Assembly: GCF_021917145.1 (NCBI RefSeq)
Contig: NW_025814038.1
Span: forward strand, 509,045-573,044
Source: Hypomesus transpacificus
Taxonomy: Eukaryota > Chordata > Actinopteri > Osmeriformes > Osmeridae
Direction of reading: 5' to 3'
DNA: 64,000 nucleotides
The notes under the pieces were generated by a model, which was not told the DNA's origin, did not search any database, and saw only the letters and a list, made by a program, of their open reading frames with translations. This document shows positions 1-64,000 of the stretch, piece after piece (position 1 is the first letter of the stretch; the number at the start of each line of letters is the position of its first letter). A program made the translations under genes and the position numbers.

Positions 1-1416
1 TAGTGTTAGCTGAGTGTGAGTTTCCGGGGGATAAACTGTAAATCCATTCAATATTGTTGGCATTTGTTTTTGGCACAGAACCTTGGCACACAAACGGTGT
101 TATTTTTCTCTCCGTCATCTCAGCTGATTGTACTGTAGGCTATGTTACATTTTCGTCGACTTGTGCTAACGTTATTTCAGCTTTGGTTAGGTGTTAGGTG
201 TACTAAGCCGTTTGATGTTGAGTCTTAAATAGCCAGCGCTAGTAGTAGTCTTGTTGCTATATTTGAGGCACTGATTCACAGTCGGAAGCTAGGCTGTAGG
301 CATGCTCATCATGTGTCGATCTCTCCCCATCTCACATCTGGCAAGCTGAGGGATTATTGACTATATATAGAAGTCTTTTTGAGGGTCAAGGTCTCATTTT
401 TAACAGGAGTCAGTGACGAAGGCCTCTCAGTGACACCGGAGCAAGGTGTCCATTCCACAACTGTAATTGCGTTGTGTCTAACTCACCACCTCTGAGAATG
501 ACACTGTTTGCCTCAGACAGGATTTAGTACTACAGTCAGTGTTGAGATATTTGATGTATGCTCCAAACGTGATGCTTTATCATAATTTCAGTTAAATACT
601 CTCACGTATACCTTTAACAGATGGCATTGCCATACATTTTTAACGATCAGTTCGAGATGATTCCGAGAAGGAGGAACCGTTGGGCAGTAACAGGAAAAGT
701 TCTAAGATGATGACATCTCANNNNNNNNNNNNNNNNNNNNNNNNNNNNNNNNNNNNNNNNNNNNNNNNNNNNNNNNNNNNNNNNNNNNNNNNNNNNNNNN
801 NNNNNNNNNNNNNNNNNNNNCTCAGGATCTGGGGCGGCTTCCCGTCGTCTGAAGGAGCAGTCCAAAGAGGGCATCATCACGTTAGCATTCCTCCCACCTT
901 GTATCTCCTCCTTCAACACCGCAGACCTCCCAGCTCGGCTGGACATGCTCCTCTGCCGTGGTCCTGCTTGACGCATCCCTGCATTTGCATTTTCCGACAC
1001 GTCGCTGCCAAAAAACGCCCAGCCGGTCATGCATGAAACACACACACATGCACATATCCTGTTCTTGCTGAAATGCAAACACGTTCATTTAAGCAAAACT
1101 AAGCAGCCACACACACATACAGTGAAGCTGTGGAAATCGGCGTCAACGTTTTCTGTGTAGAAAGTGGAGGGTCAGATGGTACTCCTAGTGTGTGTAGATT
1201 AGTTATGTTTCTGTTTCCATAAATGGAAATCAAATCGTATGATAAATAAAAAATATCACTGCTATATATTCTATGATAACTCTATAAAAAACCAACTGAT
1301 GATATGAACGTCTTTTAATGAGTGTGTCTTTTTGTGCAAATAAAAAGGACAATAAAATGTGAAACGTAAAAATTGGCCAAGTTCAACGATATCAATCGAT
1401 TGTCAGCATTCCTGAA
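1..1416. other. Gene-free stretch with assembly gap
   Basis: I see no exon, RNA gene or classifiable repeat here apart from the run of 100 N at 721-820. The only open frames are short and several span the gap. Confidence 0.6.
721..820. other. Assembly gap (100 N)
   Basis: Exactly 100 unknown bases, the usual placeholder for a gap of unknown size. Confidence 0.99.
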
Positions 1417-1469
1417 ACACACACACACACACACACACACACATGCTCACACACACACACACACATATG

Positions 1470-1500
<31 letters not shown>

Positions 1501-1504
1501 ATGC

Positions 1505-1569
<65 letters not shown>

Positions 1570-1571
1570 CT

Positions 1572-1602
<31 letters not shown>

Positions 1603-1662
1603 GCTTACACACACACACACACACACACATATGCTTACACACACACACACACACACATATGC

Positions 1663-1702
<40 letters not shown>

Positions 1703-1704
1703 GC

Positions 1705-1749
<45 letters not shown>
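1417..1749. repeat. (CA)n microsatellite with regular TATGCTTA/ATGCT interruptions
   Basis: Long CA runs are broken at intervals by a recurring ATATGCTTAC or ACATGCTCAC insert, so this is a compound array of CA blocks plus a repeated linker, not simple CA. Every open frame across it codes only alternating His/Thr or Cys/Val and is an artefact. Confidence 0.95.
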
Positions 1750-1752
<3 letters not shown>

Positions 1753-4233
1753 ATGCAGACCTGACTTGTGTTCGAACTTTTTTTGTCCTTCCTTTTCCTC
1801 GATAAGAGCTTTGCCTCCACGGCTGGAGGAGGGGCGGACCTGTGTCTGCTTTCTGTCTGCAAACTCTACTTGTATGTTCGTGTGTGTGTGCGCGTGTGTT
1901 TGTGTATTTTTTGTGTGTGTTTTTGAGTGTACTGACAGGGGGAATAATAAAAGCCATATCTGCATTTCCATAAATCAGAGGAGTAAATTTGCCCTCTCAG
2001 ATGAGGAGCCCGAGAGCAAGGCTCCAGGGCCTCAACTGCCAACCCATGCGTGTGTGTGTGTGTGTTTGGGTGTGTGTGTGTTTGGGTGTGTGTTTGTGTG
2101 TGTGTGTGTGTAGGGCATCATAAGCCATAGTCTGTCACCGCAGCAACGCATCATCATCAATTCTGCATGCGGTTTATGTTTTAAACATATTGTCTTCCCC
2201 CTCCCCCCCTCACCCCTCACCCCGCTCCCTCTCCCTCCGACCCAACACCCTTACTTTATGTCCACTCCTCCATCTTTCCCCTCACACTCCCTCCATCTCC
2301 CTCCTCTATCCTCCACCTCTCCCCTCATTACACCCCCTCCTCTATCCTCCACCTCTCCCCTCACTACACCCCCTCCTCTATCCTCCACCCCCTCCTGGAA
2401 GTGGATGTCTCGACTAACGCAAACACGTCCAGATCAAACAACAATAAAGAGGGGGTTCTGCTGTACGAGCGTCCAGACGGGGAGGATCGGTTCTCATCGT
2501 CTCTCCCTCTCTCCCCCATTGTGTTTCTCTCGCAGTTCCTCCTGACAATTTCTTGGGTGATCGAAAAAGAAGGTTGCCATGGTTACTTCCGGGGCGCCCC
2601 CCCTTCCCTCCACACGTCGCGTCTGGTTAGAACGACATACTCCTCATTACCTGCAGGAGACAGGTGTCTACTGTGTAGACGATTCGGTGCGTTTTTTTTT
2701 TAATCATTCTACTCTTAAAGAGGAGCAGGAAGAGAATCAGCTACAGTAGTAGCATTGGGGGCTAAGCTTTTCCAACCCAATCCAAATGCAGTATTGCGGT
2801 TCATTACAAGGCTATGCTTTCCCAGGAACTCCTTGGGACAAAAGGACTCCTTCCTTAACCACAGATCGTGTGTGTGTGTGTGTGTGTTTGCGTGTGTGTG
2901 TACTCACGTGTGCGTGTGTGTGTGTATGTGCAGGCGTTTTCCAGTCGGTGTGGAGTGGTGAAAGCAATCCTTGGTGGTGTTTGGAGCAGCAGGCCTAAGG
3001 ATCCGCTGTGTGAAGATGAACCAGGAAGAGGAGAAGATGAGAGAGAGGCCTCTCTGTTTGTTCCCCATCTGAATAATACAACACAACGACAGCCTGCAAA
3101 CAAAAAGCATTTGTGTTGGGTGGAATGATAGGGGGGATAGAGTAGGGGCGCGGGAGAATTCTTAAATTACAGATGAGCAAAGAAGCATGTTTTAAGTGAC
3201 TCTTAAACATTGATGGGAACCAATCTAAATGGTATGGGAACGTGTGATATAATGCCACAGAGAATCAGCTCGCTGTTCGACCTCTCAGAGAAGCAGCTAG
3301 AAGCCTGGAAGCAGGAACGTCACTCCGCACCAGGCTGGGTTCCCAAACAGACTCGACACATAATTCTCACTGTTCGGATGTTTGAAACGTTCTCTCTCTT
3401 TTTTTCTTTTCTGTGAAAAAATTTTTTTCTCCCTATTTAATTGCCTAGCCAGGGGCAGGGGAACAAATGACAGCCAGATGATTGTATTCAAATTCCCAGA
3501 ATGTGATTAAACATAAATGTGTAAAGTCCCAGGGAACCTTTGGTGTAAATCATTGACAGTGGCTGTATTTTATCGCTGGAGGAATTATTCGGTTTAAGAT
3601 GCGCCCTTTTCCACATGCATCTGTTTTTCCTTTTGTAATGAAGCAACAAAAAAAAACATATAAATAACATGTAAAAAGAAAATATGTAAGCTGAATATTT
3701 CATTTCTTTGCATCCTTCCTAAATTTCATTGAACGAATGACGGCTTTTGCATCCTAAAAGTGGGGTATGAATTTTTCAGACAGTTTAATAATTAAGTCAA
3801 GAGTGTTTGGGGTGGCATTGCCCTGACAAACGAATCTGTACAAAGAAAGAAGCAGGTCTGAAAGGGACATTATAAATTGATTATTTTATCAGCAGCTATT
3901 TATTATTAACACAAAGAGGAGCCATTAACACAAAGAGGCTGTGGAGAGGACGGACTGTGAATATTAAGGTCAGAAAGTGTGCTTCACTGCAGAAAGAATA
4001 CTGTCAGGAAAATGTGAGTGATACAAAACAGACATCACATTTCAGATTCTTCTGATGAATCCAGTGAGGCAAGACGATCTGCATACAGAATGTGGCAGGT
4101 GTGACAGGCAGGCAGACAGGCAGGCAGGCAGACAGGCAGGCAAATGGACAGATAGATGGACGGATGGACAGTTCCTCTGTCTCTTCCAGCTCGGCTCGTC
4201 ACTCTCAAAGCTGCTTCACAGACCGAGCAAAAG
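1750..4233. other. Gene-free stretch with TG and pyrimidine-rich tracts
   Basis: TG-rich tracts lie at about 1880-1925, 2048-2111 and 2868-2930. A CT-rich tract lies at 2200-2395 and holds a repeated CTCCTCTATCCTCCACC unit. The rest is AT-rich DNA without recognisable exons. Confidence 0.5.
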
Positions 4234-4378
4234 AAAGGAAGGGAGAGAGAGAGAGAGAGAGAGAGGGGGAGAAAGAGAGAGAGAGAGAGAGAGATGGAGA
4301 GAGGGAGAGAGAGAGAGAGAGGGAGAGAGAGAGAGAGAGAGGGAGAGAGAGAGAGAGAGAGGGAGAGAGAGAGAGAGA
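4234..4378. repeat. (GA)n microsatellite
   Basis: Almost pure GAGAGA with GGGA interruptions. A short CAGG/CAGA run precedes it at about 4097-4143. Confidence 0.95.
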
Positions 4379-4496
4379 ATTAGAGCGGGCATTAGCACAC
4401 CGTCTGTGATGGAGGGAAGAAAGAAAGAGAAAGAAACAGAGAAGGACCCCCTACCATTCTCCCCCTCTCCCCCAAACCTGTCTCTTTGTCAGTTCC

Positions 4497-4512
4497 CCCC
4501 CCCCCCCCCCCC
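4497..4512. repeat. Poly-C tract
   Basis: Uninterrupted C homopolymer. A second, longer one lies at 4685-4715. Lengths of such tracts are often unreliable in assemblies. Confidence 0.9.
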
Positions 4513-4681
4513 TACGAGGAGACACAGTTGATGGCCTTTATGAAAATATCATAAATTCAATCAGGGTCTGCAAATTTCATGAGCCGGCCATAGTCCTCTT
4601 GAATTTCTTAACGGGGTGTCAAAACAATCAGGCCTGTGACGTTTGACACTGTGCACTGAATCATGAATCCAGGGGCTCAGT

Positions 4682-4684
<3 letters not shown>

Positions 4685-4715
<31 letters not shown>
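4685..4715. repeat. Poly-C tract
   Basis: About 31 consecutive C. Nothing coding lies around it. Confidence 0.9.
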
Positions 4716-5156
4716 TTCAACCCTAACCCCCCCCCCATCCATATTACCAGATTCATGCACGCTTATCTCCGGCTTCCAAACCCAGGCTCTCCCATCCCTG
4801 CCCAAACCTGAGAGTCTGAATAGAGAAGAGGGATCCTGTCTACCACTGTGAGGTGTGTCTCCTGGTAGAGATTGCATGAGAGGATCAAACAGGGGCGTTT
4901 CTCCTGCGACACGTAGCGCCACCATCACCGATTAAGTGGTGGTGAGAATACCTGAACAGTGGAGGTTTCTGTTTGGAATCCGCCCTCGGCCCTTTGCTGT
5001 TAATTGTCCTCTCTCTCTTTCCTGGTTCACTTCACGTAAACAATCTGTCTAATAAAGCATGACAAATTCCAACGTTTAGGTGCTTTAAGGTAACTATGAA
5101 CACTCCTTGCTGCGCACCTGCACACTAGATTAGAACAAATAGAAATTCATATAGGG

Positions 5157-5341
5157 AGTCAGGTGGCTGAACGGTGAGGGAATCAGGCTGGTAATCTGAA
5201 CACGCCAGTTCGAGCCAAAATGACGTTGTGTCCTTGGGCAAGGCACTTCACCCTACTTGCCTCGGGGGGGAATGTCCCTGTAGTTACTGTAAGTCGCTCT
5301 GGATAAGAGCGTCTGCTAAATGACTAAATCTAAATGTAAAT
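5157..5341 (+). mobile_element. tRNA-derived SINE, full length
   Basis: The head GTCAGGTGGCTGAACGGTGA resembles a class II (Leu/Ser-type) tRNA A box, and a degenerate B box (CCAGTTCGAGCC) follows. The body has the CTTGGGCAAGGCACTTCACC segment and the tail GTCGCTCTGGATAAGAGC then GTCTGCTAAATGACTAAAT. Other members of the family lie at 20.0, 24.5, 28.2, 28.6, 29.4, 29.6 and 54.0 kb. Confidence 0.9.
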
Positions 5342-6225
5342 ATAGGACTGTGGACAGGAACCTGTATTAGTGAGCATGTTGTCTGGCACGTTAACTATGC
5401 AAATGATTGTGGATGATTAGGATATTTAAAGGCACAGTTCGCAAAACAATTGTCCCTAAATAGCCAGTGGGAGTTTTTAGTTGTCGTTTTTTTTCCATCT
5501 TTACAATTGATTCATTGTAATATTGTCACCTCACTTATACAGCGTGTCCAGACTACTTTACACTGGATAGGAGACTGGCTGTGCCCAAGTGCCGTTTCAT
5601 TATCATCTCCCTCACACGTCACTATTCCGTCTCAACATACAATAGCGAAGCCGAAAGAGACACAGACTTTTTTTAATTTACACCGTGTCCTCGGTGCACA
5701 GAACCCTGGGTAATATGAACGGATGTGCCTGGAGGGTAGAGTGTCCTCTGTGACTAAAACACTCTCTTCACTCATCCAAAAGAACCCATTAAAATTTCAA
5801 ATGAAGGCAAATAACCTTAAATGAGGAATAATTGCCCTAAATCAAAATTCAATTACCATTAAACACTGACGAATCGCTGATTGAAAATTGGTGAATTATT
5901 TCTTTGACAATGTCTCTCCAAAAATTCTTGGAAAAATGAATATGTGGTTCTTGATAAGTGGGACTGATTGAACAAAAAAAATCATTTCAGAGATTATGAT
6001 GAAAGCAGACAATTAAAGGTCCCCTTCGAGGCAATTATACATATGTCAATCAATTTGCTTTTTGAGACTAAATTAAAATAATTCACAGATCTTGGGCACA
6101 TTCCTGCTGTGGCGATTGCATTATTCTAATAACATATACTATGAACCTGCACATTCATTACAGTTACAGTAACTTAGATACACGTACATCAACAGACCGA
6201 CAGACTGAAAGACAGATACAGACGG

Positions 6226-6300
6226 AGGGATGGATGAATGGATAGATGGATGGATGAATGGATGGATGAGTGGATAATGGATAGATGGGTAGTAGGACGG
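6226..6300. repeat. (GGAT)n microsatellite
   Basis: Imperfect GGAT/GAAT/GATA tetranucleotide run. Confidence 0.9.
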
Positions 6301-7211
6301 ATGGACAGATGGATTCCCAGTTGGTATTCCCAGGGTGTCCTCGCGGCAGAGGTAACAGAGGAGGGGAACGGGCAATGGAGGAGTGTGCACCAGGGGGAGA
6401 GCTGGAGGAGAGGGGGGGGCACCTCCCCAGAGGAGAGGGGAGGGGGGGCACCTCCCCAGAGGAGAGAGGGCTCGTGGGGTCCCGCCTCAGAGATTCAAGG
6501 TGACCCCCCAGAGAACACAACTCTCACAGGGCAATACAGACATCCCCAGTGCATGAGCCCAGTGTGTGTGTGTGTATGTGTGTGTGTTCTAGCCTACTTG
6601 CAGGATGCCAAACAGCTCCTTCTACTTGTACATTAGCGTGGTCGTCCCCTTCAAGGGTTAGGGTTAGTGTGTGTGTGTGACTTGTCCCCCCTCAAGGCAC
6701 AATCAGACATACCAACAATCTTATTCAAACCAAAAGACCTCAAAACCAGAATTACATTTTGGTTTCTGGATTCACTGCAGGGTTGAGATATTTGTCCTCC
6801 CCGGCTTGGAAACGATGTCGAAAGCTGCTTTCCCTTCCTTCTACCCAGGGGGAATGAGCTGTAGCTGGCTCGCCAGCAGTCTGGAGGCCATCTCTGTGGG
6901 ATATCTGCTTTCAGAGTCCGAGTTTAAGTGGAACGTGGTGACAGGGAGCCATCTGTTGTGTCAAAATACCAAACATTCCTAAATACCAATTGGTGGAGTA
7001 TTTCAGATTGAAAGGAGTATCCTAAAGACTAATTCAAAAAAAGTTGATAATATATGCACTATATACACTATCAAAAAACAAGGATTATTGATAGTCACCC
7101 ATACACGATACAAACCATATACAATACAACTCAACTGTTTCTGACCTGCAGTAGACCTTTAGTGTTGCACCACAAGGTGGAGACATAGCCTAGCTGCAGT
7201 ACTCATGACTT

Positions 7212-7226
7212 ACACCAGGGGGCAGC
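7212..7226. promoter_or_regulatory. Candidate CTCF site
   Basis: ACACCAGGGGGCAGC agrees with the vertebrate CTCF core (CCASYAGRKGGCRS) at all but one position. A second candidate, CCAGCAGGGGGCCC, lies at 8735-8748. Both are motif matches only, and chance matches are expected at some rate. Confidence 0.3.
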
Positions 7227-8417
7227 AAACACCATGAGAGATCCAGAAACTTGGATCTCAGATATTCCAATAAGAAGTTTACAGCTTTTCACAGACCACA
7301 CATACGAAGATGTATCTACACTTTGACTTAAGTCAGGTTAAGATCATATTTTCTCATGGCCCAGACTACAGAAAGAGACCATAACTAGAGTTTCACTCCC
7401 CGAGCCCAGCTTTCATAACCTCCTTCCCTCCAGAAAATGCCACAGCGACTAGTTTGAAGAGGCCACTTTCTCTCTCCATCTCCCTTTCTTCCTCCTCCCC
7501 CCTCTATCTCCCTCTCTCCTCCCCCCCTCTCAGAGAGGGTGTCAGACTCCTTGCGTGAGAACATTACACTAGTCCAGTGGATAGTGATATTGTATTTCTC
7601 TATATTCCTTCCCTTCCCTTTAATCCTTCTTTCAGGCTGGCAAACAGGGACAGCTTAGGTTTCACTGCAGGATTCACACAGTCAGAGACTATCAGTTCCT
7701 TCAGTGTTGTCTACCTCTGGCTGAATAATGGTTTAGAGTTGCATTAAGGTAATGTTCCTTTACTCGGCTTCCTAAGTGGAGATTGTTTTGGGGGGGAAAC
7801 AAGCACTGGAGGATGAGTGAACTAAAGGGTTGCAGACTGGTGAGAATGTACTGTGCTGAAGTCTTAGGCGCCAAATATAGTTTATACGAATATTGCCTTA
7901 ACTATAAAACATTTTGTCTTCTGTATTTGTGCAGTTGTATAAAAGTGCAACTTTAAAAAAACTTTGGTTTCGTCTTTTCATTTGATTATTTCTAAAAGCA
8001 TTTGACTTTTTAAATTCCTGCTGAAGACTTTTGCACAGGCCTGCACTTAAACACTTTCCATCAAAAAACAATAACAAACCTCTCCCCATTCCGCACTAGG
8101 ATCCGATAATTCCCATAGCAACGGCGGCTCCCAAAGATACTTTATTGGATAAGGGCTCTCCATGGCGACAGCGATAACCCTTCTGCAACAGGGTAGACAA
8201 CTCTCTGAACTAAGAACTGCCCCTGATATTCTCTCTACCTTCAGACGAGGCACAGGTAGTTTCTGTTCCAGTTTGATCAACCTGTTTCCAGTTGAGATGA
8301 TCTGGATGATTTAGTTGAGTTCTGCTTGTACTCACCTCAGTGTGCTCCGACAACGGCCATGTTTACATTACAGCAACCAATGAGAGAAGGATGGCTATGC
8401 TTTTAAGGACATAGACT

Positions 8418-8602
8418 GAGAAAACAGAGAGAGGGAGGAGAGAGAGAGGGATAGAAGGAGGGAGGAGAGAGAGAGGGATAGAAGGAGAGAGAGACAGAGA
8501 GAGGGAGACAGACAGAGAGAGGGAGAGAGAAGGAGAGAGAAACAGAGCGGGAGAGAGGAGGAGAGAGAGACAGAGGGGGAGGGAGAGAGGGGGAGCGAGG
8601 AG
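8418..8602. repeat. GA-rich microsatellite
   Basis: GAGAGA tract with a duplicated GGGATAGAAGGAG unit. Reverse-strand open frames here are low-complexity Ser/Leu/Pro and are not genes. Confidence 0.9.
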
Positions 8603-9533
8603 TGATGTGGGATGCTGGTGTTGACGTGATGCATTGTGGGAACACACCGTCTCAGGGGAGCGACTGATGAGGGTGAAGAAAAGGGAAGGCAAACACAAAC
8701 ATGACTGACACGCTAACCGCAGTCCACGCTGCTGCCAGCAGGGGGCCCCACCAGTGACAGGTCCCTGAGATATAAGGAGCAGTGAAGCTAATCAACACGT
8801 CAATATAAATTATACTGGTGACATTTTGGTACATAGAGAAAAGCTTGTTAGTAAGTTACCGTCAGATGGTCACAAAATGTACCAAGCTGCTCCATAACAA
8901 GTAAAAGAACCAAGCTTTCGACTTTCTTGTGATGAACATATATTCGATGATTTAAATGGCTACTTAGTTTAAAATAATTTAATACATGGTCATATCTTAG
9001 CCATCTACGTCTAATATAATTCACATCATAGTATAAAGTACTTTTTTTTTCAGTTGACCTTTAGATCAGCCATGGCTGAGGATTGAATCAATTAGTAAAA
9101 CTCCTGGATCAACAAAATAACCGACACTTCTTAGTCACAAACTTTGTTAGTCCCCAGTCCAGCCAGTGTCTTTGAGGGATGGCTCATGCCCCACCCTCTG
9201 GCTGAGGTGGCTGTCAGCAGGTGAGTGAAGAGAAGCTCATCCAGTCCATCTCTTTATTCAGAGCACACTGCACAACGTGGCCATCTTACCGAGAGTTAAA
9301 ACCTTGTTTTTAGATTTTAAATCGAGTTGGGCTCGTTTCTAGTAAAAACAATGAATTTTCTGACTTAAGTGAAGTAAAATACATTATTTTCAAGCTTATC
9401 AATCTATGACTGGCCCACAGATTCAGACAGCGACTGACTGCTATTACGGGATAGTGTTGGATGGTTGTCATGGAACCTGGTTGCCGTGGGCATATCCAAT
9501 GCTACTTGGGGACCTGCCTTTGGCAGTGTATCC

Positions 9534-12500
9534 TTAAAGAGAGTGAACAGCACTGTGCTGTCTTTTTAGTTGACTAGGAACTACATTTCCCAGAAAGCCC
9601 TGCTCTCCAAAGCTGCTGTGATTAGTGTTCATGCCAGTGATGACACGTTCCTCACTCTCATAGCACACCTCAGTAGGCCCATTGATGCCCTGGTTGCCAG
9701 GTAACACAGAACTCTGGGAGTGGAATAATGACCCACCCACAAAGCTCTGATTGGAGGGGAGGAGTGCGCAGAAAGCACTGATTGGCTCAACACCCCTCTG
9801 TTCTAAACAGCGCGAACAGTCACGATTGTTATTCTCTTTCCTAAGAGCTTCCTCCACATAGGAGAAAACATCGTTGGCTAGCATGTCGCTCCGCTCTCTG
9901 GAAAACTCCTCCTTTTCCACCTTTATCCTGAGGAGGGCGCTCTCCCAGTCCCTCAGCTCAGTCTCCTGCACATCCAGGCCCTCCAGCCTCCCTCCGTCCC
10001 CCATCTCCCCCAGGATCTCCCCCAGGGAGTCCAACATGGCCAGGGCTGCGAGGCCCCCGGGCCTTGCCCTCTGGGGGTCCTGGAGCTCCCCAGGTACACT
10101 GAGGAGGGCATAGCTGTCCGTGAAGGCTCGCTCCAGGGAGAGGTGTGGATCCCAGGCTGGGTCCGGGTCCGACGGCCGGGACTCCTGCGACTGGGTGTAA
10201 ACAGAACGGTCCTGTTTCAGGAGGGAACCGAGCAGAGAGCCAGGGTCATGGGACGTCTCCCCGGGGGCTTGTGTGGGGGCTGGAGGGCTGGAGCCGGAGG
10301 GAGCGGGGAGGGAGGGGGTCTCCAGGGAGGAACAGGACTCGTACAGGAGCGCCTCTCCCGTGGCGAAGTTAAAGGGCTGCTGCAGCCTCCTCCGACGAAG
10401 GTGTTCTTCCCCCTCCTCGTTCCTGGGGTAAAAAACACGAGAAGGTGAGCACCTCGCACGACGCGGAGACGCGAGGAACCCGTAGCGACGAGGCACAGAC
10501 TCACGTGAGGACTTTCTCTCGGACCACGATGAAGTCCGGTTTACCGTCTTTGAAGACCACCCTGGCGTGGGCCTGGACCCAGATCCACACGCCGGGCTTG
10601 GACAGCAGCCTGAAGACCGTCAGGCCGCTCTCTCCCGTCTTGATCACTGGGCAGAGAGGAGAGAGCAGGACATTGGAAGGAGAAAGGAGTCAGGATCGCT
10701 TCTCAAAATGGGGAAAACATTATTTTTTTTCAGGACTTGGAAGTGGAGGAGTTCAGGGGTTGAGCAGATGAATGAGTAGAAGAGCTGAGATACTGACTCT
10801 TGAGGTGGATGTCGGCACAGTACATCATATCGGCAGCGTGGATGAACTCATAACCAGAGCCTCTAGTCACCAGCTCGACTTCCGAATAACCCAGGACCAC
10901 CCTCCCTCTGTAGGGGAACACACAAACACACACGGTGATCCTGAGAAAACGTACCGCCAAGACACAGAGCCTGTATTGTGTCAGGTTTAAAAAAAGAGAC
11001 ACCTGTCTTTGGTTGGTACCTGGTGTCTATGCTCGTGGGGGCAAAGTCCATCTTGTGTTTGGTCTGGAAGACTATGGTCTTGGTGCGGATCTCCATGACC
11101 GAGGGGGGCAACAGGGGGGTGGCGATGGCAAAGAGGGCCAACTGGGGCTGGCTGGCGGTCCCACCATCCCTCATCTGACCCCCAACATCCACATACTTCA
11201 AACGCCCCTCGAAGTTCAGAGGCTGGAGGGAAAAGAACACACACACACACACACACAGGTTAACCCACCGACACACACACTAAACAGGTGTTTCAATCTT
11301 GATCACCACCGCCTGGGCAGCTCACAGGGAGCTTTAGGCTGTGTGTTCCTCCTCACCAGGAACCCTGACGAGTTGTCGTGGAGACAGCGGAAGCGGCAGC
11401 AGAAGGTGCGCTCCAGGAAGGAGGAGTTCTCCGGAGGGATGTGTCGCGGCAGGAAGCTCCCGCTGGCGTCCGGACGGCCGGCTGGAGGAGACAGAAGAGG
11501 CCCCAGTCACGGACGCGTCTGTTTACAGACGAACGTACGAGTCTAACAATGCTGCACTGTTTTTCGGAAGTCTGGAAATACCAATAACTATGTTTTGAAC
11601 TTCAAGTCGATTTTTTCAGTACAAGGCACCATCCCAGACAAAGACCCTGATTCCTTCTCACCACTGCATCACTTATCACTCTGATTGTGTGTCTTGTGTA
11701 ATGTGTCATGTGTCTTGTGTAATGTGTCTACAGTAATGTGTCTACAGTCATGTGTCTACAGTAATGTGTCTACAGTAATGTGACTACAGTAATGTGTCTA
11801 GTGTCATGTGTCTACAGTAATGTGTCTAGTGTCTAGAGTCATGAGTCTACAGTAATGTGTCTACAGTAATGTGACTACAGTAATGTGTCTAGTGTCTAGT
11901 GTCATGTGTGTATAGTAATGTGTGTACAGTAATGTCTCTACAGTAATGTGTGTACAGTAATGTGTCTAGTGTCATGTGTCTAGTGTCATGTGTCTAGTGT
12001 CATGTGTCTAGCAGGAAGTGCTTCCCACCCCCTGCTGGGAAGGCCTGGTTGGGGTTGAAGAAGAAATGGAGCTGGCATCTGAACATGTCCCGGTCGTCCA
12101 CATGGATGAGGTCATACACACTCTGGTGGGCGACATCAGACTGGAGACCGGAGAGGATAGAGGGATGAAGGAGAACAGGAGAGGATAGAGATAGGAAGGA
12201 GAACAGGATAGGATAGAGAGATGAAGGAGAACAGGAGAGGATAGAGAGATGAAGGAGAACAGGAGAGGATAGAGAGATGAAGGAGAACAGGAGAGGATAG
12301 AGAGATGAAGGAGAACAGGAGAGGATAGAGAGATGAAGGAGAACAGGAGAGGATAGAGAGATGAAGGAGAACAGGAGAGGATAGAGGGATGAAGGAGAAC
12401 AGAGGGAAGGAGAGGGGTGGTGAATAACAGACAGGTGTATGATAACTGACATTTCAAAGACACGTATAAATGTTCTCGCCAAATGACTGAGCGATGACTA

Positions 12501-15500
12501 AATACCAAGCATATGAAGGATGGAGAAATGCATGTAGCAGGCCGAGGTTAAGTTAGTCTTGGCTGAGTGTGTTGTGCAGATCCTGAGTGTTTACCTGATG
12601 GAAGCCCAGGTAATCCTGGATGGTGGAAGATGTGTAAAAGATCCCGCCATCGGTTGTTACTACCAAGACAAACCCGTTTAGAGCCTGGAGACACAGAACA
12701 AAACACAGGATGTAAGAGCGACACACACACACAAACACACACACAAACACATCCCCTTTACACCGGCTGGGGGGCCTCAGATACACACAAACACACACGT
12801 GCGTGGTATACCTGGAGCAAAAGGTCACTCTCTGAGAAGCTGACTCCATCGATGCTGGAGAGAGAGGGGGCCGTCCAAGCACTCTTCTGTAAGGTCGCTG
12901 GAACCAGGGAGAGGGGAACATGATTTCACATGCAGTATTGGTATATCGCTTTAGATAACAATCACCTGCTAAACCAATTACAAATGTAAAGACTGTTAAG
13001 ATAGTGAGGTGAACCTTGTGGGTAGGTAGACAGCAGCGGGCCAAGAGACTAATTTAACCATCCAGGCCTGTAAAAGGGGACCAAAAACGACCAAATCCCT
13101 AGTGCCAGTCTGGGTTGTGGGCATGTGAGCCAGGCTGATGGAATGTTCCAGATCTTTCTCTCGATCTCTGTTATTATCTGCGATGCTAACTACACAGCAC
13201 ACACCACAGCTCTGCTCTTCCAGACAGGGGGTGATTATCATCACGACAGGAACATGAGACTGGTCACCATTAATCCAAAACGTCAGCCTCAAAATGCTCA
13301 AAAAGTATTTTTGAAAACAGCATTTGTTCTTTAACAGCAGCCAAGGTTAAAAACCTCTCATTTTACTGCTTGGATACAGATAAGAGGCACGAACCGAGTT
13401 TCATATCTGAAACGACAAAAATGAAGTTAAACATTTTCTCAGAGCCATTGGCTAGGCTAAGCTCAGGCCAAGCCTCAGAAACATGATCTCTGAGAACATG
13501 TTTTTTTGCTGTTGTTTTGGTGGAGCTCTGTGGTCTGTTTGAGAGACACAGCAGGCACCTCTCACCTGCCTGTCTGTCTGTCCTCACCTGCCTGCCTGTC
13601 TGTCTGTCCTCACCTGCCTGCCTGTCTGTCCTCACCTGCCTGTCTGCCTGTCCTCACCTGCCTGTCTGTCTGTCCTCACCTGCCTGCCTGTCTGTCCTCA
13701 CCTGCCTGTCTGCCTGTCCTCACCTGCCTGTCTGTCTGTCCTCACCTGCCTGTCTGTCTGTCCTCACCTGCCTGCCTGCCTGTCCTCACCTGCCTGCCTG
13801 TCTGTCCTCACCTGCCTGTCTGTCTGTCCTCACCTGCCTGCCTGTCTGTCCTCACCTGCCTGTCTGTCTGTCCTCACCTGCCTGTCTGTCTTCCTCCCTG
13901 TTAATCTCTGACTGTCACATGGCCCTGCTCAGATTTCACTGGGTTATTTCTGGAACAGAGTTTCATTGACTTTCGCAAGACGCACCTGCCACTGTATGTG
14001 GAACAAACAAAAAAGCACACAGCCAGGTGAGAGTTGTGTGTGTGTGTGTATATGAACGTGTGTATTTGACCCAAATCCCTTTCAACATAATCTAAATAGC
14101 TTGTACTGTTTACTTGCACCCCATTTGAATTCAGCTGAATCAACACAATTTTAGGAGGGCACTTTGCAAGTCACAGCTTAGCTCAGGGTTCAAAGCAACA
14201 TATTACAGGTATATTATTTCCCCCTTGTTTCTATTTTAGGCTTTGGCTAGTTGTTTGGAATCTAATCTCTGTTCTCTGGCGTTTTACCAACACAACAATG
14301 CCTCCTTTCCTTCCAACAGCGATGGCTTCTAGGCACGCTAGCGAGCTTCCCTCTCTTCCTACCACATCTCTTAGCTACCCATTTTAAAATGCGAAAACAC
14401 CCCAAAATTCTTAATGTCCTGATTTTCCAACATGTGCCCCTCTAAAATAAAAAGGTTTTTGCTGGTACTCTAAACACACTTGTTGCAAATCCAGGACAAT
14501 ATATCTCACTCCATATGTAAGCATTTCCTATACAGCAGAGATAGCATCAGTCCTTTCTTGATCCAGCCTAACAGCCCATGACCGACTCAGAGAGTCAGAT
14601 CTGCCAGAGTTTTGTGTCCTGTGATTAGGCGTCATATTGGTTTGCGTATTCAAAACAAAGGTAACAGTGAGACGTTTAACTGTCAGCTTTTTTTGAACTT
14701 TCTTTTTTCTGGCATTCTGATACAGTATGCAGTTGGGATTGAACAGATGAAAGACACATTGGTGACTCACAAACACACACCTCGAGGTCAAAGGTCACTG
14801 CGGGCCCCTTGATACTCATGGGACACACACACACAAACAGGCACTCTCTCACACACACACCCTCAGTGAGGGGACCCCAGAGAGACTACCGTGGCCTTGA
14901 GAAGGACAAAAGCGCTGACCTGATTTGCTCTGCTATACTTATCAACACACACAGGAAACAGCAAACAGCCAGCTGCACCAGAACACAAACATACGCTCTA
15001 ATTGGCCCTCCAGACCAGGCCTTAAAGGACAGCTAGTGTACAGCGACAACCCAAACCCGACCTCCACAGCCTAGACACTTTCTGTTTTCCAGTGCTCATA
15101 TCTCTGTGCTGTAATTAAAATACGTTAGCTGTTGCTACGGCTGGAGGGTTTATCCATAGTTACCGATGGTCCTCGAGGAGGAAAGTTTCACCTAATATCC
15201 TGAACTATCCGTTCAGTACAGGGCTCGATATTTTTCAAACCTTTCGTAACAATTTTTCAAACCTTTCAAAACTTTTTTTTTTTACTTTAGGAACCCTGCC
15301 GACACAGCATCACAAAGCAGATAACTGATCCTGAAACGTCTCCTGCGAATCAAAGGGAAGCTCACAGTAAAACGTGCACAAAACAAAAAACTGGAAAGAC
15401 ACCTTGGGAGGAGCAATTCAGAGGACTCCCTTCCTCCAGAGAGACCAGGGTTCAGGTTAAGGTAGGTGTTGTGACAACACCAGGTCTGTGTTTGACGGTC

Positions 15501-17839
15501 TGTCTTGTTCCCCTTCATCTTGATCTCAGCTTCACTCAGGGACCGACCTGATACGTGATTGCACAACACCGTGGTCTCTCTGGAGGAGGGCATCCCCCCC
15601 TCCTAAGGATTCAGAGCTTTTTCTCACGGGGTGTCACATCACTGGGTGTGACATCACATCCTCCTCCTCCGTTACAGTTTCTCACAATGGGATTCCTTTC
15701 ACGGGCACCTCACCCTGACTGGGTGCCACCAGACACACGTCGTTTCGAGGTAAAGTGTTTTGATTGGACAAAGATCACCTGACTAGTCTGCACCGACCTA
15801 CAACTGCGGGCAGGCTGTGTGACTATGAAGTTTGTCGGGCGCCCTTATCATAAGCCCTCATTTCGTGCCACCATGCTTCAGAGCTCCCCACACAAAAAAA
15901 CACATGAACTCGTTATCTGTGCTATCTCGTTATCTGTGCCCATCCTGTCCCCCTTCCTCCCAGGCAGCCAGCAGTCAAGCACTCACCTCATGCCTGGGTC
16001 AGGCCAGAGACACAGGCAGGAGAGCGATCCGTTCTGTATCGGTTTATAGGTGCCATCCGTCGTTGACAGTGTTAGATACTCTGACTGACATGCACATACA
16101 AACACTGACTGCTCGCCTGCACTTTACACACACATCAAACATAAACGGCTAATCCAACCAAGAAACTAGCAGGTTAACAGCCCTGCCTTCCAACCGTGAG
16201 TGTGTACACACGGGTGTGTGCGAGCGTGTGTGTGTGGTGTCACTCACCATTAAAGTATCTCTTGACCTTCAGATATCCCACACTGAGCCTGAGGATGGAG
16301 AGTTTGTCCAGACGACCTTTGACCTCCTGGGAGAAGGGCAGGAGGCTAGTCAGGCGCTCCAGCTCCCCGTTGAGACGGTCGCGGTGACGCTTGGACGGGT
16401 TTGTCTTCGCGGGACTCTCCACGACCGACGGCTTCACCCTGGGGCACAGGGACAGCGTGAGTAGCCTAGCCGTTCTGCTATGATTTTTCTCCTGAGAAGT
16501 ATTTTTCCCCCCCTGAGAAACTGACAGTTGACGCAATTCTTAACGATATTTGACCCAAGGACCACACTGACAACAGGTTTCTCTTAGTTTTTTTTACATT
16601 TTAACAAAGCTCATACCAGCTGTCTGATGTTTCAGTCAGATGTGTCAAATACACAACATTGCGTGTCATTGTGGGAGCCATTACATTTAGGGGAAATCGT
16701 CAGTTACTAATCCTCGACAATTAGCTAGAACTGTGACTGAGCTCAACGGCTGACGCTGAGTCAGACTGAGTCAGACCCAGTAGTCCCAGAGGCCTGCAGG
16801 CAGCAAGACATCTAGAAGTCCTCTGAGGGATGTGAAGCCGACTGCTCTCCAGTAATCTAGCTATGGTGGAGGGAACGAACACTAGACATTCAGCCTCCTT
16901 TGGAACTATAGTGTTGCCAAAACAAAAAGCATTCACAAATCAGTACAAATGTTATTTTGTTGCCACAACGAAAACGGAGATATTGGAATTAGAAATGGGC
17001 AACACTGGAACTATACAGACGTTATTTAAGGAATCATATTTGTGTAGGTTTGTACACAAATAAAGTTGGGTTGTTGTACAACAACTTTGTAAATAGAATG
17101 ACATCATCTTTAGATGTCACGTGGCTATTTATATAGGTCTGCCTCGAGTGCGCCAGCCAATAGGTGTGTTAAAGTTCATGCAGCGCCGGCGGAGCTGAGA
17201 ATGGCATTGGCTGCATCAAGTCAGCCGGCCTGCAGACGGCTGAAGGCGACGCATGAAGTCGAACACACCTATTGTCATTACAACAAATAGCTGCGTGATG
17301 ATTCTTCCGGGACAAGCCTAGACAAGCAACATCTACCATCGCTGCCTGTCAAAACACACTGATCTGAAGGAGGGTGGAAGGATGGAAGAAAGAATGCGAG
17401 GCAGACACGATTGGGAGATAGTTGGAAGGTAGACCTAAGTAAAGAGTTTACGTACGTGATTCAGATGTTACTATGGGCTAATACTCATTTACATCTGGAC
17501 AACGTTCAAACCATGCCATGAACAAATTGAGCTGTCGTAGACTCTAAAGCTCGCTCTCAGCTTCCTTCCCGTCAGGGTTCCTATGTAGTCTATCCCCTTC
17601 ACGCCCACCCTCCCAACTGTGATTTTAACTGGGTTCATGTAAAAAATAGTTTGGTAATTTACATTAGTCTCGTGGAGTGTTGTTTGTGGATGATTAGTGT
17701 CCCACCCACGACCATTTCACATAATAATGAACTTTTAACCACTCGATTGCATTTTTACACAATAAAAAACGTCTTACATTTTCTGGGCCGGTTTCTTTCT
17801 TTTCTTCGCAGCGTAGACTGCCCTGTCATCACCCAACAT
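9534..17839 (-). CDS. ahr: Aryl hydrocarbon receptor, AHR2-like N terminus, short C-terminal half
   Basis: Ligand-activated bHLH-PAS transcription factor that pairs with ARNT and binds xenobiotic response elements. Ten coding exons (-): 17778-17839, 16248-16438, 12812-12897, 12595-12684, 12029-12140, 11357-11481, 11020-11222, 10798-10907, 10505-10646, 9534-10422. All junctions are GT/AG and the phases agree, giving 669 residues. The N terminus ([13 protein letters not shown]) resembles fish AHR2. The bHLH spans about residues 32-82 with [18 protein letters not shown] follows (exons 3-6). PAS-B has [21 protein letters not shown] and [15 protein letters not shown], typical of the ligand pocket. 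Exon 10 keeps [18 protein letters not shown] and an acidic [10 protein letters not shown] motif, but there is no long Gln-rich transactivation region. At 669 residues it is far shorter than AHR2 proteins (about 1,000) and shorter than most AHR1. I am sure of the family and less sure of the paralogue. Confidence 0.93.
11690..12012. repeat. Minisatellite in AHR intron 5, running up to the exon 5 donor
   Basis: Degenerate tandem copies of TCTACAGTAATGTG and TCTAGTGTCATGTG, 12-14 bp units. It ends about 16 bases before the exon 5 splice donor at 12028. Confidence 0.9.
12146..12412. repeat. 28-bp minisatellite in AHR intron 4
   Basis: About nine copies of a 28-bp unit, GATAGAGAGATGAAGGAGAA plus CAGGAGAG, starting a few bases upstream of the exon 5 acceptor on the minus strand. 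The Ser/Leu/Pro-rich frames on the reverse strand arise from this array. Confidence 0.95.
13561..13895. repeat. CCTGCCTGTCTGTCTGTCCTCA minisatellite in AHR intron 2
   Basis: Tandem copies of a CACCTGCCTGTCTGTCTGTC unit with TGCC/TGTC variation. Adjacent units have no unique spacers. Confidence 0.95.
17161..17271. mobile_element. Small MITE with TA target duplication
   Basis: Ends are AGGTGTGTTAAAGTTCATGC and the inverse of GCATGAAGTCGAACACACCT, flanked by TA on both sides. A second copy with better-matched ends lies at 49793-49929. The internal part is GC-rich with partial palindromes. The TA target site suggests a Tc1/mariner-mobilised element, but the family is not certain. It sits about 500 bp upstream of the AHR first coding exon's splice donor. 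Confidence 0.7.
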
Positions 17840-18466
17840 GTTGACTTTCACTTTTTAAACGATTCAACTTTAGCTTTCTGACCCAAAATATGCGTGAAAA
17901 GATGAGCGAATGCTAAACAAAAATCTGCTCATGGTTCCTCCACTATCGTTTCAGACTCAGCTCCTCTGCTGATAGATTACAACTAAATTGTACGGAGATG
18001 ACATCAGCACCTGTTAAAACACAAATCTTTAACTTAAGGCAAGTTCGTGGTCCTTGTTCCCTTAAAATGAGTGAACCACTCTAACGAAAGACGTCCGTTT
18101 TGTTCAGAGTTTTCAACCAATCAGGATCAGCGTAAGAAAACAGCACACGGTCAGACCAATAACAATTGGTGTAACTTAAACTACTGTGAAGTTGTTGAAA
18201 GGTGTAGTTCAACATTGAAAAAACTATTAACTTCTTATTAACAATTCCTAGATATTTGTATAATGATTGATAATGGAAAAGCAACGTATGCCTATAACTT
18301 GACTAAAGGTAACTTAATTCTTAAATAGTCCTCCCCTTGCAACATGCATGGGTTTATACCGCCCCCTAGCGGTAATAGCCTACCACATGCATGATGACTT
18401 CATGGGGATACTTTAGTACTTCAAACCAAATATCCAATTTAGTTTGTGACATCATATAGTTTAAAT

Positions 18467-18657
18467 CAGGGGTGTCGAACTCCGGTCCTCGAGGGCCGCT
18501 GTCCTGCATGTTTTAGATGTTTCCCTGCTCCAACACACCTGATTCAATTAAAAGGGTTGTTATAACGACCATTCATTCGAATCAGGTGAGCTGGATCAGG
18601 GAAACATCTAAAACATGCAGGACAGCGGCCCTCGAGGACCGGAGCTCGACACCCCTG
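18467..18657. mobile_element. hAT-type MITE, 191 bp, with 8-bp target duplication
   Basis: Begins CAGGGGTGTCGAACTCCGG and ends with the near-perfect inverse. The two arms pair over roughly 80 bp around a short AT-rich centre. It is flanked by identical 8-bp copies of GTTTAAAT (18459-18466 and 18658-18665). CAGGGG ends with an 8-bp duplication are diagnostic of hAT transposase mobilisation. No coding capacity. Confidence 0.92.
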
Positions 18658-19365
18658 GTTTAAATACATACGTATTTGCGACAATAACCCAGATTTCTGC
18701 TAATAATCCAGGCCCGGATGTAAAACCTGATCTACTTGCAACAACTAAACCATGATTCATTCATGACAGTTTGTCTTGCCTAAAATCGCAAGATTAAACA
18801 ACAACACCAAGACATTGATATATTTTTTTTAATGGAATTTCGGTGAAAAGAACAATGTACAGCACATGGACACAAAGTTTGATTAGAAGAGACATCACGA
18901 CATAGCTGTAAAATTATTCCCTACATGATTACATGCGTATATTACAGGTTCTGCCCCCACTTGCTCAGACATTGTTAAAGGAAATGTAGTGTGATTTCAA
19001 GTTTGAAAATCTATCTTATTATTCTAAGCATTTTATTTAGAAGTTTTTTTTTACAGGTTGTTCTCATTGAGATAAAATCTAATTTAGAAAAGAAACCTGT
19101 TCAACCACAGTATGGGAAACAATTGATCAGTACAATTACCTACATTAACAAACATGAACGAGACTAAAGATTAAAAAAAACTTATAGAACATAAAGAAAC
19201 ACAAAATATAATTATTAAAACACCCGTCCTAAAAGACAATTACATTATTCTATGACATAAATCGATCAACTGTCTCTATTTCACCTATGTAACTAGATCT
19301 AGTTTACAAATTTTTAGGAGAGAATTCCAAGACCAGGGAGCTAAGTAAGTGAATCATTTAATCCC

Positions 19366-19470
19366 ATGATCTATGGCTCAGTGGCTAGAGAGTTTGACTA
19401 CAGATCAAGAGGTCACAGGTTCAAATCCACCCTGCACATTGCTTTGGGATAAAAGCATCTGCTAAATAAA
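19366..19470 (+). mobile_element. tRNA-derived SINE, short, second family
   Basis: A tRNA-like head with TGGCTCAGTGGCTAGAG (A box) and GGTTCAAATCC (B box), then a tail GGATAAAAGCATCTGCTAAAT. It lacks the CTTGGGCAAGGCAC body of the main SINE family in this window. Confidence 0.75.
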
Positions 19471-19530
19471 CACACTACGATACCCTGTCATTGATTGTGG
19501 AGTATAAAAATCGGAAAGGTTCAACTCGTC

Positions 19531-22500
19531 TCAAAACGCCAGGGGCTTGGCCTGTTCCCATGGAAACTCCTCTCTGCCAAAGTGCCCATAGCAAGCTGTG
19601 GACTGGTAGATAGGCCTCTTCAGACCCAACTCCCTGAGGACAAAACCACACACACACACACACATCAGACTGGCTCTCCAGCCTACTCATAAGTCATACA
19701 GCTGCCTCGATGCAAGGAACTCATGACCTGGGGCCTCTTGTATAAAGGATTGCGTAGCTTTCATACCACAAGATGGCGTACGGCCAAAACTCGAAAAGTA
19801 CCTATGCACAGAAATATTCACATGTATAAAACCGGTCGTACGCCAGGTCCTGCGCACCTTTCCTTTATAAATCACAATCAACGTGAGATTGAACGAGCCA
19901 CTGACCCCGCCTTGCCTCCTCCCATAAATGAATATGCAGATGGACTATAACTGAGCTCCTGAGGTAATTTCTTTGTCTGAATTACTGTATGTCTTCTTTT
20001 ATTATTTTTTTATTTAGCAGACTCTTATCCAGAGCGATTTACAGTAAGTACAGGGACATTCCCGTCGAGGCAAGTAGGGTGAAGTGCCTATGACACAACG
20101 TCATTTTGCACAGCCGAGGATCGAACCGGCAACCTTCTGATTGGTAGCCCGATTCCCTAACTGCTCAGCCATTTGACACCCACCCAATGGGTACCCAGTA
20201 CTTACTTCACAATGACCCCAGGCCTCAGGTCAAAGTTCTTCTGGACTATCTGCAGGAGCTCGTCTTCGTCCCTGGTCGATGTACCGTAGTGAAACACAGA
20301 GATGGACAGGGGGTGGCTCACAGCAATGGCATAGGAGACCTGGGCAAGCCGAGAGGGACAATGTCCATAGCATCAGTTGACCTCTTATGGGATGAGCAAA
20401 CACGTTATCAGGGCCACGGTGGAAGAAACAAGTTAAACGCATAACGTGAACCACAACAGCAAGCACACACGCACGCACACACCTGTGTGTTTTAGAGAAC
20501 AGACCCACTTTATTACAGCTGCTCACCTGAACCAGGGCTCTCCTGCAGAGCTTGGCCTTCACCAGAGACTTGGCCACCCAGCGTGCAGCGTAGGCCCCGG
20601 AGCGGTCCACTTTAGAGTAGTCCTTCCCTGAGAAGGCCCCGCCTCCGTGGCCGCCCCAACCTCCGTAGGTGTCCACTATTATCTTGCGGCCCGTGAGTCC
20701 TGCATCAGACTATCCGCAGAGGGGAAAACAAACACACCCCACACACACACCACACGCCCCACACACCACACGCCCCACACACCACACGCCCCACACACCA
20801 CACCCCACACACACACCACACGCCCCACACACCACACGCCCCACACACCACACGCCCCACACGCCCCACACACCACACACCACACGCCCCACACGCCCCA
20901 CACGCCCCACACACCACACGCCCCACACACCACAAACACACGATTATTGGCTGGTATCAAAATGACGGGAGGCAAGCAGGAAATGGCTTCAGTTGGATTC
21001 TAAGCCATAAGCCTTAATGGTACACACTTTTACCCATTTAAATACTGGGGTGCCCCCTTATTTCGTTCCAGGATAGCATTGCATGCCTGTTTCAAACTCA
21101 CCTGTGGCCCGCCATAGAGGAACATCCCACTGGGTAAAAGGTGGTAGATGGTCCTGTCGTCCAGATACTTGGCAGGGATGACCACGGCGATGACCTTCTC
21201 CCTCAGGCTCCGGCGGATCTCCTCCAGGGTAATGTCAGAGCTGTGCTGGACTGAGATAACCACAGTGTGGACGCGCAGCGGCTCCATGGCTCCATGGTTG
21301 TCCCTGTATTCCACGGTGACCTGGAGAGAAGGAATTAGGATCTAAGAGCGAGCAGTATAAGCACTGTATCGAATTGTCCATTTATAGAAGTCGCTGCCAT
21401 TCAGAACAACGTGCGCATGACCTTCCAAAAGGTCCCTCCACCCCACCCCCCCCTCCCTTTACCTGTGTTTTTGAGTCGGGGCGTATCCATGGACATTCTC
21501 CATTTCTAGACAGCTCCTTTATCCTGAAGTTGAGCTTGTGAGCCAAGAGGATGGTCAAGGGCATGCATTCTTCTGTCTCATCCGTGGCGTAGCCAAACAT
21601 CAGGCCCTGGCAAGACAACCGGCGTTAGACAACCGGGCCTGCTAAACCCTTGGGTGTAGTTGCGCTGCTCGTTGGTCATTCTGATTTTTACCCACTAGCT
21701 ACGCCATCTTAAAACAAGCTTTTCGCTGGCGCGGGTGGAATGTATTTATACAGGAGTTCAACCAATTCAGATCGTCTGAACAAAGAGATTGACTAGCACA
21801 CAAATATGAACAGTCGTACATGTCCTAACTTTGACCTTAGGTATTCAGTGATTAAAATATTGCCATTAAGTTTACACCACACTGGGATAATAAATTATAG
21901 ATAATAATGTATAGAGTGCAGAAAGCCAGATTATAGCTATGTGAATATTAGGATATTCTTATACTAGCTTTGCACATTTAGATTTGGTCATATTTGGCAT
22001 TTTTCTTTGTAAATCTAGGTTTCACACTCAAACGTATTTATTGCGTTGCGACTGCCTACGCATGTCACTACTACCAAACAGGAAGTCCCCCTTTAGTGGG
22101 TAGGCCATCTATTAACCCCGTAAGTATTGCAAAACCAAAGGGCATGGTCCAAGTAGGGCTCAATAGCTTCAGGCCTACCTGATCGCCAGCACCAATGTCC
22201 TCCTGGTCCCGTCCCTCGAACACACAGTCTGCAATCTCCGCACACTGCGGTTCCAGCGCCACCAGCACGTTGCATGTCTTATAATCAAAACCTGCAGGAT
22301 TAAGCAGCTCAGTGAAACCCCAATGACATGGTACTAAGTCGATTCTGCTTCAGCCAACTCCTTGTTGTCAAATTAAGAGCACCGTGTGCTCATAGAATGC
22401 GCTTTTAACCAAAGCCGAGTACAGGAGAGAATCGAACTGGTTGCCCAACTAAAGCTAATTTATCTGCAGAGAAATGCTTTCTCACTGAACTAAAGCTATC

Positions 22501-23218
22501 ACCCAAAAAGTAGGCAATGTGACAAGGATGTAAATACATCCATATTTACCTTTGGAAGAATCGTCGTAGCCGATTTTCTTCACCGTGTTTCTGACCACGG
22601 TCTGTATATCCACTTTACCCTTGGAGGTAACTTCTCCACACAGCAAGATCATTCCCGTCTTGGCCACACATTCTGAAACCAAAATAATAACAGAAAAGGC
22701 CGTAACAAGACACGATAACAGTGTCAACTAGGTACCAGCAGTTTCCTATCTAGATGGACATGGTAGTAGGCTACCTGTTTTTGAGTTTGCACATAAGGTG
22801 GCATGTTGCACTCATGAAGAATCTTAACTTTTATCTTGAGCTATCAAATGAATAACCCTAACCTGGTTAAAATAGGACACACTAGGCCTACACTTACCGC
22901 ATGCCACTCTGGAGTCAGGGTCTTGGGTGAGATATGCGTCAAGAACAGCGTCACTAATTTGGTCGCACATCTTATCTGAGATGCAAAAACAGCAATAGAA
23001 ACATGTTTACAACATCTTCGCTGGTATCAAAAACTTCACTAGTAAGCATATTGTTCGGTTAACCAGAGTCTGAAACGGCTATGACAACTTATTCGAAACG
23101 CATCATTGTTATAGAAATAAATCCACGCTCCAACGGTACCCGCATGTCCTTCCCCAACGGACTCCGATGTAAAAAGGAATGTTTTTCCGGAACGATGTCC
23201 ACTACTACTAGTATTCAT
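19531..23218 (-). CDS. mat2al: Methionine adenosyltransferase (S-adenosylmethionine synthetase), divergent MAT2A-like paralogue
   Basis: Cytosolic enzyme making S-adenosylmethionine from methionine and ATP. Nine exons (-): 23140-23218, 22898-22975, 22550-22672, 22179-22291, 21463-21606, 21102-21320, 20527-20709, 20206-20339, 19531-19633. Phases agree and the product is 391 residues against 395 for human MAT2A. Seen: [10 protein letters not shown], then [74 protein letters not shown] and a C-terminal [10 protein letters not shown]. These cover the ATP, metal and methionine sites. Odd points are GHPDK changed to GHADK across the exon 1/2 junction, and a segment ([17 protein letters not shown]-like, about residues 125-140) unlike the very conserved MAT1A/MAT2A sequence. 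The paralogue symbol is my best guess; the enzyme family is certain. Confidence 0.92.
20010..20179 (-). mobile_element. tRNA-derived SINE (main family), minus orientation
   Basis: Inverse of the tail (TTTAGCAGACTCTTATCCAG), then the body and the tRNA-like head ending in CAGCCATTTGACACC. It lies just downstream of exon 8 of the methionine adenosyltransferase gene. Confidence 0.9.
20737..20936. repeat. CACACGCCCCACACAC minisatellite
   Basis: Tandem 10-16 bp units of CACACGCCCC and CACACAC immediately upstream (minus sense) of exon 7 of the methionine adenosyltransferase gene. Confidence 0.95.
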
Positions 23219-24104
23219 TTTTAAACTTGATGTTGCAGTTGCTGATGTAAGACTGCAAGCTTTGTCCTAATATATGAACTCTGAACTGCAGTTTTCACAT
23301 GTCCGTTTTTTGTGGAGCAAAGTTGTCTGCAAAAAGTTGATCTGATTATCTATCGCCTCCTACTGGCTAGATTGAGCAACCAGTGTCTGAGAAGGCGACA
23401 AAAACGTCATATGTAGCAACCAATAGTGACTTGAGAGCCACACGACGTTACCGCGAGGTACAAGCCAGGGCAAGCGGTCTAGACAAAATGTTCCACAGGC
23501 AGTCTTATGTGTAGAAGTCCCAAGATGTCCCACATACATTAAAATCAAATAAAAACAATTGTTCATAAAAAATAAATAACAATTAAAAATTAAAATGGCT
23601 TTCATACTAGTAATTCTGACCATTTCTCTTTTTAATAGTTGTTATATGATCACACCTCTGATTCATATCAGCAACTAAGGAACCCATACAACTGCAAACA
23701 ACATACTTTAAAAATTGACAATCTTGGTTAGTGTAATAGATTACAAAATGGCTCTCCTATGAATAAGGCAGCTTGGTAAAATTATGATTCCGACCTAAAC
23801 CAAACAATTTCACAAACTTACAATGACCCACTTTCTATACATAATAAAAAATGCCTACATTTAAATGCAAGTAATCATATTTAAACCTAAATAGCATAGT
23901 TTAGTATCACATGATAATGTCAGTGTATGATTGTGAACTCTATCACCATCTTTCTTCAAGATTTTCCAAGCAGCCAAAATGTCTCAAACCCTAATGGAAA
24001 GCCAAAAGTTCTCTTTCAGTCAGGAAGTCAGTTAAAACAACGGAAGAAAAAGCCTTAAGTCTGTCGTCAAGGTGACCCGCCATCGTCACGGTGACCCGCC
24101 ATCG
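23219..24104. other. Intergenic region upstream of mat2al and downstream of zmym4
   Basis: AT-rich and without recognisable exons. The last 60 bp before the zmym4 stop hold three copies of CGCCATCGTCACGGTGACC or close variants. The convergent or tandem gene ends leave room only for UTRs and the mat2al promoter. Confidence 0.5.
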
Positions 24105-27100
24105 TCACGGTGACCCGCCGTCGTCTGTGGAGGCCTCGGAACCTTCATCCAGGTGCACTTGCCTCACGGCCAGGATGCGTGTGAGCATGCTGTCCAGGGT
24201 AGCGCCATCCAGTGGCTGGGAGGAGAACCAGCGGGGGCTGTCAGGGTGGCAGGAGACCAGGGGCTGCAGGTAGAACAGGTCGTCTCTGTTCTTCACCGAC
24301 TCCGAGCTGAAGAACAGGACAGGGGAAAGGAGAGGTAAGACAGCAGAGTGAATCTCAAATGAATTCAGGACTCCTAAATCCGCGACCAATGATTGGTGTT
24401 TAATAACTCGGCTGGGAGACAGCAGAGCGGCCATTCACGAGACACAAACAATGACTTTGAAGAATTGAACAGTGCAATCCAATATAACAACAACAACTAA
24501 CATTTAGAAAAAGTCAACTGTCCTCGCTCTGGATAAGAGCGTCTGCTAACTGACTAAACGTCCCGAGAGGCTATTTGACGGCACAGAACACAGACAGTTG
24601 ACACACATTGAGAGTGCATCGAACAAACATCGACAACTAACGCCCAGTTGAAGGCCTCACCATTTGGAGAGGTAGAACTCATAGAGCTGTACAGGGCAGT
24701 GGAGCGGGTTCTCCCTGTTCTCAGGCATCTCCATGTCTCCCTCCTCTTCCTCCATCTTCCTCTTTCCCGGCGAGACAGGCAACAACTCTGTGTGTAAACA
24801 AACGGCGCAGAACATTTTGAAAAATGCACGTTACGTCGCGTACCACACCACTGCTCTTCATTGTGGTGGAACGGGCGAGGGGTTTCCAACCTGAGGTTCC
24901 CTGGTCTCTGTGCGGGGGTCTGAACCTGAGGTAGTCAGTCTTGCCGGGTGAGCGGGTGCAGTGTGTGAAGTTGGCGAAGGACAGCCGCCTGTGTTGGCCG
25001 GCGTCGGTGAAGCGGAAGGTCTTGGTGCTGAAGAACAGCAGAGTGTTGAGCAGCACGATGGGAGAGTAGGTGCCCAGCTGCTTACACTCCCACAGGTAAT
25101 CCTCCTCCACTCGCGAGCAGAGGTAGCCTGAGAGAGAGAGAGAGACAGAGAGAGAGGAGACAGACAGACAGACAGACAGACAGACACAGAGAGCCAGAGA
25201 GAGAGAGACACAGAAAGAGAGAGACAGAGAGAAAAAGATGGAGATAAAAGAAAGTATACAAGGGCACACAACAGATTTGAGAACAAGCCCAGACAGAGCA
25301 TCATCACCAGACATGGCAGCGTCTGGTCAAAATCAACAACAGCAACGGCAGTCGGTGTTCCCTGGGACGTTTCCTGCCGTAGCGCCAAACAGGATATGAC
25401 ATAGACGAGCCGTACCGCTGGGGGAGAGGGTCGGTCTCCAGCGCTCCAGGATCCTGGTGATCTCCACGGTGAAGCGGCTGTACAACTCGTCCGTAAAGAT
25501 GTTCTCGATCCGCCCGTTCTCAAATAAATACTACAGTAGTGGTGGGGGGGTGGGGGGGAGACACAGAGAAATGTAAACCAGAGGTGGTCCTTAGTGTGGC
25601 GCTGTGGTGGTGGCGTGGCACGGAGCTAGGGCCTACCAGCTGGATGCCCAGGCAGAGGTAGAAGATGCTGTCGGGCGTGTAAGGCCCTCCGTTGGGTCGA
25701 CGGACCTCGGTGATGAAGTGGCAAAGACCGTCGCTGAGCTCAGCGGAGTTGCACTGTAAAAAGTCCTCCTTCAGAACCACCGGCCCGTCTGCCCCCCCCA
25801 AGCGAGAAACGAGAGACATGCGTTACAAAAATGTATTTATGTCTGAACCGGACTTTGACCCATGTCAGGAGGTTTCTGGCCTCCTCACCTGATTTACTGG
25901 ATTCAGAGTCTGGCTGCTGTTTCCTCTGTTGCACCCAGGTCTTCCAGGCTTGGACCCCATAGACATAGTGCAGTTTTGTTGTCCGGGAGGACGAAACAGT
26001 GAGGCTGACCTCCCCAGAGCAAGCTCTCTTCCGGCTCTGCGGACCACACACAAATAGAATACACGATTTCTCTCTAAAACCCACTTTGAACTATGTTCAA
26101 CTGAATGTTTTTTTTTTTGGGGGGGGGCCTGTGCCACGTGACATACCCGTTTGCCAGGAGAGAAACCTTCTCTGGGTCGTTTACATCCAGCCAGCTTCCT
26201 GACGACAGCTCTCTCAGAAGAGTCACACCGCTCTGCAACCAGAGTCCAGCTCCCACAGTTGGTACAATGGACAACAATACATGCTGGCATTACCAGTGTC
26301 CTACTTAACTGCTGTTTGGGAGAGGCACATGACTAGTCAGCTTATAAAACTGTTGCTTACGAGAGAAATATTACAGTACAAGCCAAGCAAGCACTGGAGT
26401 TAACGGCACCTCCATCTCACCAGTGGGGATGTCAGCCTCCAAGTCCATGGCCCCCGGCTCAGATGTGCTGGGGGGGTCCACAGCCACTGGACCCCCCCCT
26501 CGCTGGCTGCTGGACGCAGGGTTGGATTCCTCTGCCCAGCTAAGAGGGGTGGAGATCGCCTCAGACTCCAAATCTCCACTGTAAGTACTTCCCTGGTCTG
26601 AAACGACAAACAGAATACACACACTATGTACACATACACCTATTTACACACTATGTATATATGTAAACCCAGAGGAGGAAATGGTCCTGACTGACCATTC
26701 GAACCTAAGTGGGTGAAACTAGTTTTCCTTACCTCCATGGGAGACAGGTTTGCCCTTCTCAACTTCCTCAACCTCCTCAGCGATGCCCTGTGATTGGACG
26801 AGTGGGTCATGTGTGTCCTTGGACTGTGAGCCACTCGGGGCAGACGGTAACACCACAGGCAAAGGGACCTGGCAGACAAAAACATACACCTCACTAACGT
26901 GTCCAGCGTCACCAGATGGCATCAGTGACATTGTGAAGCATCACACCGGCACAACATACAGGAATGGGCATCGGCATGGGAACAGGCGTGTACTGGGAGT
27001 ACATGTTCATCGGCACGGGTATGAAGACTGGCACAGGGACGGGAAGTATCACCACTTTCACCTTCTCCTCGTTTATAGTGGTGGTGAAACTACACCCAGA

Positions 27101-28230
27101 GATGCCTGTGGACATAGAGAACTAAAGTTAGGACTAAACCTGAACATAAACTACCAAGACGTCCTCCTGACTAGCGGGAGACTGCAAGACAGCCTGCTGG
27201 CATGTCCACGCCCAGGATGCTGAATTAACACTGGATATATGATGAGTTAACGGTGTACAGTATAACGTGTGGCCAGTGGGAGTGGCGTGTGTTCTTGTAC
27301 CTGCTGGTGTGTGTGTGGTCTGGGTTGGGAGGTTGCACAGTGTCTCCTGGCTGTGTGTGAAAGGTCGACACATGATGGCCTTGTTCTTCATGTTCCGCCG
27401 ATGAGCCAAGGGAAGCCGCATCGCATCTGTCTGAGTGCTTGCCTGCGCACACACATACACACACACACACACGTTTACAAACCTAGAAGCAGTTTAAAGA
27501 ATAGCTTTATAAAGAAAGGCGATCAGTCAATTTCCTGACGACAAGCCCTCAAAGTGAATCGGACCCAAATCCCGTGCCCCGGGGAAGCTTTGCTCAGTCA
27601 CCTGTACTCACACCTGTACAGACACCTGTACTCACATCATCAAGACTCTTCCCGTGAGAGTTAGAAGTGGGAAGTGCACCTGCAAGCAAATACACGTTTT
27701 TAATAACATGTCCGTGTGGTCGCATCATCAAATAAGCCACTCTAACTTAATTTATTCTATGGAAAATTTAAAAATATGACCCTTAAATCACGAGAACATG
27801 GATATAAACACATATTTATACGATATAAATACAGGTATTGGGGGTATTTGGATTCAGAAATCCGGCAACAATGGAGCAGTGAAGCCCAAAAAGGTTTGAG
27901 ACCCAGCGGTTTGGCTAGCTACCTGTGAGGGGAGTATCTGCAGAGTGGGGCAGGCCAGTAGGGGTGTTGCCCGCTGGCACCACATCAGCAATGCCCAGAG
28001 CCATCTTGGAACTGGGGAAGAGGTTTTGCACAGTGGCCGAACTACCTAAAAGGAGCAGGGAGAGTTTCACAGTCACAGATCAAACAAAAAGGTAGAGAGA
28101 CAGGAAAAAAAATTAAAGGCATACAAGCTAATTAAGTTTTGCTGGATCCAGTGATACCTTACATTTGCATTTCAGTCAATCAGCAGACGCTCTTACAGTA
28201 CGTACAGACTTACAGTACGTACAGGGGACA

Positions 28231-28275
<45 letters not shown>

Positions 28276-31200
28276 AGGCAAGTAAGGTGAAGGGCCTTGC
28301 CCAAGGACACAACGTCATTTTTAGCACGGCCGGGAATCGAACCAGCAACCTCTTAATTAACAGCCCAATTCCCTAACCGCTCAGCCACCTGACCCATCTG
28401 ACCTTGCGATGCTACTCTGGCAGGGATCTGCGGGATATGCCGGTGGCAGTACTGCAGAGTGCAGGCCAAGTCACAAAAGTGTCGGATGTAGCCGGCACAT
28501 CGCAGCTGCTCCTCCATCTTCCCCTGGTGTCTGCAATTGTCACATTTGGCCATCTGAGAACAGAACCAGGGAACAACGTCGTCACGGGAACGTTAACACA
28601 GTTACATTTAGTCATTTAGCAGACGCTTACAGTAAGTACAGGGACATTCCCTCTGAGGTAAGTAGGTTGAAGTGCCTTGCCCAAGGACACAACGTCAATT
28701 AGCACGGCTGGGGAATCGAACCGGCAACCTTCTGAGTATATAGCCTGATTCCCTAACCGCGCCGCCATCTGACTCCCGGCTCAGTCACAGTTAAGTCACA
28801 CGTGCATCTACGTGTGTGGGTGTAGCATGCGTGCATGCGACTGACCTCGTAGAAGAGCACGGTGAACATGGACATGCACTCAGGCTTGCAGAACTCCTCC
28901 ATCCGGCCTCCAAAGTGGCTGTGGATCATCTTCTGGTTCACCATGTTCTGACAGATCCCCGAGCAGAAGGCGCAGGAGCGCCAGGGGCTGTCCTTGTTCT
29001 TCTTGGTCAGGTCGTGTTTGAAGAGCAGCTTACAGCCTGAGACACACATACACAGACAACAGGGTTGTAGGCTAATCTCCTAGAAACAGACCGTAAGTAC
29101 TTTTTTGGTTTCGTTGAAGTGGAGGAATTGATTCAAACACACCCTACAACGTCTTCCATCTACTGGTCTATCGTGGACTAGACTAGCTCAACCATTGAGG
29201 ATGGCTTTTCTCACTGGACTCACTCTCGCTGCAGAAGGGTCTGGCCATGTGGTTGAACATGATGATGTCTTTGACCACCTTGTCCTGCAGGCAGTATTCA
29301 CACCTCATGATGATGTTCCTTTGGGTCTTGAACCGATCACAGCACTGCTTCCCACAGAACTGGTACACCCGATTCTGTCACGATAAGACAATCGCACCAA
29401 ATTCACACCACGTTAGTTGACATTTACATTCAGTCATTTAGCAGACGCTCTTATCCAAAGCAACTTACAGAAAGTACAGGGACATTCTTCCCGAGGCAAG
29501 TAGGGTGAAGTGCCTTGCCCAAGGACACAATGTCATTTGGCACAGCCGGAAATTGATCCGGCAACCTTCTGATTCCTAGCCCGATTCCCTAATCGCTCAG
29601 CCACCTGACTCCTAAATAGAAGGTTGATGGTTCAATTCCCGGCCATGCAATGAGAATGTGTCCTTGGGCAAGGCACTTCACCTAAATGTTAATGGCCCAA
29701 CTCCCTAACCGCTCAGCCATCTGACCCCCTCAGTGTGTAGTTCTCAGTGTGTTTGAAAATCAAAGCTCTTATCCATTTCAAGGCCGACAACCGAGGTTAA
29801 AGTCAGGCCGCAGGTCATCGGAGATCATCCGTACCTTGTGCAGGAAGAGCTCAGGCTTGGAGGAGAACTCCTCAAAGCAGTAGTTGCAGGTGAGTCGGAT
29901 GGGCCCGGTGAAGCGTGAGGCAGAGAGGGGGGTGAGGCCCTGCTGTGGCTGCTCGTACGGTCTGGACGAGCCTGGGGTGGACGCACAGGGCGCTGCGGAG
30001 GTCTGGCTGGGAGCGTCGGGGTGACCAGGAGCAGCTGGCCAGGAGGAGGAGAGCGGAGAGAGGCCACAGGGGGAGGAGCCTGTCCCTGGCAGGTCAGGCT
30101 GAGGAGGAGCCAGGGGATTGGTGGACGTGCCGTTCATCTGAGCGGTTAGCGGAGCTCTGCTCTGCTCAGGGAACGAGGACACGCACTCAGTGACATGACA
30201 CAGCTGATCACAGTCATAGTCTAGCAATCAGGAAAGCCTTGTGGCGGGCGCAGTGAGAAGGGGCTGTTACCCTGAAGGTGGTGACACAGTCGTGGGAACA
30301 GAAGTTCCGGATGCTTCCGTCCACCATGGCGAGGTGGTACTGAGGGACAGCGTTCACTTTGCAGTGGGTGCAGGGGAACGGGGTTCCTGAGGGCAGGGAA
30401 AGACCGTCACGTGTCTGTTTCGACATCACCAAATACAACAGTCGTCACACAGAAGCACAGAGTTCTCATCCGTTTAAAAAGACAAACGTCCGTCAGTTTA
30501 ATTAAACATGAATGCAATACCACAAGGCAGAAATTTAAAATCGCCATTTTGCTCCCCATATCCTATCCGTAACCCTTGGCTGAGGAACTGTGCATACCAG
30601 AGAGAATGTGTTGTGGAGGCCGGCTGTAGCTGACACAGGTGGAGCTGCAGTACAGTTTAACCTTGCCCAAGGGGTCGTTGCTCACCAACATGGTGGACAC
30701 CATCGCCTCGTTACCACAGTGACTACACTTCATCAGCTTGGAGCAGGTCTACAGGGGAAGTCAGAGAAGGGGTGATCAGGGTTAGAGAGCTAGCATCTAC
30801 AACCATTCAGAAATCTGTCTTCTGGACCGCTGGAGACGCATCACTACCTGTTTATAGGTGCTGATGCAGGTGGGACTGCAGAACCTCAGGTTGACGTCTC
30901 CTATGATCAGGTTCTGACATCCACTTCCTTTACTGCTGCAGTACATGCCACAGCTCTCACAGCAGTTCATGGCCAGGTTGCGGTTGCGGCGCCACGTGAA
31001 GAAACAGTAGTCGCTGCACAGTTTATGGACCTCACTGTGATAGATTACCTCATGCTGAACCTGAATGAGGAAGAGGGGGGTGAGGGCAGGTTTGTGTTGC
31101 GATGGGAGAGCGTCTGTGTGTTGGTGAGGGTGTTTAGAAGAAGTCGCTGCAGACTTTCAACCTTTACCTTGTTGGATTTATTGCAAACGCTGCAGAAAGG

Positions 31201-33726
31201 AAGTTCGGGGGCAGGGGGGTCAGTCTTCTTTTTGCGATTGAACGCAGACATGCAGAAACGACTGCAGAAGTCCTTAAGGTTGTTGTCCACCAAAACTCTG
31301 ACCACATTCCCAGTAGTCTCAATTTCCCTGCAAGGTTCAAGGGAAAAGGAAAACACAGTTTAATTCACCCCATCTAAAGAAACTTCAGAGCACTTGCTGG
31401 GAAGACGCACAAAACAACACAATAACAGATGAGGTACTTGAGGCACTGGTGGCAGGGCCGGGCCAGGACGGTGGGAGGCAGGAAGCCAGTGAGGCAGACG
31501 GTGGAGCAGAACAGCTGGGTGGAGCCCTTCTTCTGGAAGGCCGTCTGTCCCTTTAACAGCACCTTGGAGCAACCGCAGCACCTGATGTTAGCAGAGTTAC
31601 CGCCTCTGCCAGGGAGGGGCGGAGCCAGGGGAGGAGCCAGGGGAGGCTGGACCAATGGGGCTGGAGCCAAGCTCCTCCCAGGAACAAATATGGAGGGAGT
31701 GTGGGTGGTGGGACCTGCAACTGGAGGTAAAAACAAAGTAGGATGCTCAAAAGTAGCAGAAGGTAGCATCTAAGCCCACCCCTTTATTAGATAACCAGGT
31801 GAACAGAACATGCAGTGCTCAGACTGTGTGTGAGCACTGGTCTTCAGTCTCACCACTGGGGGCGCTGTACGAGGGCCCTCCTCCCACTGAGTACACAGAG
31901 CTGATCTTCAACTCATCCTGCAACACAAACAACACGCTCAGTAAAGTCTCTGACGCTCCCGGTCTAGTTTAGACCATCGAAGGCCTGAATGAGAGCCTGA
32001 CCTCCTGGTTCTCCAGCTCCTCTTTGACCTGTCTGCTGGAGGACTGAGGCAGCAGGGCTGCGTCGTAGTCCTCGTCTATCGGTTCATCCTTAATCTTGAT
32101 CAGTGGCGAAGTGGGGGCCTCGATTGCTATGGCACCACAGTCTGACCTCTGTAGTGACTAGGCAGAAGACAGTGATGTTGGTGACAGGCTTTTGGAAAAA
32201 CACTGAAATTATAATGCTATATTAGATACACATGCGTCGTTAATTGCTGAATTGTTCGTTCTAGTGAATACTTGAGATACAGGTGACACTCACCTCCACT
32301 TGGTGACACGGTGGATCTCCTCCTGGATAGTTCACAACAGCTCCATCTTGTGAGACACACAGAAAAGGAGAAATAAGATCCCTTGACCTAAACTCACAGC
32401 GTAGTTAGAGCGTGACAGACAAGACTCCTGGAATCAGTCTTACCGAGGCTGTCAGGGGAGGGAGTGGGACTGGAGAAGGCCGACACTCTCCTGTCCCCCA
32501 GCGTAGCTCTTCCCTCTGGGGTTTTCTCACTGGTCAGGGGGCCCCCCTGAACATCTCTCTGTCTGTCAGACGATTCATCGGTTAACCGGGCGCCAATCCT
32601 ATCCGTGTCTAGATCTGCCAGAGTGTCCATGGGCAGCGAAAACTGCCAGTCATCCTCCTCGTCGTCCACCCCAAAGACGGGAAGTCCGTCCAGCTCCTCC
32701 TCCAGGCTGCCCCCTCGATGCCCGGCCGCAAAGAACGGATCGCGGAGAGAGGCGTTGGTCTCTTCAGCCGCCTCGTCCGTCTCCTCTCTGACCTTCGCTG
32801 GACCTGCCTCGCGGTCGGCGCCGCCCGAGGAGGACGCCAAGAGGCCGGCGTCGTATCTGCCCAGCTTCATCACCTCATCGAAGGTCCTCATGATCTGGTG
32901 CTCATGCTGTAGGGAGACAATCCGACTGATGAATTATATCTCAAAATATGATATAGATAACTATGTTACTTTGTTGGGCTGATGGATATTATGAAAGATA
33001 TTTCCAACCATAATGCTGATTTAATGATAGTATGTTTTCTGAAAGTATTGTGTGTATGATTCACTTAGTACAAATGCATTATACTGTAATGACCACGACA
33101 TAGGAAGGACTCAGTGAGACTATGTCCGAACTCAACACACGCTTTATTTATTAGACTGGGCTGTTGTTCTGGCCACAGCCCACACCGCTAACTCCATACA
33201 GTGCAACACTCCACAATAATGCAACAGACAACTCGTCTTTTCAAGTCCCGTAACAAAATTGAGAGAGAGAAATTAAGACAGTAGCTCTAATTTCCCAACC
33301 TTCGCGGGATTATCCATCATCACCCCCAACCCTACTGTCTGCCCTGAAGTAACGAGTGCCTACAAACAATGAGAAACTATAATACAGGCTTGTTACAATA
33401 CGCTATAAGCACAAATGTGTTACCCTTGCGATTCTAGTAGGCCTATGCATTTTAAATACCAATTACCATAAATACCGGGTATAACAAACTTGAGATTTCA
33501 TGTTTTTGTAGATTGTAAAACAGCCTCTGCATGCTAGTTGACTGGATTATCGAGTCCAGATGTACAAGTACAGTGAGTCGAAACCCCAATGCACAACTAG
33601 CCAGGTAGCATGGCAAGCAATCAACATGACGGACCCCACCAACTGATTTTAATTGATAGTTAATTTAAATAATAATAATGTAGAAATGTTCACCAGAGAT
33701 CTTCCCGACTCCTCTGGTTCCGCCAT
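24105..33726 (-). CDS. zmym4: Zinc finger MYM-type protein 4, complete
   Basis: Nuclear MYM-type zinc-finger protein. I traced 27 coding exons (-): 33694-33726, 32444-32906, 32294-32346, 32002-32157, 31854-31917, 31438-31720, 31168-31327, 30848-31060, 30598-30748, 30271-30386, 29835-30161, 29224-29374, 28846-29036, 28403-28553, 27923-28045, 27636-27679, 27301-27442, 26960-27105, 26733-26868, 26421-26597, 26147-26232, 25889-26036, 25637-25788, 25416-25530, 24891-25127, 24661-24787, 24105-24306. All junctions are GT/AG, phases agree, and the sum is 1,448 residues (human 1,548). The start [11 protein letters not shown] resembles human MAERE-ESG. Family landmarks in order are a SUMO-type IKDEPIDED motif, nine or so MYM cysteine clusters (exons 6-14), ASTQTDA, the [12 protein letters not shown] tract, [25 protein letters not shown], and the DUF3504-type end ([42 protein letters not shown]). 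That order is specific to ZMYM4. Confidence 0.95.
24521..24558 (+). mobile_element. SINE tail fragment
   Basis: Only the 3' end of the main family, CTCTGGATAAGAGCGTCTGC then TAACTGACTAAAC, in a zmym4 intron. Confidence 0.75.
25128..25245. repeat. GA/CAGA microsatellite in zmym4 intron 24
   Basis: GAGA runs plus an (ACAG)n block. They form the polypyrimidine tract of the exon 25 acceptor on the minus strand. Confidence 0.9.
28163..28394 (-). mobile_element. tRNA-derived SINE (main family) with internal poly-C, abutting a zmym4 splice donor
   Basis: Tail, body and tRNA-like head in minus orientation. A run of about 43 C (28232-28274) interrupts the body. The head ends about eight bases from the exon 14 donor of zmym4 (exon end 28403). 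Confidence 0.9.
28603..28775 (-). mobile_element. tRNA-derived SINE (main family)
   Basis: Full-length minus copy in the intron between zmym4 exons 13 and 14. Confidence 0.9.
29421..29612 (-). mobile_element. tRNA-derived SINE (main family)
   Basis: Full-length minus copy between zmym4 exons 11 and 12, starting CATTTACATTCAGTCATTTA and ending GCTCAGCCACCTGACTCC. Confidence 0.9.
29618..29728. mobile_element. Composite SINE: plus-sense body fused to minus-sense head
   Basis: The left half is plus-sense (GGTTCAATTCCCGGCCATGC to CTTGGGCAAGGCACTTCACC). The right half is minus-sense (GGCCCAACTCCCTAACCGCT to CAGCCATCTGACCCC). It looks like two inverted fragments joined, immediately next to the full copy at 29421-29612. 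Confidence 0.7.
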
Positions 33727-33759
33727 TTTTGTAGCAAGCTTGTTGGAGTTCCGGTGCAC

Positions 33760-33985
33760 CGAAAACTGTGACCAGAGCCTGTTTAAACATTCTCTGCTGT
33801 GACCTATCAGAAACTGTGACCACAGAGGGCGCTGCTGCACATGGTCTGCCCGTGCGTGGTAGACAGTGGAGGACAAAGAAGAGCGTCTGCGCAAACGGCG
33901 TAAACATTTATACATTACATCGGAGCCCGTCTATCTTATTAGACATTCTCTGATTACATCCACGGGTGCAAGCTGAATGATTATT
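33760..33985 (-). repeat. zmym4 promoter/5' segment with an inverted copy at 35825-36022
   Basis: Both contain, in opposite orientation, ACATTTATACATTACATCGG, GTCTATCTTATTAGACATTC and GTGGTCACAGTTTCTGAT. The copy lacks about 38 bases between two GTCACAG boxes and stops matching at CACCGGA, just before where the zmym4 start codon would be. Confidence 0.8.
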
Positions 33986-34384
33986 CGCGGTTTGTTGTTT
34001 CTTAGTTGTGATTATGTCATAGATTAACATTGGAAATGTAGTAAATGTTACTTTAATGATACAATAAAGCTCAAGTGATCAAAAAAACATTTACCTTAAT
34101 AGCCTTGTAATCAGTGGCAACCTTTATTTCAGCTCTGTTCTGCTGGCAAACAGTGCATTCTGATACCTATATAGACAAAGGCCTTTATTTATGGTGAGCT
34201 TTAAACAGGCTGATAGCTTGTGCTGTAACTATTAATGACTGGATGACCTTCTAATTAGGTAGCCTAATTAAAGTTAACATCTAATGAGAAACTTTTCACA
34301 TTCGAAATAGATAACGTTCCTTTTCTAAATTTCTGGTGCGCAATAGTCGACGCTTTTAAAAGTAAAGTTGCAAATTGAAATATG

Positions 34385-34520
34385 GAAAAACCAACGTACC
34401 CATTTTTCGATGTCAGATGTCATGGAAGGCCAATAACACCTAAGAGAAATGGCATCCCTTGTTTTAATTTGGCCGCAGTGTTCACCTATTTCACTGGTGT
34501 GAAATTCTCTAAATATGGAG
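34385..34520 (-). mobile_element. Ty3/Gypsy-type integrase remnant (zinc-binding region only)
   Basis: A short open segment carries FREFHTSEIGEHCGQIKTRD followed by YWPSMTSDIEKWV, the pattern of the N-terminal zinc-binding part of Gypsy-class integrases and of GIN-type genes derived from them. No LTRs, protease, reverse transcriptase or RNase H are seen nearby. It is an isolated, broken and probably old fragment, or possibly a lone exon of a domesticated integrase gene. Confidence 0.5.
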
Positions 34521-35359
34521 CGTGCGTCGGCTGCACCACACAGAACTTTGGCTTTGACTTCTTTGACAGAACCCTTGTGTCTCATGTAATGTAATTGATC
34601 ATCTAGAAATGAGAATAACAGTTATTGAGTGGGGATGCTATATTTCAAAAAGGAAATGTTTTGTAATAATAACGCATTTTGTAAAATACCTTACTGTAGC
34701 CTACCTTCGACGCAGTAGTTTGCAGCCCTTCTTCGAATGGTGAAGCGCTGGTGTTTGTCAGAATGTTCTGGATATTGTCCTTCAACAAGATAATCCAGCA
34801 ACTCTTTGAATATTTGTGCATCCATAGGGCAGCCTGTAGGCTACTGTCCAGAAAAACAACTATAGCGGCGAAAAAATGAACGGGACCTGGAGGCTAATTG
34901 CTTCGACACTGGCGCAATGTTTCACCTATTAATTGACAGATGAAAAAGGGTATAATGAATTGCAGAAACTCAATCACACTCAAAACCGATGCAACCCGCA
35001 AGTCTAGTTACGGCGCGCTGTATCCGTTTCTCCATACATTGGATGCAATTCAAACCGAAGCAAACCGCAGTAAAGCGCTGTTACTGCGCTCTGAATCCGT
35101 TTGCCCCTACATTGGATGCACTTACATGCGGCAGGGCTGCCAACTCTCACGCATTGGCCGTGAGACACATGTATTTCAACCAGTTTACGCGCTTTGTGGT
35201 GACCTCTGTGGTACTGGCTATGTGATGGCCCAAATAAGAAAACGTGTCCAGATTAGTGTGAAGGGATGACGTAACTACGCCAAACAATATTTTGAAGTTT
35301 AACTCCTTCATGAAGCAATTACGGTGGTGTCACATATTCTGACGGCTGTCAGATATGGT

Positions 35360-35470
35360 CAGGGGCGCCGCCAATAATTTTGGGCCCTATGAAAATAAAA
35401 AAAATTCGGGGCCCGTCAGCCAGGGGCCCTTAGAATCGTCCTAACTTTTCCCCCCTATACGGCACCCCTG
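35360..35470. mobile_element. hAT-type MITE, 111 bp
   Basis: Begins CAGGGGCGCCGCCAATAATT and ends CGGCACCCCTG. The flanking octamers GATATGGT and GAAATGGT match at seven of eight positions. A related sequence starts at 51074. Confidence 0.6.
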
Positions 35471-35824
35471 GAAATGGTGACCTCTGTGGTACTGGCTCTG
35501 TGAGGACCCCAAATAAGAAAACATGTGTCCAGATAAGTGTGAAGGGGTGACCACTGCAGTTCCAGTGGGGTCACATATTCTGACAATTTACACAATGTGC
35601 TGGTCCATTAAATATTTAGTTTTTTCTTTACAGTAGAATATGATTATTTAAATGTAGGTTTAGTGTAATGTTTTAGGTAGGTTATTACAAACTCTGCATG
35701 CAGTCACAGAGAAATACACGTTTAGAAACATTTAAGATAAACATATATTACTATGCATGATGTGGTTAATATGGTCTCCAGCGGTTTACTCTTTCTCAAA
35801 AGGAAGTAATAACAAACTGAGATT

Positions 35825-36022
35825 TATCATACAGCTTTCACCTGTGGATGTAATCAGAGAATGTCTAATAAGATAGACTGGCTCCGATGTAATGTATAAA
35901 TGTTTACATCGTTTGCGTAGACGCTCTTCTTTGCCCTCCATTGTCTACCACGCACGGGCAGACGATGTGCAGCAGCACCCTCTGTGGTCACAGTTTCTGA
36001 TGGGTCACAGCTTTCGGTGCAA
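35825..36022 (+). repeat. Inverted copy of the zmym4 promoter segment
   Basis: Matches 33760-33985 on the opposite strand. Its orientation would serve transcription to the right, toward the zmym4-derived gene, but its match ends before any start codon. The matching first exon lies 5 kb further on, at 41009. Confidence 0.75.
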
Positions 36023-36755
36023 CACCGGACGATAGGAATTTGCAAGAGATGCTCGACAATCAAAACAAAGAGGAAACTGTTGGGTGCAAAAATACCATGT
36101 AGGCGAAGGTGCTGTAAAGCAGAACTGAAAATGAGTTTTAAGTTATCACATCACAGAAGAATGTGTTAATTACCCATCCGAATTCGAATGAAAACAAACA
36201 CCGACAAGTATGTTAAATTAGGCTTATCCTTCGAAATCGTGAGAAAATCATCAGTCTTCTCCTCTTGATAGAGGGGGGGGGGGGGGTCACTGGAAGGAGC
36301 TGAAGCTCCGCCCCCTCGATGGAAGGCGCCGCCTCTCTCAAGCATTGACATTTATACATGCATAGATATATATAAACACGAAACATTTAGTGTTTGTATA
36401 TATCTATGTATACATGTCTCTCAAGTACCTATGACCCGGATGATGGACGCTACGGCAAGCCGGACACTGAGCGTTTAGAGCAATGAAATAGGACTCGTTG
36501 GTTCAATGAGTGAAACATACAGATGCATATAAATGAACTTTGTTCCCCTGAGCTGTTACACAGGTGTAAAAATGGACACCAGAGACAGCAGACAGAGAGT
36601 TCTCCAACTACTTTAGCACATTAGCTAGACTACCATTTCACCAAAATACCATCACTCTACACCGAGTTATATCAAGTTAGCAGTTTGCACTAACACAGCA
36701 GAGATACCTCTGGAAAAGTTATCTAGTATAATTATAACAAGCACACAGAACTTAC

Positions 36756-37091
36756 GCTGAGTGATGAACTGCTGGCGGCTGTGGATGGTCCAGGTGCGAC
36801 CGGAGGAGGAACGGCCGGGAGAGCGATGCTTGGTACAGCTCCGCGCTGCAAGAGAAGCCGTGTGTCCGTGAACCCCGTCCGTCGGTCCATGTTGAAACTA
36901 TCTGGCGTGAAATGGTCACTGCAGAGGCGGCTGTTGGAGTTGATGCGAAGCTCTCCATCAGTGTGGCTCTTCACAAAATCAATCCACCTATTTTTCCTTT
37001 CCTCATCACTAGGAAATTGAAATAACGATGCAGCGCTGCTGTGGAAGTTCTTGCATCCTGGAAAGATGCAGGTCCGGGTGGAGGGAGACAT
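36756..37091 (-). CDS. THAP-domain protein, first exon only
   Basis: The start MSPSTRTCIFPGCKN begins a THAP zinc finger, a C2CH DNA-binding fold. Visible ligands and invariant residues are C8, C13, W36 (KNRWIDF), C57 and H60 (RLCSDHF), and the late GAVPS motif near residues 84-88. A Pro/Ala/Ser-rich linker follows. The exon can end at 36756 with an excellent donor (GTAAGTTC, phase 0, 112 codons); without splicing the frame runs only seven more codons to a stop at 36732. I could not find a second exon between here and zmym4, so partner domains are unknown. It could be a host THAP gene with distant exons, a truncated gene, or a remnant of a THAP-bearing transposase. Confidence 0.75.
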
Positions 37092-37888
37092 CCTGTACCT
37101 AGATAGCTAGCTGATGTAGCTACAATAACAATCTGACAACAGCAGGAATCGTAACTGAAGTTGAGTGGGAGGACCTTCTAATGCAAATGAGCTCCAGGCT
37201 TTATACCGTTTCACCGGGTGAGAGGAGGAGCCATGCAGTGATCTTACGTAGATAGGTGGCTGTGACGTAGATAGGTTGAGTTTTGCCCCGCCAATACAAA
37301 ACCTGGGCTGAAAACGGGCAATAAACTTTTCAACTCGACATTTCAGTGCAGAAAGTTTTCACGCTTCGCACATGCTTTTAGCAACTAATTTCACATGTAT
37401 ATTATGTACTGAGAAGCAAATCATGGAATTTGCTTCACTCGTTTACTTTAGGGTTAGGGTTGCGCTTTCGTTTCCGGGTTTTAAAGGTCTTGCATGTTTT
37501 TTGCTGAGTGTAGGTTACTTGGTCAGCAGTAAGCGGTAGGATTAGGATTTCAATATTAAAAAAAAAACATTTCTGAAGTGTTAGGATAGGTTTTATGTCA
37601 TGTAACTTTTAACTGTATATTTAGCAATTGACAGGGAATAGTAAGAAAGACATCAGTACTAACAGTTAAGACTTGTCAGCAAAAACAGTATAGCTTACAA
37701 TTCTATTGGACATTATATGCCATTTATTAAATATTCCATAAAAAAAAGAGGAACATTCATGGGAAGTTCATGTTACGTTCACATTACAGGCAATTGTTCA
37801 CACATGGTCAAAAATCAGAGGGAGAGAGAAGATATATACAAAAGTGGTGTGTATGCATGTATGTATTAAGCTAATTAGTCCCGAAAAT
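37092..37888. other. Intergenic region between the THAP exon and adprs
   Basis: AT-rich and with no exons recognised. The part nearest 37888 is probably adprs 3' UTR. Confidence 0.45.
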
Positions 37889-40428
37889 CTATTCTGCGCT
37901 CGGAGGCTGTGTGCTGGCGTGTGACTGATCGTCAGCGTTGCCCCGTGTGCCCGCGTCTCCCTCTGGTGGCGGCCGGTGGTAAAGCTTGTGCAGGTGCTCG
38001 GCGCTCCTATCAGCGTCTTCTGCCCCTTCGCAGCAGCGTCGCCACGCGTGGGGAACGGCGTCCACGCCGTAGTGTGCCCCAGCGATGGCTCCCGCCATGC
38101 ACGCGATGGTGTCTGTGTCCCCCCCTAGGGCCAGACTGTAGGCCATTGTCCTCTCCATGCCCCTGTAGTTCTCTGGAAGGCCCTCGCGGACCTCCAGACA
38201 GTGCAGGACACAGAAGATGGCCGTGGGGACAGAGTGCAGAGCAGCAATGCCGTTCCCTGTCGACAAGGGGAGGGAAAGCAAAGCGTGAGATGTTACCGAG
38301 ATTCTAATGCAGAGTGAATTTTCAGTGGGGTTTGAATGGATGTTCAAGTCTTTTATTGTCAGATGCACAGAACAACACAGGGTCAGACTGGGCACTGAAA
38401 TTATTAGAACAAGACAACGCAAAGGAACCTGGCATAAAATAACATAAGTACACATAACTTAGATTACATTACATCTATGATAAGCTGAAATATAGTAAAC
38501 CTCCTAAAATACAAATAATATAGTTAGTTCATAGTCAAGGCTGAATGGTCAAACTAACACATTTGCCAGTGTTATTTGTTTTCTAAGTGAGCCCACACTG
38601 ACCTAGCTCAGATATGACCTCCTCGATGCTCACTTGGTTCCTCTCCATCAGGTCCTTCACTCTGTGCAAACGGTCACAGAACGGAAACTCAGACTCCTTC
38701 AACCTGGGGAAACAAGACAAAGAAATGTTCACCCATCTCCATATACAATACAAAGAATTGTACGTGTGTAGTATATAATACATATAATCTGTGCCTGGTA
38801 CAATACAGACCGTTCCCCAACTACAGAAATACTGTTAGAACTATGTACTTCCCATCCTACATTCTTTAGGCACTATTTGTATGTTGCCTTGGATAAAAGG
38901 TGTCTTGTAAATAAATACAATATAAATGACTAAATACATATAAGGAAGTCTGACTGCCTGGCATTTGGCAGTTGGTCACGTTTGCAGTCGTCACCGAGGA
39001 AGCTAAAGGGAATGTTTTTCAGGCCTTGCAGAGTTTAGGCAGCTATCTAGCCTTTCACATATTGACATAGACCATCTAGGTGTTTTGAAGAAGCGTACAG
39101 TCTGGCATCCTGGCGAGACGCCTCTTCTGCCTCCACTTCCTCCATCTCCGTAATGAGCCTGTTGATGAACTTGTGTGGCCGGTCTAGCGCCCCCTGGAGG
39201 GACAGGTGCACTGCCAAGGCCTGCAGAACGGCTCCATTGTATCCCAGGGAACAGGAATGGGTCAACATGGCTCCAAGTCGAGCATACTATGTGAGGAAAG
39301 GAAGGGAGAGAGGGACAGAGAGAGAGAGACAGAGAGAGACAACATTATAAAGCCAACACTGTTTATTGAGAAATAAGGGGTGGGTGGATGTGAATTCTAA
39401 TGGAGAAACAGGATGTTGTTAAACAACTGTGTCATATGGAGTACTGTGCTGGGTTTCAAAGTAGCATTAGCAGTGCTGGGGAATACTTTTCACAAAATTT
39501 TCCGAGTAACAGTGCCTGTACCCCTAATCCCTCACCCGCTTGACGTCTCGATGGTCTCTGAAGGCCAGGGCGAAAGGGGCTGCCCTCATCGCCCCACCAT
39601 TCCCAAAGGAGCCGCGTCCGTTGAATTGAGCCCTGGCTGGCTGGAAGACGTCATTCAATTTTGGCACCCGCAACTTCTTCAACACCTGAATTACACCTGA
39701 ACCGTAGCCTCGCCCTGGAGATAAACTGTACTCCTTGGCGAAGCTGTTGACAAGAAAGCAGCCTTTTTCATTGTACATATTCCTTAGCCCTACATTACTG
39801 GCGTTAGGCCAATAATACAACTGGACGTTAAGTACAAACACAACAGGTTTTAGGTAATGGCCAAAATCCTGAGGACGGTTATCTCTAGCTACCTGTAGGC
39901 CATGTCTTGTTCGTCAAACCCTGCCCTGGTCAGCAAAGACTGCACAACACACCGTGTCATGGCTGTATCGTCACTGTACTGCAGAATACCTGAGGATGAC
40001 ATGACAGACAATATTGTCGTGTATTGTAAGTGTAGAGTAGCCTAATGTAGGCCTAACTAAATCGGTACTCAAAATACCTAGTTATATAGCTAGCTAGCTA
40101 ACTAGTTCCAGAAGAGGAGCGGAGTCACGTATGGCCTGAAACAGGTTCAAAAGCACCGTGAGACATTTGACTGAATCTAACGTAATTCGTACATAGTCTA
40201 CTAGGGAAAAGATTTTCGTGCAATTTAGATTTCACCGTCACCTTCGCCACGATCCTCATCCTGTAGTCCGTTCAGATGCTGCAAAACGCGATCCATGGGA
40301 ACCTCCTCTGCACCTTCGAACTCCCCACCAACACAATCTCCCAGGACCGCGCCAACCAGTGCACCGCGGAACCGAGCAATCGAGGCTGGTCCTCCAGCTC
40401 CAATAGCTCTTCCAGCCGTTACGGCCAT
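37889..40428 (-). CDS. adprs: ADP-ribosylserine hydrolase (ARH3)
   Basis: Removes ADP-ribose from serine on proteins and cleaves poly(ADP-ribose), in nucleus, cytosol and mitochondria. Six exons (-): 40242-40428, 39893-39989, 39536-39743, 39099-39286, 38603-38703, 37889-38256. Phases agree and give 382 residues (human 363). Catalytic landmarks are RFRGALVGAVLGDCVGG near the start, QYSDDTAMTR (first metal-binding Asp pair), ARAQFNGRGSFGNGGAMR, THSCSLGYNGA and LGGDTDTIACMAGAIAGA (second metal-binding Asp/Thr set). I chose the ATG at 40428 because the following residues match the family's usual start; an in-frame upstream ATG at 40494 would add 22 residues. It is divergently arranged with the zmym4-derived gene, whose start lies 580 bp away. 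Confidence 0.95.
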
Positions 40429-41008
40429 AACGTCAAAGCTATGCGTTTCCTCTCTCCTTGGACAAGAGACGGTAGAACAAAATGTCAACGACAATGTCGA
40501 CTATCGAGCATCTCTTGCAAATTCTTGCCGGCTTTTGATTCAGAATTTTTTAAGCTAGAAATATTTATAGATTAAAATATTTGATACTCACAAGCTTAAC
40601 CCACGGTGTTTCTGTTTTAACGAATTTAGTGTCCAGTTGTTGGTTTATTTGTGTGCGTACGCCACTGACAAAGTACCGATGTGATTGTAATACAGGGGTA
40701 CATTTATGAATCGCTTGTAACCGCATTTACTAACCTTAGTTCTGACCAACCTGAAACAAATAATATTTAGATTCTATTCTATATATATTCCTATTTCAAA
40801 TGAGCACTTTCCTTTTCCAGTTTAGTTACTGGCTTAAATACAACCTTGTAAAATGAGTAGAATATACACGTATAATTGTCGTTACGGTAATTTCAGGGGC
40901 CGCAGGACATGGTACAGAGAATGATTGTTCGATGGATCGATTGTGCGTGCATTACAGATTTGTACAGGTCCATGAAGCGCCTGCGCCGGATGACAGTCTG
41001 CTACAAAC
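40429..41008. promoter_or_regulatory. Candidate bidirectional promoter between adprs and the zmym4-derived gene
   Basis: The two start codons face away from each other across 580 bp. No TATA box is obvious. Inferred from gene orientation and spacing alone. Confidence 0.45.
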
Positions 41009-44000
41009 ATGGCGGGACTGGAAGAGTTTGGAATATCTGAGGTGAACATTTCTACCAATATATTTCCACATGTAATGAATACTTTTGTTATCAAGTCACA
41101 TTTTACACCTTGAATGCTGCTATGCTACCCGACTTTGAATATTGGGGTTGCCACACTAATATACATACACTTTTGCTAAGCATGCTGGCATGCACAGACT
41201 TGCAGAGGTACAGGAGACTCACGCATTTCAACTATTTCACACGCATAGTGTTCCTCACGCTGAGAATTAAGCGATAACTTGTTGCGCTAACTATATACAA
41301 TTAACGGACGAGGCGCAGGCATACGGAGGTAAATTTTCTGCCCAGTTGAGAGCTGTTTCGAGTTACAGAGTTAAATGCCACCTACTAGCCAATCAAAAAC
41401 CTCATCGACATAGTTCTGGTTGTTTGGTCAATGGAGAACCCTGCACAAACCCTTCACTATTTCCATCAGCCCAACCAGGGACGGATCTAGAAAAATATTT
41501 ATGGGGTTGCAAAAGGGTGGCAGGAGATTTTGAGGGGTGGTACCCTGTGGCAAAAGTGTGTGAGATAAAAATGAATGAACTAAAGGCTGTGCAACATGTA
41601 TGAACAGTCAGTGAACACTGAAATTAATTTGAGGATTATAGGTCACATGACCAAAAACGATTGAAGTTTGAAGATTTATTTTGAATTAAAGAAATTCAAA
41701 AATGTATAACCTGAGATGAAAATTAACCAAATGAAGGCTGTGCAGCATGAATGTATACATCTTCAACAGTTTAACATTATTTTGACGCTCCTAGTTCATG
41801 TTGTTGAAAAGCTCTTGTCTTTGGAAATTTGTAATTCGTTGATGGTCCTTAAACATACGAGTTTAGGCAGCCAAAAGCATTAGCTAAGCAGCTGGTCGTA
41901 GCAGTGCTAAACACCAGTTAAAATAACACAATAGCCTACTGGGCGTCATGTTGAATATCAAACTTCAAACTAACTTTACCACGGTCATCTTTGTTGTTGC
42001 TTTCCCAAAGCATTCACAAGTTAACGTTATTAACCTCAATTCAACAGGAAAAGTAACGTTGCAACTTAGCCTTGCACTTTTCTAATTATTCTTAGTCGTT
42101 AATAGATAATTGCTTAACACCTCATTCCTCCAGTGTGGTCTGCTGTCCGTGCCAACAATTACTTCCTTGAGTTGGAGCTTTCTATGGTCAGGTCACGCCT
42201 TCCTTGTGTTCAAATTAAAGCAACTTCGGTGGCGGTGTGGGGAGGGTGGATGGAGTTGTCTCGTGCTGCATTCACTTGCATTCGGATATTAGAAATTCGC
42301 TCTCGCAAATGTCTGACTTGGCGGAGTGGTGACGGTGGTTGGAGTCGTCTAGTGGTTGGAGTCGTCTAGTGGTTGGAGTCGTGTAGTGGTTGGAGTCGTC
42401 TAGTGGTTGGAGTCGTCTAGTGCTGCATTCACTTGCAGTGGGATATTAGAAATTCGCTCTTGCAAATGTCCGATGAGCCACAACTTTTCTTTGTTTTCAA
42501 AGCTGCCAACAGGGGTGGCAGCCGGAGTGGCAAGGCTATTTTTAGGGTGGCAATTGCCACCCCATGCCAGCCCGGTAGATCTGCCCCTGAGCCCAACAGA
42601 GTAACACAGGTATCTATTCAGAGACATATGTCATCAGTCCGATTGTCTCTCAACTACATGGACAGCAGATGACAAGGACCTTGGTCGTGACCGTGATGAA
42701 GCCAGCGGGTCACCGCGCTGTCCTCTCGAGGTCTCCCTTGGCTACGCTGGGGGACAGGAGAGTGTCGGCCTTCTCCAGTCCCACTCCCTCCCCTGACAGC
42801 CTCGGTAAGACTGATTCCAGGAGTCTTGTCTGTCACGCTCTAACTACGCTGTGACTGTGAGTTTAGGTCAAGGGATCTTATTTCTCCTTTTCTGTGTGTC
42901 TCACAAGATGGAGCTGTTGTGAACTATCCAGGAGGAGGAGATCCACCGTGTCACCAAGTGGAGGTGAGTGTCACCTGTATCTCAAGTATTCACTAGAACG
43001 AACAATTCAGCAATTAACGACGCATGTGTATCTAATATAGTATTATCATTTCAGTGTTTTTCCAAAAGCCTCTCACCACAGAGGTCAGACTGTGGTGGCA
43101 TCCCATTAGAGGTCCCCACATCGCCACTGATCAACATTAAGGATGAACCGATAGACGAGGACTACGACGCAGCCCTGCTGCCTCAGTCCTCCAGCAGACA
43201 GGTCAAAGAGGAGCTGGAGAACCAGGAGGTCAGGCTCTCATTCAGGCCTTCAATGGTCTAAACTAGACCGGGAGCGTCAGAGACTTTACTGAGCGTGTTG
43301 TTTGTTTTGCAGGATGAGTTTAGGATCAGCTCTGTGTACTCAGTGGGAGGAGGGCCGTCGTACAGCGCCCCCTGTGGTGAGAGTGAAGACCAGCGCTCAC
43401 ACAGTCTGAGCACTGCAAGTTCTGTTCAACCTGGTTATCCAATAGAGGGGTGGGCTTAAATGGTACCTTATGCTACTTTTGAGCATCGAACTTTGTTTCT
43501 ACATCCAGTTGAAGGTCCCACCACCCACACTCCCTCCATATTTGTTCCTGGGAGGAGCTTGGCTCCAGCCACATTGTTCCAGCCTCCCTCTCCTCCCCTG
43601 GCTCTGCCCCCCCCTGGTAGAGGCGGTAGCTCTGCTAACATCAGTTGCAGCGGCTGCTCCAAGGTGCTGTTAAAGGGACAGACGGCCTTCCAGAAGAAGG
43701 GCTCCCTCCAGCTGTTCTGCTCCACCGTCTGCCTCACTGGCTTCCTGCCTCCCACCGTCCCGGCCCGGCCCTGCCACCAGTGCCTCAAGTACCTCATCTG
43801 TTATTGTTTATTCTTATTTTGAGATGATCCAACTTATGATGTTGTGCTTTTAAAAGAGCAGGATGCAAATCAAAGCAGTTGACTCATATTAACACTGATG
43901 TATCTGATTGTGTGTGTAGCACAGAATTCTTATGGCTCAAGATCTGTCCATTTTGGTGTCTTCTAGTGGCCAAAAATATTTTGTGTTGTTTTTGTGTCTT

Positions 44001-47000
44001 GCAAGCTATTGCTCTCATTTGCGTTATATGGGTAAATTAAACCGTTTTTTCTTTGCCCCTAAACCTTGCAGGGAAATTGATAACCCTATGAATGTGCCCA
44101 GTGTTGTGGTGGACAAAAACCTTCTAGACTTCTGCAGCCCTGTCTGCCTGTTTGCGTTCAATTTCCAAGAGAAGACTGACCCCCCTGGCCCCGAACTTCC
44201 TTTCTGCAGCATTTGCAAGAAGTCCAACGAGGTAAAGACTTCTTCTAAACACCCTCACCAACACACTCTCCCATCGCAACACAAACCTGCCCTCACCCCC
44301 CTGTTCCTCATTCAGGTTCTACATGAGGTAATCTATCACGGTGAGGTCCATAAACTGTGCAGCGACTACTGTTTCTTCACATGGCGCTGCAACCGCAACC
44401 TGGCCATAAACTTCTGTGAGAGCTGTGGCATGTACTGCAGCAGTAAAGGAAGTGGATGCCAGAACTTGATCATAGGAGACGTCAACCTGAGGTTCTGCAG
44501 TCCCACCTGCATCAGCACCTATAAACAGGTAGCGATGCATCTCCGGCGGTCCAGAAGACAGATTTCTGAATGGTTGTAGATGCTAGCTCTCTAACCCTGA
44601 TCACCCCTTCTCTGACTTCCCCTGTAGACCTGCTCCAAGCTGATGAAGTGTAGTCACTGTGGTAACGAGGCGATGGTGTCCACCATGTTGGTGAGCAACG
44701 ACCCCTTGGGCAAGGTTAAACTGTACTGCAGCTCCACCTGTGTCAGCTACAGCCGGCCTCCACAACACATTCTCTCTGGTATGCACAGTTCCTCAGCCAA
44801 GGGTTACGGATAGGATATGGGGAGCAAAATGGCGATCTTAAATTTCTGCCTTGTGGTATTGCATTCATATTTAATTAAACTGACGGATGTTTGTCTTTTT
44901 AAACGGATGAGAACTCTGTGCTTCTGTGTGACGACTGTTGTATTTGGTGATGTCGAAACAGAAACATAACTGTCTTTCCCTGCCCTCAGGCACTTCCACC
45001 AATCCCCTGGTTCCTCCTCAGCCTGACTTTCCGGGGACAGGCTCCTCCCCCTTAGGCACGTCCACCAATCCCCTGGCTCCTCCTCAGCCTGACCTGCCAG
45101 GGACAGGCTCCTCCCCCTGTGGCCTCTCTCCGCTCTCCTCCTCCTGGCCAGCTGCCCCTGGTCACCCTGACGCTCCCAGCCAGACCTCCGCAGCGCCCTG
45201 TGCGTCCACCCCAGGCTCGTCCAGACCGTACGAGCAGCCACAGCAGGGCCTCACCCCCCTCTCTGCCTCACGCTTCACTGGGCCTATCACGCTAGATAAC
45301 AGCTGCTTCCAGGAACCCTCCTCCAGGCCTGAACTCTCGCATAAGGTACTGATGATCTCCGATTACCTGGAACTAACTTCTTAATAAGTTGATCCTCGAT
45401 TGATGTATTCTCGAACACACTGAACGAATGTGGTGTAGTTTTCTGCGGTTGTGTTTTCATGACCAAATCGTCAGAATAATTCATTTCTAGGTTTGTAAAC
45501 ATTTTGGTGTGGATGTGTGCAGGACAGCACTGAGACAGACGCTGTGGCTCATCACTGGGACATGAAGAACAAGGCCATCATGTGTCGACCTTTCACACAC
45601 AGCCAGGAGACACTGTGCAACCTCCCAACCCAGACCACACACACACCAGCAGGTACAAGAACACACGCCACTTCCACTGGCCACACGTTATACTGTACAC
45701 CGTTAACTCATCATATATCCAGTGTTAATTCAGCATCCTGGGCGTGGACATGCCAGCAGGCTGTCTTGCAGTCTCCCGCTAGTCAGGAGGACGTCTTGGT
45801 AGTTTATGTTCAGGTTTAGTCCTAACTTTAGTTCTCTATGTCCACAGGCATCTCTGGGTGTAGTTTCACCACCACTTTAAACGAGGAGAAGGTGAAAGTG
45901 GTGATACTTCCCGTCCCTGTGCCAGTCTTCATACCCGTGCCGATGAACATGTACTCCCAGTACACGCCTGTTCCCATGCCGATGCCCATTCCTGTATGTT
46001 GTGCCGGTGTGATGCTTCACAATGTCACTGATGCCATCTGGTGACGCTGGACACGTTAGTGAGGTGTATGTTTTTGTCTGCCAGGTCCCTGTGCCTGTGG
46101 TGTTACCGTCTGCCCCGAGTGGCTCACAGTCCAAGGACACACATGACCCACTCGTCCAATCACAGGGCATCGCTGAGGAGGTTGAGGAAGTTGAGAAGGG
46201 CAAACCTGTCTCCCATGGAGGTAAGGAAAACTAGTTTCACCCACTTAGGTTTGAATGGTCAGTCAGGATCATTTCCTCCTCTGGGTTTACATATGTACAT
46301 AGTGTGTAAATAGGTGTATGTGTACATAGTGTGTGTATTCTGTTTGTCGTTTCAGACCAGGGGAGTACTTACAGTGGAGGTTTGGAGTCTGAGGCGATCT
46401 CCACCCCTCTAAACTGGGCAGAGGAATCCAACCCTGCGTCCAGCAGCCAGCGAGGGGGGGGTCCAGTGGCTGTGGACCCCCCCAGCACATCTGAGCCGGG
46501 GGCCATGGACTTGGAGGCTGACATCCCCACTGGTGAGATGGAGGTGCCGTTAACTCCAGTTCTTGCTTGGCTTGTACTGTAATATTTTTCTCGTAAGCTA
46601 CAGTTTTATAAGCTGTCTAGTCATGTGCCTCTCCCAAACAGCAGTTAGGTAGGACACTGGTAATGCCAGCATGTATTGTTGTCCGTTGTACCAACTGTGG
46701 GAGCTGGACTCTGGTTGCAGAGCGGTGTGACCCTTCTGAGAGAGCTGTCGTCAGGAAGCTGGCTGGATGTAAACGACCTAGAGAAGGTTTCTCTCCCACG
46801 GAGGTAAATTAGGGTCATAAAGATTTGCAAACGTAAAACCTGTAAACTGTAAACAAAGATTTGTATTTTCGAAACCCTATTTTTTTGAAGCTCTGAAAAT
46901 TTAGCGAGTTTAGAAAAGATTAACAAGACTGTTAGGTTTCTGTTAGTTTCAAATGCATGCATATCAATGTGTGTACTGAAACAAATGTCTTTGTGAATTT

Positions 47001-47314
47001 GCAGTGCATTGATAGACAACAGGTGGCTACTCATCCAAAGAGAGCGGTAAGTTTTGCTCCTTCAAATGTTTACGGTAAAAAATACAGACAAAAGCATGCT
47101 ATTGGTTTTAAGAAATGCGTAAATAAATGTATACCTGTAATGATGTTCTAAAAAGCGTGTTTGTGCTGTGCACATGCAGCGTGTCTGCGAACAACAGGTA
47201 ACAGATCAAGCAACGGCTCTACTAACACTACGAGAACAAATGGTTGCAAAGAAAGCGGTGAGTTAATATCATACAGTATATTCTGTATTTCAAACATTTT
47301 TGTGTGCAAATATA

Positions 47315-47395
<81 letters not shown>

Positions 47396-48372
47396 ATGTT
47401 TGTTTTTTTATATATATTTTTTATATACAGGCCACTGATATCAGCCATATCAATACACCAATAACCATCGATGCGGTGGAACTTAAGAAAGCAGAGTTGA
47501 GGAATCAGCTGAAGAGGCAGTCAAGGGAGGACCCGTCTCCGAGGGCAGAGGTGCAGCTGGCAACAAACAAACTGATAAAGACATTGGAAGAGACCAGGAA
47601 AGCGTTGGACGACAGCCAATTGACAATGGAGGAGACCTGGACCGCGCTAGGTGAGATCCAGGAAGAAGCATCAACGCAGAATCAGGAAGAAGCATCGACC
47701 GAGAACCAGGAAGAAGCATCGACCGAGAACCAGGAAGAAGCATCGACCGAGAACCAGGAAGAAGCATCGACCGAGATCCAGGAAGAAGCATCGACCGAGT
47801 TGCAGGAAGAAGCATCGACCGAGATCCAGGAAGAAGCATCGATCGAGAACCAGGAAGAAGCATCGACCGAGATGCAGGAAGAAGCATCGACCGAGAACCA
47901 GGAAGAAGCATCGACCGAGATGCAGGAAGAAGCATCGACCGAGAACCAGGAACATAATGGAATGACGATTCAACCGCCGCCGATCAGTCCGGACGGTAGT
48001 GATCCACGTACAGAGCAGTGCTCCCCCTTAGTTGGAAGAAACGTCCATCCAGACATTGATATTCCTGTTCTGACCCCTGACGTGGAACAATTGATCAGCA
48101 AGCTTAGTTGGGGCTGCAGTGACCAGTACTCCTCTCTTCTCTTCCGTTTGGCAGTAACAGAAGAAAAATATAACGAGTGGGCAATGAAAACCGACTGGGA
48201 TGGTTCGAGTGGCAAATGGGCATTGCCAATCAACCTCCGACAGTTCCTGATGGATGCAGTTAGGAACAAGTTTCCAACAATGAATGATAAAGAGGGAATA
48301 CATGTGAAAAACGGAGTGAATGAATACTTGCGTATACCTATGAAGACTGGTGCCCGTGCTATACATATCTAG
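41009..48372 (+). CDS. Chimeric zmym4-derived gene with new coiled, repeat and BEN-like C terminus
   Basis: Inverted partial copy of zmym4 spliced to new exons. Exons (+): 41009-41041, 42669-42804, 42908-42963, 43082-43228 (or from 43055), 43313-43376, 43509-43788, 44072-44231, 44316-44528, 44628-44778, 44990-45345, 45523-45652, 45848-45993, 46085-46220, 46356-46532, 46721-46803, 47005-47046, 47180-47257, 47431-48372. All have GT/AG sites, agreeing phases and open frames, giving about 1,109 residues. Exons 1-15 follow zmym4 exons 1-9, a fused 10/11, and 17-21. MYM clusters from zmym4 exons 6-9 remain ([30 protein letters not shown]). Exons 10 and 12-16 and the DUF3504-type end are lost. The new part has a coiled segment (LKKAELRNQLKRQ, LIKTLEETRKALDD), twelve EEASTENQ-type repeats and a terminal domain with LLFRLAVTEEKYNEW, KWALPINLRQFLMDAV and GVNEYLR, which I read tentatively as BEN-like. 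An ATG at 46669 could give a shorter product in the same frame. Confidence 0.72.
41476..42589. mobile_element. Non-autonomous hAT element, 1,114 bp, with 8-bp target duplication
   Basis: Begins CAGGGACGGATCTAG and ends with the inverse, CGGTAGATCTGCCCCTG. The flanking octamers AGCCCAAC (41468-41475 and 42590-42597) are identical. Inside are a GGTGGCA-rich end region and tandem copies of AGTGGTTGGAGTCGTCT (about 42329-42422). No transposase frame is seen. It sits in the first intron of the chimeric gene. Confidence 0.92.
42329..42422. repeat. 17-bp tandem repeat inside the hAT element
   Basis: About five copies of AGTGGTTGGAGTCGTCT or its variant ending GTGT. Confidence 0.85.
46669..46720 (+). 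other. Open intron-20 sequence upstream of exon 15 of the chimera
   Basis: An ATG at 46669 opens a frame ([19 protein letters not shown]) that runs without a stop into the following exon in the correct phase. zmym4 has the same property on the other strand at 26283-26233. It could serve an alternative start or arise by chance. Confidence 0.3.
47327..47391. repeat. (TA)n microsatellite
   Basis: About 32 TA units in the 173-bp intron just before the last exon of the chimeric gene, preceded by a short TG run. It lies 40 bp upstream of that exon's acceptor. Confidence 0.95.
47662..47949 (+). repeat. Coding minisatellite, 12 units of 24 bp
   Basis: Twelve contiguous 24-bp units starting GAAGAAGCATC, each coding Glu-Glu-Ala-Ser-(Thr/Ile)-(Glu/Gln)-X-Gln, where X is Asn, Ile, Leu or Met. 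No unit has an indel, so the frame is kept throughout. It lies in the last exon of the chimeric gene. Confidence 0.95.
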
Positions 48373-49020
48373 GCTACTTGTAAAGATGCAATATTGTCTG
48401 ACACTACACAGCCATTCCTGCCCCAAAAATCTGTATTTTTGATAGACCAAACATGACAACCAACAGGTAGATTCAATTATTTGATACTTATATTTTATTT
48501 TTAACTGATTGTAAAGTATTGGCTCACTGAAGGGGAGCTGTGAAATAAAGCCAAGAGCCACTGCCTGTTGTGAACTACCGCTTAATTTACAGCTGTTAGC
48601 TTAGTTCCGATCAACTCATGTGATTGGACAAGAGGCATTCCATGAAAGCCGTGTTAATATTCTCGTGAGATATTGCTTAACAACGCAAACTACTGTAGGT
48701 AGAATAACAGCATTGTTTACCATTAAAACAAAAAACATGAAGTGTTTAAGGACATGATGTCGGATTAAATACATTGGACGACTAAATGTTACGTTAGCAA
48801 TACCAAAAAATAAATTGGCTTGTTCGTTGTAATTTCCCCAAAATAGGTGAGTCGGCTAGAAAAGTTAGCTAGCACTACCAGTACAATAGACTAGCAGCAG
48901 CTTCACACTTACAGTACCCTGACAAGAACTACTGAAACATTTATGTAGTTATCACAGTAATTTGCACTTTACAAAAACGTTGGTTCATAATTTTGCATGT
49001 ATCTTGTCACCAGTCAGACC
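48373..49020. other. 3' UTR of the chimeric gene and upstream region of the R-SNARE locus
   Basis: A canonical AATAAA lies at 48544-48549, 172 bases after the stop codon. The rest is AT-rich with no exons. Confidence 0.6.
48544..48549 (+). terminator. Polyadenylation signal of the chimeric gene
   Basis: AATAAA on the sense strand shortly after the stop at 48372, followed by TG/GT-rich sequence at about 48566-48572. A usable signal supports this being an expressed gene. Confidence 0.6.
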
Positions 49021-51736
49021 ATGCCAATTGTGTACTCGTGTATAGCAAGAGGCAACATAATACTTGCTGACCTTGCGTTCAGAGGTGGAGCATTTCAGGT
49101 TAGTGTGTGATCATTTTTGGGTTGAGCAGCCTTATTTTGGTTCGATTTGAATATCTGATGCTTGAATGTATTCTGTTTAATACTAATACTAATTATTGGA
49201 ATTGGAATTTTACTGTTTAATTCATTTAAAAAAAAACATTTTACCATGACATTTTTCACCTCAAATGTTTTTGCCTCGAATGTTTTGTGTGTGCTTTCCT
49301 CTACCGTGTGCTCTGAGTTTTAGGAGATATCCTTGAGTTTAATCAGACCGCTGTCGCCTGGATTTCTGTATCGAAAAAGTATTTTAATTGAGGGGTGAGA
49401 ACATTCATTCGTAGGCTATTATTCAATTATTTAGTGTGCAATATGAGTTTGAAACAACTCCTTCAAGTAGATTTAATTATTTGATGTAGGCCTATATGTC
49501 AAAAGGAAAAGTTACTCAAGCATCACACAGCATAAGGCACAAACACAATGTTACTTCTCAAGCATTTGTAGGCAAATTCAGGCAAAAATATTAATTGATT
49601 TCGTGCCAAGCTCTCATACAATACACAACACATACGATAGTTTCTAATATATTTGTTTGATAATTCAGTTTCAGATACCACATTCTTTGCGAAGATGGGG
49701 TTGCTTATGTCTGTGTCACGGAGCTTGGATTTGAGTCTAAGAGGGCCCACCATTTTCTTAATAAGGCCAGTACAATCATTGACACCAATCAATAGGTGTG
49801 TTCGACTTCAAGCAGCGCCGGCTGGAGCCGGCTGCCTTGAATCTGAGAATGCCATTGGCTGCTTCAAGTCAGCCGGGCTGCAGGCGGCTGCAGACGACAC
49901 CGGCGCTGCATGAAGTCGAACGCACCTAATGTCAACCGCCTCTTACTGATACTGTACCGGTGCGATGCTCATGAGACTAAGCGAGCCACTTCCCCTTTGT
50001 ATTGTCTTTTAGATACGCAGCATGTTTACAAACAGCCCTCTGATTACGAGAGTGGCCTTTGCACAGCCCAATGAGTTCAATGCTGACCTGCATCATGTGC
50101 TAGGACAGCTGATGGTTCGTTCCCCAGACAGAGAAGTAGAACTGACAGAGAGCATACTTTCAGTCAAAGCATGTTTTTTTTCTTCTTTGCTGGCTAAGCA
50201 GGCTACCACAATGCAGTTCATTATTCTCTTATCTCTTATTCTCTCTATATTCGATAACTCAGGGCACAAGCCAGACATTTCTAAATAACAAACACGACAG
50301 ATTTGTTAGCAAATTGTGTCCATTCTACTAAGTCTAGTTCTATGTTAGATGACAGATTGTTTTGGCCAATGGCAAACTTTCCATGCAGTATCAGTTAGTT
50401 AATGTGTAACTAGACAGGGAGGGGCGGTCAGACACCTGTACCTGTCTACTTTTGAACAGCATATTGACGCTAGAGCAATACTGTTCTGTACTGTTAGTGA
50501 GTATACTAGTGAGATCATACAATATGCTTTAGTAAAACATTGGCTTAAACTGGAGTATTTCTGTGCGTTGAGGTAGAGGGGGGAACTTTGCAGTCATGGT
50601 GAGTGTTGCTTGTTAATGACGTCAAGTAAAACTTAAAGCTGTTATATGTCTAGAAGCACAGAGATGGCCTAATCATTAACACACTAATGTATAAAAAGTT
50701 TAAAACTAAGAACAAGGAACAGCTGATTGTACAAGGATTTTTTCATGAGACTTATCATACCAATACTTGACCAAGAACAAGGTTGTCTGTGACTTTAAAA
50801 GAACCTTTGATACTTGTAAACCAGTCAGCTGTTATGAAGGAGGTCAGGAAGACATGTGAAGAGAGTCAATAAAGGAATGGTGGACTGATAACACCATATT
50901 TGATTGTTTTGCTTGCAGATCGCTTTACTTAAATTTGGTCAGCTAGCAGATCATTTCTTTTACTTCTTTTGACTCTTCGTCTCGTCTGTCACTGAAAACT
51001 AGGCAGTAACATGACTTCATCACATCTTTAAACCCATGTGTTGCCTTCGGCTCATTGTGACCCACTGTCTTGGTCAGGGGCGCCACCAGGAATTTTGGGC
51101 CCCATGAAAAAATTTAGTTATTGGTTTTTAAATTTTTGGGGGCCCCTGTCAGTCAGGGGGCCTGGTCGTGATGCAAAAGGAGGGTCACAATGACCCGAAG
51201 CCAGCAAAAGGGTTAAGCTACCCCAACCCCCCCACCCCATCTCTCACGTTCTCTTTCTGATTTGAAGGCGGACGCTAGCGCTCAACCGTCAGCCCCAGCG
51301 AAGCTTGATCAAGTGCAGGGCCAAGTCAACGAGGTCAAAGTTATTCTCAAAGACAACATCAACAAAGTGCTGGAAAGGGGAGAGAAGTTAGATGACTTAA
51401 TTGACAAAACAGACGACCTTCGATCATCTGTGAGTATTGAGAAGACGAATGAGTGTTAACAAGGGTGTGTGCTTGTATTCCCAAGGTGTTTTCATATGTG
51501 TGCTAATATATACATGTCACAACATCAGACAATGCAACATACATGTGTAGTTATTATGTTACACATTTCAGATATTTTGATTTATTTCTGTTCAGGCTGA
51601 CACTTTCCAACGGACATCCACAAGGGTTGCCCGGAAATACTGGTGGAAGAATACAAAGATAATGATCATCATCGGAGTGGTAGTGGTGATTGCCGTCATC
51701 CTCATCATCCTATTTGCCACTGGTGTAATTAAGTAA
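49021..51736 (+). CDS. Longin-domain R-SNARE (VAMP7-like layout)
   Basis: Candidate long form of the R-SNARE locus. Exons: 49021-49098, 49324-49394, 49669-49765, 50013-50114 (possibly to 50135), 51268-51429, 51596-51736. Phases agree and give about 216-223 residues (human VAMP7 220). The first four exons code a longin fold: MPIVYSCIARGNIILAD, EISLSLIRPLSPGF, YHILCEDGVAYVCVTELGFE, then KRAHHFLNK and RVAFAQPNEFNADLHHVL, which follow VAMP7's longin domain closely. The last two exons code the SNARE helix and membrane anchor, shared with the short form. Two weak points: the third intron would use a GC donor (AAG|GCCAGT), and the end of exon 4 has no strong donor (ATG|GTTCGT or GAA|GTAGAA). It may be one gene with two promoters or a longin gene decaying beside a brevin. 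Confidence 0.6.
49793..49929. mobile_element. Small MITE with TA target duplication (second copy)
   Basis: Ends GGTGTGTTCGACTTCAAGCA and the inverse of TGAAGTCGAACGCACC, flanked by TA. It shares its GCAGCGCCGGC and TTGGCTGCTTCAAGTCAGCC blocks with the copy at 17161-17271. It begins 27 bp after the GC donor of the longin third exon. Confidence 0.75.
50596..51736 (+). CDS. vamp8: VAMP8-like R-SNARE (brevin form)
   Basis: Tail-anchored vesicle R-SNARE for endosome/lysosome and secretory fusion. Exons: 50596-50598 (ATG only, followed by a strong GTGAGTG donor), 51268-51429, 51596-51736, giving 101 residues (human VAMP8 100). A single-codon or two-codon first exon is usual in brevin VAMP genes. 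Seen: a short Ala/Pro/Ser N terminus, SNARE helix LDQVQGQVNEVKVILKDNIN with the zero-layer Arg38 in LERGEKLDDLIDKTDDL, the juxtamembrane ARKYWWKN, a transmembrane stretch and the ending FATGVIK, close to VAMP8's FATGAFS. The neighbourhood (MAT2A-like gene within 30 kb) also fits human MAT2A-GGCX-VAMP8. The SNARE exons can instead be joined to the upstream longin exons. Confidence 0.85.
51074..51170. mobile_element. hAT-like fragment
   Basis: CAGGGGCGCCACCAGGAATT followed by GGGCCCCATGAAA and a GGGGGCCCCTG block, related to the MITE at 35360-35470. The right end is unclear. Confidence 0.4.
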
Positions 51737-53390
51737 ACCTGGATTCAGAAGTCCAAAACGGGTTCAACCTGTTAGGCAGCATGGGGATGTTTCAGTACGT
51801 CATGTAAATAAGCAATAGTCAAATTACCTTGTTCTTTTTAAAGATGTGTGACATGACATGTTCAGTCTGTGGTCATGTAATGATACATTTCATAATTTAA
51901 AGCTGTGTGCATTCTTTAAATTTTATGTTTTATTTTGTATAACTTTGTAAAACCATCCCTTTGTACACCGCTATGCTAATCTGTCACTATTCTAATGCAC
52001 TAGTGTTCAGTGGAATACATTTGCAGGACTCAAAAGGGTAGAGGAGTCGTTGATCAAGACTCAATTCAAGGATCCAGAGACACATTCCAAGACCTCTTCA
52101 GTGAATTTTATAGTTTTATTGTTTTGAATGCTTTGCAGGATGTCTGGCATGGTGTGTATACTTTATCCCATAGCATATCAAAATATAACTAATAAGAGAG
52201 GAATAATCTATATATGCATTTCTGTATAACTTTCTTTCAATTTGTTATTTTTTAAATAATTAGTCATTAATACAATTATAATAATACCAATATAAAATGT
52301 CTATGATAATGACCAAACCGATCTTGGGTTCACTTGAGCACTTGACAAAAAGGACACAAAGAACATCTGAATCATTGAATAATGAATCAATCCTCAAATA
52401 CATCTGTTGTGATAGTTTCTTTTAACACGTGACAAATATGATGGTTAATATGAAGCTATAAGATGCAACCAAAACAAAAACAACATTGAATAAAAGTCGA
52501 TTCGAACGGTAGATCTACTTAATAATGCTGGATGTTTCCCATAATCTCTCCGTCATGTTATCTGGATACTTCCAAGTCTTCCGCCAATGCTCCATCGAAA
52601 GACTGCTTCCAATCACTTCATAGCCTGCAGAAAACAAACAAGCCAAACAGTCTATTATGACGGTACAGTTGAAGAAAACAAAAACAATATAAAATAGGAA
52701 TCCCCCGTCTTTAATTCATTATGAAAAGACAATAAAACAATGACTTTAACATTTAGTGGGTCCATAAGCTACAAATCCTGAGGTGCGATAAGAATCAAAA
52801 CGCAACTACAAAATCAATAAGGAAGCCTTCAATAGGTAAAAAATATATATATATACAAGTTAAGTTAAGCATTACATGCAAATTTCCGGATACATTGTAC
52901 TTCCATGTTTTTCCAAAAGATTGAGAAGAGAATTTGTTAGAGGAAAATTAAAAATGTATAAAAGAGAAGCCTTTTCCCACCGCTGTCAGTAACACAAACA
53001 GTAAACAAGTACAAAAGTAACGCATTTCTCCATCAGTGGCATCCAAGTACAAACCAGGTTTAAGCTCATGGACTACTGGTTACTACGGCTACGAGGGCTA
53101 AATAAAGAAAGCAAGCATTACAGGTAAGATTAGAAACTGGAAAGTCCAGAGAAGAAGTATCCTTTAAAAAGTAAATAGTTATTTTCTCTGTCGTATTTTA
53201 CAATTACTTGTGGGGGTAGTAGGGGCCTGTAAAAAACGACATTTAATTTACATTAAACATTAATTTACGAGTATTTAAAATATTTACAAAAAACGAAACA
53301 ATCGAAGGAATTAAATGTCAAGCAAGATGACAAAGATGGGTATATCCCACTTTGTTTACGGTGCTGATACAGGATGTTGGAAGACCATAC
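51737..53390. other. 3' UTRs of the VAMP gene and of hnrnpd
   Basis: The two genes converge here. Long AT-rich stretches without coding exons. TTTATT at about 52108-52113 is an inverse AATAAA that could serve hnrnpd. Where each transcript ends cannot be seen. Confidence 0.5.
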
Positions 53391-53491
53391 CAAACGGCAG
53401 CATTCGAGAGCGTACGCCTCTCGTGCCCAGTCCGCATTGAGCGGGCCTGAGAGTATCGTGTAGTCAGCTCATCGCCTGCAAGGAACCTCCG
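53391..53491 (-). other. hnrnpd: Conserved 3'-UTR cassette exon of hnrnpd
   Basis: On the minus strand CTTGTTTGTACCTGCCAG precedes a 101-base exon that ends at GTATGGTCT. The acceptor region and the donor-side CATACC/TTGGAAGA blocks are shared with 58174-58277 in hnrnpdl. It lies downstream of the hnrnpd stop codon. Confidence 0.7.
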
Positions 53492-53859
53492 CTGGCAGGT
53501 ACAAACAAGGTATATGTCAGTTAGGAGACAACAATTCTTTTTTCTTATACTTTCTTATACTTTTAGTTTTTGACATCCATTAACTCTCATAGCAATACTT
53601 TACCTGTTAACTTTACAGTTACAAAATGGTGCAAAAGAGACAGCCGAAAGCCAGCTCTTAGAATAATCACCACAAAGGCTGTTGCCCTCTATGTTACCAT
53701 TACAGTAAAGCACTTCAGGGTGCTGTGAAAAACTTTGAAAGGGATTATTATTCATGTTAATTATGGTACAAAGAAGTAATACCACTATGTTGTTTTTTCG
53801 ATTTTAGGTTTGTGGTGAGAGAGATTCAGTTACATACCTGTTTGTACAAATTCTTCACA

Positions 53860-56406
53860 TCAGTATGGTTTGTAACTGTTTTGGTTGGAACCTCGTCTCA
53901 GGGCCTTGCCATATCCACCTTGTTGATCTTAAAATATCACACACACACAGACAAGTAAGAAGTGTTTAGGTATATAAATAGATGGTCCAACACCATGACA
54001 GCAACATCAAATACTAAATAGAGGGGTCAGATGGCTGAGCGGTTAGGGAGTCGGGCTTTTAATCAATAGGTTGTTGGTTCGATTCCCAGCCATGCAAAAT
54101 GACGTTGTGTCCTTGGGCAAGGCACTTCACCCTACTTGCCTTGGGGACAATGTCCCTGTACTTAATGTAAGTCGCTCTGGATAAGAGCGTCTGCTAAATG
54201 ACTAAATGTAAATAATCAATAACTGAAAATAACACAAGGGAGTAGTGTGGTATTACACAATCAATACATTAATTTAGTGTGCTATCGTACATGGTATTAC
54301 ATACTGGTGTAGTCACCATATCCATAGTTGTATCCAGAATAGTCATAGCCACCATATCCTCCGTAGCTTTGGTTATTGTATCCATAGTTGCCATATCCTT
54401 GGTTCCAATAGTTTCCATAACCCTGGTTCCAATTTTGACTAGGCCCTGCAATACAAACTTTCTTATAACACTAGAATAACCCACCGAACATCATAAAGAA
54501 TACATACAAATCATCATTAGTGAACTAATAGCTGTAAATGTTCATATAAACACACTATGTATTAATTGTTAAATATGAATGTAAAAAGGTTTGTGTAATT
54601 TCATGGTGAATCTCTCTGAGCGTATACCCCTGCCTCGAGATCTGGGGGAATAGCCGTCCCTCCCTCCCCAGTGCTGTTGCATCTGGTACTGCTCTTTGGA
54701 CATGGCCACCTTGATTTCACACTGACAAAAACAAACATGGAGTCGGAGAGTGAATGAAGAAGCTGTTTGGTTTCAGAACAGCTTTGATATGCTGATTGCG
54801 GAAAAACTTTTTCTTTTCTTTTTTTGTTACCTTGCTCAGTCCTATATTGTGATATTTCTTCAGCATGATATTTTTCACTGAGTCTTCGTCTTTGAAGGTT
54901 ATGAAACAGAAGCCACGTCTTTTATTCGTTTTGTTTTCCATGGGTAATTCAATAGACTCCAACTGTCAACAAGAACAACTGTGACTGCTAGGCATCTATG
55001 GAGTATGGGTGTAGTTAAAGTTAAATATAGTAAATAAGTATACTTAAATAATAGTTTAAAGTCGAATTTACATGACATTTACATTTAAAAATACTTTGAT
55101 GCACCTGTATAGTAATTTCATTACTGCCAGAATTTAATGAAAATAAATATGTACGAAAACGGTGAAGGTTAGACAGCCTACCTCTCCAAATGTACAAAAG
55201 TACTCTTTGATTTTCTCCTCTGGAGTGTCCGGAGAGAGACCGCCAACAAATATCTTCATTATCGGTTCCTTGCCCTTCATTGCCTTGGCCTTCTTTGGGT
55301 CGATGACTTTCCCATTCAGCTTGTGTTCCTTCTGTTGAGTGACCTGGAGGTGTCATAGTAACCCCATAGAAGACAGTCACTCCCTATTACACCTAATACA
55401 ACCCTTTAAAACCACACGGGATCACAAATATAGAGAAATATTGAATATTGAGAGACGATACCTTATCAACACTCTCAGCCTCTTTAAACAACACGAAGCC
55501 AAAGCCTCTGGATCGCCCTGTCATTGGGTCCAGCTTAAGTGTGCAGTCTACCACCTCGCCAAACTTAGAGAAGTAATCTTTCAAATCCTTCTTGGTTGTG
55601 TCCCAGCTGAGTCCACCAACAAACATTTTCCTGTTTAGAGGTCAGAGTGGCATCGTTAATTATGAAACAATGGGCACCTATTCAATAGTCTACTGCACTT
55701 ATTTACTTACATTTTCCTTCAACAGAAATTTTTCTAATCTTTTCATAGCAGCACATTAGCTAATACGACCAAGGTAGCAACAAACTAACCAATTAAGTAC
55801 AAACTATACAGCACTGCTGTATCATTGCATGCATTATTGCATGTATTAGAACTTCCTTTTTACGTTTTTACATTGCATATTTCAAGAGTTGTTTTCGAAT
55901 TCACTTTCCGTAAATGACGATCCAAGTCATTCAGTCTGTATATCAACACTGAATTCCGATAGACTACCGCTAGACATTCCATGCACAATTCTCAACTCCA
56001 CTGGCTATGGTGTATTTTTAATTACGAATCCAGCGTCACTTATAAATGGCCATGATGATAGCCTGCTGGAATCCAGCTTCATCATCATTCTCCTGCAAAT
56101 TCCACAGGAAACATCATTTGCAGGTTTAGTCTCGGTAACGTTCACTCGCTCTCGCTCTAGGCTATTTCTAGTGCTTTATTTTCACGGTTTGTTACAGCTA
56201 TAAGCTAGCCACCATCAAATGTCGCACCCCTCATCCTCTTCGTTTTTGCTTGCATCAATCTTTGATCCCTCGGACTCTGCTCCTCCTCCCTGGCCCTTGC
56301 TGCCCTCTGCAATTGTCGGCATCTGTTCCTCACTGCTTGCCTCTCCGTCTTCTTCCATCATTGTCAACAGAGTTGGATCATCACCTATTTCAAGGTCCTC
56401 CGACAT
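53860..56406 (-). CDS. hnrnpd: Heterogeneous nuclear ribonucleoprotein D (AUF1)
   Basis: AU-rich-element binding protein controlling mRNA decay and splicing. Seven coding exons (-): 56228-56406, 55462-55630, 55182-55343, 54831-54962, 54628-54721, 54305-54445, 53860-53927, giving 314 residues. Two RRMs: [16 protein letters not shown] with [11 protein letters not shown], and [16 protein letters not shown] with [10 protein letters not shown]. The acidic N terminus ends [13 protein letters not shown], an HNRNPD signature. Next comes [13 protein letters not shown], then a Tyr/Gly/Asn-rich tail ([20 protein letters not shown]) and the family ending NQNSYKPY. The exon 1 donor is the weak GTGCGA. Exon 6 read through meets a stop two codons after its donor. 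A strong donor (GTATGTAA) lies 22 bases past the stop codon, so the 3' UTR is spliced. Confidence 0.95.
54026..54214 (+). mobile_element. tRNA-derived SINE (main family), best preserved copy
   Basis: Head GTCAGATGGCTGAGCGGTTA with clean A and B boxes (GGTTCGATTCCC), body and tail complete. It lies in the last coding intron of hnrnpd, in antisense orientation to the gene. It appears the youngest copy in the window. Confidence 0.93.
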
Positions 56407-58173
56407 TTTAGTTTCGAACGAATAGCTAATGTGGAGACTTGTCAAGTTGTGAGTGATGGTAATGGAGCTTGCTAGCTGAAGAGATAACGATTAAAGCACA
56501 GGTTTCCCAACTCGTTTGGATGTTAGCTAGCTAGACTTGTTAGCTAGTGGAGTTAATTAGCTATTAGCTAGCTACTCTGCTTCCTCTCAACCTGACTGCA
56601 GTGTTTTTTCCCGGTGTGGTTTCGCTCTTAATTACGTTCAGCTAAGCAAACAGCCAGTATGCCAACAACTACCACTTAAAAAAAACAGGTTTCCTTTTTA
56701 GTTATTTGGCCAGTTATCCTTAAGGCAAACACAAATTTGCTAGCCAACTTTGCATGGGTCACACACGTTTCGAGGCCCGGGGTAACCCAGGGGGCGATGT
56801 TCTCATCTGTTGTCGGTGGATCCAGTCCAAATGTGGGAATCCCACCCATCCGTGCTATCTCGAGACTGAAATCCACTTTAGTTTCATATGCGTCGTGCTT
56901 GGTGGGTGGAACTGGTTGCGAGTTGAGAAGCGTGCGTAATGTAGCTCGACGGCCACTCACATTTGTCTCTGGAAAATGTCTCCCGCTGAAATTATTATTA
57001 TTATTTTTTTACATACCGTACACTGAAATTGTACAAATGTTAATAATGAGTCATGGTCTGGACAGCTTTGCACTCTCTTTATTAATCCCTTAGCAGAAAC
57101 GGCCAAATATCTATAGAGACAAAATGCTGAAAATTAGGGTATAAAGACACACATCTTGACAAAATCTAGACTTAAAGCCTCATAAGAATACAAAGTGAAG
57201 AAGAGGGTGAAGAACACGGGGAAAAATATTGTGTGGGGTAACTCACTATTTACAAAAATCAGACACAATGAAATGAAGGTCTGTTAAAATCATGAGCTGA
57301 TCTCAGGACAGGATTCCCCCAAGCTGCCACCAGGGTATAGGGTCATTCTCCGGCCAGCCAGCCTGTCTGCAAACAAGGAAACGAGACAGAAATTTACTCA
57401 TTCTGGACCACTTCAAAAACTCCGAACCGAAAAAAAGAACACGTCCATGACTCAATGTTTAACTTCTTGTGCTGTCAACTTTAAACTATTAAGTTTGTTT
57501 ATTTTCTCCGTTCCGTTTTAAAGATCATATGTACGACTTGCAGCCTCATGCACTCCAGCTCACAGTTCCCAAATTGTAACAGCTTCAAAATATTCTGGAT
57601 TAGTCAATAATCCATTTTAAAAGGAGCAAACTAAATTACAGTATAGGGCAGGCCCCTCGCTGTACCTCAGTCCTCAAATGGAGGATCGATTTGAAGAAAA
57701 TGTGTTCGATTCACACTGGCTTTTAACAGGGAATTGAACGTGTCAGCCTTCAATAGTGTTATAAAGCTGGTTTACATATGATCTTTAACACCTATGTTTA
57801 AAAAAAGGTTTGTTGTTTATCAATTGTAGTTCTCTAAGGGCTATAAAGAAAAAGCAAGCATCATGAGTTTAAGCGATTTAGGAGGGGGGGTCATTTTAGA
57901 AAAAAACAAATGAAAACACTGAAGCTCCAGAACTGAAACACAAAACCACTAAAATAAAAAGAGAATACACAACAATTCGTTAATTACAACTCTTTAAAAG
58001 GTTTCGTTTTATGTAATTCCTGTAAAAAACCCATTTCAGACAATTGTTAAAGGAAACACTGAACAACTTAAAAAAAAAAAAAAGAAATAATAAAAAAAAC
58101 AAGGTCATTTTCCTTTTGTCTTTTATGTTTCTTTCTGTTTATCGCTGGTACAGGAAGTTGGAAGAGACCATAC
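56407..58173. other. hnrnpd upstream region and hnrnpdl 3' UTR
   Basis: hnrnpd promoter and 5' UTR next to 56406. An unexplained 94-codon open frame lies at 56676-56960 (-). The remainder is AT-rich hnrnpdl 3' UTR without coding exons. Confidence 0.45.
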
Positions 58174-58277
58174 CACAGGACAGCGTTTTCTTGTGCATGC
58201 CGTGCTCTCTGCCCGCTATGTGCGACGCCCAGAGAATGTCATGGTCAGGTGACACACGGCCTGCAATGAAGTCCCCG
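58174..58277 (-). other. hnrnpdl: Conserved 3'-UTR cassette exon of hnrnpdl
   Basis: A 104-base exon with acceptor TTGTTTGTACCTGCCAG and donor TGTG|GTATGGTC, downstream of the hnrnpdl stop codon. Flanks and edges match the hnrnpd exon at 53391-53491 far better than the exon interiors do. Confidence 0.7.
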
Positions 58278-58717
58278 CTGGCAGGTACAAACAAGGTACA
58301 ATATCAGTTAGGAAAGGAAAGGAAAAAATAAGGATAGGTCCTTACTTTGCACCCTTTAGCAGTACTTTACCTGTTTACATTGCTATCAAGTCTCTTTATG
58401 TTATTTCCTTATGAATACCTGTTTAAAAGCAGGGGAAAAGGAGAATCTACAGAAAAACGTTTTTTCTGGAGAGCTTAATAAAAAAAACGCAAAACCGCTA
58501 CACAAGCATTACACAATTAAAGATCTATAGACATTCTTACAATCTTAGATTTATCTTTCAAAAGGGGACGCGTGGTGTGAGTAACCACTTGCTTTCTCCC
58601 TCAAAAAAGGTTTTGGAGAAGTTTGTTTTGTCTATTGATCTTTAAAGGTTTTTAAGTTAAGCCAGAGGTGACACTCAAAATGATGATCTTACCAGAAGTC
58701 TTAGTGTAATCATTTTA

Positions 58718-61700
58718 TCAGTAGGGCTGGTAGTTGTTCTGGTGGGTCGTACTCTCTCGAGACACCTTTCCATAACTGCTCTGCTGACCTATACGGAGGT
58801 CAAAGGTTAGGAGGTCAAAGGTTAGGTGGTCAAAGGTTAGAAAGTAAGACAGGTAAAACACACTTTAGGCAGACTGTCAACGCAAAACCTTACCAAAATG
58901 CTTCATGTTAAACTGTGTCGCTTAACTTTTTTTTTTTTTTTTTGCAATTAAAAGTGCTGTTGTCAGACCGCTATAATCTGTTCGATGTAGACTGAATACT
59001 TTGTTCACACTAATAACCATCATTATCTGCTTAGAATTAAGAGCTGTGGAATTTGGATGAGAGCACTTGCTGATGAGTTTCTACATTGCTATAAATGGAA
59101 AAACAAATCATGTGTCCCTACCATCATTTCCAGACTACTAACTATCCTTTTCTTAACTGAGGTGTGCACATCCACAATCCCACACATCTTAAGTACTCTT
59201 GCAAGAACGCATGTTTACATCAATCCATGCGACGCAGTCCATATGTGTGAAACCTTATCTGTCCCTTTGACATGGGAAGTGAGACTTAATGACTGATGAA
59301 CAATGACAGTTATTCTATCAAGTAACATATTGCACTGCCTGGATAGAGTGATATTGACCATCATGCATCAGAGCAAAGAAACCCAAGGCAGGCGGCATTA
59401 CAGATATTGATTTATTTTTCCAGAAACTATTGAATACATACAAGGATACTTGCTTCCGCTGTTTGTCTAGACGTACATTAGTTGTTGAGGAAAGGCACTG
59501 CTTCAGTTAGGCCTAGTGTTCAACATCAATAAGTTAGCTTACCATTGTAGTCATCGTAGCCCTGTCCATAACCATAACTATTATAGTTGTAGCCAGAGTA
59601 GTCATAGCCAGTGTAGCCACTGTAGCCCTGGTTGTATCCGTTGCCATAGTTTCCATAGTTCTGCCCATAGTAGCTGCCGTAACCCTGATTGTAGTTACTC
59701 TGACCTAAATCGAGAAATCAGAAAGGTTAATATGACGAGAAAGTATAGTGGGGTTTTTTTTTTTTTTTTTTAATGAGAAGACATTTCTCCAGAGACTCTC
59801 TGGTAGACGTTTCTGGTTTTGAACGAGTTATTTTTTATAGGGATTCCTCACCTCAAGGACTGGTGGGAGATGGATCCAGGGGCATAGGTTTGTTTTCAAA
59901 TGTGTCCCATGTCCCACCGATGTATAATGAAACCTATGCCCCTGGATGGGTCATAAACAGAAATGATGGTAGTTACCTCCTCGCCCCCGACCCCTGTACC
60001 CTCCTCTGCCCCCTCCGTATCCCCGGTCTCCTCTGTGCTGCTGCTGTTGTCTGTATACTTCTTTCGGCTGGGCCACCTTGATTTCACACTACCAGGAGAA
60101 CACAACAGCAGTCAACAGCAGCGACTACAACCAAAGACAGACACATATGCTCATGGCTTTATCCATAACACCCAGCAGTGTTAAAGCGACGGGTCTTGAC
60201 AAACATGAGTTTGGTTGAATTTAGTATAGCAGTTGAGTTTAGTGCAAATGTTTTTACAATGATCTAAAAAGGCACTGAAGTTCTGAATACCTTTCCGCTT
60301 CCCACTTGATGGTATCTGCATTCCAAGAGCTTCTGAACAGGACTTTCCTCGGTGTACGTCACGAAGCAGAACCCTCTGCGTTCGTTGGTTTTGGCGTCCA
60401 TAGGAAGTTCGATACTTTCAATCTGTCGGCACAGTACACACGTAAGACTTCTACCCGAGAGAGCGCTCATCTTGGAAGTCCTCATCTTTAAACAAGTCTC
60501 TGAATCTACAATTGTATCCAATTACTTTGGCTTAAAACTTTTGAGTTTAAAACTTACTTCGCCAAACTGTCCGAAGTATTCCCGGATTTCTTCTTCTGGG
60601 GTGTCAGGGCTGAGGCCTCCTACAAACACCTTCTTTGGAGGTTCTTTGCCCTTCATTGCTTTTGCTCTCTTGGGATCAATTAGTTTCCCATCCAACTTGT
60701 GTTCTTTTAGCTCCAGGACCTGCAATTCGGCGCAATTACACACAATGTACATCCGGATGGCAATATACTTCTTCGGATCAAGTTGAAAGCTTTTTACCGA
60801 GGTAGGAGACTTTAACGGTCGACATATTCAGGCTGTGGTTTACAACTTACTCTCTCTACACTTTCCGCATCTTTGAAGAGGACAAACCCGAAACCCCTGG
60901 ATCTCCCTGTCATCAGGTCTGTTTTGATGGTGCAGTCCAGCACCTCGCCAAACTTGGACAAGTAATCTGTAAGATCAGTTTTGCTTGTGTCCCAACTGAG
61001 TCCGCCAATGAACATCTTGCTGTGAATAGAAATAACCAACATGAACATTTCCTAAGAGGGCCTTTCCCCGTGCCATTTCAAGTCATTGAAATAATCAGAC
61101 ACACTGCAAATCAAACATATTTTTTTTTCATAATCATGTGGAATTTAGTGGATTTATAAAATGAATGTATGAGTTTTGACATTCAACATTCTTATGTTCA
61201 TGTTGTGAGGAGCTAGCACTGGCAGTTGATCTCAACTAGAGCTAGGAGCCACGTCAGAGATGTCGGAAGTAGTCTACTTTTTAATTGTACTCAAAAGATT
61301 GGAATGAAAGTAATCTGGGAGGAATGTTACAGCTAACCCTAACCCAAAGACATTTGAAACTGACCCCACATGAATGACATGACCTGCATCAAACTAGCAG
61401 ATATTGTCTGCCCTCTTTAGGTTCGACACAGTAGCTCTTGACGTTGACCGCAATGTAACCAAACCGCCCACAACGCCACCGGGTCAGGAGGGCCTGATTG
61501 ACACGTCAACGACACCGGGTTGGAGAAGGTTACAACTGCCGAGCAGTTCCGACAGACTGATTCACTACAAAAATAGTGGCTGGCAAGCGATACCTGCCAT
61601 AGCTAACGGTAGCAAACTTTTCCCTAGTAAGAGTCTAATATCGATCATGGCCATGGTTAAATGAGCTAGATCAACTTTACTGTAGCTAGTACAGTATCAG

Positions 61701-61998
61701 TAGTAGTCTACCAAAGTGAACGTCTAATAGCTGTAGATTTACAGTGTCTACACTAAACACATTAGCGAAATTAATTCACGTAACGCCACCCAGATCTATC
61801 GCCGGATTACCTCACAAGCTAACCTGCATCCAACTACTGTAGCTCGCTGGTCATATCGGCTTGATTGGTATGCAAGGAGTTTGACAGCAAGCCGGGCACA
61901 GACACTTACCCGTCATCTTGCAGGTTTTTGCTTGCGTTTATTTTGGAACCCTCTGGAAATTCATCTGTACTGAAGTCAACTTGGCTATCAGTCTCCAT
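58718..61998 (-). CDS. hnrnpdl: Heterogeneous nuclear ribonucleoprotein D-like
   Basis: RNA-binding paralogue of hnrnpd. Seven coding exons (-): 61910-61998, 60851-61019, 60558-60719, 60291-60422, 59977-60088, 59543-59704, 58718-58788, giving 298 residues, equal to the short human isoform (301). RRM1 has [16 protein letters not shown] and [14 protein letters not shown]2 has [16 protein letters not shown] and [10 protein letters not shown]. The N terminus keeps the HNRNPDL signature [10 protein letters not shown]. Then come [17 protein letters not shown], an RGG-rich segment ([13 protein letters not shown]), a Tyr/Gly-rich prion-like exon (59543-59704) and the family ending HQNNYQPY. The Tyr-rich exon is the one skipped in a known human isoform; here it is 162 nt and phase-neutral. 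A donor (CTTCTG|GTAAGATC) lies just past the stop, so the 3' UTR is spliced. Confidence 0.95.
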
Positions 61999-63069
61999 TT
62001 TCCCACTTACAAAAAGGGTTATTAATTGGCAAGCTACAGTTAATTATTTAACTACTCGATTTGCTATGACACAATTCCAGACTGATTTAGCTAGCGAGTT
62101 TCGATTCCTATGTAAAATGGCTGACATCAAGGGCGGACAGGGCGGAGAGTGACGCAGATGATGTGGTTTGTTTGTAAATCCACTAGGGGAGCCCGGCGGT
62201 GTTCCGGAGAATTCAGTTCCCCTGTCCCCTCTTCCTTGCGCGTGCGCGAAATCATAACATTTTCTCTTGTTGCTTGGTTGAGGTGAATGTGATTTATATA
62301 ATCGCGTGTATAGTGTACTCTACCTACTTCCCATGAGCATAATGTACATTTGTTGATGTCAGTTAGTTAAATTGCACTCAAATCCAGGCTTTAAGAATAG
62401 TACGTTTTTTACACTGTGAACACTGAACAGACTTACCCGGGGGAAAGTGTAAAAGGCTGGTGTACTAGATGAAACTTGTTATATACATAATGATCACAGT
62501 AACATAACACAGTTTCTTACTGCCAGCACATTTTAAAAGTATGATATTGACGTCCCAACGTGGTCAAACGCTCATCATTTACGGCTTAGGGTGCGGGGTT
62601 TGCACCAAAGTTATATTTTTCTGTGTGTTTTGAGTCTCTATATTTGGATGTTCAATAAGTCTTATCGTTCTATCGTATGTCAAGATTCGTAAATGGGCAG
62701 ATTAAACCAAATAACCTCATATATTTGAAAGGGGACGGGAAATAAGGGTATAGGCTACATATTATGAGGACACGGCATTCTGGAATGAATGTTCCCTGTC
62801 CACGCCCCGGACTGTGTCTGCGTCCTCGTGCTCCACGCACGGGCACTGCTCCATCCATGTGAGCGCTGCCGATTTCGTTGCCTTTTGCTTTTTCGTATTT
62901 TGTCCTTCAGACTGTCATTTCGAATTTGTAGATAACCAACGTTATTCAAATTCACAAATCAGTAATTTGTAACTTTCAAACTGGTTCGATTCGACTTTCT
63001 CTTGATTTTGTGGAAATAACGCTTTGTTAGCCAGCTAGCATTAGCTAGCTGTGCGGACTCGTTGGAAGA
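61999..63069. promoter_or_regulatory. Divergent intergenic region between hnrnpdl and enoph1
   Basis: The two starts face away from each other over 1,071 bp. It holds the hnrnpdl 5' UTR (GCGTGCGCGAAA-like GC-rich block at about 62235-62250) and the enoph1 5' UTR. No TATA box stands out and no other exons are seen. Confidence 0.4.

Positions 63070-64000
<931 letters not shown>

Follow-up and report, generated by a model that had tools for sequence, protein, structure and literature searches.

A zmym4 paralogue of smelts in which the C-terminal half has probably been replaced by three new exons

The window (the whole 64,000-nucleotide stretch of Hypomesus transpacificus DNA that was analysed) contains, at 41009–48372 on the plus strand, an intact chimeric gene. 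From its sequence, we consider it probable that this is a protein-coding zmym4 paralogue, common to at least two genera of smelts, with three new exons in place of the C-terminal half that bears QRICH1 and DUF3504; in the mechanism that we propose, its product would be a nuclear regulator. A full-length orthologue is found in Osmerus eperlanus, as a deposited protein of 1086 residues named ‘zinc finger MYM-type protein 4-like isoform X1’ (P0001). It matches the chimera at its start, at the junction and at the C-terminus, and it too carries the exon-2 deletion and lacks zmym4 exons 12–16. Intactness in both genera suggests a genuine gene specific to this lineage and not debris.

Architecture of the chimeric gene

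The chimera’s open reading frame of 3360 nt (1119 residues and a stop) is spread over 18 exons with matching phases and 0 internal stops, and GT/AG splice sites are present in 17/17 introns; the first-pass annotation had claimed open, phase-matched exons with these splice sites, and this was borne out. The parent-lineage gene and conversion partner, zmym4, lies at 24105–33726 on the minus strand (27 exons in the model). Exon 1 of the chimera (41009–41041, plus strand, as for all features below; MAGLEEFGISE) is paralogous to zmym4 exon 1, and its region is 82% identical over 57 bases to zmym4 33736–33680. It is followed by exon 2 (42666–42804), exon 3 (42908–42963; free of mismatches to zmym4 except for small indels), exon 4 (43055–43228), exon 5 (43313–43376), exon 6 (43509–43788), exon 7 (44072–44231; a diverged tract, 82.5% identical to zmym4, in which 28/160 sites differ), exon 8 (44316–44528; a mosaic tract) and exon 9 (44628–44778; 151/151 bases identical to zmym4). 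The fused exon 10 (44990–45345), which combines the zmym4 exon 10 acceptor with the body of zmym4 exon 11, begins in phase 1, as had been claimed; it carries a 66-nt tandem repeat and a second in-frame acceptor at 45056. Exons 11 to 15 (45523–45652, 45848–45993, 46085–46220, 46356–46532 and 46721–46803) are the equivalents of zmym4 exons 17, 18, 19, 20 and 21, respectively, and zmym4 similarity stops near the 3′ end of exon 15, at the chimeric junction.

All of the length offsets relative to zmym4 are in frame, as first reported, but the value for exon 2 is –324 nt rather than –327, the acceptor having moved in the new model. The others are +3 (exon 3), –3 (exon 6), –12 (exon 11) and –3 (exon 15); for exon 4 the offset is +27 from the start used (43055) and 0 from an alternative start at 43082, both in frame.

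The new exons are exon 16 (47005–47046), which has no zmym4 match, exon 17 (47180–47257) and the last exon, 18 (47431–48372), which encodes a charged, putatively coiled stretch, an in-frame 24-nt (8-residue) repeat at 47653–47952, a C-terminal domain at 48037–48369, and the stop. Both the repeats and the poly(A) signal anticipated for this region are present, the latter being an AATAAA at 48544–48549.

Five stretches of the protein exceed the Pfam cut-off for the MYM (zf-FCS) domain (44.9 bits versus 22.4), the best of them being residues 201–234 in exon 6; TRASH_ZMYM4, in exon 9, scores 30.9 bits against a cut-off of 27. In the exon 10 stretch that matches the next MYM, zinc-finger residues have been lost. 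The chimera shares with ZMYM4 its N-terminal region, these zf-FCS and TRASH_ZMYM4 stretches, and the order and phases of zmym4 exons 1–9, part of 11, and 17–21; it differs in lacking zmym4 exons 10, 12–16 and 22–27, in having the new exons 16–18, and in the absence of QRICH1 and DUF3504 from both the 1119-residue protein (Pfam, E up to 10) and the Osmerus chimera (E up to 1), whereas both domains are present in the comparison ZMYM4 protein (P0002). The DUF3504 tail of zmym4 is ancient and Crypton-derived.

The new C-terminal tail

The C-terminal domain, which is 94% identical to that of Osmerus, had been described at first pass as BEN-like, a description that we now retain only as a lead. There is no Pfam match to BEN in the full protein or in a 225-residue tail from which most of the repeat was omitted (E up to 10, a search in which HMMER filters may hide weak matches), nor in the Osmerus chimera at E up to 1. 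The domain is five-helical in one low-confidence model (a second, two-sequence model was worse), and Foldseek searches with low-confidence models gave weak matches to the BEN domains of BEND6 and NACC1, with no significant structural match. VIA-align returned no BEN chain among 50 entries, a result that excludes nothing, and sequence searches of the PDB gave one chance match at E 1.3 in one case and none in the other. Passages in PMC11472053 describe a coiled coil plus BEN layout for BANP. The chimera similarly has a charged, possibly coiled stretch and then a small C-terminal domain; its tail differs from BEN-domain proteins in having no Pfam BEN match and, from models of low confidence, no significant structural match.

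Relatives of the tail were sought among proteins of 172–548 residues, from which none of 36 candidates was accepted at E 0.001, and in a further search of proteins of 597–1900 residues; neither search found a homologue outside Osmerus, or any Hypomesus protein with the new tail. The tail has no Pfam match, and 10 further open frames gave nothing in Pfam at E 0.01.

One alternative is that the tail was domesticated from a mobile element or a virus and not captured from a host gene. It draws on a precedent in the same family, the hAT-derived tails of ZMYM1, ZMYM5 and ZMYM6 (in passages of PMC3212892), and on the failure of the two protein searches to find a recognised host homologue. However, the Pfam matches include no transposon domain, and no transposase family at E up to 10, the tail is spread over three exons, two stretches in viral contigs that fit a pattern were not confirmed as relatives at close range, and all 25 listed of the 68 inverted repeats around the tail fall within GT/TA simple repeat. 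Such an origin is possible, if on the unlikely side.

Coding status and constraint

We simulated neutral drift at d = 0.15 in 4000 runs, a rate that is the genome-wide Ks quoted from part of PMC12083275 and not a value from the chimera locus. For the whole frame, 14.5 stops are expected at 0.15 per site, and 0/4000 runs were stop-free; the open frame is therefore beyond chance. Amino acid change relative to Osmerus is 119/1045 (11.4%) as compared with 27.6% expected under drift, and in exons 16–18 it is 30/289 (10.4%), against an expectation of 28.1% and a minimum among the 4000 runs of 21.8%. The simulations thus reject drift both over the entire frame and in the new exons taken separately; other tests of constraint are mixed. 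A decaying or unprocessed pseudogene is rejected on the same grounds: there is no stop in 1119 codons, and the neutral model fails against Osmerus at the published Ks.

Among these other tests, 26/27 conserved Cys columns are kept, and the single exception is common to Osmerus. With all rows kept, differences between the Hypomesus copy and Osmerus are not depleted in conserved columns (p 0.33). A subsequent analysis with reduced rows (without exons 1, 2 and 16–18 and copy residues 426–447) found that the differences avoid conserved columns once exons 1, 2 and 16 and residues 426–447 are dropped (p 0.018 and 0.003), and changes private to the Hypomesus copy show no significant depletion there (p 0.18 and 0.08). 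The homologue set comprises the 120 of 219 proteins that were listed; column conservation was derived from 118 of these, with P0001 held out as the Osmerus chimera and P0002 exchanged for the window’s own zmym4. For exons 17–18 a test of conservativeness was not significant (p 0.15), and the chance of zero stops in exons 16–18 at the observed divergence is 0.10.

The first-pass annotation had regarded a dN/dS near 1 against zmym4, with frame loss, as evidence against a gene. Over 763 codons the ratio is 0.68, with 1.69 for exon 7 and 0.27 for exon 8, which by that criterion would go partly against a gene, whereas frame loss is absent; we give the ratio little weight, as exons 1–2 and the head of exon 10 are misaligned and conversion, by resetting tracts, confounds it.

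That the gene is coding and expressed and yet acts purely as a dominant-negative competitor, using its MYM fingers against zmym4 and having no need of its tail, strikes us as unlikely. Parts of the MYM exons are indeed held zmym4-like by conversion (see below), but change in the tail is as slow as elsewhere in the protein, with 27 changes in 256 residues outside the repeat versus about 28% expected at neutrality.

Shared ancestry, gene conversion and precedents

A search of other fish for the same junction, as advised at first pass, located it in the Osmerus protein: in both chimeras SPTE is followed by IDRQ. The Osmerus N-terminus is MAGLEEFGRSE, with Arg at the position of the Hypomesus Ile, and 926/1045 aligned residues are identical (80–96% per exon in exons 1–15, 79–90% in exons 16–18). 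Because Osmerus has the same chimera, the gene predates the Osmerus–Hypomesus split, which is put at ~24 Mya in part of PMC12083275. The exon 10 MYM, correctly reported as lost from the Hypomesus copy, is retained in Osmerus, so its loss was no part of the original chimera. Osmerus also differs in having 4 units of the 8-residue repeat versus ~12 in Hypomesus, and is longer by ~8 residues in exon 16 and by 3 in exon 15. The earlier statement that no described vertebrate gene with this layout was known has to be amended, in that public databases already listed the Osmerus orthologue, though its name there is uninformative. Open-licence PubMed Central yielded nothing on zmym4 in smelt, nothing on the chimera among the matches listed and, for ZMYM4 with the BEN domain, exosome and serum glycoprotein papers alone.

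These data bear upon a further alternative: a truncated zmym4 copy extending to ~46803 and a separate small gene (exons 16–18) that have been joined by models only. The junction is indeed placed here by gene models and the deposited protein, and zmym4 similarity stops there. Nevertheless, the donor phase of exon 15 is that required by exon 16, with no stop, the Osmerus protein spans the same junction, and the search of proteins of 172–548 residues provided no accepted free-standing tail relative; we regard two genes as improbable.

Tracts of the chimera that are nearly identical to zmym4, introns included, adjoin tracts of 74–85% identity, which argues for gene conversion and not a fresh duplicate. 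In 11 introns (without introns 1, 6, 10 and 15, which align poorly or not at all) just 37/1406 sites differ from zmym4 (2.6%). The longest mismatch-free runs (copy 42741–46796, without 43789–43990, 44995–45060 and 45370–45500) are 291 and 291 sites; the highest in 5000 shuffles was 251. Residues shared with the Osmerus chimera or with zmym4 fall into 27 runs, as compared with 50.4 expected (0/20000 shuffles were as low); in exon 7 the protein matches the Osmerus chimera at 46/53 residues and zmym4 at 33/53. In a tree of exons 4–9 (rows with at least 30% gaps also left out) the two chimeras group (support 0.69) and then join zmym4 (0.999), in a clade that sits with salmonid and pike relatives. 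The pattern itself shows patchy homogenisation of the zmym4-derived part with zmym4 by gene conversion; the new tail has no conversion partner.

An inverted zmym4 duplicate of recent origin, which has simply not had time to decay and is thus a pseudogene in waiting, would fit the near-identical introns, the 291-site runs, the lost exons and the confinement of the exon 10 MYM loss to Hypomesus, but it is rejected as most improbable, being contradicted by the Osmerus orthologue (unless that is wrongly assigned or modelled) and by an old split evident in the 74–85% tracts and unalignable intron 1, with conversion the better explanation of the near-identical tracts. Of the original description, an inverted zmym4 copy with new C-terminal exons, the intact chimera therefore stands, but as an old paralogue patched by conversion and not as a simple recent copy.

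In our proposed mechanism for this paralogue, its MYM fingers would bind SUMO or co-repressor partners in the nucleus, by analogy with other ZMYM proteins. We take ZNF261 and ZNF198, which are pertinent here, to be ZMYM3 and ZMYM2, respectively. Part of PMC4136804 reports SUMO binding by the MYM fingers of both ZNF261 and ZNF198. The new tail may self-associate, its C-terminal domain providing a different DNA or protein contact, and the chimera could then connect zmym4 partners with new targets, or act as a competitor of zmym4.

The closest precedent for a tail-swapped zmym4 duplicate is mammalian ZMYM1/ZMYM6. According to passages of PMC3212892, eutherian ZMYM1 and ZMYM6 (with a ZMYM4-like N-terminus) and ZMYM5 (ZMYM2-like) are duplicates in ZMYM synteny blocks, and all three have a hAT transposase-derived tail in place of the missing DUF3504. 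The chimera likewise comprises a ZMYM N-terminal half with DUF3504 lost; its own tail, in contrast to theirs, has no Pfam match and would have originated independently in smelts. We consider it an evenly balanced proposition that the gene is a smelt-specific transcription regulator in which the Crypton-derived tail of ZMYM4 was swapped for an orphan domain, the MYM half still being homogenised while the tail evolves alone: the ZMYM1/ZMYM6 route taken independently a second time, with the parent still next to its product. Such a gene is easily overlooked, as its high identity to zmym4 could get it dismissed as a duplicate fragment. The zmym4–chimera pair offers a test of conversion that keeps one half parent-like while the other half diverges. 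If our proposal is true, ZMYM genes exchange their C-termini repeatedly (for hAT in mammals, for an orphan domain in smelts), and the MYM half would be a reusable adaptor.

The chimeric gene and its parent

Spliced anew from the sequence, the 18 exons of the zmym4 copy (41009-48372, plus strand; zmym4-derived exons 1-15 followed by new exons 16-18) give a 3360-nt frame encoding 1119 amino acids and a stop, with no internal stops and GT/AG sites in 17/17 introns. The parent zmym4 has 27 exons on the minus strand (33726 to 24105). Four main blocks of the copy align to it in the opposite orientation, at 96.3, 92.3, 91.2 and 91.3% identity. What the first-pass annotation says about exons kept and lost and about in-frame changes is borne out by this re-splicing, with small corrections only. 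From exon 2 on, the window's zmym4 protein is identical over 1434 residues to the deposited Hypomesus transpacificus protein (P0002), except for three residues at one splice acceptor; by this match the window almost certainly comes from delta smelt. The N-terminus of P0002 is a THAP domain replacing the window's exon 1: its first exon lies at 37091-36756 (minus strand) and substitutes for the one at 33726. At least four proteins among the 120 matches listed in a search with copy residues 100-450 carry a THAP domain; this alternative start may therefore be wider in teleosts.

Between the two alternative first exons there is a 216-nt inverted repeat (33796-34011 and 35796-36011, 90% identity). 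The inverted copy does not directly adjoin zmym4: the interval separating them holds, at 37889-39913 (minus strand), two open frames with a match to ADP-ribosylglycohydrolase (PF03747). Repeats within zmym4 introns (28159-29684), which recur at 5149-5340, 20004-20181 and 54018-54213 and resemble a tRNA-derived SINE, sit in the zmym4 portion missing from the chimera, and they have no match inside the latter. Elsewhere, four segments at 53363-55634 are repeated at 58144-61023, about 5 kb apart, with order and strand kept (71-76% identity), which suggests a gene duplicated in tandem; Pfam matched none of the open frames tested from this region. An open frame at 20230-20709 (minus strand) matches the S-adenosylmethionine synthetase C-terminal domain (PF02773) and is probably an exon of that gene.

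An Osmerus orthologue and tests for constraint on the frame

The top match listed for copy residues 100-450 is P0001, a 1086-aa protein of Osmerus eperlanus named 'zinc finger MYM-type protein 4-like isoform X1'. Its N-terminus, MAGLEEFGRSEQM, is much like the start of the copy; it is without the same part of exon 2, zmym4 exons 12-16 are also absent, it crosses the copy's exon 15/16 junction (46803 to 47005) with GFSPTE and, one residue later, IDRQ, and it ends in the same C-terminal domain. The two proteins share 926 of 1045 aligned residues; exon by exon, identity is 80-96% for exons 1-15 and 79-90% for exons 16-18. P0001 retains the MYM of zmym4 exon 10 that is absent from the copy, with 37/37 residues equal to those of zmym4; its loss therefore most likely occurred on the Hypomesus side.

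We simulated neutral change at 0.15 per site, a rate that is the published genome-wide Ks and does not come from Osmerus DNA of this locus. The whole frame is then expected to acquire 14.5 stops and 27.6% amino-acid change; none of 4000 runs was free of stops, and the observed amino-acid change is 11.4%. In exons 16-18 the observed change is 10.4%, where 28.1% is expected and none of 4000 runs fell below 21.8%; with their repeat removed it is 27/256, where 27.9% is expected (minimum 21.5%). Other results are weaker or negative. When scaled to the amino-acid change actually observed, a stop-free outcome has a chance of 0.0015 over the whole frame but 0.10 over exons 16-18; for the latter, the Hypomesus half of the branch gives 0.04-0.05. 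Changes in exons 17-18 were not significantly conservative (p 0.15). Of the 27 columns in which other fish conserve a cysteine, the copy retains 26, and the lone exception is shared by Osmerus. In a reduced set (exons 1, 2, 16-18 and residues 426-447 dropped), copy-Osmerus differences are rarer in columns conserved at ≥95% (6/164 vs 55/484, p 0.003) and at ≥90% (14/240 vs 47/408, p 0.018); when nothing is dropped, the result at ≥90% is not significant (27/277 vs 54/444, p 0.33). The MYM exons 6-9 give 5/123 vs 20/139 (p 0.005). The gene claim of the first-pass annotation is right: the chimera is a real, conserved, tail-swapped zmym4 paralogue.

Age of the duplication and exchange with zmym4

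A tree built on exons 4-9 pairs the two chimeras (support 0.69) and joins them to Hypomesus zmym4 (0.999), within a clade that holds eight salmonid and pike-relative sequences. By this topology the duplication arose within the smelt line before the Osmerus-Hypomesus split, which one source dates to 24.1 (21.4-26.9) Mya, giving a Ks of 0.15 for O. eperlanus versus H. nipponensis (PMC12083275). Zebrafish is listed with a ZMYM4a and a ZMYM4b (PMC3212892); the duplication described here falls inside the smelt line in the tree.

A simple inverted copy, as originally proposed, is the wrong description: near-identical tracts lie beside diverged ones, a pattern that indicates gene conversion between the copy and zmym4. 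Introns 2-5, 7-9 and 11-14 differ from those of zmym4 at 37/1406 sites, far below expectation for paralogues predating a split with Ks 0.15; exons 7 and 1 are 82.5% and 82% identical, and intron 1 is unalignable. Copy and zmym4 share mismatch-free runs of 291 aligned sites, with introns counted and small indels ignored; among 5000 shuffles the longest run reached only 251. Protein sites shared by the chimeras and those shared by copy and zmym4 are clustered (27 runs vs 50.4 expected; 0/20000 shuffles as low). At the 50 chimera-shared sites, zmym4 has the state most common among other fish at 17, the chimeras have it at 11 and neither does at 22, which does not settle the direction of conversion. 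Exon 7 (44072-44231) carries about 24 nonsynonymous and 4 synonymous changes relative to zmym4 (dN/dS 1.69), beside an intron that is 98.8% identical; it is possibly a conversion-free patch, or one selected for difference.

The new tail and its possible role

The BEN-like domain first assigned to the tail is unproven: Pfam gave no family above cut-off, and Foldseek matches to BEN domains were not significant. Modelled from the single sequence, the last 111 residues form five helices (mean pLDDT 57.8); Foldseek ranks the BEND6 BEN domain first for this model (E 1.8), with NACC1 BEN lower in the same ranking. VIA-align with this model returned mostly globins and no BEN among the 50 entries listed, and a second model, from two sequences, was worse and less helical. 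According to PMC11472053, BEN domains typically consist of five helices, of which helix 5 reads DNA, and in BANP a coiled coil accompanies such a domain. A BEN-like tail is thus a reasonable lead, no more. The first-pass annotation also labels part of the tail as a coiled segment, a putative feature. Among 4151 candidates, no relative of the P0001 tail (residues 800-1086) was accepted but P0001 itself. The tail also contains an 8-aa repeat at 47653-47952, with 12.5 units here and 4 in the Osmerus protein; its frame is preserved because the period is 24 nt, and it is likely to be a length-variable marker.

PMC3212892 describes ZMYM1 and ZMYM6 as eutherian genes within ZMYM synteny blocks, with a ZMYM4-similar N-terminal part, hAT-derived tails and no DUF3504, a domain that it traces to a Crypton recombinase. 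The smelt gene, on which no paper was found in open-licence PubMed Central, is the same kind of event, but its tail is a different one, matching no Pfam family above cut-off, and its origin is independent. MYM fingers of two ZMYM proteins are reported to bind SUMO (PMC4136804), and Zmym4 knock-down to alter early cranial gene expression in embryos (PMC10579616). With DUF3504 lost, the chimera is without zmym4's own C-terminal module; as a putative nuclear protein, it would carry zmym4-type partners to targets that may be picked by its new tail.
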